This document shows, piece by piece, positions 1 to 39,270 of a stretch of 39,270 bases of DNA. Numbering within the stretch: the stretch's first letter is position 1; each line of letters begins with the position of its first letter. A program made the translations under genes and the position numbers. The stretch covers positions 1-39,270 of the forward strand of contig JAJDNG010000084.1 in NCBI GenBank assembly GCA_022340845.1. The letters are read 5' to 3'. This DNA is from Gammaproteobacteria bacterium. Its GTDB lineage: Bacteria > Pseudomonadota > Gammaproteobacteria > SZUA-152. Below the pieces are notes generated by a model. It was not told the DNA's origin and did no database searches. It worked only from the letters and a program-made list of their open reading frames with translations.

Positions 1-569
1 GGTTTTTCGTTAAATTCCAAGATCTTACCCTGATCGTTCACTGTCATGACACCAAACGATTTGGCCTGTTCCAGCGGTACTTCAATACACCCCACGGTCA
101 AATCGGCATTGGTTTCCACATGTTGTGCAATCATAGGCCCGTAATCCATTTTATAGATATGGTCCCCTGCCAGGATCAACACATATTCCGGTTTATGCGA
201 ACGCAGAATATCGATGTTTTGGTACACCGCATCAGCCGTACCGACGTACCACGAGGTCTCGATGCGCTGCTGAGCCGGCAATAATTCCACGAACTCATCG
301 AATTCGCCACGCAAGTAGCTCCAGCCTCGTTGGATATGTTGAATCAGGGAATGCGCTTTATATTGCGTTAACACTCCGATTCGTCGGATGCCCGAGTTAA
401 TGCAATTGGACAGTGCAAAGTCAATGATACGGAACTTTCCGCCAAATGGTACAGCCGGTTTTGCCCGCCATAATGTCAGTTGTTTTAATCGAGACCCCCG
501 GCCACCAGCCAATACCAGCGCCACAGTATTGCGTGTCAACAAGCTAACAAATCGAGTCGGTTGACTCAT
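1..569 (-). CDS. glgC: Glucose-1-phosphate adenylyltransferase (partial, N-terminal part)
   Basis: Makes ADP-glucose from glucose-1-phosphate and ATP, the committed step of bacterial glycogen synthesis. The visible 189 residues begin [20 protein letters not shown] and contain the nucleotidyltransferase signature [13 protein letters not shown], then KPAVPFGG, the segment [15 protein letters not shown], and [13 protein letters not shown], all typical of GlgC near its N-terminus. The ATG at 569 follows a strong GGGAGGGAAA ribosome site. The gene runs off the left edge, so roughly the C-terminal half is missing here. An FNR/ANR-type box lies about 65 bases upstream of the start (628-641), which suggests oxygen-dependent control of glycogen synthesis; that part is inference. 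Confidence 0.96.
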
Positions 570-627
570 ATTTCCCTCCCCCGCATCTTATTTGTACTAA
601 GTTTGGTATGCATTGCCCATTCGATCT

Positions 628-641
628 TTGATGTAAATCAA
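628..641 (-). promoter_or_regulatory. FNR/ANR-type box upstream of glgC
   Basis: TTGATGTAAATCAA matches the FNR/ANR consensus TTGAT-N4-ATCAA exactly. Its centre is about 65 bases from the glgC start codon. That would leave a leader of about 24 bases if transcription starts 41.5 bases from the box, the class II FNR arrangement. The -10 match in the expected place is poor. No FNR gene is in the window. Confidence 0.6.
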
Positions 642-816
642 TTATTAAGTGCTCAAATCCTTCAGTGATTAAATTCTTTGGTCCACGTAGGATGGTTGAA
701 TACCAATGATTGGAAAGTTAAATGAACGTAAGATAAACGGCATTTTCACGCTACCCGCCAAAACCCAATTCCGGCGGAGGAATTTAAACCATGCGATTGA
801 CTAAAAATGCGGTTGG

Positions 817-1254
817 TTAATAATGGTAAAAGGTACGATTCAAGTGTTGTACGACAGCATCAATTTCATCGGCAGACCATTTTAAATCCGTCTCCAAGGC
901 CCAGCGCCCCACCCAATATTGTATGTCTTCGTACGTTTTTGCTTTGTGAGCGCCACGGATATGCACCAAGCTTTCGTGGCAGGAATGGCAGTGGTTTTCA
1001 TACAGCAACTTACCACGCGACGCTGGCTCATTGGCGAGATTCTCTTGCTCGTCGTGCTTGCTCTTTGAATCCTTTACAGGAGTCATGGCGGTGTCAATGT
1101 CCTGTTTTTCCGTGGTTTGGTTATCTTTTACCGCTGCACAGCTTATAAGCGGAACTAACACACTTAGCATTAAACCAAGGATTAGCAATTTGGAAATAAA
1201 AATGGGCTTTAAATAAAACATGAGGTTTCGATTCATCCAGTTAAATGCATCCAT
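817..1254 (-). CDS. Small c-type cytochrome, putative lipoprotein
   Basis: 145 residues. An N-terminal hydrophobic segment (about 18-38) ends in LISC, a plausible lipobox with Cys39, so the protein is probably exported and lipid-anchored. After a charged, low-complexity linker (about 42-80) there is one haem c motif, CHSCH (89-93), in a short mono-haem domain (about 78-145). A candidate axial Met is not obvious. The role is presumably electron transfer in the periplasm; the partner is unknown. No good ribosome site precedes the first ATG. Met7 or Met12 could be the real start, and either keeps the signal sequence. The gene lies between the glgC promoter region and another putative lipoprotein gene on the same strand. 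Confidence 0.8.
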   Translation of the reverse strand: MDAFNWMNRNLMFYLKPIFISKLLILGLMLSVLVPLISCAAVKDNQTTEKQDIDTAMTPVKDSKSKHDEQENLANEPASRGKLLYENHCHSCHESLVHIRGAHKAKTYEDIQYWVGRWALETDLKWSADEIDAVVQHLNRTFYHY

Positions 1255-1497
1255 ATCAATGAATGTTGTGCACTACAATAATCATTATAGTCGCTACGAA
1301 AGACGGTAGTAAAAAGAGTGGTATATCTATCGGCAAATATCAAGCAAGAATACACATTCTATCCGGTGACGACGTTCGGGTGCCTGTCACATAAATATAT
1401 ACGATTTGGGCACGACTTGTTGCAACATTGCGTGTTCTTCTTATAGGACTCCGCAGGCCAGCCGGAATAACTTCTCATACGCTTTGGCACCCGCCGG

Positions 1498-2391
1498 TCA
1501 GATTACAGGCAATATTTCGGCTGGCAGACTATTGTATTTATCCAGGCATTGTTGAAATTCGGCTTTGCGCCTGCTGGTTGCTGAAGTATATCCACGACAA
1601 TTCGACAACTCTTGCCCCACAAAGCCGCAAGCCAGCTTGGCTTGGTTGATGGCGTCATCGAGAAATCCAACAGCTCGAAAACAACTGGCTGTCTCAATGC
1701 ATAGTTCATTTTGGCAAGTTTGTTCAATTTGTTCCGCCACTTGAGAATAACATTCGCTGGGATCATCGGCGGATGGCGTCAGCGAGCACAGCATTGGCGG
1801 TTGCGAGCTTTCCACTACTTTTATCTTATCCACAAACTGGCTGGCCAGGGTTTGCCATTGTTCGAACCGCTTCGCTTCGGAAATGCATTTTTGGTCTTTA
1901 TCCTCCGGATGTTGTTTGACGCAACTACTTAGTTTTACACAGGTATCAGATACCGTAGTAAATAGTGCATTGTGGGTCTGTTTCCACTTTTCGTATTCCT
2001 CAGCATCGCGGAAGCCTACGCCAAACTGCTGTGCCTGGGTAGCCTCCCAACCGTGCTGGAGATGTTCTCTCGCCTCTTTTTCATATTGAACAAAAGGTTG
2101 TTGCTGGCAAGATTCCCCTATCTTCTCCAGATCGATGGACACTGCAACATTTGCGGATTGTGACTTCTGCCCGCTCGACTCTACCGTGGTTTTACTATCA
2201 GCTTCGGAATTGGACTCGGGGGTATTGGCTGCTGAACTGACTTCGGCGGACGTGGAATCGGAGTTGGTTTCATTAACTTCTGCCGTGGGAGTCGCCTGTG
2301 ACGCGCAGGAAGGCAATAACACAATGAACAAACAAACCATTGCAATGTGCAAAGGATGAAATTCCAGTCCGGTGCTAGGTATTATTTTCAT
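1498..2391 (-). CDS. Uncharacterised Cys-rich putative lipoprotein
   Basis: 297 residues from the ATG at 2391, which is preceded by GAGGGAGAAACT, a strong ribosome site; an in-frame upstream extension to 2496 lacks one and is unlikely. The N-terminus has a hydrophobic stretch ending LLPSC, a good lipobox. It is followed by a Ser/Thr/Glu-rich linker and then a soluble domain with many cysteines (such as DTCVKLSSCVKQ and NELCIETASCFRA), which probably form disulfides in the periplasm. I do not recognise the family. An FNR/ANR-like box lies about 120 bases upstream at 2508-2521, so expression may be oxygen-dependent. Confidence 0.8.
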   Translation of the reverse strand: MKIIPSTGLEFHPLHIAMVCLFIVLLPSCASQATPTAEVNETNSDSTSAEVSSAANTPESNSEADSKTTVESSGQKSQSANVAVSIDLEKIGESCQQQPFVQYEKEAREHLQHGWEATQAQQFGVGFRDAEEYEKWKQTHNALFTTVSDTCVKLSSCVKQHPEDKDQKCISEAKRFEQWQTLASQFVDKIKVVESSQPPMLCSLTPSADDPSECYSQVAEQIEQTCQNELCIETASCFRAVGFLDDAINQAKLACGFVGQELSNCRGYTSATSRRKAEFQQCLDKYNSLPAEILPVI

Positions 2392-2826
2392 AGTTTCTCC
2401 CTCAGTATTCTGCAGACTAATGATGATTTGGGGTTGGGTTATGAGTGGAATTTTTATCGCGCCCGCAGCGCCTGCAGTTTCTACAAACTTGCGCATTCGT
2501 CATACTTTTGACGTAAATCAAGCTAAGCTTAATTTATTTCAAGAGTTCATACAATGCTGGGAAAAATAATATAGAATATGAGCGTTCTCAAATAAAGAAC
2601 GATTCAGATAGCAAGTGGAAATAGCCACAACTGATTAAAAAGTAAGCAGCCGTACCAATTAGATTTTAGGTAGGATTAAATTTAAAATAGGTTTAAATTA
2701 GAAGTTGACTAAATACAAACGCTTCCCGTATGGTTGGCAACATTGTTGAGATTTAGGAATTGCTAATTTAATCTGTTAAGAAATAGTAATTTAAGAAAAA
2801 CAAACATCAAATAGGAGGGATTACCC
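2392..2826. other. Intergenic region between divergent lipoprotein genes
   Basis: 435 bases, AT-rich. It holds the FNR/ANR-like box at 2508-2521. A small inverted repeat, CGTTCT/AGAACG, lies at 2583-2601, and AT-rich short direct repeats lie around 2660-2700. A weak sigma-70-like pair (TTGACT at 2705-2710, TATGGT at 2729-2734, 18-base spacer) could drive the alanine-zipper lipoprotein gene. No coding potential was seen. Confidence 0.5.
2508..2521 (-). promoter_or_regulatory. FNR/ANR-like box upstream of the Cys-rich lipoprotein gene
   Basis: TTGACGTAAATCAA differs from TTGAT-N4-ATCAA at one position only. Its centre is about 123 bases from the start codon at 2391, allowing a class II promoter with a leader of about 80 bases. 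A weak -10-like TGTAGA lies in the expected place on the minus strand. Confidence 0.5.
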
Positions 2827-3141
2827 ATGTTGAAACGCCACAATGCTCTGGTCATCGCAGCCTGCGCAGGTTTGGTTTGGTTAGGCGGTTGTGCTTCTAC
2901 GGCAGAACCTGATGCAGTAGCAAACGCACAGTCCACCGCAGATGAAGCTAAATCAATTGCTCAAGAAGCCAGAACCATGGCTGCAGAGGCACGTGATATC
3001 GCATTACGCGCGGAGCAAAAAGCCGATCAAGCACTCGCCAGTTCCAACGATGCTAAATCCACAGCGGAACAAGCTCTGAGCGAAGCCAGAAGCGCGAACG
3101 AAAAAGCAGAAAGAATGTTTGACAGAGCCATCAGCAAATAA
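2827..3141 (+). CDS. Alanine-zipper lipoprotein (Lpp/OprI-like)
   Basis: 104 residues. The signal peptide ends in a lipobox (LGGCAS, Cys22). The mature part is an almost continuous Ala-rich heptad coiled coil (SIAQEARTMAAEARDIALRA and similar), as in alanine-zipper outer-membrane lipoproteins of the Lpp/OprI type. Those proteins trimerise and brace the outer membrane to peptidoglycan. The C-terminus is AISK, so a terminal Lys is present as in Lpp. In Lpp that Lys is linked to peptidoglycan by L,D-transpeptidases, and one such enzyme is encoded just downstream on the opposite strand. The ribosome site AGGAGG is strong. A rho-independent terminator follows. Confidence 0.88.
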   Translation: MLKRHNALVIAACAGLVWLGGCASTAEPDAVANAQSTADEAKSIAQEARTMAAEARDIALRAEQKADQALASSNDAKSTAEQALSEARSANEKAERMFDRAISK

Positions 3142-3307
3142 TAAGAGGGTCAACCGCGAATAATATCGAGTACCATCAGCAAGAAAAACCAATAGCATTT
3201 GATATCACCAAACCAATTGGTTTACCCGGCTGATGCTGAATTGCTTAAGACGGAAATCGCACATTCGCACTCGCAACACAGTTCATACTACGGATTGTGT
3301 TTTAAAT

Positions 3308-3354
3308 AAAAAACCCCGGTTTCAGCCGTTACTGAACTGAAATCGGGGTTTTGT
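3308..3354. terminator. Bidirectional rho-independent terminator
   Basis: The stem AAAACCCCGGTTTCAG pairs with CTGAAATCGGGGTTTT with a single G-T wobble, around a loop of about 8 bases. T-runs follow the stem on both strands. It sits between the convergent lipoprotein and L,D-transpeptidase genes and could serve both. Confidence 0.85.
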
Positions 3355-3544
3355 TGTATTCGTATCTACAACCATGCAGGCAATCATATCCGCGGATAGA
3401 ACGAATCGCATCCCTGATTGAATATCAGGAAACGAAGCCACTTGGACACGGATTTTTGCTTAGCACCGGTCTTGCGGGAGAATCTTGTGGAAGGCCCCTG
3501 GGGTTGGATCTTGCGGAATACCGTTACGCCGTTATTAACTGTGC

Positions 3545-3578
3545 CATAACCACAGATCCGTCATAACCACAGATCCGT
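3545..3578. repeat. Exact 17-bp tandem duplication at the L,D-transpeptidase stop codon
   Basis: CATAACCACAGATCCGT occurs twice in direct succession (3545-3561 and 3562-3578). The second copy touches the stop codon (3578-3580) of the L,D-transpeptidase gene. The rest of 3142-3577 holds only the terminator. Confidence 0.85.
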
Positions 3579-4801
3579 CAATAATCACGATCATTAATTT
3601 TTGCGTTCTGAATTAGATTCAATGAATGCAATCCAAAGCCATACTTGATGAATTCCGCAGTGGCATCTCTAAGCTTTTCGCTGCCGAATAAACCCAGGTC
3701 GATACAGGTCTGAAACGGATTGCACTGGCTGTTGAGCACCGGCAATGCCATTTGTTTGAAACGTTCCACCAAGGGCGCCTGGTCAGCGCCATTGTGACTG
3801 GATTCAACTCGCAAAATCCAATGGGTTTTGCTGCTGTTTTTGCTTAAGTCTGCCACAGGCACGGGAACGCCGGACAATTGAGTCGCAACCTGAAACACCC
3901 GTTTCCATGTCTCGTGACTCAAACCGTTTCCGGCAAAATCCTCTATTGCCGCAACCGCGCTGGTGCGCAGTTCCATGTCGCCATTTTTAACGGTTTTTAA
4001 TGGCGGATGGATTTCAACATACAAGACGTTGTTCTTGCGCCCCACTTTAACCGGATTATCAATGATTCTAACCGGTACCCCACGCGGTACGCGAAAAATC
4101 AACTGCTCAACATCTTCGGGGTACATGCGCAGACAACCGTGGCTCACTCGCCTGCCAATGGTCAAGGGTTTGTTGGTCCCGTGGATTAAATACCCCGGCG
4201 CATCCAGCATCAAGGCATGCTCCCCCAGAGGATTGTCGGGGCCAGGCGGTACCACCGCTGGCATTTGCCTGCCATCCGTCTTGGCTTCGTCCAACACGGA
4301 TTGGGGAACCGTCCAAATGGGGTTTTCCATTTTTTCCACGACTTTAAAATTACCCAGAGGGGTTTCCCAGTTTTCCCGCCCTATGCCAATGGGAAAGGTA
4401 TAAACCAAAGGTGATTGCGAATCTTGTTTCGCCGGAAAATAGTACAGGCGCATTTCCGCAATGTTCACCACAATGCCTTCCCACGGCACATTTGGCAAAA
4501 TATATTGACTGGGTATGACAACCTGAGTGCCTTCGCCGGGCAACCAGGGATCCACATTGGGGTTAGCGGCGATTAATTCATTAAATCCTACATTGTACAA
4601 CCGCGCGATATCAACGAAAGTATCGGTAGCGGAAAGCTCTGCTTGCTGATACTGACCGACGATGGTGTCTCCGTTGGTGGGCAACTGTAATACGCTAGCC
4701 TGGGCATTCAATCCACCGATCACCCAAATCAATAGCGCGGCTATTGTCACCAACTTTTGGCGGGTCGAATTGGGGAGACGATTTTGATACTGTGGTCGCA
4801 C
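3578..4801 (-). CDS. L,D-transpeptidase (YkuD family, ErfK/YbiS type)
   Basis: 407 residues. Such enzymes form 3-3 peptidoglycan cross-links or attach Lpp-type lipoproteins to peptidoglycan in the periplasm. It has a signal peptide (about 14-36), a LysM-like segment (about 57-97), then the YkuD catalytic domain (about 109-250). The YkuD signature is visible: LIHGTN (206-210) and VSHGCLRMYPED (219-230), with Cys223 as the nucleophile. A C-terminal extension of about 150 residues is present, as in the ErfK/YbiS group. The start is a GTG with GGAG seven bases upstream. The alanine-zipper lipoprotein encoded nearby is a possible substrate (inference). The 3' end carries a 17-bp tandem duplication. 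Confidence 0.93.
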   Translation of the reverse strand: MRPQYQNRLPNSTRQKLVTIAALLIWVIGGLNAQASVLQLPTNGDTIVGQYQQAELSATDTFVDIARLYNVGFNELIAANPNVDPWLPGEGTQVVIPSQYILPNVPWEGIVVNIAEMRLYYFPAKQDSQSPLVYTFPIGIGRENWETPLGNFKVVEKMENPIWTVPQSVLDEAKTDGRQMPAVVPPGPDNPLGEHALMLDAPGYLIHGTNKPLTIGRRVSHGCLRMYPEDVEQLIFRVPRGVPVRIIDNPVKVGRKNNVLYVEIHPPLKTVKNGDMELRTSAVAAIEDFAGNGLSHETWKRVFQVATQLSGVPVPVADLSKNSSKTHWILRVESSHNGADQAPLVERFKQMALPVLNSQCNPFQTCIDLGLFGSEKLRDATAEFIKYGFGLHSLNLIQNAKINDRDY

Positions 4802-4948
4802 TGGCGGGCTCCAGATGGATGTCGCGGCTAATTTTCTTCTTTAATTAGAACAAGTTAGTTTAAAAAGTTCACTAATCAGGAAAAAAGAGTGGTAAATATC
4901 ATCGGCCGTACTTAGTAACGGTTGATTATCCCACAGAGTGTTACAACT

Positions 4949-6517
4949 ATGAAACTAATTCAGCAATTGCTTAATCCCGACATTTACCCCCATCCCGTGA
5001 AGCAAACAGAGCTGGTGGAAACACATATATCCTGGGTGATACTCACGGGTGACTACGCCTACAAACTCAAAAAGCCGGTAAATTTCGGCTTTTTGGACTT
5101 CAGCACACTGGCCAAACGCAAACATTATTGTAGCGAAGAATTGCGCTTGAATAAGCGACTTGCGCCACAAATTTACCTGGAAACCGTAGCGATTACCGGT
5201 GACGATGACTCGCCGCAGATTAACGGTTCGGGCCCTGTCCTGGAATATGCCGTTAAAATGCGCCAATTCCGCCAACAAGATCAATTCGACCGGTTGCTCT
5301 CGCGCAACCAGCTGGACAAACAAGACATTTTGGATCTTTCCCAACTCATTGCCCGGTTTCATCAGGCGGCACAACCCGCCTCCAAGGATTCGGAATTCGG
5401 TGATCCTGAGCACGTATACGCGCCAGCAAAAGAGAATTTCAGCCAGATCGAACCGCTGCTGCAAAACACCCTTGACCTGGCATTGCTCCGTGAAGTCGCT
5501 GATTGGAGTCGTGGCGAATTCAATCACGCCCGCGCCGTCATGGACGAGCGCAAACGACAAGGATTAGTTCGCGAATGCCACGGGGATATGCATCTGCGCA
5601 ATATCGCTAAATATCACGCCGACATCGTGGCATTTGATTGCATCGAATTTAATGACAATTTGCGCTGGATAGACGTAATCAGTGAAATCGCTTTTATTGA
5701 AATGGACCTTTACGACCGTGATCGACGGGATTTTGCCAATATTTTATTAAATACTTATTTGCAGATCACCGGTGATTATCCGGCCATGCGCTTATTACGT
5801 TATTACCTGGTATATCGCGCCATGGTCCGCGCTAAAGTGGATTGCCTGCGTGCGCATCAAAAGGACATCGGCGCCCAAGAACACACTAAAACCATGAACG
5901 AATTCCGCCATTATCTGAGCTTGGCGAAGCATTTCACCCAACCAGCGCCGCCGTTTTTGCTCATTACCAGCGGATTGTCGGGTTGCGGCAAAACTTACGC
6001 ATCGACAGGGCTCATGGAGTATTTACCGTTTGTTCGCATCCGCTCAGATGTGGAACGAAAACGCCTGTTTGGCCTTGCCCCCGACCAAGCCAGCGATTCG
6101 GCCGTGGATTCGGGAATTTATACACCGCAAGCCTCGCAAAAAACCTATGCTCGATTAGCGGACCTGGCCCGCACCATATTGAGTTCACAATGGAGTGTCC
6201 TGGTGGATGCAGCGTTTTTGCAGCAGGAACAGCGGCAACAGTTTCGTGATCTCGCCAACGAGCTGCGCCTGCCATTTTTGATTTTGCATTTTGACGCACC
6301 CCAGTCCGTGCTGATCGAACGGATCACACACCGGCAACTGCAACGCTCACAACAACAAGACGCCTCCGAAGCTGATCTGCAGGTATTGGCGGCGCAGTTG
6401 CACCGCCTACATCCCCCCGCTTCCAATGAGCTTGCTCATACGCTGAAAATAGATACCAGTGGCGATTTACCGTTCGCGCCTCTTGCGAAACAAATAGAAG
6501 AACGCTTGTTGAGCTAA
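4949..6517 (+). CDS. Phosphotransferase/P-loop kinase fusion (AAA-family ATPase with APH-like domain)
   Basis: 522 residues from the ATG at 4949; an in-frame TTG at 4922 would add nine residues but has no better ribosome site. The N-terminal domain is aminoglycoside-phosphotransferase-like: HGDMHLRNI at about 211-219 holds the catalytic Asp, and FDCIEFN follows as the metal-binding stretch. The C-terminal domain is a small P-loop kinase with Walker A GLSGCGKT at 342-349, resembling gluconate- or zeta-type kinases. This domain pair is a widespread conserved bacterial family of unknown substrate; drug resistance should not be assumed. The gene is convergent with the aldolase gene, with only 19 bases between the stop codons. 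Confidence 0.85.
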   Translation: MKLIQQLLNPDIYPHPVKQTELVETHISWVILTGDYAYKLKKPVNFGFLDFSTLAKRKHYCSEELRLNKRLAPQIYLETVAITGDDDSPQINGSGPVLEYAVKMRQFRQQDQFDRLLSRNQLDKQDILDLSQLIARFHQAAQPASKDSEFGDPEHVYAPAKENFSQIEPLLQNTLDLALLREVADWSRGEFNHARAVMDERKRQGLVRECHGDMHLRNIAKYHADIVAFDCIEFNDNLRWIDVISEIAFIEMDLYDRDRRDFANILLNTYLQITGDYPAMRLLRYYLVYRAMVRAKVDCLRAHQKDIGAQEHTKTMNEFRHYLSLAKHFTQPAPPFLLITSGLSGCGKTYASTGLMEYLPFVRIRSDVERKRLFGLAPDQASDSAVDSGIYTPQASQKTYARLADLARTILSSQWSVLVDAAFLQQEQRQQFRDLANELRLPFLILHFDAPQSVLIERITHRQLQRSQQQDASEADLQVLAAQLHRLHPPASNELAHTLKIDTSGDLPFAPLAKQIEERLLS

Positions 6518-6536
6518 GACCACTGGATGCTAAGCC

Positions 6537-7586
6537 CTAAGCCACGGTCACCTCCGGTGACAAATACACATCTTGAATGGCATTTAACAACTTCACACCT
6601 TCGGCAATGGGTTTTTGAAATGCCTTGCGTCCGGAAATCAACCCCATGCCGCCAGCGCGTTTATTGATGACTGCCGTGCGCACCGCCTGATGCAAATCAT
6701 CCGCGCCCGAGGCACCACCGGAGTTAATCATGCCCACCCGCCCCATGTAACAGTTTGCGACCTGGTAGCGCACCAGATCGATAGGATTGTCGGACGTCAA
6801 TTCCTCATACACTTTGGGGTGAGTTTTGCCGAAATTGATCGCCGTATAGCCGCCGTTATTCTGGGCTTGCTTTTGTTTGATGATATCCGCTTCTATGGTG
6901 GCGGCGAGATGATTCGCCTGACCGGTCAAGTCCGCGGCGGTATGATAATCCACCCCTTCGTGTTTGAACGCCGAATTGCGCAAATACGCCCACAAAACTG
7001 TCACAAGCCCCATTTCATGCGCATAGGCAAAGGCTTCGCTGACCTCCTGGATTTGCCGCCGCGACTCTTCCGAACCGTAATACACCGTTGCGCCCACCGC
7101 CACCGCACCCAAGTTGAACGCTTGGTCCACGCTGGCGAATAAGGTCTGGTCATATTTGTTGGGATAGGTTAGCAACTCGTTATGGTTGAGTTTCACAATA
7201 AACGGAATTTTATGGGCGTATTTACGGCCGATCGAACCCAACACACCTAATGTCGAAGCAACCCCATTACACCCGCCTTCCAGGGCGAGCTTGAGAATGT
7301 TCTCCGGATCGAAAAACAGAGGGTTGGGCGCAAACGAGGCCCCACCGGAGTGTTCCACACCTTGGTCTACCGGAAGCAACGACAGATAACCCGTACCGCC
7401 CAGTCGCCCATGATTAAAAAATGACTGCAGGTTACGAAGCACAGCCACTTTGCGATCACTGGGCAACAATATTCGCTCAATATAATCCGGCCCGGGAGCA
7501 TGGATGGTTTCTTTGGGGATGCATTTGCATTGGTGAGTGAGCAACTCGTCCGCTTCATCACCTAATATTTCCACGACATTTGACAT
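6537..7586 (-). CDS. fbaB: Class I fructose-bisphosphate aldolase (DhnA/FbaB type)
   Basis: 349 residues. Cleaves or forms fructose-1,6-bisphosphate through a Schiff base, without a metal, in glycolysis and gluconeogenesis. The sequence matches the DhnA-type class I family: [13 protein letters not shown] (70-82), FIVKLNHNE (129-137), [11 protein letters not shown] (165-175), and EADIIKQKQ with Lys237 as the likely Schiff-base lysine. It ends with the phosphate-binding region [12 protein letters not shown] and [10 protein letters not shown]. An AAGGAGAG ribosome site precedes the ATG. The gene starts 60 bases after the nuclease-like gene on the same strand, so the two probably form an operon. 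An FNR/ANR-like box upstream of that operon may set its expression. Confidence 0.95.
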
Positions 7587-7626
7587 GATTGCTCTCCTTA
7601 TAGGTAGCGGTTCTGATGTCCTTTTT

Positions 7627-7662
7627 TACTACTCGACTAATTGCTACTACTCGACTAATCTG
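7627..7662. repeat. 18-bp tandem duplication at the 3' end of the MBL nuclease gene
   Basis: TACTACTCGACTAATTGC (7627-7644) is followed by a second copy in which the first 15 bases match (7645-7662). The second copy encodes the last residues and TAG stop of the metallo-beta-lactamase gene. The first copy lies in the short gap before the aldolase gene. Confidence 0.8.
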
Positions 7663-9059
7663 GGAAAACGCAATAAATCCACTTGCTCGCCGAGTCGCGG
7701 CCGATGGGCATTGACTTTAAACTGTTGTTGCACCTGCTTGGACAACCCATTGATGGAATCCGGCTCGCCGTGTACTAAAAATAACGCCGGCCTGGTAGAA
7801 AAGTTTTTGTACCAGCGCAGCAAGTCCCGCTGATCGCCGTGTGCCGACAAACCGCCGACAGTATGCACCTGGGCCGCCACTCGAATGGCTTCCCCCCAAA
7901 GCCGGATGCGATGTGCACCGTTGACCAACTGCCTGCCCAGCGTGCCTTGTGCTTGGTAACCCACGATAATCACATGGCAATTGTCCCGCCACACGTTATG
8001 TTTTAGATGATGGCGTATCCGCCCGCCGTTGCACATGCCGCTACCGGCGATAATAATTGCACCGGAGTGAAACATATTGAGCTTCATGGATTGATTGGCT
8101 GTGCGCGTAAGGGTCAGATTGGGTAGTAAGGGTTTTTTCTGATTTTTATCAAATAGCGCATGAGCTTCAACATCATACAGCTCTTTATGCCGCATATAGA
8201 CTTGAGTGGCCTCAATCGCCATTGGACTGTCCAAGAAAATTTGCCAATGCGCCAGCTGCCATGGCTGATAATATTTGGCAAAGATATACAAGAGCTCTTG
8301 ACTTCGGCCAACGGCAAATGACGGTATTAAGATATTGCCATCGCTCTCCCGGGCCATGGCGATGATTTCCTTCAGCTCGCGCAAGGTTTCGTCAAAACTG
8401 CGATGCAAACGATCCCCGTAGGTGCTTTCCATTAAAACAATATCGGCATGCTGCAACAGCGTCGGATCGCGTAGAATTGGTGCCTCCCATTTTCCCAGGT
8501 CGCCGCTGAAAACCAGCCGCCGTTCTTGCCCGCCTTCGGAAAGTTTCAATTCGACGATGGACGCGCCGAGGATATGACCTGCATCGTGAAGCCGCACATT
8601 AACCCCCGGCAGGATTTTTTTCCATTCACCGTATGGCAGTCCTTTGATACGATGGTGCGCAATTTTCGCATCTTCCATAGTGTATAGTGGCGCAACTTCT
8701 TTCAAGCCTTTTCGCTGGCGCTTTTTATTTTCCCATTCGGCATTTTTTTCATTCAGGTAGCCCGCATCTTTCAGCATGATACGGCACAAGTCCCCGCTGG
8801 CGTGTTGGGTATAAATAGGTCCGGCGTATCCCGATTTAACCAGCAAGGGAAGGCGGCCAGAATGATCAATGTGGGAATGGCTAAGAATGACCGCATCGAT
8901 TTGTTTCGGATCGAAGGCAAATGGTTCGGCGTTCCTGGCCTCGTCTTCCGGACTGCCCTGGATCAGGCCACAATCCATTAAGACTTTGCTGCCCCCGACC
9001 TGTATCAAGTAACACGACCCGGTGACTTCGCCGGCAGCCCCATGAAAGGTAAGATTCAT
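7647..9059 (-). CDS. Beta-CASP metallo-beta-lactamase nuclease (RNA-processing type)
   Basis: 470 residues, the usual size of the bacterial YsgF/CPSF73-like exonuclease family. The MBL motif HSHIDHSG (61-68) holds the zinc ligands. The later motifs FSGDLG (Asp ligand) and SAHGDQRDLL near the C-terminus complete the metal site and beta-CASP signature. Predicted to act on RNA in the cytoplasm; the substrate is unknown. No clear ribosome site precedes the ATG at 9059, so the start is fairly, not fully, certain. It is followed after 60 bases by the aldolase gene. The C-terminal codons sit inside a short tandem duplication, so the exact end may vary between relatives. Confidence 0.92.
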   Translation of the reverse strand: MNLTFHGAAGEVTGSCYLIQVGGSKVLMDCGLIQGSPEDEARNAEPFAFDPKQIDAVILSHSHIDHSGRLPLLVKSGYAGPIYTQHASGDLCRIMLKDAGYLNEKNAEWENKKRQRKGLKEVAPLYTMEDAKIAHHRIKGLPYGEWKKILPGVNVRLHDAGHILGASIVELKLSEGGQERRLVFSGDLGKWEAPILRDPTLLQHADIVLMESTYGDRLHRSFDETLRELKEIIAMARESDGNILIPSFAVGRSQELLYIFAKYYQPWQLAHWQIFLDSPMAIEATQVYMRHKELYDVEAHALFDKNQKKPLLPNLTLTRTANQSMKLNMFHSGAIIIAGSGMCNGGRIRHHLKHNVWRDNCHVIIVGYQAQGTLGRQLVNGAHRIRLWGEAIRVAAQVHTVGGLSAHGDQRDLLRWYKNFSTRPALFLVHGEPDSINGLSKQVQQQFKVNAHRPRLGEQVDLLRFPRLVE

Positions 9060-9150
9060 ATGAATTCAGCGCTTTTGTTGCTATAAATAATAGTGTAAAC
9101 GGAAACCACTTGGGTAAACATAAACTACCCTGTTATTAAGGTGGCTTTCA

Positions 9151-9164
9151 TTGACTAGGATCAA
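9151..9164 (+). promoter_or_regulatory. FNR/ANR-like box between MBL nuclease and CBS genes
   Basis: TTGACTAGGATCAA fits TTGAT-N4-ATCAA with one mismatch. For the CBS gene, a start of transcription near 9199 would put the box at -41.5 and the -10 at 9187-9192, where AATAAT (5 of 6 to TATAAT) is found. That is class II FNR geometry. It could also act on the divergent nuclease-aldolase operon. Confidence 0.6.
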
Positions 9165-9273
9165 ACCAAATCTGAACAGTAGTAGGAATAATGACAACTC
9201 AATAATTGCTTTAGATTCATACTGAACCCTTTGGCATTGTCCCCTACAATCTTTAATCCAACGGGAGGTCACC

Positions 9274-9729
9274 ATGAGTGTCGGCGAGTTTTGTAACCGT
9301 GAAGTGGTTGTCGCAGACAAATCCACGTCTCTGGTTGTAATTGCCCAATTAATGCGTGAACACCATGTTGGCTGCATTGTCATTACCGAATCTCAGGGTG
9401 AAGTCAAAGAACCCATAGGCATTATTACCGATCGTGACATTGTACTCGAGATTGTCGCCCCGCAATTGGATCTGGAAGCCGTGGCGGTAGGCGATGTGAT
9501 GAGCGGCGAATTATTGCTTGCGCGCGAAGTGGACGGTTTGTGGGAAACCTTAAAACGCATGCGCAGCCGGGGTGTAAGGCGGGTTCCTGTCATTAACGAT
9601 GAAAACGTCTTGGTGGGCATATTAACGGTAGACGATATCCTGGAAATACTGGCAAACGAATTTAGTGAGGTAATAACAGTTCTAAACAAAGAACGCCGTA
9701 AAGAAGAGGCCGCCAGAACCCTGCTTTGA
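9274..9729 (+). CDS. CBS-pair domain protein
   Basis: 151 residues made almost entirely of two CBS domains (about 1-65 and 70-135), with the typical GIITDRDIV (about 48-56) and GILTVDDILEIL (about 113-124) segments. CBS pairs bind adenine nucleotides and act as energy or stress sensors; no catalytic domain is attached. The ribosome site GGGAGGTCACC is strong. It is followed by the host-attachment-family gene after 71 bases, so the two may be co-transcribed under the FNR/ANR-like box at 9151. A short charged tail, KERRKEEAARTLL, ends the protein. Confidence 0.92.
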   Translation: MSVGEFCNREVVVADKSTSLVVIAQLMREHHVGCIVITESQGEVKEPIGIITDRDIVLEIVAPQLDLEAVAVGDVMSGELLLAREVDGLWETLKRMRSRGVRRVPVINDENVLVGILTVDDILEILANEFSEVITVLNKERRKEEAARTLL

Positions 9730-9800
9730 TACGTAGGATAAAACTACCAATAATCCATCGAAACTCAATTTAAACTCAACCTAAACAAAAGGAGCACTCT

Positions 9801-10253
9801 ATGGCGAAAACGTGGGTAGTGGTTGCCGAAAGCAGCCGGGCGAGAATTTTTTCTCTGGAAAAAGTCAAATGACCTATGGAAGAAATTCTAACACTGGATC
9901 ACCCCGACAGCCGTGCTCACGAACAGGAACTTACCAGTGATTTACCAGGACGCACGTTTGACAGCAACGGCCAGGGCCGCCATGTCATGGGTACTTCCGT
10001 TGAGCCCAAACAACAGGAGACCATCACCTTCGCCAAACAAATCGCCGAACATCTGGATACCCACCGCAAAGCCGGTGACTACAGCAAGTTGGTGATTTTC
10101 GCCGCACCGGCGTTTTTGGGGTTACTGCGAGAAAACATGAATGCCCACACCAATAAACTAGTAGTCCATGAATGCAATAAAAACCTGGTCCAGCTCAGTG
10201 TGGATAAAATTCGGGAGCACATCCCGTATCCATTGCCAATATTGTCAGAATAA
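9801..10253 (+). pseudogene. Host-attachment-family protein gene interrupted by in-frame TGA
   Basis: An ATG at 9801 with an ideal ribosome site (AAAGGAGCACTCT) opens 23 codons (MAKTWVVVAESSRARIFSLE then KVK), after which TGA occurs at 9870-9872. The same frame continues without a break to 10253, with conserved-looking text such as HEQELTSDLPGRTFDS. Read through, it would be 150 residues, the usual length of the family. Family members generally have Gly-Pro where this has stop-Pro, so a single GGA-to-TGA change is the simplest explanation. The ATG at 9876 has no ribosome site and would drop the first beta strand. The gene is probably inactive, or the base is an error; the family's function is poorly known despite its name. 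Confidence 0.8.
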
Positions 10254-10355
10254 AATCGGCAGTATAAACTCGCGGCAAAACGGAATCGAACAACAGTACA
10301 CGCCAGATAAATTGCTGTTATTTTAATTCAATGAACGAATATCCGGGAGAGAGTC

Positions 10356-10622
10356 ATGGGCAAACCCACTGATGAGGAATTAACTCAAGCATTGGAAGAA
10401 GTGTCGCGCATGCGCGAACAAGGTGACGACCCACATTTTGTCGCTAAATCGCTGCTCAATATATATTATCGATTCCACCTTTTGGAAAAAGTATTGCAGG
10501 CCACAGAACGATATCTGCACTCCGGTCAGGCGGTGCACGAACATACCTTACTGGTAAAGGCCATCAACGAGTATCATAGCAAGGAAAAAAGATCAGCGGG
10601 CGAAGACGAGGATACCTACTAG
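10356..10622 (+). CDS. Small conserved-looking helical protein of unknown function
   Basis: 88 residues, with a clear ribosome site (GGGAGAGAGTC) before the ATG. The sequence is mostly predicted helix, with an acidic N-terminal helix (EELTQALEEVSRMREQ) and a central segment LLNIYYRFHLLEKVLQATERYL. No signal peptide, membrane segment, metal motif or Cys pair is visible. It lies about 100 bases after the host-attachment-family gene on the same strand and could share its transcript. I do not recognise the family. Confidence 0.72.
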   Translation: MGKPTDEELTQALEEVSRMREQGDDPHFVAKSLLNIYYRFHLLEKVLQATERYLHSGQAVHEHTLLVKAINEYHSKEKRSAGEDEDTY

Positions 10623-11156
10623 TTAGCAGCAGAAATATAGTAAGCGAAATACCACAGTACATCCGATTATCCGCTCACTCACAGGTTCGCGCAAATTCCA
10701 CAACCGCCGGCAGAACCACATAGAGTGATGTTGTTGGTTTTTTATCTTACCCCCCTGCCTGTTCGGCAAACTACGCAAAAAGTTAAGTGGTAGAACAATT
10801 GCATTTATTCAACCATAACAATTAGTTAACGGACTTCGTAAGAAATAAGACTACACAATAATTTGCTCATTACTTAGATACAACCGTACATTTTTATGCC
10901 ATATTCTGTTCCATTGTTTTCCCACTTGCCTGGTCAAGTAATGTGAATAAACAGCAGGCATTGGGTTGTCTTAACAGGGATTCGAGGGGCAGCACAAAAA
11001 TAACTAACAAGGGAATGGAAAAGCACTAACTTTTCCGCAGTGTCTCCGAAAAACAATCGTCCTAGTGTTCGCCCACCGAATATTTCTCGCTTCCCGAAGT
11101 TCCTAGAAGCACTGAGAAAATAATTTGCGAATAATCGATACACAGTGGTGGCGCCT
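10623..11156. other. Intergenic region upstream of Sel1 protein
   Basis: 534 bases. AT-rich with a T-run around 10738-10744 that could end the preceding transcript, but the stem before it is weak. Open frames here lack coding character. I see no RNA gene or clear promoter. Confidence 0.4.
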
Positions 11157-13001
11157 ATGACTATCCCTAGATTGCATCGACTTGATAAAAATGCTATCCA
11201 TCTCATTTTTACCACAGATTTTACACAGCGCTTAAATCACACATTATCGTGGCTGGGTCTATTGTGTTTATACGTCGCAATGGTATCAGGCGCTATATAC
11301 TATCCTGGCGCCAATGCAGCGGTTTCAGGCGACTACATGATGTTCCAACTCGCCGATAAATATAATGACAAGAAAGCCCAATATATCGTCGGTCGTAAAT
11401 ATTATACCGGCACTGGCGTGTCGAAAGACCTCGATGAAGCCGTTAAGTACTTGAGCCGTTCTGCCCAACAAGGCTATGACAAAGCACAATACCTGCTGGG
11501 GAAAATGAATTTATACGGCGAAGGTGTGCCGACAAACTTTCTGGCGGCGTACGATTTACTGAACAGTGCCGCCGAACAAGCTAACCCTGAAGCCCGGTTT
11601 GAACTGGCCAACGTACTGTTTCACGACAAATATGGCCGTAAAGATACGCAGCGTGCCATCAAATTATACGAACAAGCCGCCGAAGACCGGCATATTGCTG
11701 CGCAATATTTTATTGGAGTCATATTTTACGAAGGAAAATCCACCGCCGTTGACCAGATCAAAGGTAAAAAATGGCTCAAAATTGCGGCCGCGAATGGTTT
11801 TAAACGCGCTTCGGACTATCTGGCAACGCTTGAGCAAAAACCCCCAGGAAAGACCACCGTTGCCAGCAAAGCGCCCGTCGCCAAGCAAGTTTCCAAAGCT
11901 AAGGCTAGCGGGAAAAACTCTTTTAGCAAAACGTCTCCCGAGTCCAAGAACTTTTCCAAGATTCTCGATAGCGCAAAATCAGGCGATGTGGACTCGCAAT
12001 ATCTGGCAGGAATGGCGTTTTTAAATGGGGAAAATACCGAAAAAAATGCCTTGTTATCGGTTTACTGGATTCGCAAGGCGGCCGAACAGGATCACGCCGG
12101 CGCGCAACATAAACTCGGCATCTTATACCGAGACGGTATTGGTGTGGCAAAAAGTGAAAGCGAAGCCATAAAATGGTTCCGCCTGGCCGCCAGTTGGGGC
12201 ATCAGCAATGCGCAGCGGGATTTGGAATCGTTATTGCGCAACCAATTGATCCAAAACAGCAATGGCTTTGGCAAAAACCCGGAACTCTCCAAACCCGAAT
12301 ACCAATATTTATTGGGCATGATGTATGTCAAGGGCAGCGGTGTTGAAAAAGATCCCTCCACCGCGGCTCAGTGGCTGTTAAAAGCGGCTCAGCAGAATCA
12401 CATCGAAGCGCAGTATCAATTGGGACAGATGTACAAAACCGGCTTGGGTGTACAAGCCAATTCCAGCCAAGCCAAAACCTGGTTATCCAAAGCGGCCGAT
12501 GGCGGATTGGAAAAAGCCAGCGAATCGCTCAAAGCGATGATGAACGCTGAAGAACAACGGTTATTGGAGAACGACATCAACGCCCTTACCAACTCTCCAG
12601 TATATGCCTACCTCGAGCAAGCCAATAAAGGCGATGTCGATTCACAGTACAAATTAGGCATGATGTACCTCACAGGTGATGGCATTGGAAAAGACTCCAA
12701 AAAAGCCATTCGTTATCTGCAACTGGCCGCCGAAGACGATCACATCGACGCCCAGTTGCAGTTGGCCGACTTGTATTTGGTGGGTCTGGAACTGGAAAAA
12801 GATTTTTTCGCCGCGGCAAAATGGTATAAAAAAGCCGCCGAACAAGGCAGTCCTGACGCTCAATACAATCTCGGAAACCTCTACCGCAAGGGGATGGGAG
12901 TTCATAAAAGCAATAGCAAAGCGATGAAATGGTATCGATTGGCCGCAAAACAAGGTCACTTAAAAGCGCGCAACCGACTGGGTGGATGCCGGATGTGTTA
13001 A
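11157..13001 (+). CDS. Sel1-like repeat (SLR/TPR) exported protein
   Basis: 614 residues from the ATG at 11157 (a GTG at 11145 is in frame). A hydrophobic segment, LSWLGLLCLYVAMVSGAIYY, lies about 30-50 residues in and is a signal peptide or anchor, so the repeats are probably periplasmic. The rest is about ten Sel1 repeats of 36 residues in two or three blocks, for example AQYLLGKMNLYGEGV, AQHKLGILYRDGIGV, AQYQLGQMYKTGLGV and AQYNLGNLYRKGMGV. The blocks are separated by a Lys/Ser/Ala-rich linker around 225-265 and by a helical stretch around 460-485. Sel1 proteins are protein-binding scaffolds; the partner is unknown. Confidence 0.9.
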   Translation: MTIPRLHRLDKNAIHLIFTTDFTQRLNHTLSWLGLLCLYVAMVSGAIYYPGANAAVSGDYMMFQLADKYNDKKAQYIVGRKYYTGTGVSKDLDEAVKYLSRSAQQGYDKAQYLLGKMNLYGEGVPTNFLAAYDLLNSAAEQANPEARFELANVLFHDKYGRKDTQRAIKLYEQAAEDRHIAAQYFIGVIFYEGKSTAVDQIKGKKWLKIAAANGFKRASDYLATLEQKPPGKTTVASKAPVAKQVSKAKASGKNSFSKTSPESKNFSKILDSAKSGDVDSQYLAGMAFLNGENTEKNALLSVYWIRKAAEQDHAGAQHKLGILYRDGIGVAKSESEAIKWFRLAASWGISNAQRDLESLLRNQLIQNSNGFGKNPELSKPEYQYLLGMMYVKGSGVEKDPSTAAQWLLKAAQQNHIEAQYQLGQMYKTGLGVQANSSQAKTWLSKAADGGLEKASESLKAMMNAEEQRLLENDINALTNSPVYAYLEQANKGDVDSQYKLGMMYLTGDGIGKDSKKAIRYLQLAAEDDHIDAQLQLADLYLVGLELEKDFFAAAKWYKKAAEQGSPDAQYNLGNLYRKGMGVHKSNSKAMKWYRLAAKQGHLKARNRLGGCRMC

Positions 13002-13074
13002 CTCCGCACTGCCAAACACAAAATCTTTTACACAAGTCAATCGGTGAACTGTAATACCTTAGTGAAGCAGTTAC

Positions 13075-13491
13075 TCAATTCGGTTTACCGGACGGTGTCA
13101 ACTGCACTTTCACTTCGTTGACATATTCTTTATCAAACACTAAATCAATCAATATGCCTTGAGCATTCTGCTCAGCCTTCACTTGTTTCAAATCCGGCAA
13201 ATAAATCGCTAAATACGCACAGGTGGCAGCCGCTTTTTGTTCGTCGCTGTTTTGAATGGCCTGTATCATATTCAAGGCGACGAACTGGGCGCGTTGCTGC
13301 GGATCCGGACTGTCTATGGGTTGATTGTTGACGATAATCCCGCGTTGTAATTCCAAATCCATTTTATCGATAAACGCTCGCTGATGGTCGGGTAAAGCCT
13401 TACTGCGGTCATAGTGCAATTGAGATTCACCGTTTAACAATACAACAAGTTGATCTGGCACTGATTTCTCCCGCTGATTCCAAAAGTGCAT
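13075..13491 (-). CDS. Uncharacterised 138-residue cytoplasmic protein
   Basis: The likely start is the ATG at 13491 (MHFWNQREKS); longer frames run into the divergent gene. Without a clear ribosome site the start is uncertain. The protein has no signal peptide or membrane segment. It reads as a globular alpha/beta protein, with a helix AQFVALNMIQAIQNSDEQKA, a Cys-Ala-Tyr-Leu stretch and a C-terminal beta-rich part ILIDLVFDKEYVNEVKVQLT. I do not recognise the family. It is divergent from the HExxH protein gene, with 37 bases between the two starts, so their promoters must overlap each other's coding ends. Confidence 0.68.
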   Translation of the reverse strand: MHFWNQREKSVPDQLVVLLNGESQLHYDRSKALPDHQRAFIDKMDLELQRGIIVNNQPIDSPDPQQRAQFVALNMIQAIQNSDEQKAAATCAYLAIYLPDLKQVKAEQNAQGILIDLVFDKEYVNEVKVQLTPSGKPN

Positions 13492-13528
13492 TATAATCCG
13501 ACCAACGACCGCGATACATAACGTTTTT

Positions 13529-14947
13529 ATGAATAGAACAATAAAAATCATTTTGGTGCTTTTATTGTGGCTGATAGCACTGACCGGATTTCGGCATCGC
13601 GTACTTGCGCAAGAACCCGGGCTTACGCCTCCACACACCGCTCAATCCCAACCACACGCGCCCGCCGTTTCTGAAAAACCGGCACAACCCGTATTGATTC
13701 TAGAACTTCCGGTCATCGACTACCCATTTAATTGGAGTGATGGTTATACAGCACCGAGCATGCAGCAGTCGCTGCACATCACCAAAGACGTGTATCAATA
13801 CAGTCATTACAAGCTAGGGAAGCGGTTTGAGTCCCGACCGGTAGCCCGTACGTTGTCCATCATCGGATTTGACGTTGTCTCTTTATGGCTTCCCTTTGGC
13901 GCCGCCTGGATGCACGAAGAGTGGCATCGGGCCGTAATGAGCCAGCATGCTATCAGCAGTTTTAACGAAATTTATGAGTTTCCGCTGTTTGCGGAAACCA
14001 TCTCGGTGAAACATGTAAAAGATGACGATCTGATCCGGTTAAAAAAGCAATATCCCGCAGACATGGTCCGCCTGCACGCCGCCGGTATCGAAGCTCAATA
14101 TGAATTGAATTTCGCGTTGGAAAAAGACCGGTTTTTTCTCCACCCACCTACCCTGGACGACGCCATACTATGGGTGAACTATATTAATAATATCAGCTAC
14201 TTATACACTTGCGCTTCAGACCAATCCAATACTATTACCGAAGAAATACAACAACAGGAAGGCGATGATATTTCCGAGCGGGATTTCACCGGCCTGGATT
14301 GCGATGCGTGGGTGTACGATTTATTCAGGCCCGATGAGCCCTATGAACAGCGCGGCACCCACCCCTCCGGGGTGGGCATAAAACGCTATATAAAATATGA
14401 TGATTTGACCGGTGATGAACAAGATTTTCTAAAAACGAATTTCAGGCTTTCGCTGTTGAACTTAGTCAATCCGTTTCTCTATCGGTTTGAATTTTTCACT
14501 GCAACCAATCCGCTTAACCGGCAACCTTTTCGCTGGAATGCCACATTGCGCCATCATTTAACATCCTTCGGGTACAGCATAGACGCGAATTTTTTCTACC
14601 AGCAGAACTCGGTAAACGCAATGGCCATCGTTCATCATTATTTCAATAACACCCACTTCTATCCCGGTCTGGAGCTGGCATTAGTGCGTTTCCCTGTGTC
14701 GGTGTTTAATTCACGCTTGCCGTTATCGGTAAGATCATCCGTTTGGCTACAACCGACAGCGCAACGATTTGATGCGGATAGTTCGGAACTGGGTGGCATC
14801 GCCACTTTAAAATTCAACTTTCCCAGCTATCGCCAATGGGAAACATTTCTCGAAATGGAAGCCAAAACCCAGGGCTGGGTTGCAGGCAACGTTTATCTGG
14901 GTAATAACTTCAGTGTGAGGCTAGGTGTTGCTGCTAAGTTATATTGA
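13529..14947 (+). CDS. Exported protein with HExxH motif and possible outer-membrane barrel
   Basis: 472 residues. A signal peptide (about 1-27) is followed by a Pro/Ala/Gln-rich linker (about 30-58). The next domain contains HEEWH at 129-133, a fit to the HExxH zinc-metallopeptidase motif, followed by conserved-looking RLHAAGIEAQYE about 45 residues later, whose acidic residues could give a third ligand. The C-terminal half (about 300-472) alternates polar and aromatic residues (FGYSIDANFFYQQ, TLKFNFPSY, NFSVRLGVAAKLY) and ends in an aromatic residue, like an outer-membrane beta barrel. Function unknown; a surface- or periplasm-facing metallopeptidase is one reading. I do not recognise a named family. 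Confidence 0.72.
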   Translation: MNRTIKIILVLLLWLIALTGFRHRVLAQEPGLTPPHTAQSQPHAPAVSEKPAQPVLILELPVIDYPFNWSDGYTAPSMQQSLHITKDVYQYSHYKLGKRFESRPVARTLSIIGFDVVSLWLPFGAAWMHEEWHRAVMSQHAISSFNEIYEFPLFAETISVKHVKDDDLIRLKKQYPADMVRLHAAGIEAQYELNFALEKDRFFLHPPTLDDAILWVNYINNISYLYTCASDQSNTITEEIQQQEGDDISERDFTGLDCDAWVYDLFRPDEPYEQRGTHPSGVGIKRYIKYDDLTGDEQDFLKTNFRLSLLNLVNPFLYRFEFFTATNPLNRQPFRWNATLRHHLTSFGYSIDANFFYQQNSVNAMAIVHHYFNNTHFYPGLELALVRFPVSVFNSRLPLSVRSSVWLQPTAQRFDADSSELGGIATLKFNFPSYRQWETFLEMEAKTQGWVAGNVYLGNNFSVRLGVAAKLY

Positions 14948-14974
14948 TTCAGTGACGGGGAACCACTGGCTATT

Positions 14975-16060
14975 TTAAAGATCGCAAATTCCTTCTATTT
15001 CCAGCAGCAAATCACTGCGGCAAATATCACCGTGTAAATACAATACCGCTGCTTTTTCACCAAAATACTCGACCACACGCGATTTGATTTTGGGTAAATC
15101 ACCCGGATGGCGGATGTACACTTTGACATTGGTAAATTGAGCACTGTGTTGTTGCCGCGTAATCACCGTCTCGCTCCGTAACAAGGTGTCTATATTACGC
15201 AGCGTTTCATCCAGTTGTTTTTCCGGCTCCCCTGGATGCAAGGTCTCGTGCCCGACAATACTGGCCGTACCGGAGAGAATCAGCTTATTCGCCCGCCGCC
15301 CTTGTTGGACCAACTGTTGCACCAACGTTGCGCGCGCAAAAGAGGGGCTACAAGGTCCGTACTGTTCCGGGTATTGGTAAGCGCTGGTTTGGCGGGGATT
15401 CTCCAAATAGATTCCCGCTTCGGTAGAAGCAATAAAATGCAGGGAAAACTTGCTGCCTTGGGTGCCAATGGCACTGGCAGCCGGCAATTGTAATTGAAAA
15501 TCAGTGCCACAATGGGCTTGAAAGGCATTGTGCCGGCCGACACAAAACAACTGATATCGTTCCAGCGCACCATCATAAGCATTGATCAACGGGAAATGGT
15601 TCCAAACACGCAGTAAATGAGGATATCCGCTGTTTTCGATGAATGATAACAATTCTTTGTATACGTGTTCAGATTGTTGTTGCAGATCTCGATCGCAATC
15701 CAGATCGATACAACCGAATATTAATTTTGTATTTTTAGAGTAGCGGATGAATCCAGTGGCGTTGTGCTCGGGTTTTTCACTGCTGTGCCACACTTCGGCC
15801 AATGGTTCGCCCACAAGCGATGGCAGTTCCACGCTTAACACTGGATACTGGGCTGCCGTGTCGATGGGAAGTGTTTGACCATAACCGATAATCCCCAACA
15901 CATGGCCTAATCCCTCCATAGGGGACCGATTGATGTGAGAGACCAGATCGGCAACTGGAACCAGCGAAACGGAAAGTTCGGAATCAGCCGTGTGATTAAA
16001 ACCTTGCTCTGCGGTTGAATTAACGCGATGTACCGATTTTGCGTTATTTGCAGTGGTCAT
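14975..16060 (-). CDS. Chorismatase (FkbO/Hyg5/XanB2 type)
   Basis: 361 residues from the ATG at 16060; an in-frame TTG at 16072 lies nearer a GGGGA ribosome-like site. Chorismatases hydrolyse chorismate, giving dihydroxycyclohexadiene carboxylate (FkbO), 3-hydroxybenzoate (Hyg5), or 3- and 4-hydroxybenzoate (XanB2). Family features are visible: LLRVWNHFPLIN, ERYQLFCVGRHNAF, LPAASAIGTQG, ENPRQTSAYQYPEQYGPCSP, LILSGTASIVGHETLHPGE and the C-terminal LLLEIEGICDL with the likely catalytic Glu. Which subtype it is cannot be fixed by eye. A XanB2-like role would supply 4-hydroxybenzoate for ubiquinone, in keeping with the divergent UbiE-like gene, but this is inference. Confidence 0.85.
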   Translation of the reverse strand: MTTANNAKSVHRVNSTAEQGFNHTADSELSVSLVPVADLVSHINRSPMEGLGHVLGIIGYGQTLPIDTAAQYPVLSVELPSLVGEPLAEVWHSSEKPEHNATGFIRYSKNTKLIFGCIDLDCDRDLQQQSEHVYKELLSFIENSGYPHLLRVWNHFPLINAYDGALERYQLFCVGRHNAFQAHCGTDFQLQLPAASAIGTQGSKFSLHFIASTEAGIYLENPRQTSAYQYPEQYGPCSPSFARATLVQQLVQQGRRANKLILSGTASIVGHETLHPGEPEKQLDETLRNIDTLLRSETVITRQQHSAQFTNVKVYIRHPGDLPKIKSRVVEYFGEKAAVLYLHGDICRSDLLLEIEGICDL

Positions 16061-16388
16061 ACGTAATTTCAATATCCCCTATTACTAACCCAATGTATCT
16101 TCGCGCTTATTTTTTTCATTTTCGACATTATAACGTTTTGATTTAATATTAAGAAAGTACTTGTCACTATTTAGACCTCAAATGGAACAACCCGGGCGTA
16201 AAGCCCCACTCACCGAGCCCACTTAAGCAACCGATAACCAATAGTTAAGTCCCTGAATGTGCGTCTATTTCTCATCCGGGCCCGTGTGATAGTCGAGCAA
16301 CCATCTCGGTCATTTCATTGGTGCGCCACACGGCAAAAATACCCGCTAACTATTGCATAATGGCACGCTTATGGCTATTCTGTGCGCC
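16061..16388. other. Divergent promoter region, chorismatase / methyltransferase
   Basis: About 330 bases between divergent starts. AT-rich near the chorismatase and GC-richer (CCCGGGCGTAAAGCCCC around 16190) in the middle. I see no clear operator, RNA gene or terminator. Confidence 0.35.
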
Positions 16389-17153
16389 ATGCCTTCACCA
16401 GTACAAGATAAAAATCCACTCATTCCCCATCCGCCGTTAAAACAATACTACGCGGATGAAGACCATCGCCGCGGTTTCGTATCCTGGTTATTCGACGAAA
16501 CGGCGTGTCATTATGATTGGATTATCCGTGCCATGTCTTTCGGTTCCGGCAACTGGTACCGCAAAAAAGCCTTAGTTCGAGCCGGCTTAAGGGAAAACAT
16601 GCAGGTCCTTGACGTAGCCACCGGCACCGGCCCGGTCGCGAAAACAGCCAGCGAAATCGTTGGACCTGGTGGTCAAGTATTTGGCCTGGACCGCAGCATC
16701 AATATGATGAAAGAAGCCCGAAAAGTGGTTTCCGTGCCTTTCATCCATTCCGACGCCGGCCGTCTGCCCTTCGCGGACAATTCCTTTGACTTTTTAAGCA
16801 TGGGTTATGCCTTACGCCACGTCGATGACTTAAATAGTACCTTCGAAGAATATTTTCGCGTATTAAAACCCGGCGGCACCGTATTAATACTGGAGCTGAC
16901 TCAACCCGAGTCCGCCATTGGCCGAAAATTCGTGAAATTCTATTTGCGCCAAATAGTACCGAAAATTGCCTACCTGGGCTCGCGAAGCAAAGACGCCGAA
17001 ACGCTAATGACCTACTTCTGGGACACCATTGAAAACTGTGTGTCACCCGACACCATACTCGCGGCAATGAGCCAGTCCGGTTTCGAAAACCCCGGCCGCA
17101 ATCGTGCTTTAAGTATCTTCAGTGAATATACCGGCCGAAAACCCGGCGCCTGA
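16389..17153 (+). CDS. UbiE-like class I SAM methyltransferase
   Basis: 254 residues from the ATG at 16389; an ATG at 16371 and a TTG at 16353 are also in frame and none has a clear ribosome site. The methyltransferase core is plain: motif I LDVATGTGPVAKTA, then VFGLDRSINMM, and FDFLSMGYALRHVDD, which matches the UbiE/COQ5 GYGLRNV-type segment. The C-terminal FLR-IVPKIAYLGSRSKDAETLMTYFW region is also UbiE-like. It probably methylates a quinone precursor or a related aromatic ring. It diverges from UbiE in several positions and may be a paralogue. The divergent chorismatase gene suggests a common hydroxybenzoate or quinone pathway. Confidence 0.82.
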   Translation: MPSPVQDKNPLIPHPPLKQYYADEDHRRGFVSWLFDETACHYDWIIRAMSFGSGNWYRKKALVRAGLRENMQVLDVATGTGPVAKTASEIVGPGGQVFGLDRSINMMKEARKVVSVPFIHSDAGRLPFADNSFDFLSMGYALRHVDDLNSTFEEYFRVLKPGGTVLILELTQPESAIGRKFVKFYLRQIVPKIAYLGSRSKDAETLMTYFWDTIENCVSPDTILAAMSQSGFENPGRNRALSIFSEYTGRKPGA

Positions 17154-17233
17154 TTCCCTCTGAATCCCGCATCGCTCTGCTCTCACTTCCAGCAATTCCT
17201 TCCTAGTAACGATTTCCCATGATTAATGGGCCG

Positions 17234-17977
17234 TCAATTTATGGGCTCGGGGTAAATATGTTTACCGATGAAGTTGATATCGCGGAACAATCGGTTCTGA
17301 TCACTCAATAAGGTATTGATTTCCTGATAAATACAGTTCACGGTGGCCTTGTCGATGATCCTGAACAGGGTTTCGTGCTGATCCCGAAACCCGGCCCGGG
17401 TAAAATCCGCGGATCCCAAGTAGGCAACCTGGTTATCGATAATGTAAATCTTTGAGTTTACAAAAGTTTGATTTCTGGTCTGGGGATCCACATTGGGCGA
17501 TGCCATCACATAGAATGGCAGATTGGATTGATAACTGTAGGAAAAGACTCGAAGCTTATTCAACAGTTTGATGATCAAGTACCCAAAAGGCAAAATCAGT
17601 AAACTCCAAAACAACTGGTAATTTTCCAGGTAAGCCCCGGTACTGGCCGAGACCACGCTGGAAAACAACGTCAAATACATCAGCACAAGCCCGATCAGGC
17701 GGTAACGTTTGGTCTGTTCATTGGTCACTTTGGCCTGGGTGATCAGTTTTCTGTAAATGGTTTTTGAACCGGTGTTGCCTTCAAAATCCGTACTGGTAAC
17801 CAATGTGACATGCACGCCTTCGACGTGTTTTTTTAGTAATATATCGATGTGTTCTTCCGACATATAAGGCGACACGACCAAAACATTTTGGGTGGCTTTC
17901 GCGATATCACTGTAGATTCCAGCCCCTGCGTTCGTGCCCATATATAAATAGGCTTCGTTAATCGTCAGGCTTAGCAT
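17234..17977 (-). CDS. Phospholipase D-like membrane protein, degenerate HKD
   Basis: 247 residues. A PLD-like first half (LVVSPYMSEEHIDILLKKHV, HVTLVTSTDF) is followed by two hydrophobic segments (about 96-112 and 122-138) and then a second PLD-like part, NSKIYIIDNQVAYLGSADFTRAG. That last segment matches the HxKxxxxD-GSxN pattern of the PLD family, except that the catalytic His is Asn and GSAN is GSAD. Only one such motif is present, so a dimer would be needed for a complete site, and activity is doubtful. It is probably anchored in the inner membrane. It is divergent from the REC-GGDEF gene, with two palindromes between them. Confidence 0.72.
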   Translation of the reverse strand: MLSLTINEAYLYMGTNAGAGIYSDIAKATQNVLVVSPYMSEEHIDILLKKHVEGVHVTLVTSTDFEGNTGSKTIYRKLITQAKVTNEQTKRYRLIGLVLMYLTLFSSVVSASTGAYLENYQLFWSLLILPFGYLIIKLLNKLRVFSYSYQSNLPFYVMASPNVDPQTRNQTFVNSKIYIIDNQVAYLGSADFTRAGFRDQHETLFRIIDKATVNCIYQEINTLLSDQNRLFRDINFIGKHIYPEPIN

Positions 17978-18081
17978 GACTCCCCCACAACAGTTGTAAT
18001 TCTTTGTTAATTCTGTTTTTTTCTAAAAACGCGGTCTATCTATGATTCATTGTTACCCGCTTATGGTATCTCTGACGCTCA

Positions 18082-18100
18082 AATATGTCAGTGACATATT
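18082..18100. promoter_or_regulatory. Perfect 9+1+9 palindrome, candidate operator
   Basis: AATATGTCAGTGACATATT is a perfect inverted repeat with 9-base arms and a 1-base centre. It is 105 bases from the PLD-like start and 146 bases from the REC-GGDEF start, in their shared upstream region. The regulator is unknown. Confidence 0.5.
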
Positions 18101-18146
18101 ACCATTTTGCCCTCTATTCCCTATTTTTCGCCGTACTTTCTGCGAC

Positions 18147-18163
18147 CGCGTGTAAAACACGCG
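18147..18163. promoter_or_regulatory. Perfect 7+3+7 inverted repeat
   Basis: CGCGTGTAAAACACGCG forms 7-base arms around AAA, about 80 bases upstream of the REC-GGDEF start. No T-run follows directly, so an operator or 5' leader hairpin seems more likely than a terminator. Confidence 0.4.
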
Positions 18164-18245
18164 CCATAATCATTTAATTTTTACGGCCGGTTACCGATAG
18201 TTACTTTTAATACACTCGTAAATCCGGTTACAAAGACTGAAGACT

Positions 18246-19412
18246 ATGAACAATTTATCAGCCAACGAATCCGCGCAAAAACCCGCTGTTTTGATAATAG
18301 ACGACTCAAAACTGGTTAGGGTTTCCATTAAACGGGTTCTAAAAAAAGAATTTACCATCATAGAAGCGGTAGACGGTGAAGACGGTTGGGAAAAACTGCT
18401 TGCCAATCAAGAGATTCAAGTGGTCATCACTGATGCCGGGATGCCGCGCCTGGATGGATTTGAGCTCATCGAACGCATTCGCCAATACGACGACAAACGC
18501 CTTCAGGACATTCCCATTATGATGGTCACCGGCGCGGAAAAAGCGCAAACGGATGTGCGGGAAAAAGCGCTGCGTCTCGGGGCGACCGATTTCATCACCA
18601 AGCCGTTTGACGATGTACAAATGCTGGCTCGCGCCCGCACCCATGCCAGACTCGACACCACCCAGCGCACTCTGGAAAAAACCACCCACGAGTTGGAAGA
18701 ATCCTCCGCGGTAGATCCGCTGACCAAAATCAGCAATCGCCGCTATTGGTTACAACAAGGCTCCCAGGCGTTGGCGTTTGCCACGCGGCATAAGCAAGCG
18801 TTGTCCTTTATAGGCATAGGCATTGATAATTTCAGTGACATCAAAACCCAGTGCGGTGATGAGACCGCCCAGCATGTACAGATTTGGTTGACCAAGCTGT
18901 TACAACCCATATTGCGCAAAGAAGATTCTATTGCCCGGATTGGCGAGGGATTGTTCGCCGTCATTGCCCCCACGGCTACCCGAATGGACGCTGCGGTACT
19001 GGCCGAGCGCATGCGCAAAATCGTGAGTGCATCGCCGTTTACCGAAACCGTGATCGCGCTGCCGGTAAATATCAGTCTGGGCATCGCCTGCCTGGGAGCC
19101 AGCGATGTGAGCACAGCGGAGGGCTACCTCAACGCAGTCGTTCAATTGATTCAGCAGGCACAGAAAAAAGGCGGCAATCGCACGCTCGCCCTGGCGGCTA
19201 AACAAGCCCAGGCCGAAGCGCCGCAAAAACCACGACCCAGCATTGATACAGCATTGGATCTTCTGGCGCAAAACAATACGGCGTCCATTCAGCCGTTTCT
19301 TAAAGACCTCGCTCGGCAAGTACTCCCATTGCTGGAGATGTGCAACCAAACCTACGGTTGGCAAGCCGAGCAGCATTTGGCCGCACTAAAAGACAAGCTG
19401 GAAATGAAATAG
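18246..19412 (+). CDS. Response regulator with degenerate GGDEF domain
   Basis: 388 residues. REC domain 14-135 has the acidic pocket (IIDD), phospho-acceptor Asp63 (VITDAGMP) and Lys119 (ITKP), so it should be phosphorylated. A short coiled linker (about 136-152) leads to a GGDEF-fold domain (about 153-310). Its usual DPLT-NRR entry is present, but the active-site loop reads GEGLF (233-237) instead of GGDEF/GGEEF, so cyclase activity is unlikely. A further helical tail of about 75 residues (315-388) has no known match. No histidine kinase gene is nearby. The gene is convergent with the larger GGDEF-EAL gene and may work with it. Confidence 0.88.
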   Translation: MNNLSANESAQKPAVLIIDDSKLVRVSIKRVLKKEFTIIEAVDGEDGWEKLLANQEIQVVITDAGMPRLDGFELIERIRQYDDKRLQDIPIMMVTGAEKAQTDVREKALRLGATDFITKPFDDVQMLARARTHARLDTTQRTLEKTTHELEESSAVDPLTKISNRRYWLQQGSQALAFATRHKQALSFIGIGIDNFSDIKTQCGDETAQHVQIWLTKLLQPILRKEDSIARIGEGLFAVIAPTATRMDAAVLAERMRKIVSASPFTETVIALPVNISLGIACLGASDVSTAEGYLNAVVQLIQQAQKKGGNRTLALAAKQAQAEAPQKPRPSIDTALDLLAQNNTASIQPFLKDLARQVLPLLEMCNQTYGWQAEQHLAALKDKLEMK

Positions 19413-19536
19413 CTGGTACTGTAAGTTATTACCTGTAAACCCTATCCGGGCAACTGCGGCGCCCGGGTGACATTCTGGCACTCATTCTGGCACAATAGTG
19501 GCGTCAACCCTGGATTGACACCCTTAACCTCAAGGA

Positions 19537-22119
19537 CTAGCCTTTTTTCGCCACTGAGTACGCAGCCCCGACATTGCAATCGACGAGCATTTGTTTGGGT
19601 CTGGCGATGTAAAATCCCTGTACGTAATCCACCCCTGATTCTTTGAGCAATCGCAGAATATCCGCATTTTCCACAAATTCCGCCACAGTGGTTTTACCCA
19701 CCGAATGGGCAATCTGCACAATGGAATTGATGATGGCGCGGTCCACTGTATCGTGCAACATGCCTTGTACAAAAACGCCATCGATTTTTATTTCGTCCAC
19801 GGACAGGAATTTCAAATGTGAAAACGAACAAAATCCGCTGCCAAAATCATCCAGCGCAAATTTGTAACCCAGCTTGTGCAAGGTCTTGATAAACCGATTG
19901 GCTGAATCCAGATTGGAAATAGCTGAAGTTTCCGTGATCTCGAATATGAAGCTACCGGGCATTACGTTATGTTCCCGGCGCACAGCATCGATATATTCGG
20001 CCAGGTTGTCCTGCTCCAGGGTTTGCCCGGAGATATTGATGGAAAATACCGCGCTTTTGCCGGCAGCGTTTAGCTCTGCCATGGTACTGATGGCTTCTTT
20101 GATGACCCATCGGTCGATTTTCGGCATCATATTAAAACGTTCTGCAGTGGGCATAAACGCGTCGGGATACACTAACTGCCCTCGTGAATCCGGCAAGCGC
20201 AACAACACTTCGTAGATAGGTGGATTGTGATGCGACGTGTTGCAGTACTGTTCCCATAACAATTCATCCGCCTCTGGTAGAGCCATCTCATCGATGTCGG
20301 CCAGAGGCAATATGGGTTGATAGTGCAATTCGAAAGCATTTTTATTCAACGCATCGTGAAGCCTGGCCGACCAGCCAAGTTCAATATCCATGGCGGTGCG
20401 CTCGTCATTTCCACTTTCAAATATATGCGTGCAGTTGCGGCCTTTGCCTTTGGCGATATAACAGGCAATATCGGCATTGGCCAGCACTTCCCCTGCTGAG
20501 GAAGATTGCTGATTGATGTTGGCCACGCCTATGCTGACACTGACTTTATACACTTTTGCCCCATAGTTAAACCGATAGTTTTCCAATACCGCTCTGAACT
20601 TGTCTGCGGCATTAAAAGCGGCGTCGGGATTAACATTGCGCAAAATAATGGCAAATTCGTCACCGCCAATCCGGGCCAAGGTATCGGCGGCCCGCAACCG
20701 GCTTTGCAATTTTTTACCCACGGCAATCAGGAACTTGTCGCCCACATCATGGCTGGCGGTGTCGTTGACAAATTTGAACCGATCCAGGTCAATATACAAT
20801 AGCGCGCTGTGTTCGCTACTGCGTTGCAACCGTTTCACTTCTTGGGTTAGTTGAGACTCGAAATAACTGCGGTTAGGCAATTTGGTGAGCGGATCGTGCG
20901 TGGCCTGCCACCTGAGTTCATCCAACAGCAATCGCCGCTCGCTCACATCGCGAAACGCCACCACCGAACCGTGTAATTTGTCGTCAAATGTCAACGGGTA
21001 TACGGTGCATTCCACCGGGATAAACTTGCCTTCTTTATGCAAGAAACTGGTCGCCCATGCCCGAAACTGGTCTCCGTTTTGATACGCCTTTTGCAACATG
21101 CATTGCTGCGGTGGATTTGGTGTGCCGTCTTCATAATAGTTGTGCAGTAATGTGTGCGCTGTCTGGCCGATAATCCTCTCGTCCTTGGAATAACCGAGAA
21201 TTTCTTTGGCCGCTGGATTGATGAACGTGATAGTGCCCTCACAATCCACACCGTACACGCCGTCACCTACCGAAGTTAAGATGCCCTCCAAATATTTATG
21301 ATCGTTGCGCAAGCTGCGCACGGCGCGCAACGACCGACTCATGGCTTCGATACGGGCCAAAAACAATTCATTGGGCTCATTTTTAAACATGCATTCCGTC
21401 GCACCGGCCGCCAGCGAGCTGATAATGGCTTTATCCGAATATGTACCTGTAATGATCGCAGTGGCAATGGATGCGGTTCGTTCGTCATCGTGCAGCAATT
21501 GACACAATGCGTCGCCGTTGGCCTCGGGCATATAATAGTCGCTTATGACAATGTCATAGCTATTGCTCACCGCTTTTTCAAACGCTTCGTCCACACTGGA
21601 GGCCGTGTCGGTATCGTATCCATGTTGCGTTAACAATCGCCGGTATTTGGTTCGAATGGTAGGAGAATCGTCTACAAACAATACCTTGATGGACGTCAGT
21701 TCCGGTGCCAGCAACGCGTCGCTGTCGATACCCAGTTCTGTCTGGGATTGAGGCTGAATCAAGCCATCCAGTGTATCGATGATTTCATTATGGTTTTCCC
21801 ACAACACCAACGCGGTGTTGCTGCGTTTGCTAATCCAGGCGTGTTTATTGGTATCGGTCGCATGGGTCAATACCACCACACCGATGTTGCTGAATTCATG
21901 CTCGGTTAGCGTGACAAACAATTCGTCCGCCGCTTGATTGGTTTTGGCAGGCCAGCCCAATACTACCCCTGCGTAAGCATGCTTATTGGCTGTTACGGTG
22001 GTCAGTGCCTGGGCGTAATCGGCAATTTCAACCGCATCGTAATCTTGGCGGTCCAACAACTTTTTAACGGCATGGCGAAGCGTGGCGGATGGTTCGATCA
22101 ACAACAGGCGTTTCAACAC
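19537..22119 (-). CDS. REC-REC-PAS-GGDEF-EAL signalling protein
   Basis: 860 residues. Domains in order: a receiver-like fold (1-120) with Gly where the phospho-Asp should be (VVLGW, about 55), a typical receiver (143-262; Asp194 in VISDYYMP), PAS (about 274-395), GGDEF (about 405-570; RIGGDEF at 483-489, with an RAAD inhibitory site five residues before it) and EAL (about 590-845). The EAL domain keeps EVLLR (637-641), SINISGQ, FEITET, LDDFGSG (756-762), the Lys in IKID, AEFVEN and VQGF, so phosphodiesterase activity is plausible. A stretch of about 30 residues precedes EVLLR, and looks like an insertion. The start is GTG with AGGA six bases upstream. It may both make and degrade c-di-GMP under phosphorylation control. 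Confidence 0.92.
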   Translation of the reverse strand: MLKRLLLIEPSATLRHAVKKLLDRQDYDAVEIADYAQALTTVTANKHAYAGVVLGWPAKTNQAADELFVTLTEHEFSNIGVVVLTHATDTNKHAWISKRSNTALVLWENHNEIIDTLDGLIQPQSQTELGIDSDALLAPELTSIKVLFVDDSPTIRTKYRRLLTQHGYDTDTASSVDEAFEKAVSNSYDIVISDYYMPEANGDALCQLLHDDERTASIATAIITGTYSDKAIISSLAAGATECMFKNEPNELFLARIEAMSRSLRAVRSLRNDHKYLEGILTSVGDGVYGVDCEGTITFINPAAKEILGYSKDERIIGQTAHTLLHNYYEDGTPNPPQQCMLQKAYQNGDQFRAWATSFLHKEGKFIPVECTVYPLTFDDKLHGSVVAFRDVSERRLLLDELRWQATHDPLTKLPNRSYFESQLTQEVKRLQRSSEHSALLYIDLDRFKFVNDTASHDVGDKFLIAVGKKLQSRLRAADTLARIGGDEFAIILRNVNPDAAFNAADKFRAVLENYRFNYGAKVYKVSVSIGVANINQQSSSAGEVLANADIACYIAKGKGRNCTHIFESGNDERTAMDIELGWSARLHDALNKNAFELHYQPILPLADIDEMALPEADELLWEQYCNTSHHNPPIYEVLLRLPDSRGQLVYPDAFMPTAERFNMMPKIDRWVIKEAISTMAELNAAGKSAVFSINISGQTLEQDNLAEYIDAVRREHNVMPGSFIFEITETSAISNLDSANRFIKTLHKLGYKFALDDFGSGFCSFSHLKFLSVDEIKIDGVFVQGMLHDTVDRAIINSIVQIAHSVGKTTVAEFVENADILRLLKESGVDYVQGFYIARPKQMLVDCNVGAAYSVAKKG

Positions 22120-22390
22120 AATTTTTCCTATAGTGTTTTATCTTCAATAACTTACGGATGGATACAACTATTACTTGCCGGTTCGTATTTATATCGGCCG
22201 GCCACTGGAAAATATTAAAAATTGACAGGATGGGCATGAAAACAGTGCAGATTCAGCACTGATTCGTTCAGAAGATACGGGAGTGGAAAATGTGCTGCGC
22301 TAATTATTTACGAAAAGTAATCAACGCAAAGTAAGAAACGGAAAGCACCAAGTGGAAAGTTTGGCGCGCAAAGGTCGAAAGCTTGTAACC

Positions 22391-23188
22391 TCAGTTGAGA
22401 CGCCACACTTCGTAACGTTTTTCAATCTGGCGGAAAAACAATCTCTCAAACATCCAGGATACGCCACCTATTAAGACAATGCCCAGTAACACTTGACGGG
22501 AGTTCCCAATTTCCCCTCCCATGGACACCATCCAACCCAATCCCTGGGTCGCACCTATCATCTCCGCAGCGACCAAGGCCCGCCAAGCCTGACTAAAGCC
22601 GATTCGCAGTGCGGCGGTAATAAAAGGCAAACTGGCGGGCAAGTACACATAGAGAAACAACTGTATTTTTTTGGCGCCCAACGCACGGGCCGCACGCACT
22701 TCACTGCCTTGGATGGTCAACACACCTTCCATAATCGTTAAAATCATGGGGTTCACCGCGGAGATGAAAATTACCACGATAATGGTGGTGTAACCTATGC
22801 CAAAAATAATCAACATCAAAGGCGCCCAGGCGATGGGAGGAATAGCCATAAACAGGCCGTTTAAAGGTACAATATATTCCCGGAAACCTTTGTAGAACCC
22901 TGCCATGAATCCGCACACGATAGCCACGACGATCGCCGACCCAAACCCTCCCACCTCTTCCAAAAAACTCGCCCATAAATGGGGAAACAACTCGCCATTA
23001 ATAAACCAGCGATAGCCTTCTTCTGCTACATCCCACACCTGCGGCAGTATGTAGGAAGGAAACTGTGTTGCGATCAGCATCCAGGCCAGTAACAACGACG
23101 GTATGGACAACCACGCCCAGGTAAACTTTGGCAGCTTCAGAGTCGATTTCGAACGTTTCGGTATGGCTTCTCTTCCAATAACACTCAC
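22391..23188 (-). CDS. ABC transporter permease (SsuC/TauC/NrtB type)
   Basis: 265 residues with about six transmembrane segments, such as LSIPSLLLAWMLIATQFPSY and GIVLIGGVSWMFERLFF. The BPD permease contact loop EVRAARALGAKKIQLFLYVYLPASLPFI is clear (EAA-type loop), as in the sulfonate/taurine/nitrate importer family. It would form the inner-membrane channel with the SBP and ATPase encoded just upstream on the same strand. It starts with GTG and follows the SBP stop after 66 bases. The substrate cannot be told from the sequence. Confidence 0.92.
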   Translation of the reverse strand: MSVIGREAIPKRSKSTLKLPKFTWAWLSIPSLLLAWMLIATQFPSYILPQVWDVAEEGYRWFINGELFPHLWASFLEEVGGFGSAIVVAIVCGFMAGFYKGFREYIVPLNGLFMAIPPIAWAPLMLIIFGIGYTTIIVVIFISAVNPMILTIMEGVLTIQGSEVRAARALGAKKIQLFLYVYLPASLPFITAALRIGFSQAWRALVAAEMIGATQGLGWMVSMGGEIGNSRQVLLGIVLIGGVSWMFERLFFRQIEKRYEVWRLN

Positions 23189-23254
23189 AATTATAACCTA
23201 ATGTATTTGCATTTATACTGTAGGCCTGAATCCGGCCCAGCCAATCTGCCGGCT

Positions 23255-24256
23255 CTATTTGCGCAGCGCCACTTCATTGACAAAACTTTTGTCCACCAAC
23301 TCACTGGCCTTAAGCGGCTTGCTGATATAACCCAACGATAACGAATAATCCATCAGGTTTTGAATAAAGTTCATATCTTTTTCGGTTAAGTCCCATTCCC
23401 AACCCAGGCGTTTTCTGGCTTCCGCCACCACTTGCGTGCCACTGATGGTTTCACCGGTGGTTTCATTTTTCACGTTTTCCAGCTTAAAGGCGGCAGCGAT
23501 AATGTCGTTACCGGCATCCGGGCTGGAGTTGAGAAATTCCACCGCCTTCTTATGAGCTGCCAGTACTTTTTTAATGGCCGAACGTTTGTTTTTTAACGCA
23601 TCGGGCATCGCCATCACTACATACCAGGGGTATTTAGGCACTGCTTGGTTCATATCGAAAATCACTTTGGTATCGCCACGCAGTTCAAATTGACTGGTGA
23701 ACGGTTCCCAGATAAAAGCCCCGTCTACCACCTTGGCTTCCACTGAAGGGCCCATATTACCGGAGGGCATGGGCACAATACTGACGTCTTTGTCCGGCTC
23801 CATATGGCCCGCCACACCTAACACGTAGCCTCTTAACAACACATCCATGCCACTGCCTTTTTTTACACCGGCCATCTTTTTGCCTTTGAGCCCCTGCAAG
23901 TCATTAATGCCGGAATCCTTACGTACCATCACCGCCGCTTGGCCGTAATTCACTTTGGCCAGTATGCGGCTTTCCAAACCACGTGAATACCAATGATAAA
24001 CCGGTGGTGAGCCGATATACGCCATGTCCAATTCACCCGCGGCCAATGCCTGATGCACGATGGGCCCGCTGGTAAACGAATGAATTTCAGCATCCAAGCC
24101 CATTTCTTCAAAATAGCCTTTTTCTTTGGCAATGATCACCGGCGCATTAGCCATGGCGTACACCCAACCGATACGGATTTTTTCTTTTTCCGCGTAACAT
24201 GTGCTACTGACTACGGTAACGATGCCAAACAGTACTATAGATATTAAATTTTTCAC
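23255..24256 (-). CDS. ABC transporter substrate-binding protein (NMT1/SsuA type)
   Basis: 333 residues. A signal peptide (about 1-22, ending CYA) is followed by the NMT1/SsuA-like periplasmic binding fold: IRIGWVYAMANAPVIIAKEKGYFEEMGLDAE, then GELDMAYIGSPP and KGKKMAGVKKGSGMD. This family binds sulfonates, nitrate, thiamine precursors and other small organics; the ligand here is unknown. The GTG start has a perfect AGGAGG seven bases upstream and overlaps the ATPase stop codon (GTGA), a sign of translational coupling. Confidence 0.92.
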   Translation of the reverse strand: MKNLISIVLFGIVTVVSSTCYAEKEKIRIGWVYAMANAPVIIAKEKGYFEEMGLDAEIHSFTSGPIVHQALAAGELDMAYIGSPPVYHWYSRGLESRILAKVNYGQAAVMVRKDSGINDLQGLKGKKMAGVKKGSGMDVLLRGYVLGVAGHMEPDKDVSIVPMPSGNMGPSVEAKVVDGAFIWEPFTSQFELRGDTKVIFDMNQAVPKYPWYVVMAMPDALKNKRSAIKKVLAAHKKAVEFLNSSPDAGNDIIAAAFKLENVKNETTGETISGTQVVAEARKRLGWEWDLTEKDMNFIQNLMDYSLSLGYISKPLKASELVDKSFVNEVALRK

Positions 24257-25104
24257 AATGCAGCCTCCTGTAAAAGTCGTGCACTCGGTCCATCATCAAA
24301 ATCATCGTCAGAATTGGGGTTTGTTGTGTTCGCAACCACGGCGATATCGGCAATCAATTCTTTTTTATATTGCCAAAACAGTTCGGAAGTTCGCGTCGTT
24401 GGGCCACTGCGGGGCCTTGGCAGATCGTTGCTAAGATCTCTGAAGATACCGTTGGGGGGGCGGTGTAAAACGACAATCCGGTCGGACAAATAAACCGCTT
24501 CATCGATATCATGGGTAATAAATACTACAGTTTGCCCCAATTCGTCCCATAGGCGCAGTAACTCATCGTTCATGGTTTCCCGGGTAATGGCATCCAGCGC
24601 CCCAAATGGCTCGTCCATGAGCAACAGGCGGGGTTCCATAACCAATGCCCTGGCTAGCGACACACGTTGTTGCATGCCACCGGAAAGGTGTCGCGGCAGG
24701 TAATTTTCAAATCCTTCCAGCCCTACAAGTTGCAGATACCGGGTGGCTTTTTCCCGTCGTTCCAGCGGGCTTAGGTTGCCTTCCATTCGCAGTCCAAATT
24801 CAACATTTTCAACGGTAGTAAGCCAAGGGAATAATGTGGCATGCTGAAATACATAGCCGAAATGGGGATCTTCGGGCGCAATGGGTTTTCCCCTCAGTTT
24901 GATACTACCCTGGCGGGGAAACAAAAATCCGGACAACAAGTTTAGTAGCGTCGTTTTTCCGCATCCGGATGGACCAATGATGGATAAAAACTCGCCGGGT
25001 TGCACATCGATACTCAAACCATCAAATATGGCACCTGCGCCGTAGTTGAAATGAACATCGTCGATAAGAAGGCTGTCACCGCCTATTCGTTCTATATTCG
25101 ACAC
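24253..25104 (-). CDS. ABC transporter ATPase (SsuB/TauB/NrtD type)
   Basis: 283 residues. Walker A GPSGCGKT (about 43-50), Q-loop, signature LSGGMQQRVSLARAL, Walker B LLLMDEPFGALD and the H-loop FITHDIDEA are all intact. It resembles the SsuB/TauB/NrtD ATPases. First gene of the importer operon; GTG start with GGGAG six bases upstream. An inverted repeat at 25239-25254 lies about 140 bases upstream, and a Crp-family regulator gene lies immediately upstream on the same strand. Confidence 0.94.
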   Translation of the reverse strand: MSNIERIGGDSLLIDDVHFNYGAGAIFDGLSIDVQPGEFLSIIGPSGCGKTTLLNLLSGFLFPRQGSIKLRGKPIAPEDPHFGYVFQHATLFPWLTTVENVEFGLRMEGNLSPLERREKATRYLQLVGLEGFENYLPRHLSGGMQQRVSLARALVMEPRLLLMDEPFGALDAITRETMNDELLRLWDELGQTVVFITHDIDEAVYLSDRIVVLHRPPNGIFRDLSNDLPRPRSGPTTRTSELFWQYKKELIADIAVVANTTNPNSDDDFDDGPSARLLQEAAL

Positions 25105-25238
25105 GAATTACTCCCGCCATAATTGAAATACGCGGAAGCTATACTCGGGGTTTAGATAGGCGGTGTCTGTCGGCCAGGCGACATTTGAAGAACAAATGCT
25201 TTTTCTGATTATGGTTTAATTTTATCTAGTAATAGGAT

Positions 25239-25254
25239 TTGCGTATTGTCGCAA
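25239..25254. promoter_or_regulatory. Inverted repeat upstream of ABC operon, candidate operator
   Basis: TTGCG-TATTGT-CGCAA, two 5-base arms with a 6-base spacer, about 135-150 bases upstream of the ATPase start. The spacing suits a Crp-family dimer, and such a regulator is encoded next door. The half-sites are not the CRP TGTGA or FNR TTGAT sequence. This is a candidate only. Confidence 0.4.
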
Positions 25255-25322
25255 TCCCACGTCATGATTACCATTGTCAAACCAATGCCCTTAAAGCGTG
25301 TCAATAAGAATAATCGGGGCAA

Positions 25323-26060
25323 TCATGCGGTATTGCGCATAACCTGCACGCGTGGTGCTGGCATCCGCGGATACACCAGTTCACCCGCAATAGATTCGAT
25401 CCAGGGTATGTCTTGCAGATAAATGACGCGTTGTTGCATTTTCAAAACGTTTTTTTTGCGCAGCGCACTTAACACAGTGGTTACGCTTTGCCGGCTAGTG
25501 CCGATCATGTCGGCCATTTCCTGATGCGTCAAAGCAATGTCCAGCAGTATAGCCTCACCTGCCGGCTTTCCATAGCGGCTGCACAACCTTGTCAATAACT
25601 TTATTACTCTGCAAGCGACATCGTCAGATGCAAGATTTAACAGAACGTCGCTCAGTTCTCTTAGCCGGTAACCCAGCAACTCAATGACTTTTAGCGCCAA
25701 TTGAGGATGTTGTTTGATATAGCGCTTGAATTCAATTTTGCTGATGGCCAACACTTCAACCGTGCTACAGGCTTGTGCATTGACATCCCGGCCGCTTTGC
25801 TGAAACACTTCCGACAAACCAAACAATTCACCGGGAAAACAAAACCAAAGAATCACTTCTTTACCTTCTTTGGATAATTCAAACACTTTAACCCGGCCAT
25901 CCGCCAGCAAGAAAACCTCCTCACTGCTCGACCCCACATGAAACACCATTTCATGTTTTTGAAAATAGCGCTTATTGCCCATATGGTACAGAGCTTGACG
26001 ATCTTGCAAACTTAAATTGGAAATAAAATCAATTGGGTGAGAGTCCCAGCTACCTTCCAT
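25323..26060 (-). CDS. Crp/Fnr-family transcriptional regulator
   Basis: 245 residues. An N-terminal cyclic-nucleotide-binding fold (about 30-120; VGSSSEEVFLLADGRVKVFE, FPGELFGLSEVF) is followed by the dimer helix and a winged HTH (LTHQEMADMIGTSRQSVTTVLSAL, about 178-201). There is no N-terminal cysteine cluster, so it is not an oxygen-sensing FNR, and the usual CRP cAMP-binding Arg-Ser pair is not evident; the signal is unknown. It sits between the ABC operon and the divergent DUF3604 gene and may regulate both, since palindromes occur in each promoter region (inference). Confidence 0.9.
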   Translation of the reverse strand: MEGSWDSHPIDFISNLSLQDRQALYHMGNKRYFQKHEMVFHVGSSSEEVFLLADGRVKVFELSKEGKEVILWFCFPGELFGLSEVFQQSGRDVNAQACSTVEVLAISKIEFKRYIKQHPQLALKVIELLGYRLRELSDVLLNLASDDVACRVIKLLTRLCSRYGKPAGEAILLDIALTHQEMADMIGTSRQSVTTVLSALRKKNVLKMQQRVIYLQDIPWIESIAGELVYPRMPAPRVQVMRNTA

Positions 26061-26196
26061 GATAATCCCTTCTATGTAGTGTGTTTAACCGGCAACCATG
26101 AGTTTAGAATCGCCAACTCGACAACTGTTCCTGACATTATTCTATCTTCTCCATCCCTGTAGTCGCGCTTCATTGCACCCCCAAGGGTACTTCTTC

Positions 26197-26216
26197 AGAT
26201 TACCTATTGGTAATCT
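26197..26216. promoter_or_regulatory. Perfect 8+4+8 inverted repeat, candidate operator
   Basis: AGATTACC-TATT-GGTAATCT lies about 140 bases upstream of the Crp-family gene. It could be a site for autoregulation, or for another regulator. Confidence 0.45.
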
Positions 26217-26577
26217 TCTGGGCGCGAAATTTGTCAATATTCCCGATATTAACGGCGTTTTGCGCCTTGCCTAAAGCACCTACTGTTGGCGCATTTGATG
26301 ATTTTAATTCTCATGGCTGCTCGCCCAGACTGATTCAGAGGTTCCTAATTTATAATTAATGTTGACGTTCTGTCGGCTGGCTGACTTACCCGCAATTTAA
26401 ATCCGTGGTGTGATACAGCGCACCAGCAAACAAACAGGTTGTTATTATGATGAAAATAGCGTCTTTTTAATAAACCCTTTTTTAATAAACCTTTTTTTAT
26501 AAATAACTATTAATAAAACATCCAATACCACTATTGCTTAGTCAACCGTCATTGATTATTGAGAATCACGCAATATT

Positions 26578-26592
26578 GGACATTTATTGTCC
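26578..26592. promoter_or_regulatory. Short inverted repeat upstream of DUF3604 gene
   Basis: GGACA-TTTAT-TGTCC, 5-base arms, about 190 bases upstream of the DUF3604 start. Short enough to be chance. Confidence 0.25.
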
Positions 26593-26781
26593 GCCACGGA
26601 TGACAAATGGAAACAGTACCGACTATACAATGATAAACCACAAAATCAATTGCTATTTTCATTCGTTTCGTTGCGATAGAGATTGCAAATAAGTAAGTAC
26701 TGAATTATTAATTTAGAATCAATCCAGCACTGCAGGTATTTGCCTACCAGGATTCACTCGCGGCCTTACAGGAGTCACACT

Positions 26782-29172
26782 ATGAAAACGTTAACCGATG
26801 AACAGTTACGCCAAAAACTGGGAGACTATGTAGCTCCGCAGGGCTTATACCAAAAAACCAAAAATATGCCGTTTCTCGGCAAAGTCACTTGCAACGTCAA
26901 TGAACTGGTCGCCGGCTCCTGGCATGAAATCGTGTTGGATTACGAAGTGGGAGCATCGGGCATCGCCGATGGCGCCTGGATCAAAGCCACGTTTAAATTT
27001 TATTCGGATTGGGGCTTGTTTCAAACCAGTGATCCTCAAGCGGCAAACTATGTTAGCGCGGAATATCACGGCGGAGAATTGAGTCCCGGTCAAAGCCCTG
27101 CCACGGTACAGTCGTTGAAAGTCCGGTTCGATCAAAAAGGCCATGAACGACCGTTTCAAAAAGCCGTGATCGTCGACGTGGTGGATGGTTTTATCAAGCC
27201 CGGCGATCATATTGTCATCCGCCTGGGCGACCGCCGCGCGGGCGGCCCGGGCACTCGCGTACAAACCTTTGTGGAAAAAGACTTCGCCTTCCGTTGTTAC
27301 ATTGACCCTCTGGGTACCTCCCGCTTTGCGGCCATTCCCGGTGACATCACCATGGACATTGTGGCCGGTCCGCCGACGTGTCTGGCGTTTGCCGGGCCGC
27401 GTGCGGTAAAACCGGGCGAAAAAGCGGCGCTGCGAATACGTGCCGAAGACCAATGGGGTAACACCTGCTGGAATTGTAGTGAACAAGTGCAGTTAGAATG
27501 GTATGTGCGCGGTGAAAAAATCAACGAGCAGACGACGGTGTTGAACAATGACGGTTGGGCGGTAGCCAAAATCGAGCAATTGCCCGAAGCCACCACCGGA
27601 GAACTGGAAATCCGGGCCACCCTGCCCCAACACCCCGAAGTCCCCGCCAGCCGTTTTTACATCACCTATGACAATCAGTTGCCTTTTCCCCGCAGTTATT
27701 TCGGCGACTTACATGTGCATTCCGATGATACTGTCGGCACTAATGATACCGTTTATAACTTGACCTATGGTCGGGATGTGGCCGGACTGGATGTCCTGGG
27801 TTATACCGCAAATGATTTCCAAATCACTAAAGAACGCTGGAATCACGCGGTGGAATTATGCAATGAATTAAACGTGGAGAATGAATTCGTTTGTTACCCC
27901 GGTACCGAATGGTGCGGAAACTCCTGCGCAGGGGGAGACCATAATGTGGTTTTTTTACACGATCAAACTCCGCTATTTCCCTTTGATAACGAAGGCAATG
28001 TGTGCCGCTCTTTTGAATGGAACGAAGACATGAACAAGGATGTCATTCAATCCGGTGCCTGGCCTTTGGAAGAACTCTGGGCCACCTACGCCCATGACCC
28101 GGAAGGCCATTTATTAATGCCTCACGTGGGCGGCAGGCGTTGTAATCTCGATTGGCATCACCCACAACTGGAACGATTGGTTGAAATAGAGTCGGCCTGG
28201 GGTCACTTCCCCTGGTTATACGAAGAAACCATGCGTCGCGGATACAAACTCGGCGCATCGGCCAATGGCGACGAACACCGCGGGCGCTGCGGCGGCGGAG
28301 TACCGGGCACAGCCGTGTTTGGCACCAAAGGCGGCGTCACCGGGATTATCGCCAACACGCTTAATCGTCAATCCATAGGGCAAGCCTTGCGCGCCCGCCA
28401 CACCTGGGCCACCACCGGTGAACGTTTGGTGGGCATAGCAACCTGCGGCAGTTACCTACAAGGCGATGAATTTTCCCATAAAGGCAATACGCAAATCGCT
28501 TACCGCTTTTTAGGCGATGCCGGCTGGGACGAAATTACCGCGTTCGATCACAGTGGTTGTTTTTACCGGCGCAACCTGCAACAGGAAAGCGGCTTCTCGG
28601 AACGGCGCATACGGGTGCGTTGGGGCGGCGCTCGCATCAAAGACCGTTATCGTTGGGCGGAATGGAAAGGCACTATCTCCGTCGTTAATGGCGTAATCAA
28701 TGACTATAAAGGATATGGATTTGAACACGGCGAGGAAACCTGTTGGCGTACCCATGCCACCGAAATCGGATTTCGCTCGGACACTTACGGTGATGCCGAT
28801 GCCATAGAAATCGATCTCAGTAACCTGGAGCACTGCACCATTCGCATACAAGGCACTATCGACGGTTATGTCAAAGTGGGCGATCCACTAAAAGGCAATC
28901 CCTTTGAACATTGTCCAGAGTTTTGTTGGGAAGTCAGCGGTAAGGCGTTAATGGACAATGTCGACGGCATTATGCGCAAGGAACTGGGTGGCGCACAGCT
29001 TTTTCTCGCGGTGGAACGAATGAGCGATAAAGCCATGCCCAGAGACCTGGCAGGCACCATCGACATCGAAGCGGCCAACGGACCGCATGGTTTTCGGCCG
29101 GTGTATCTGGCGGCCCGGCAAATTGATGACGCCAAGGTCTGGACGTCGGCAATGTTTATTACATTTACATAG
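26782..29172 (+). CDS. DUF3604 family protein (PHP-like putative metal-dependent hydrolase)
   Basis: 796 residues. The start is the ATG at 26782, with AGGAG seven bases upstream; a longer frame from 26740 lacks this. No signal peptide is visible. The N-terminal 300 residues are beta-rich (KVRFDQKGHERPF, AALRIRAEDQWGNTCW). The next region opens with YFGDLHVHSDDTVGTND (Asp309, His311, His313), the PHP-like metal motif of DUF3604, followed by LGYTANDFQI, CYPGTEWCG, GDHNVVFL, LMPHVGGRRCNLDW and ASANGDEHRGR. These give several His/Asp ligands. The C-terminus is again beta-rich. Members of this family are poorly characterised; a hydrolase is inferred. It stands beside an SsuABC-type importer, a Crp-family gene and a porin gene. 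Confidence 0.87.
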   Translation: MKTLTDEQLRQKLGDYVAPQGLYQKTKNMPFLGKVTCNVNELVAGSWHEIVLDYEVGASGIADGAWIKATFKFYSDWGLFQTSDPQAANYVSAEYHGGELSPGQSPATVQSLKVRFDQKGHERPFQKAVIVDVVDGFIKPGDHIVIRLGDRRAGGPGTRVQTFVEKDFAFRCYIDPLGTSRFAAIPGDITMDIVAGPPTCLAFAGPRAVKPGEKAALRIRAEDQWGNTCWNCSEQVQLEWYVRGEKINEQTTVLNNDGWAVAKIEQLPEATTGELEIRATLPQHPEVPASRFYITYDNQLPFPRSYFGDLHVHSDDTVGTNDTVYNLTYGRDVAGLDVLGYTANDFQITKERWNHAVELCNELNVENEFVCYPGTEWCGNSCAGGDHNVVFLHDQTPLFPFDNEGNVCRSFEWNEDMNKDVIQSGAWPLEELWATYAHDPEGHLLMPHVGGRRCNLDWHHPQLERLVEIESAWGHFPWLYEETMRRGYKLGASANGDEHRGRCGGGVPGTAVFGTKGGVTGIIANTLNRQSIGQALRARHTWATTGERLVGIATCGSYLQGDEFSHKGNTQIAYRFLGDAGWDEITAFDHSGCFYRRNLQQESGFSERRIRVRWGGARIKDRYRWAEWKGTISVVNGVINDYKGYGFEHGEETCWRTHATEIGFRSDTYGDADAIEIDLSNLEHCTIRIQGTIDGYVKVGDPLKGNPFEHCPEFCWEVSGKALMDNVDGIMRKELGGAQLFLAVERMSDKAMPRDLAGTIDIEAANGPHGFRPVYLAARQIDDAKVWTSAMFITFT

Positions 29173-29319
29173 AAAAAAGACTTAGGCGGCTTCTGAATAC
29201 GTTCATTCTGAACGATAGCGAAGAGTCTTATACCACGGAACATGCATTCAATCCGGTGGTTAGATTATGGCGAATTGCTTTTGCAATCACGGTATGGACT
29301 TGGTTCAGAGATTCCTTAG

Positions 29320-30429
29320 TCAAAACCCGGCAACCAAACGCAGTCCGGGGATAAATCCTTCCACTGTGCCTGCATTGGGTTCGCGATAATTCTCGCTTAT
29401 ATATTGCAAATCCAACGTCAGTGCCAGAATGCCGGTTGCCACGAACCGATAATACGCCTCGGCAACCAGGGTATGTTCCATATCCAGGTTGCCGCCATTG
29501 ACATGGGCGAAGCCAAACCCAATGTTGTCGTGCGGCCGGCTCCAGAGTCCACCATTGATATCAATACCGCCCGATGCGATGTTTTCATACTCGATGGCCG
29601 CCTCATCATTCTGCCAACCGAAGCGGATGAACGCACCAAACGCTTGCCCCAGCTGTTGATCGAAGGAAAATATAATGCCATTATGCCGCTTTCCGCCCTG
29701 CCCTGTGGGATCTTCGAAATCCGCGCTGGTATTGACCATCGTGGCGCGGTAGTTCCCTTCCCCCAAACCGGTATTAATGTGATACTCCAGTTCGGCTCCG
29801 AAGTAGTTGTACGCATTGCCCGCTTCGTTTTCGCCCACAGCCATGGCAACAGCATGGATTTTAATCGAGTGCCGCTGCCAGGCCACGGCGAGACCCGAAT
29901 CGTAAGATGGAGCGAAAAAATTCGGTCCATTTACTAGCGCCTGGTTCATAAACTGGGTGAATTCGTCGTTGGAATATACGTTTTCATCCAAAAAATCGGT
30001 ACCGTCAATCAGACCAAAATACACGTCCAATTGGTTCGATTCGTTGAACTCGAATTCGTGCTTGTACCAAGCGGTCAAAAGATAATCCCGGTTGCGGCCG
30101 TTGATGTTGCGCACATCGTCTTCCAAGTCCGCCGCCCAAGGCGCCACGCCAAACGGAGAATAGCCGTTGAGGCCGTTGTTGGCGGCAAAACCAAATTTCA
30201 CCGCGAACTCGTCAGCGTCCGTGGGCTTGACCATGACTTCAGGTTGAAACACATACGCCCCATTGGCGGTATCGCCACCCGCATTTGTATCGGACAAACT
30301 TTGATGCTGCCCCATCGCAGCCATAAGTCCCGTGAATTCCACCTCTCCGCTTCCCTCGGCAAATGCGCTTGAATAACCAAGCAGGCCCCATAACGCCACT
30401 GCCATACGGCGCAGTCGAGTGTTGTTCAT
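29320..30429 (-). CDS. Outer-membrane porin, carbohydrate-selective OprB-like
   Basis: 369 residues from the ATG at 30429, with a GGGGAG ribosome site; a 14-residue upstream extension lacks one. A signal peptide (about 1-24, ending AFAE) is followed by a beta-barrel sequence of alternating polar/aromatic strands: EVEFTGLMAAMGQHQS, YVFQPEVMVKP, DEFAVKFGFAAN, QLDVYFGLIDGTDF and LALTLDLQYISENY. It ends in GLRLVAGF with the C-terminal Phe of outer-membrane barrels. The DVYFGLIDGTDFLDEN-type and PNFFAPSYDSGLAVAW segments recall OprB-type porins. It probably admits a small solute; convergence with the DUF3604 gene suggests, without proof, a common substrate. Confidence 0.85.
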   Translation of the reverse strand: MNNTRLRRMAVALWGLLGYSSAFAEGSGEVEFTGLMAAMGQHQSLSDTNAGGDTANGAYVFQPEVMVKPTDADEFAVKFGFAANNGLNGYSPFGVAPWAADLEDDVRNINGRNRDYLLTAWYKHEFEFNESNQLDVYFGLIDGTDFLDENVYSNDEFTQFMNQALVNGPNFFAPSYDSGLAVAWQRHSIKIHAVAMAVGENEAGNAYNYFGAELEYHINTGLGEGNYRATMVNTSADFEDPTGQGGKRHNGIIFSFDQQLGQAFGAFIRFGWQNDEAAIEYENIASGGIDINGGLWSRPHDNIGFGFAHVNGGNLDMEHTLVAEAYYRFVATGILALTLDLQYISENYREPNAGTVEGFIPGLRLVAGF

Positions 30430-30639
30430 ACCGCAATACTCCCCTAATGTGTTCGTTTTAACTGTTGACAAATCAATATCATAAAACCCATGAATAGCAC
30501 AACAGCGAATCTCTTACAACGATACGCCGCATGGCTAGAGCCAAAACAGACACGAAGCATCGTATAAACGAGCAAATATAATGAGAATTGGCAAGAAAAC
30601 AAACCGGGTTCGGGCCGCTTAGCACTGGCTTCTTGTTTT

Positions 30640-30981
30640 CTATTCCATCAAAGTGGCAATGGTCTCTGCAGTTTTTTTATTGATAACCAACTGCACTTCA
30701 CAGTATTCGGTGTTTTTATCGACAGGGGTTGGATCATCCGCGCAACTGCAACCGGCGATGACACCGGAATAAAATATTCCAGCTTTCGCATAAATAAAAT
30801 CTGCATCGTCTGAAACATCGATCACCATAACACTGCGCGCGTCGTCTAACGCATAACTGCTCGTGGACAAACCCTGTTGCAAAGGTAGTTGGTCAATGGA
30901 AAGCTGTTCCATTTCCTGTTTGAGTACCTGCTTAAACTCAGGTGAACCGAAAGCATTTATCGATTGCGCGAGTCGTATCAT
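30640..30981 (-). CDS. Uncharacterised 113-residue protein with Cys motif
   Basis: 113 residues; AAGGAG precedes the ATG at 30981. The first half is helical (FKQVLKQEMEQLSIDQLPLQQ), and the second half is beta-rich with VMVIDVSDDADFIYAKAGIFYSGVIAG and then CSCADDPTPVDKNTEYCE, which holds three Cys that could bind a metal. No signal peptide. I do not recognise a named family. It is transcribed away from the biosynthetic cluster, and the 389 bases between the two hold both promoters. Confidence 0.72.
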   Translation of the reverse strand: MIRLAQSINAFGSPEFKQVLKQEMEQLSIDQLPLQQGLSTSSYALDDARSVMVIDVSDDADFIYAKAGIFYSGVIAGCSCADDPTPVDKNTEYCEVQLVINKKTAETIATLME

Positions 30982-31370
30982 GCGTCGTACTCCTTACATC
31001 CGATTGCTACATATTTACTCTTTCTGTTAACCAATTGAAGTATAGCGAATAATCAGTGCAATTTTAAGAGACGATTATATCGTGAATATAACGTGATATT
31101 AAAAAGGTAGGCGGCTACCTCCAGAGCGACAATGATACGTATCAACCAGGTTCTTGATACATTTGATAACACTTAAGTCGGATGCGCAGAACTTCCGATA
31201 TCACATAAAATCGTTTGAGACTAATACGGGCATAGCGAGGTTCAGCTAAACCCTTTTAAGAGAAATGTATTAATTTAAAAAAAACATAAACCATGTTTGT
31301 GGGTGAGGTGTCGAAATAGCCAGAAACAGCGGATCAAAAATGCTAACTGGTTTATAACAGGTTAAAAACA
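30982..31370. other. Promoter region upstream of the biosynthetic cluster
   Basis: 389 bases without coding potential. It contains a small hairpin, GGTAG-GCGG-CTACC, at 31106-31119 and the palindrome TGATACGTATCA at 31133-31144. TTGATACATTTGATAAC follows 13 bases later and repeats the TGATA half-site. Likely the main control region of the cluster. Confidence 0.45.
31133..31144. promoter_or_regulatory. TGATACGTATCA palindrome, candidate operator
   Basis: A perfect 12-base palindrome about 230 bases upstream of the first gene of the cluster, with a further TGATA half-site shortly downstream (around 31158). The regulator is unknown and no regulator gene lies in the cluster. Confidence 0.35.
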
Positions 31371-32339
31371 ATGACATTGCCAGACATTTATATAAGCAAT
31401 ATCGGATATGCTTTGGGAAATATTCGCCAAACTTTAGAATTCAGTCATGTCAATGGATTGACATACTCCAGCACCGAATTGCTGACCGATTCGGGATTTC
31501 ATTTTCATCATATGTGTAATGCCGCACAGTCTACTTATGACTTGGCCCGGGCCGCGGTTGACAATTTGCTGACCTCAGGCGGGACAGGTTGTGAGAGTAT
31601 CCACGGCATACTCTATGCGACATGCCTCACTTGTAACGGTAACCTGGGCGCCTGGCAGGACTTCAAACAAAGCGGTGATGTTAAACACTTGATGGATTTC
31701 CCAGCCAGCCACTTGCAAGCGGACTTCGGTCTGGAAAACGCGTTTCTTATGGGAATCAACCAGACGGCATGCACCAGTCTACTGAGTACGTTGCGCACCG
31801 CTAAAGCGTTGTTGAGTTCGGAATCGCATCTTGAACAATTACTGTGTTTGACTGCTGACCGGTTCCCGCCAGGCGCCAAATACGAGCAAACCTACAATTT
31901 GATATCCGATGGCGCCGCCGCTTGTGTGGTCAGCCGCCATGGAGGCCGGGTGAAAATTCTGGATGCGCATCACATTAGTAATGGCGTCATGGCCCAAGCC
32001 AGTGACGATGAGACGGCGGGCTTTTATTTTAATTACTCCTACCGCGTAATCGACGAATTATTGAAACGCAATCAGCTCAGTATTAACGACATTGACTGGA
32101 TAGTGCCACAAAACACCAACATAAAAGCCTGGGAAGTACTTTCCAGTATTTTGCGCTTCGACTACCAAAAAGTGTTAACACCTACGCGTGAAGACATCGG
32201 CCACTGCATCAGCGGTGACAATATCATCAACTTGAAACACGCCGACGACAATGGAACCTTCCAGCCAGGCGATAAGATCCTGCTCCCCATGGCCGGGTTT
32301 GGATTGAACTGGTCATGCGTGTTGTTGGAAAAAGTCTAA
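31371..32339 (+). CDS. Beta-ketoacyl-ACP synthase III-like protein, altered catalytic residues
   Basis: 322 residues, the length of FabH. The thiolase fold is visible: the Cys loop GINQTACTSLLS (128-139) with Cys134, LISDGAAACVVSR (177-189), DIDWIVPQNTN (240-250) and EDIGHCISGDNIINL (274-288). In FabH the other two catalytic residues are His (PHQAN) and Asn (GNTSAAS). By eye the His becomes Gln247, while the Asn position is His278, so the triad appears changed. FabH-like proteins of secondary metabolism condense acyl chains or act as acyltransferases. First gene of the nine-gene cluster, followed after 14 bases by the AurF-like gene. Confidence 0.85.
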   Translation: MTLPDIYISNIGYALGNIRQTLEFSHVNGLTYSSTELLTDSGFHFHHMCNAAQSTYDLARAAVDNLLTSGGTGCESIHGILYATCLTCNGNLGAWQDFKQSGDVKHLMDFPASHLQADFGLENAFLMGINQTACTSLLSTLRTAKALLSSESHLEQLLCLTADRFPPGAKYEQTYNLISDGAAACVVSRHGGRVKILDAHHISNGVMAQASDDETAGFYFNYSYRVIDELLKRNQLSINDIDWIVPQNTNIKAWEVLSSILRFDYQKVLTPTREDIGHCISGDNIINLKHADDNGTFQPGDKILLPMAGFGLNWSCVLLEKV

Positions 32340-32353
32340 CTAAAGCACACAAT

Positions 32354-33226
32354 ATGGAAACTGAAATGGAAAACGTCATCGCTCTGTCGCAAAAGCTCAG
32401 TAAAGCCTCGGTCAAACGCTACAGCAATCCGTACCTGGAATTTGATTGGCCGGATTCACTGCCGCAAGACGGTTGGTTTTTCTCGCCGGAGTTATCGTCA
32501 CTTTATGCTACACCGGTATACAACACTTTGTCCGAAGCACAGAAAAAACGCCTGGCCTTTTGGGAGTTAGTGAATTTTTTCAGTCTCAACATTCACGGCG
32601 AAAAAGCCTTATTGCAAGGTCTTTCCCAACGCTTGTATTCGCATTGGCCAGCGGAAATATCCGATTATCTGCATCACTTTCTGGGCGAAGAAAATAAACA
32701 CATGACACTGTTCGGAACGTTTTGCTCTCGTTACGCCAATAAAATCTATCCATCCAAAGCATATTCATTGAAAGAAGAACAAGTGCACAGCGTGGAAGAT
32801 TTTCTATTTTTTGCCCGGGTGGTCATTTTCGAAGAATTCGTCGACTTCTACAATCTTTATATGGCCAAGGACGATCGCCTGCACTCGTTGTGCAGGGCCA
32901 TCAATCAATACCACCATAATGACGAAAGTCGGCACCTGGCGTTTGGCCGTAAAATCACGCAACAATTGTATGCAGCCAACTCTGAGGACTGGGGGCAGGA
33001 CACAATCAACAGCATTCGCCGCTATCTAGGCGATTACATTCAAGCGACCTGGAAAGAGTATTACAACCCCTGGGTATACAAGGATGCCGGCTTGAGTGAC
33101 TACTATGAAACCTATCTCACCGCGTGGCGGCACAAAAACCAGCAACAACTGCGGCATAAAATCAGTGCCCATTGTTTGGAATTTTTTGTCAACAGCGGGA
33201 TATTTGCAGAGGAACCCGTACTATGA
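32354..33226 (+). CDS. AurF-like diiron oxygenase
   Basis: 290 residues from the ATG at 32354; an ATG at 32315 would overlap the preceding gene. The length and residue pattern match the AurF/CmlI family, which N-oxygenates arylamines or hydroxylates carrier-bound substrates with a diiron site. The candidate ligands are Glu83 (NIHGEKALL), Glu113 and His116 (EENKHM), Glu160 (VIFEEF), His187, Glu191 and His194 (HHNDESRH). The spacings 160-187-191-194 equal those of AurF Glu196-His223-Glu227-His230, so all seven ligands appear present. Soluble, no signal peptide. It is translationally coupled (ATGA) to the carrier protein gene, so a carrier-bound substrate is possible. Confidence 0.87.
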   Translation: METEMENVIALSQKLSKASVKRYSNPYLEFDWPDSLPQDGWFFSPELSSLYATPVYNTLSEAQKKRLAFWELVNFFSLNIHGEKALLQGLSQRLYSHWPAEISDYLHHFLGEENKHMTLFGTFCSRYANKIYPSKAYSLKEEQVHSVEDFLFFARVVIFEEFVDFYNLYMAKDDRLHSLCRAINQYHHNDESRHLAFGRKITQQLYAANSEDWGQDTINSIRRYLGDYIQATWKEYYNPWVYKDAGLSDYYETYLTAWRHKNQQQLRHKISAHCLEFFVNSGIFAEEPVL

Positions 33227-33486
33227 GTCAGGAACAAGACATCAAAAACCGCTTAAGCCGTTGGGTGGCGCAACAAAGTTCGGACTATCAGCAAGACTCG
33301 GTGCCTTTTGATTTAGCAATTATCGAGCAGCGAATTATTACTTCCGTGCAAATCATGGAATTGATTCTATTTCTGGAACACTTGCGCGGTGAACCCATCA
33401 ATCCCATGCATATAAAACCCGGCGCATTTTCCAGCATCGATTCCATCTACCAGCACTTTTTTAGCGAAGATCAAGCGTATGCCTGA
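33223..33486 (+). CDS. Carrier protein, probable aminoacyl acceptor
   Basis: 87 residues. The ATG overlaps the AurF-like stop codon (ATGA), so translation is coupled. The second helix entry reads RIITSVQIMELILFLEHLRG (38-57), which fits the ACP phosphopantetheine site with Ser41 in place of the usual DSL Ser. Helices before and after (DIKNRLSRWVAQ, SIDSIYQHFF) fit a four-helix carrier. It has the EQRIITS-vqimELILF pattern I associate with carriers next to amino acid:[carrier protein] ligases, and that ligase gene follows with an 8-base overlap. It is probably loaded with an amino acid instead of a fatty acid. Confidence 0.85.
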   Translation: MSQEQDIKNRLSRWVAQQSSDYQQDSVPFDLAIIEQRIITSVQIMELILFLEHLRGEPINPMHIKPGAFSSIDSIYQHFFSEDQAYA

Positions 33487-34405
33487 ATTGACGAGCACTA
33501 CATTGACGACCACTGAATTAGCGACCATAACGCCTCGCCACACCCACACGCCCGACTGTTGCACGCCTTTGCATACATTCGGACAGACCGCCCTCAATGG
33601 CGCATGGTTGCAAGCTCATCACAGCATCGATGCGGCATTCCTGGCACTGGCCAACCAATTGAATGCGACGGAATATCAATTCCCCAGTTTCATCCACGCG
33701 ACGGACTTGCGCAAAATGGATTATTTGCACTCGTTTCCGCAACACGCAACCTTTCCCCAGGTATTGCAAGCCAGCGATGACAACCTCCAGCACTTTCGCA
33801 GCGGTGAATTGATAAACGAACAAGACGAAATACAACTGGCAAATATGGCAGCACCCAAAGCCATATTAACTCCAGCGGCTTGTTATCACTTTTACATCAA
33901 TTTTCAGAAACAGAATTTCACCCACACTCGGCTATTTACCACCAAGAACAATTGCTACCGCCATGAAACGGAGTATGTCCCATTGGAACGTCAATGGAGT
34001 TTTACCATGCGGGAGATTGTTTGCATTGGCGAAGAAACTGAAGTGCAGCAGTTTGTGAGCGACATGAAGACGCGGTTATCGCGGCTGTTTTCCCGCCTGG
34101 AGATGCCCATTCAATGGCAGACGGCGCAAGATCCTTTTTTCGATCCAGGCAATAATCCCAAACATTTATTGCAAACACTACACCCGAATAAACATGAAAT
34201 GGTGTTCGACGACCGGCTGGCGTTGGGCTCCGCCAACTACCATCGTAGTTATTTTGGCGAGATATTTGATATTCGCTACATGCAATCCAACGCCCATTCG
34301 GCCTGTATTGCTTTTGGTATTGAACGCTGGCTGGCGGCATTTTCTGCGAGCTTTGGTGACAACCCGAGCACCTGGCCGCTGAAATTATTGGAGGGGATAG
34401 AATGA
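33479..34405 (+). CDS. Amino acid:[carrier protein] ligase (SerRS-like)
   Basis: 308 residues, the size of the stand-alone aa:CP ligases, which are truncated atypical seryl-tRNA-synthetase homologues. They activate glycine or alanine (some relatives others) as the adenylate and load the phosphopantetheine arm of a carrier, not a tRNA. Key segments: LTPAACYHFY (130-139), RQWSFTMREIVCIG (171-184, motif 2) and HSACIAFGIERWLAAF (273-288, motif 3). The likely zinc ligands Cys135, Glu179 and Cys276 match Cys131, Glu176 and Cys279 of the Bradyrhizobium enzyme in nature and approximate spacing. No tRNA-binding arm is visible. The ATG overlaps the carrier gene, its probable partner; the stop overlaps the SDR start (ATGA). 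Confidence 0.9.
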   Translation: MPELTSTTLTTTELATITPRHTHTPDCCTPLHTFGQTALNGAWLQAHHSIDAAFLALANQLNATEYQFPSFIHATDLRKMDYLHSFPQHATFPQVLQASDDNLQHFRSGELINEQDEIQLANMAAPKAILTPAACYHFYINFQKQNFTHTRLFTTKNNCYRHETEYVPLERQWSFTMREIVCIGEETEVQQFVSDMKTRLSRLFSRLEMPIQWQTAQDPFFDPGNNPKHLLQTLHPNKHEMVFDDRLALGSANYHRSYFGEIFDIRYMQSNAHSACIAFGIERWLAAFSASFGDNPSTWPLKLLEGIE

Positions 34406-35517
34406 GCGAATCCGTATTGATTACCGGCGCCGATGGCTACTTCGGCAAGCTACTCACGGAAAAATATTTAAGCCACACCGATAACCGCATGCTGTTGTGG
34501 GTTCGTGCGCAAGACCGGACCGAATACGACAGTAAATGCGAGCAACTGCGTAAAACTTACGCTGTGCACAAAAATAGAATTCACTTTCACGGAGGCGACT
34601 TACAAAGTCTTGAACCTTTTTCCACCATCAATCCTTCTGAAGTGAAAGCGATTGTCCACACCGCGGCCATCACCCGTTTTAACGTGGAAGAATCATTGGC
34701 TAATGAAGTCAATCGCGAAGGTACACGCAAAACCGCAATGTTTGCCCATCGCTGCCGCGGACTCGAACAGTTTGCCTTTATCAGTACCATATACAGTTCC
34801 GGTCTGGCGCCCGGTTGTGTATCGGAAACCGCCGTCAGTCCAACCGGTCCGTTTGCCAACCACTATGAACGCAGTAAAAGCGAGGCCGAACACTTGATAC
34901 AAACGCAATTCCCGGATTTGCCGTGGAGCATTTATCGCGCCGCCACTATTATTGCCGATGACGATAGCGGCAAAGTGGTGCAATACAATGTGTTTCACAA
35001 CACCATGCGTTTGTTTTTCCACGGCTTGATTTCACTGCTGCCGGGATACCACACAACGCCCATCTATTTGACCACCGGCCGTTCCACTATTGATTCAATA
35101 TTTGAGATACTTTCCGCGCAACAAACGCAACAAAGCATCTACAACCTGTGTTACGGACGCGACACCGCAATGACCTTGGGCGAACTCATTGATCGAGTAT
35201 TCAACAATTTTGCGCGTGATCCGGACTTCCACAAAAAACGTATCCTTAAACCCTTGTTTACCGATCTGGATGCGTTTGAATCCCTGGCATCGGTTTTAAA
35301 AGGACTCAGTGGCGCCGTCGTAAAACAAGCCCTGGAGAGTATACGGCCGTTCGCCCAGCAACTGTTCATTGAAAAAGATGTCGCCAACCAACAGTTGCTT
35401 TGCGCCACTCCCGGCTACCCGATACCGGATATGCCAGTGTTAATCGATAACGTCATTCAGCACCTCATGCAGACCAAGTGGGGTCGGGAAACCATGCCAG
35501 GGAATCAACGCCAGTGA
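34402..35517 (+). CDS. Extended SDR, thioester-reductase-like
   Basis: 371 residues. N-terminal Rossmann motif TGADGYFG (8-15) for NAD(P)H, the catalytic Ser/Thr region FISTIYSSG (127-134) and YERSK (Tyr155, Lys159). The region AITRFNVEESLANEVNREGT and the Y-motif context resemble the NAD-binding-4 thioester reductase (fatty acyl reductase or NRPS R domain) branch. It could release the carrier-bound intermediate as an aldehyde, or reduce a keto group; the sequence does not decide this. The start overlaps the ligase stop (ATGA). A 124-base gap with short direct repeats (AGTAATGT) separates it from the next gene, so a second promoter is possible there. Confidence 0.85.
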   Translation: MSESVLITGADGYFGKLLTEKYLSHTDNRMLLWVRAQDRTEYDSKCEQLRKTYAVHKNRIHFHGGDLQSLEPFSTINPSEVKAIVHTAAITRFNVEESLANEVNREGTRKTAMFAHRCRGLEQFAFISTIYSSGLAPGCVSETAVSPTGPFANHYERSKSEAEHLIQTQFPDLPWSIYRAATIIADDDSGKVVQYNVFHNTMRLFFHGLISLLPGYHTTPIYLTTGRSTIDSIFEILSAQQTQQSIYNLCYGRDTAMTLGELIDRVFNNFARDPDFHKKRILKPLFTDLDAFESLASVLKGLSGAVVKQALESIRPFAQQLFIEKDVANQQLLCATPGYPIPDMPVLIDNVIQHLMQTKWGRETMPGNQRQ

Positions 35518-35641
35518 AAGAACGCCAGGTAAACATTGCGAGCAACCAACCTTTGCGTAAACAAGGTCACTAGTAATGTAAATAGTAATGTGAATATCAG
35601 AAAAAATCAGGACACTCTATAACGACATAAGGATTTTTATT

Positions 35642-36211
35642 ATGGATGGCATCAAAGAACAAGAACGCTGGATAATGAGTTTATACCGTTATTCAGAAAT
35701 AACCGGCGCCATGTTTTTCGCAAAAGTGGCCGCTTGCATGCCGGCTGGACCAATACAGGTTAATTTAAACAAACATTTTGCCGATGAAAGCATGCACAGC
35801 TGGTACTGGACCCAAGCCATGGATGAGCTGGGTTACAAACCCATTCGACTTGCCAATGCTTATCAAGATGCGTATCTGGATGCCGGTGGCCTACCCGTCA
35901 ACATAATGGAAATTCTGGCTTTAACCAATGTGTTCGAAAAACGGGTGATTAAGCAATACGCCCATCACATGAAAATCCCCAACTTGAATCCGATCATCAA
36001 ACAGACCATCGAAAAAATCGTCGAAGACGAAAAATGGCATGTGTACTGGATCAACCAGGCGCTAAAAACCTATGCCCAAAAATACGGCGAAGACAAAGTT
36101 AACAAGAAGATTCAACACTACAAAGCCGCCGATGAATCGATTTACCAGCAATTTTTGCAGGAACACAAAGAAAGACTTGATTATGTTTTTGAGTCAACCG
36201 TATTCGCTTAA
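35642..36211 (+). CDS. Ferritin-like diiron protein, putative oxygenase
   Basis: 189 residues with AAGGA before the ATG. Four helices carry the ligand pattern of a ferritin-like diiron site: Glu19 (SEITGAM), Glu49 and His52 (ADESMHSW), Glu99 (NVFEKR) and Glu130 and His133 (EDEKWHVYW). This is the E...ExxH...E...ExxH pattern, different from the AurF ligand set, so the cluster has two distinct diiron enzymes. It may oxidise an acyl or aminoacyl chain; it could also be an unrelated iron protein. The gene follows the SDR gene after 124 bases and precedes the second ACP after 35 bases. Confidence 0.8.
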   Translation: MDGIKEQERWIMSLYRYSEITGAMFFAKVAACMPAGPIQVNLNKHFADESMHSWYWTQAMDELGYKPIRLANAYQDAYLDAGGLPVNIMEILALTNVFEKRVIKQYAHHMKIPNLNPIIKQTIEKIVEDEKWHVYWINQALKTYAQKYGEDKVNKKIQHYKAADESIYQQFLQEHKERLDYVFESTVFA

Positions 36212-36246
36212 CTTTTTTGTATCCAATAAATAAGGATGAACCAAAA

Positions 36247-36489
36247 ATGCAACCACAAGACATTAAAAACCAACTAGCGGAATTCACCAAAATTCCAGTT
36301 GAGCGTATTGATGATGACGCGGCAATAACTGACCTGGTATCCGATTCGTTTATGCTGGTCGAAATGTTACTTCTATTGCAGGATCACTTTGCCATAGAAC
36401 TGGAACAGGAAGATTTGGAAGAGGTGATCAGCGTCGCTCAACTGGTGAATCTGATAGACGAAAAAATCACCGCAATGCAAACCGCGTGA
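36247..36489 (+). CDS. Acyl carrier protein, second of the cluster
   Basis: 80 residues from the ATG at 36247 (AAGGA upstream); an in-frame ATG at 36217 would add ten. The phosphopantetheine motif is LVSDSFMLVEM with Ser34 in DSF, and the helix pattern (QDHFAIELEQEDLEEVISVAQ) is that of an ACP. It differs from the first carrier and is the likely partner of the fatty acyl-AMP ligase two genes further on. Acidic, soluble. Confidence 0.9.
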   Translation: MQPQDIKNQLAEFTKIPVERIDDDAAITDLVSDSFMLVEMLLLLQDHFAIELEQEDLEEVISVAQLVNLIDEKITAMQTA

Positions 36490-36535
36490 TGGCATCCACC
36501 CATCAACAATACAGACAAACCAAAGGTAATCACTC

Positions 36536-37150
36536 ATGGAAAAATCGGCTTTAATCCTGTTAACCGTAAACTTTATGTTGGTAGCCTTGCTACCGGTAAT
36601 ATTCTTTCGCCGTGATGGCAAACTGACTCTGATGTGGTTGCTTACCGCGGCGCCCTGGGGCATTGCGCCGGCACTGTTCATCAGCCAATATTTTGGTATT
36701 TTGGAACACCCCATGGTGATTGCAGACAGTGTTTTTTATACATGGATGTCTTCCATCGGATCAGTGCTAAGCGCTATTTCCATTGGATTGATCGCCATGA
36801 CCATGGGCAGCCATAGAATTCCGCTGGCTTTGTGGCATCAAAACCCGCAGGATGATGCTCCCTCAACCATCGTCACCTGGGGGAGTTACAAATATATTCG
36901 CCATCCGTTTTACACGGCGTTCATATTGGCTTTCACTGCTTGTATATTGATTGCGCCGCATTGGTCAATTTTGATATTGGGCATATACACCATGGTAATG
37001 TTGAATCATACGGCAAGCAAAGAAGAGCGTCGCCTGTGTAATGAAGAAGGACAATTCGGCCAGGAGTATCGGGAATATATGAAACATACCGGCCGATTTT
37101 TTCCGAAGTTCACAGCTCGCCGTGGCGCCTTGCAAACACAATCCAACTAA
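36536..37150 (+). CDS. ICMT/PEMT-like membrane methyltransferase
   Basis: 204 residues with four to five hydrophobic segments (about 5-24, 32-52, 66-90, 125-157). The C-terminal part carries the isoprenylcysteine carboxyl methyltransferase / phospholipid methyltransferase signature: WGSYKYIRHPFYTAFILAF (115-133) and SKEERRL with FGQEYREYMKHTGRFFP (161-190). The RHP and EE/GEEY-type elements bind S-adenosylmethionine in this superfamily. It would act in the inner membrane on a lipid, carboxyl or amine group. In the cluster it could methylate a lipophilic intermediate or the final product; some relatives are not methyltransferases. It ends 16 bases before the fatty acyl-AMP ligase. Confidence 0.82.
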   Translation: MEKSALILLTVNFMLVALLPVIFFRRDGKLTLMWLLTAAPWGIAPALFISQYFGILEHPMVIADSVFYTWMSSIGSVLSAISIGLIAMTMGSHRIPLALWHQNPQDDAPSTIVTWGSYKYIRHPFYTAFILAFTACILIAPHWSILILGIYTMVMLNHTASKEERRLCNEEGQFGQEYREYMKHTGRFFPKFTARRGALQTQSN

Positions 37151-37166
37151 CCGGACGTGCACTATC

Positions 37167-38897
37167 ATGACCACTGCTCATTTGACCACTTTAGTGGATC
37201 TGGCTATGCACCGGGCGGCCGAACAATCCGCATCAACCGCTTTTACGCAACTGAACCCCGGTGGCGAAATAGAACGTCATATCACTTTTGCACACCTGGA
37301 TCTTGCGGCCAGGAATCTGGCTGGTTATCTGCAAAATCGCTTGCCGCCCCGCTCCAGAGTGTTATTGGCCTATCCCAACGGAATAGATTTTATTATCGGC
37401 TTTTTTGCCTGTTTATACGCCGGCATGATCGCCGTACCGGTTTACCCGCCGTTTGCGCGCAGCCAATGGCCGCGGTTTGCCGCTATTGCCAGTGATTGCC
37501 AGGCAGCCATGATTTGCACGTTGCACAAACATAGCGCCGCGATTTCTAATGTCTGCGTGCAAACACACGCCTTGAGCGACGTACCGTGCATAGCCAGCGA
37601 TGGGTTAAACTCACGGTATCATGAATCCTGGAAATATCCGGATATCAAAGCAGATTCACTGGCGTTTCTGCAATACACATCTGGCACCACCGGAGACCCC
37701 AAAGGCGTGATGGTAAGCCATGAAAATATCATGGTAAATCAAGCCATGATTACCCAAGCATTTAATCACTCACACGAAAGTAAAATTCTTGGCTGGCTAC
37801 CCATGTTTCACGACATGGGGCTCATCGGTAATGTGCTAAACCCGTTTTATGTGGGCGTTGAGTCAATATTAATGGAGCCGTTGTCATTTTTAAGGCAACC
37901 CTATCGCTGGTTAAAAGCCATTTCGGATTTCAAGGCAACCACCAGTGGCGCACCTAATTTCGCATACGATTTGTGTGTCAGCAAAATCAGCTCGGAACAC
38001 AAACAAGGGCTGGACTTACGTCATTGGCAAAATGCCTTTAACGGCTCGGAGAAAGTACACTATCAAACTCTGGAAAAGTTCAGTGAATATTTTGCAGATT
38101 GCGGTTTTCAAAAAAATGCTTTTTTACCGTGTTATGGCATGGCGGAAGCGACCTTGTTCGTTACGGGCAAGCAATCGCAATCCCCTGTGATCACCGCGAA
38201 CGTGGATAAAAACGCGTTGCAGTACAACCAAGTCGTTCCATCCAATACAGTTAAAACCAGGCAATGCACATTAACGGGTTGCGGTGGGGTTTCGGGCCCA
38301 GACATTCGACTCATGAACCCTGATACGCTTGAAGCTTGCGGGTCCGATGAAATCGGTGAAATCTGGATCACGGGAAAACATATCACCCAGGGTTACTGGA
38401 ACAAAAGTCAGCTAACTGCAGATGCATTCAAGCAGGATGAGCATTCCGGCAATAAACACCGATATTTTAGAACCGGAGATCTGGGCGTAATTATCCGCGG
38501 ACAACTGTATATCACCGGCCGTATAAAGGAACTGATTATTGTTCGCGGAAAAAATTACTATCCACAGGATATTGAACTGGTGGCACAAAATAGCAATCCC
38601 GCTTGCCGCCTAGGCCGCGGCGCGGCGTTTAGCGTCGAGTCCGACACTCAGGAGATGGTTGTATTGGTTCAGGAGATTGAAAAAACCCAATTGCGCAAGT
38701 TTGATGACCAAGGCACAAAATGCGATATTCAACTCGCCTTAAGGGCACAACTCAATCTTGAAGTCGATGACATTGTGTTTGTTAAACCAGCCAGTATCCC
38801 GCTGACTTCCAGTGGCAAGACACAAAGGCAACGCGTGAAAGAACTGTACTTGCAACGAGCGATACCGGGGGTAATCCGTTCAATGCTGGCAGCTTGA
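37167..38897 (+). CDS. Fatty acyl-AMP ligase (FAAL)
   Basis: 576 residues from the ATG at 37167 (an in-frame codon at 37122 would overlap the preceding gene). An ANL-superfamily enzyme that activates a fatty acid as acyl-AMP and hands it to an ACP. Motifs: LQYTSGTTGDPKGVMVSH (168-185) for ATP, WLPMFHDMGLIGNVL, typical of FAALs, and C-terminal GRIKELIIVRGKNYYPQDIE and TSSGKTQRQR (catalytic Lys). WLPxxHDMGLIG is a hallmark of the FAAL branch, not acyl-CoA synthetases. The FAAL-specific insertion was not verified by eye. Probable partner: the ACP at 36247. Last gene of the cluster. Confidence 0.92.
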   Translation: MTTAHLTTLVDLAMHRAAEQSASTAFTQLNPGGEIERHITFAHLDLAARNLAGYLQNRLPPRSRVLLAYPNGIDFIIGFFACLYAGMIAVPVYPPFARSQWPRFAAIASDCQAAMICTLHKHSAAISNVCVQTHALSDVPCIASDGLNSRYHESWKYPDIKADSLAFLQYTSGTTGDPKGVMVSHENIMVNQAMITQAFNHSHESKILGWLPMFHDMGLIGNVLNPFYVGVESILMEPLSFLRQPYRWLKAISDFKATTSGAPNFAYDLCVSKISSEHKQGLDLRHWQNAFNGSEKVHYQTLEKFSEYFADCGFQKNAFLPCYGMAEATLFVTGKQSQSPVITANVDKNALQYNQVVPSNTVKTRQCTLTGCGGVSGPDIRLMNPDTLEACGSDEIGEIWITGKHITQGYWNKSQLTADAFKQDEHSGNKHRYFRTGDLGVIIRGQLYITGRIKELIIVRGKNYYPQDIELVAQNSNPACRLGRGAAFSVESDTQEMVVLVQEIEKTQLRKFDDQGTKCDIQLALRAQLNLEVDDIVFVKPASIPLTSSGKTQRQRVKELYLQRAIPGVIRSMLAA

Positions 38898-39270
38898 GCT
38901 TTTAATGTGTAGCAGCTCAGATATAATTCGACAAATTAGCCAGTAAGTTTCAATCAAATCTGGCAGTTCACAAGGTCTCAGTTCTGCCAATAACGGAAGT
39001 TTAAATATTTCGAAAACAGGCATGTGCTACTGAGTAGGCATTTATTGATTCTAATTCTCTATGGCGCAAACGGCCAATTCCAGACGCACGGATTTTCTTA
39101 TTTTTGGCATGTTCAGCTGAGTAGTATTTATTACTCCTAATACTCTACTGCGCTATCGACCTCATAGCGGATGCTCAGATTTTTCCGCCAAAATCAGAGT
39201 AACAGCGTTTTAGGACCTTTACGGTTTAGGTTTACCGATTTTTGGAACTGCCATAAAGTGGGCGTTTAAA
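38898..39270. other. Non-coding region at the right edge
   Basis: 373 bases after the last cluster gene. No gene, RNA or clear terminator is seen; it contains the imperfect tandem repeat at 39019-39192. Confidence 0.4.
39019..39192. repeat. Imperfect ~87-bp tandem repeat
   Basis: Two copies beginning GGCATGT (39019 and 39106). The first half of each is well conserved (CTGAGTAG, ATTTATT, CTAAT-CTCTA and the GCGC block); the rest is weaker. The second copy can form a partial hairpin (AGTAGTATT with AATACTCTACT). Possibly a small intergenic repeat family. Confidence 0.4.

Follow-up and report, generated by a model that had tools for sequence, protein, structure and literature searches.

A conserved nine-gene bacterial cluster predicted to make an N-oxygenated lipid-like molecule from an amino acid and a fatty acid

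What is made by nine co-directional genes that bring together an amino acid:carrier protein ligase (aa:CP ligase), a fatty acyl-AMP ligase (FAAL), two carriers and two diiron proteins? The genes lie on the plus strand of the window, by which we mean the whole stretch of 39,270 nucleotides that was analysed, an entire MAG contig from a gammaproteobacterium; the contig ends 373 bases past the FAAL gene, so genes downstream may be missing. We hold it slightly more likely than not that a small amino acid and a fatty acid are built here, on two free-standing carriers, into a lipid-like molecule that is N-oxygenated. The ORF positions bear out the tight packing noted in the preliminary description, with ATGA overlaps at 33223 (AurF-type oxygenase/first carrier, CP1) and 34402 (ligase/SDR) and an 8-base overlap at 33479 (CP1/ligase). 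Likely starts are 32354 for the AurF-type gene, which places it 14 bases behind the KASIII gene, 33223 for CP1, 36247 for the second carrier (ACP2) and 37167 for the FAAL; 124 bases separate the fifth gene (g5) from the sixth (g6). The family assignments made earlier hold up in Pfam and NCBIfam, CP1 and the ferritin-like protein being assigned by invariant residues, context or fold.

The core order KASIII–AurF–carrier–aa:CP ligase–SDR recurs in about 30 genomes from eight phyla, so that the nine-gene arrangement, judged by gene order, is far beyond a chance neighbourhood; the genes had been supposed to belong together, and in relatives they keep their order and are not scattered. All nine occur in the same order in two further gammaproteobacteria; in one of these, whose genome is complete, the cluster also has genes for a PPTase, an MMPL exporter and a LolA-like protein. 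About ten loci are flanked by an MMPL-type exporter gene, which in G125 is accompanied by a LolA-like gene. The KASIII gene heads every cluster of the KASIII type. In about 25 loci from eight phyla, relatives of the last four genes (g6–g9) lie next to the core, variously arranged. Four loci have the five-gene core accompanied by a DUF3419 gene only, which implies that the ferritin-like protein, ACP2 and the acyl ligase are dispensable for the core chemistry and weighs against the best explanation. DUF3419, a BtaA-type family, stands in for the ICMT-like methyltransferase in loci that lack the latter (23 versus 7, never together). No relative was found in the viral contigs searched.

The first gene (31371–32339; PF08541/PF08545) encodes a KASIII-like condensing enzyme that shares its fold and catalytic Cys with FabH-type KASIII but has an altered active site: the Cys/His/Asn of FabH is replaced by Cys/Gln/His in the alignment of 32/32 relatives (here Cys134/Gln247/His278). 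The AF2 model (pLDDT 92.9) has a FabH fold, and the KASIII-fold acyltransferases ChlB3 and DpsC are among its structural matches. The host's own FabH, on contig C198, has the canonical C/H/N, and the altered type is exclusive to these clusters among the genomes sampled. Judged from alignment, the enzyme is a distinct subfamily with a new active-site type. The preliminary description had made no mention of a non-FabH active site.

Which amino acid would enter the pathway is suggested by the carrier and its putative loading enzyme. CP1 (33223–33486) matches no Pfam family above threshold and is read as a carrier because Ser41, the predicted phosphopantetheine site, is invariant (25/25 relatives) and because the protein is located between AurF and ligase wherever detected. 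The ligase g4 (33479–34405; PF00587) has a class II aaRS-like catalytic core without a tRNA-binding domain. Its best NCBIfam match is PRK07080, amino acid--[ACP] ligase, at 132.8 bits, below the cut-off of 357, and by this score it is a distant relative of that family and not an equivalog. The match to Bll0957 (3mey) is clear in phmmer (E 5.4e-20; 308 aa, aligned over 55–304); Cys135, Glu179 and Cys276, invariant in 34/34, form a Cys/Glu/Cys metal (Zn) site as in Bll0957, and the pocket motifs resemble those of Bll0957 at the level of alignment. A similar ligase is reported to be Gly-specific; from this likeness and the precedent of the cassettes discussed below, glycine would most likely be the amino acid loaded on CP1.

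The second gene (32354–33226) encodes a ferritin-like diiron oxygenase of the AurF type (PF11583, 139.7 bits against a gathering cut-off of 29.6). Six diiron ligands and a seventh His (HxxxExxH) are kept in 82 AurF-like sequences, except for one E160Q, and in AurF-type enzymes this seventh His has been linked to N-oxygenases (PMC13061610). A wider set of clusters has AurF, carrier and ligase without this KASIII, and about 30 of them add a gene of the nitronate-monooxygenase (NMO) family, of which there is none in the KASIII-type loci. Given the invariance of the seventh His that marks N-oxygenases, and the NMO-family gene of the sister cassettes, N-oxidation is the favoured predicted role of g2, and an oxidation previously described as possibly at nitrogen is now more specifically predicted there. 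It is important to point out that the NMO family includes non-denitrifying flavoproteins, which tempers this argument. According to PMC9967187 and PMC12154687 (citing He and Ryan 2021), carrier-bound glycine is converted to nitronate by a diiron oxygenase and then O-methylated or denitrified; the NMO-family gene of the sister cassettes fits this chemistry, and the best reading is an N-oxygenated, perhaps nitronate-level aminoacyl thioester. The gene contents of the two groups suggest that a common N-oxygenated intermediate on the carrier meets a different fate in each. A conserved protein of 309–363 aa lies upstream of the NMO-type cassettes; its likeness to a transglutaminase, seen by eye with no Pfam match, was left unused.

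The remaining genes would serve reduction and the lipid arm. An extended SDR of the thioester-reductase (NAD_binding_4) type is encoded by g5 (34402–35517; PF07993, 98.5 bits), its Gly-rich motif, Tyr155 and Lys159 being kept in 31–32 of 32 relatives. The small g6 protein (35642–36211) matches no Pfam family above threshold; it is read as a ferritin-like diiron protein because E19, E49, H52, E99, E130 and H133 (E-ExxH-E-ExxH) are invariant (27/27) and because of its predicted fold (AF2 pLDDT 92.4), nearest to ADO/PaaA/PaaC/MiaE by Foldseek, where the matches are weak (E values of 4e-3 or more). With aldehyde-deformylating oxygenase (ADO) it has no family-level sequence match and a likeness at fold level only (E 4e-3); for this reason, and because loci that lack the ferritin-like gene still have the SDR, an ADO-type alkane route by SDR and ferritin-like protein was set aside. 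ACP2 (36247–36489; PF00550) has an invariant Ser34 (26/26), and the ICMT-like membrane methyltransferase g8 (36536–37150; PF04140) invariant RHP and EE motifs (23/23). The FAAL g9 (37167–38897), the predicted loader of ACP2, matches PF00501 and PF23024 over cut-off, and its best NCBIfam matches are FAAL models, below cut-off. The acyl ligase of most relatives is only 22–31% identical to the window's FAAL, which counts against the best explanation.

The gene set, its conserved order, the enzyme families, their intact active sites and the new KASIII type are observed; for the amino acid, its oxidation level, the joining bond, the order of late steps and the product, we infer the following route. 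The aa:CP ligase would load the amino acid on CP1, where the AurF-type enzyme would oxidise its nitrogen to the hydroxylamine, oxime or nitro/nitronate level. The FAAL would put a fatty acid on ACP2, with probable modification of the chain there by the ferritin-like diiron protein. The KASIII would take the fatty acyl group onto Cys134 and couple it to the N-oxygenated unit carried by CP1. After reduction of the coupled thioester or ketone by the SDR, alkylation of the product with SAM would fall to the ICMT-like enzyme, and the exporter that adjoins the cluster in relatives may export it. Of the amino acid and fatty acid route without NRPS or PKS modules that had been proposed, a single pathway with N-oxidation and possible reduction is supported, while amino acid, joining chemistry and product remain conjectural.

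How the two arms would be joined is where the explanations diverge. In one particular version of the best explanation, which we hold tentatively and at clearly less than even odds, AurF would turn glycyl-CP1 into nitroacetyl-CP1, whose acidic CH2 would act as a malonyl-ACP surrogate, and the C/Q/H KASIII would condense it without decarboxylation, in a nitro-Claisen reaction, to a 2-nitro-3-oxoacyl-CP1 for reduction by the SDR. This would account for the replacement, in 32/32, of the His/Asn pair that serves decarboxylative condensation in FabH while the Cys is retained, for the restriction of the enzyme to these clusters in the sampled genomes, and for the lack of NMO exactly where the KASIII occurs; however, the nitro level is itself conjecture, altered triads are also found in KASIII acyltransferases that form no C–C bond, and we know of no characterised KASIII with a nitro nucleophile. 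That nitroacetyl-S-CP1 and a Cys/Gln/His KASIII underlie a whole class of lipids that is widespread and carries nitro, oxime or nitronate head groups is a shade more speculative. The matches to ChlB3 and DpsC would suit an N-acyltransferase acting on an N-hydroxy-aminoacyl-CP1 made by AurF, the N-acyl-N-hydroxy amino acid being released reductively and O-methylated as a lipothrenin-like metallophore. The lipothrenin (lit) cluster indeed unites FAAL, ACP, KASIII and an AurF-type N-oxygenase towards an N-hydroxylated acyl amino acid (PMC10616846), but there hydroxylation is proposed after amide formation and an aa:CP ligase is lacking, and the NMO of the sister cassettes indicates oxidation past hydroxylamine; we regard such a hydroxamate as doubtful.

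An unlikely alternative takes ligase, CP1 and SDR for the dissociated A, T and R domains of a PvfC/HamD-type NRPS and AurF for PvfB/HamC, with an N-oxygenated amino aldehyde released and the lipid genes modifying it separately. The thioester-reductase type of the SDR agrees with this, as does the oxidation of valine on HamD, which has a C-terminal reductase domain, by the AurF-type HamC (PMC11659414); yet the invariant KASIII heading each cluster would go unexplained, and neither a cupin nor a PvfD-like gene is among the nine. It is more improbable still that an amino acid operon (g1–g5) and a lipid operon (g6–g9) merely lie side by side, as the g5–g6 gap and the four core-plus-DUF3419 loci might suggest, given how often relatives of g6–g9 adjoin the core. 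A hydrazone route of the azaserine/triacsin/Dob kind was rejected, its lysine–glycine hydrazine genes being absent among the nine, as were the NMO-containing cyanobacterial clusters of the CylC type, whose gene sets differ.

If the favoured explanation of an N-oxygenated lipid is true, the cluster would be a widespread and conserved route to such lipids in which each enzyme has a single function, a ligase derived from an aaRS loads the amino acid, and the KASIII has had its machinery for decarboxylation replaced. It occurs in at least eight phyla, with a mycobacterium and complete, cultivable genomes among its carriers, and is therefore open to testing. Condensation through a nitroacetyl unit, if true, would be a new kind of C–C bond formation for thiolase-fold enzymes.

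Among known systems, lit shares FAAL, ACP, KASIII, AurF-type N-oxygenase and the joining of amino acid and fatty acid with our cluster (PMC10616846); lit alone has a ThiF-like adenylyltransferase, a GMC oxidoreductase and an acyl-CoA dehydrogenase, none of which Pfam finds among the nine, whereas the aa:CP ligase, thioester reductase and ICMT occur only here. In althiomycin biosynthesis, the AurF-type Alb2 is proposed to form an oxime from a carrier-bound amine, but on a hybrid NRPS–PKS assembly line (PMC3445576). In the pvf and ham systems (PvfB–PvfC, HamC–HamD), too, an AurF-type enzyme oxidises an amino acid held on a carrier, and a reductase is present; their A-T-R domains are fused in an NRPS, whereas ours are separate proteins, and pvf is without a fatty acid arm. 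The Bradyrhizobium ligase Bll0957 and its carrier (3mey, 4h2s) share the ligase core and the Cys/Glu/Cys metal site, but to our knowledge have no AurF or KASIII partner. In 2021, He and Ryan reportedly described glycine-nitronate chemistry for the enteromycin carboxamide and denitrification cassettes. A carrier, an AurF-type oxygenase and amino acid activation, the marks of such cassettes, are all present here. Although the cluster had been called one of unrecognised type, its ligase–carrier–AurF trio is thus known in kind (He and Ryan 2021, as cited in PMC9967187 and PMC12154687); a search of the open literature for an aa:CP ligase partnered by AurF brought up neither a characterised pathway with this gene set nor a description of its predicted lipid. 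The cassettes also N-oxidise a carrier-bound amino acid with an AurF-type diiron oxygenase and have a SAM-dependent methyltransferase nearby. Unlike them, our cluster uses an aaRS-like loading ligase and is without NMO and without a class I nitronate O-methyltransferase, the ICMT-like enzyme being the only methyltransferase that Pfam finds among the nine proteins; beyond them, it adds the KASIII, the SDR, a second diiron protein, ACP2 and the FAAL.

C134, Q247-N248 and H278 of the KASIII encoded by the first gene are kept in all 32 sequences compared; on alignment to solved FabH proteins, Q occupies the position of the FabH His and H that of the FabH Asn, and the AlphaFold2 model adopts the FabH fold (pLDDT 92.9). 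The host encodes its own FabH beside plsX and fabD, with canonical VPHQAN and HGNTSAAS motifs, so the cluster KASIII is not the housekeeping enzyme.

The six diiron ligands and a seventh His of the AurF-like enzyme are invariant in 82 sequences, bar one E160Q. This His (H186 in the 289-aa numbering, pattern HxxxExxH) has been described as characteristic of ferritin-like diiron oxygenase (FDO) N-oxygenases (PMC13061610). The amino acid:carrier ligase retains C135, E179 and C276 (34/34), aligned to the Cys/Glu/Cys region of Bradyrhizobium Bll0957. In the ferritin-like protein E19, E49, H52, E99, E130 and H133 are kept (27/27); structurally it comes closest to ADO, PaaA/PaaC and MiaE, with E-values that are weak throughout (4e-3 or higher), and its relatives variously match rubrerythrin, DUF455, AurF and COQ7.

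An ORF check with inspection of start contexts bore out the nine ORFs, their shared direction and the overlaps claimed in the preliminary description. Its family assignments are backed by Pfam and NCBIfam for seven of the nine proteins; the window's first carrier (CP1) and ferritin-like protein have no Pfam match and are instead assigned from conserved residues, in the latter case beside a confident AlphaFold2 model (pLDDT 92.4). The FAAL gene ends 373 bases before the end of the contig, which is complete in the window and belongs to a 3.84 Mb MAG. Upstream of a putative Crp/Fnr-like regulator gene (25323-26060), translation points to an ABC transporter (22391-25104) whose substrate-binding protein is of nitrate/taurine type.

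Among 23 relatives of the same order, one other MAG, G010 (public record JAKEGK010000007), carries the ligase (76% identity). All nine genes recur there in the window's order (65-90% identity), and all nine are found in G125, a complete gammaproteobacterial genome (52-70% identity), where a PPTase is added between the SDR and ferritin-like genes and FAAL is followed by an MMPL exporter and a LolA-like gene. With each species represented by a single genome, a scan yielded 80 loci; where contigs were long enough, 32 of the first 33 had the order KASIII-AurF-carrier-ligase-SDR; L042 is cut short, L030 has a rearrangement that places some genes on the opposite strand, and in actinobacteria CP1 often fell below the tblastn threshold though an ORF is present at that place. 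This core is surrounded by the ferritin-like gene, the second carrier (ACP2), an Sfp-type PPTase (PF01648), ICMT or DUF3419, and an acyl ligase, with an MMPL-type exporter nearby in about ten loci. In the AurF tree, the 32 KASIII-type rows and L020 form one group (support 99/94), separate from other cassettes; L020 (Polyangium; 7819-18798) is limited to the AurF-carrier-ligase trio, after which a FAAL/NRPS assembly line takes the place of the KASIII. By label, the phyla are Pseudomonadota, Nitrospirota, Omnitrophota, Myxococcota, Acidobacteriota, Melainabacteria, Fidelibacterota (Marinimicrobia) and Actinomycetota. The KASIII occurs in only one of 61 sampled genomes of G125's genus and, among 369 class-level genomes, only in the window's own genome and G125; such sporadic presence, yet with conserved gene order, suggests horizontal transfer.

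G010 (L004/L009) also encodes, elsewhere in its genome, a distant second ligase paralogue (27% identity). A tetratricopeptide-like gene lies between ligase and SDR in Obscuribacterales (L018:9401-10426; same place in L019), and the KASIII-type cluster of Mycobacterium simulans (L031), with its MMPL exporter and condensation-domain protein, recalls mycobacterial lipid export loci.

KASIII-type loci long enough to tell carry either ICMT (23, window included) or DUF3419 (seven: L013, L021, L032, L033, L036, L039, L041; four with only the five-gene core), never both (Fisher p about 5e-7, ignoring relatedness). DUF3419 is the BtaA family, and BtaA moves a 3-amino-3-carboxypropyl group from SAM to lipid. 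Since the two swap for each other, they may both alkylate the same lipid-like intermediate.

The alpha carbon of nitroacetyl thioesters is acidic, so that a condensing enzyme acting on one would need no decarboxylation; the missing FabH His/Asn pair is consistent with such a non-decarboxylative condensation without proving it. The chief alternative, for which lipothrenin offers a precedent (PMC10616846), is that KASIII acts as an N-acylating enzyme. PvfB and HamC exemplify AurF-type enzymes acting on carrier-bound aliphatic amino acids (PMC11659414).

Sister cassettes (L005, L043-L089, L090) carry AurF-carrier-ligase without this KASIII. About 30 have a nitronate-monooxygenase (NMO) family gene (PF03060) 3' of the ligase, as a rule together with a hydrolase, a second small carrier and, upstream, a conserved protein; in an Agrobacterium locus AurF adjoins NMO, and the same NMO query gave no match in KASIII-type loci. 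A diiron oxygenase reportedly N-oxidises carrier-bound glycine to a nitronate, O-methylated or denitrified afterwards. PMC9967187 relays this route from He and Ryan (2021), and PMC12154687 lists nitronate among FDO products. Given this precedent and the lack of NMO matches in KASIII-type loci, KASIII and NMO may be read as two different ways onward from the same kind of N-oxygenated carrier thioester.

The NMO-type cassettes (e.g. L005:11888-16926; Streptomyces scabiei 87.22, L083) are widespread in actinobacteria, comprising a conserved protein with no Pfam match, AurF, carrier, ligase, NMO-family gene, alpha/beta hydrolase and second small carrier. In Streptomyces sp. NBC_00335 (L006:3582-15586) the AurF-carrier-ligase trio lies beside type II PKS genes, pabB and two PPTases.

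The open-access literature searched holds no description of the gene set as a whole, of the C/Q/H KASIII subfamily or of its eight-phylum spread; in its amino acid arm the pathway varies a known kind of chemistry.
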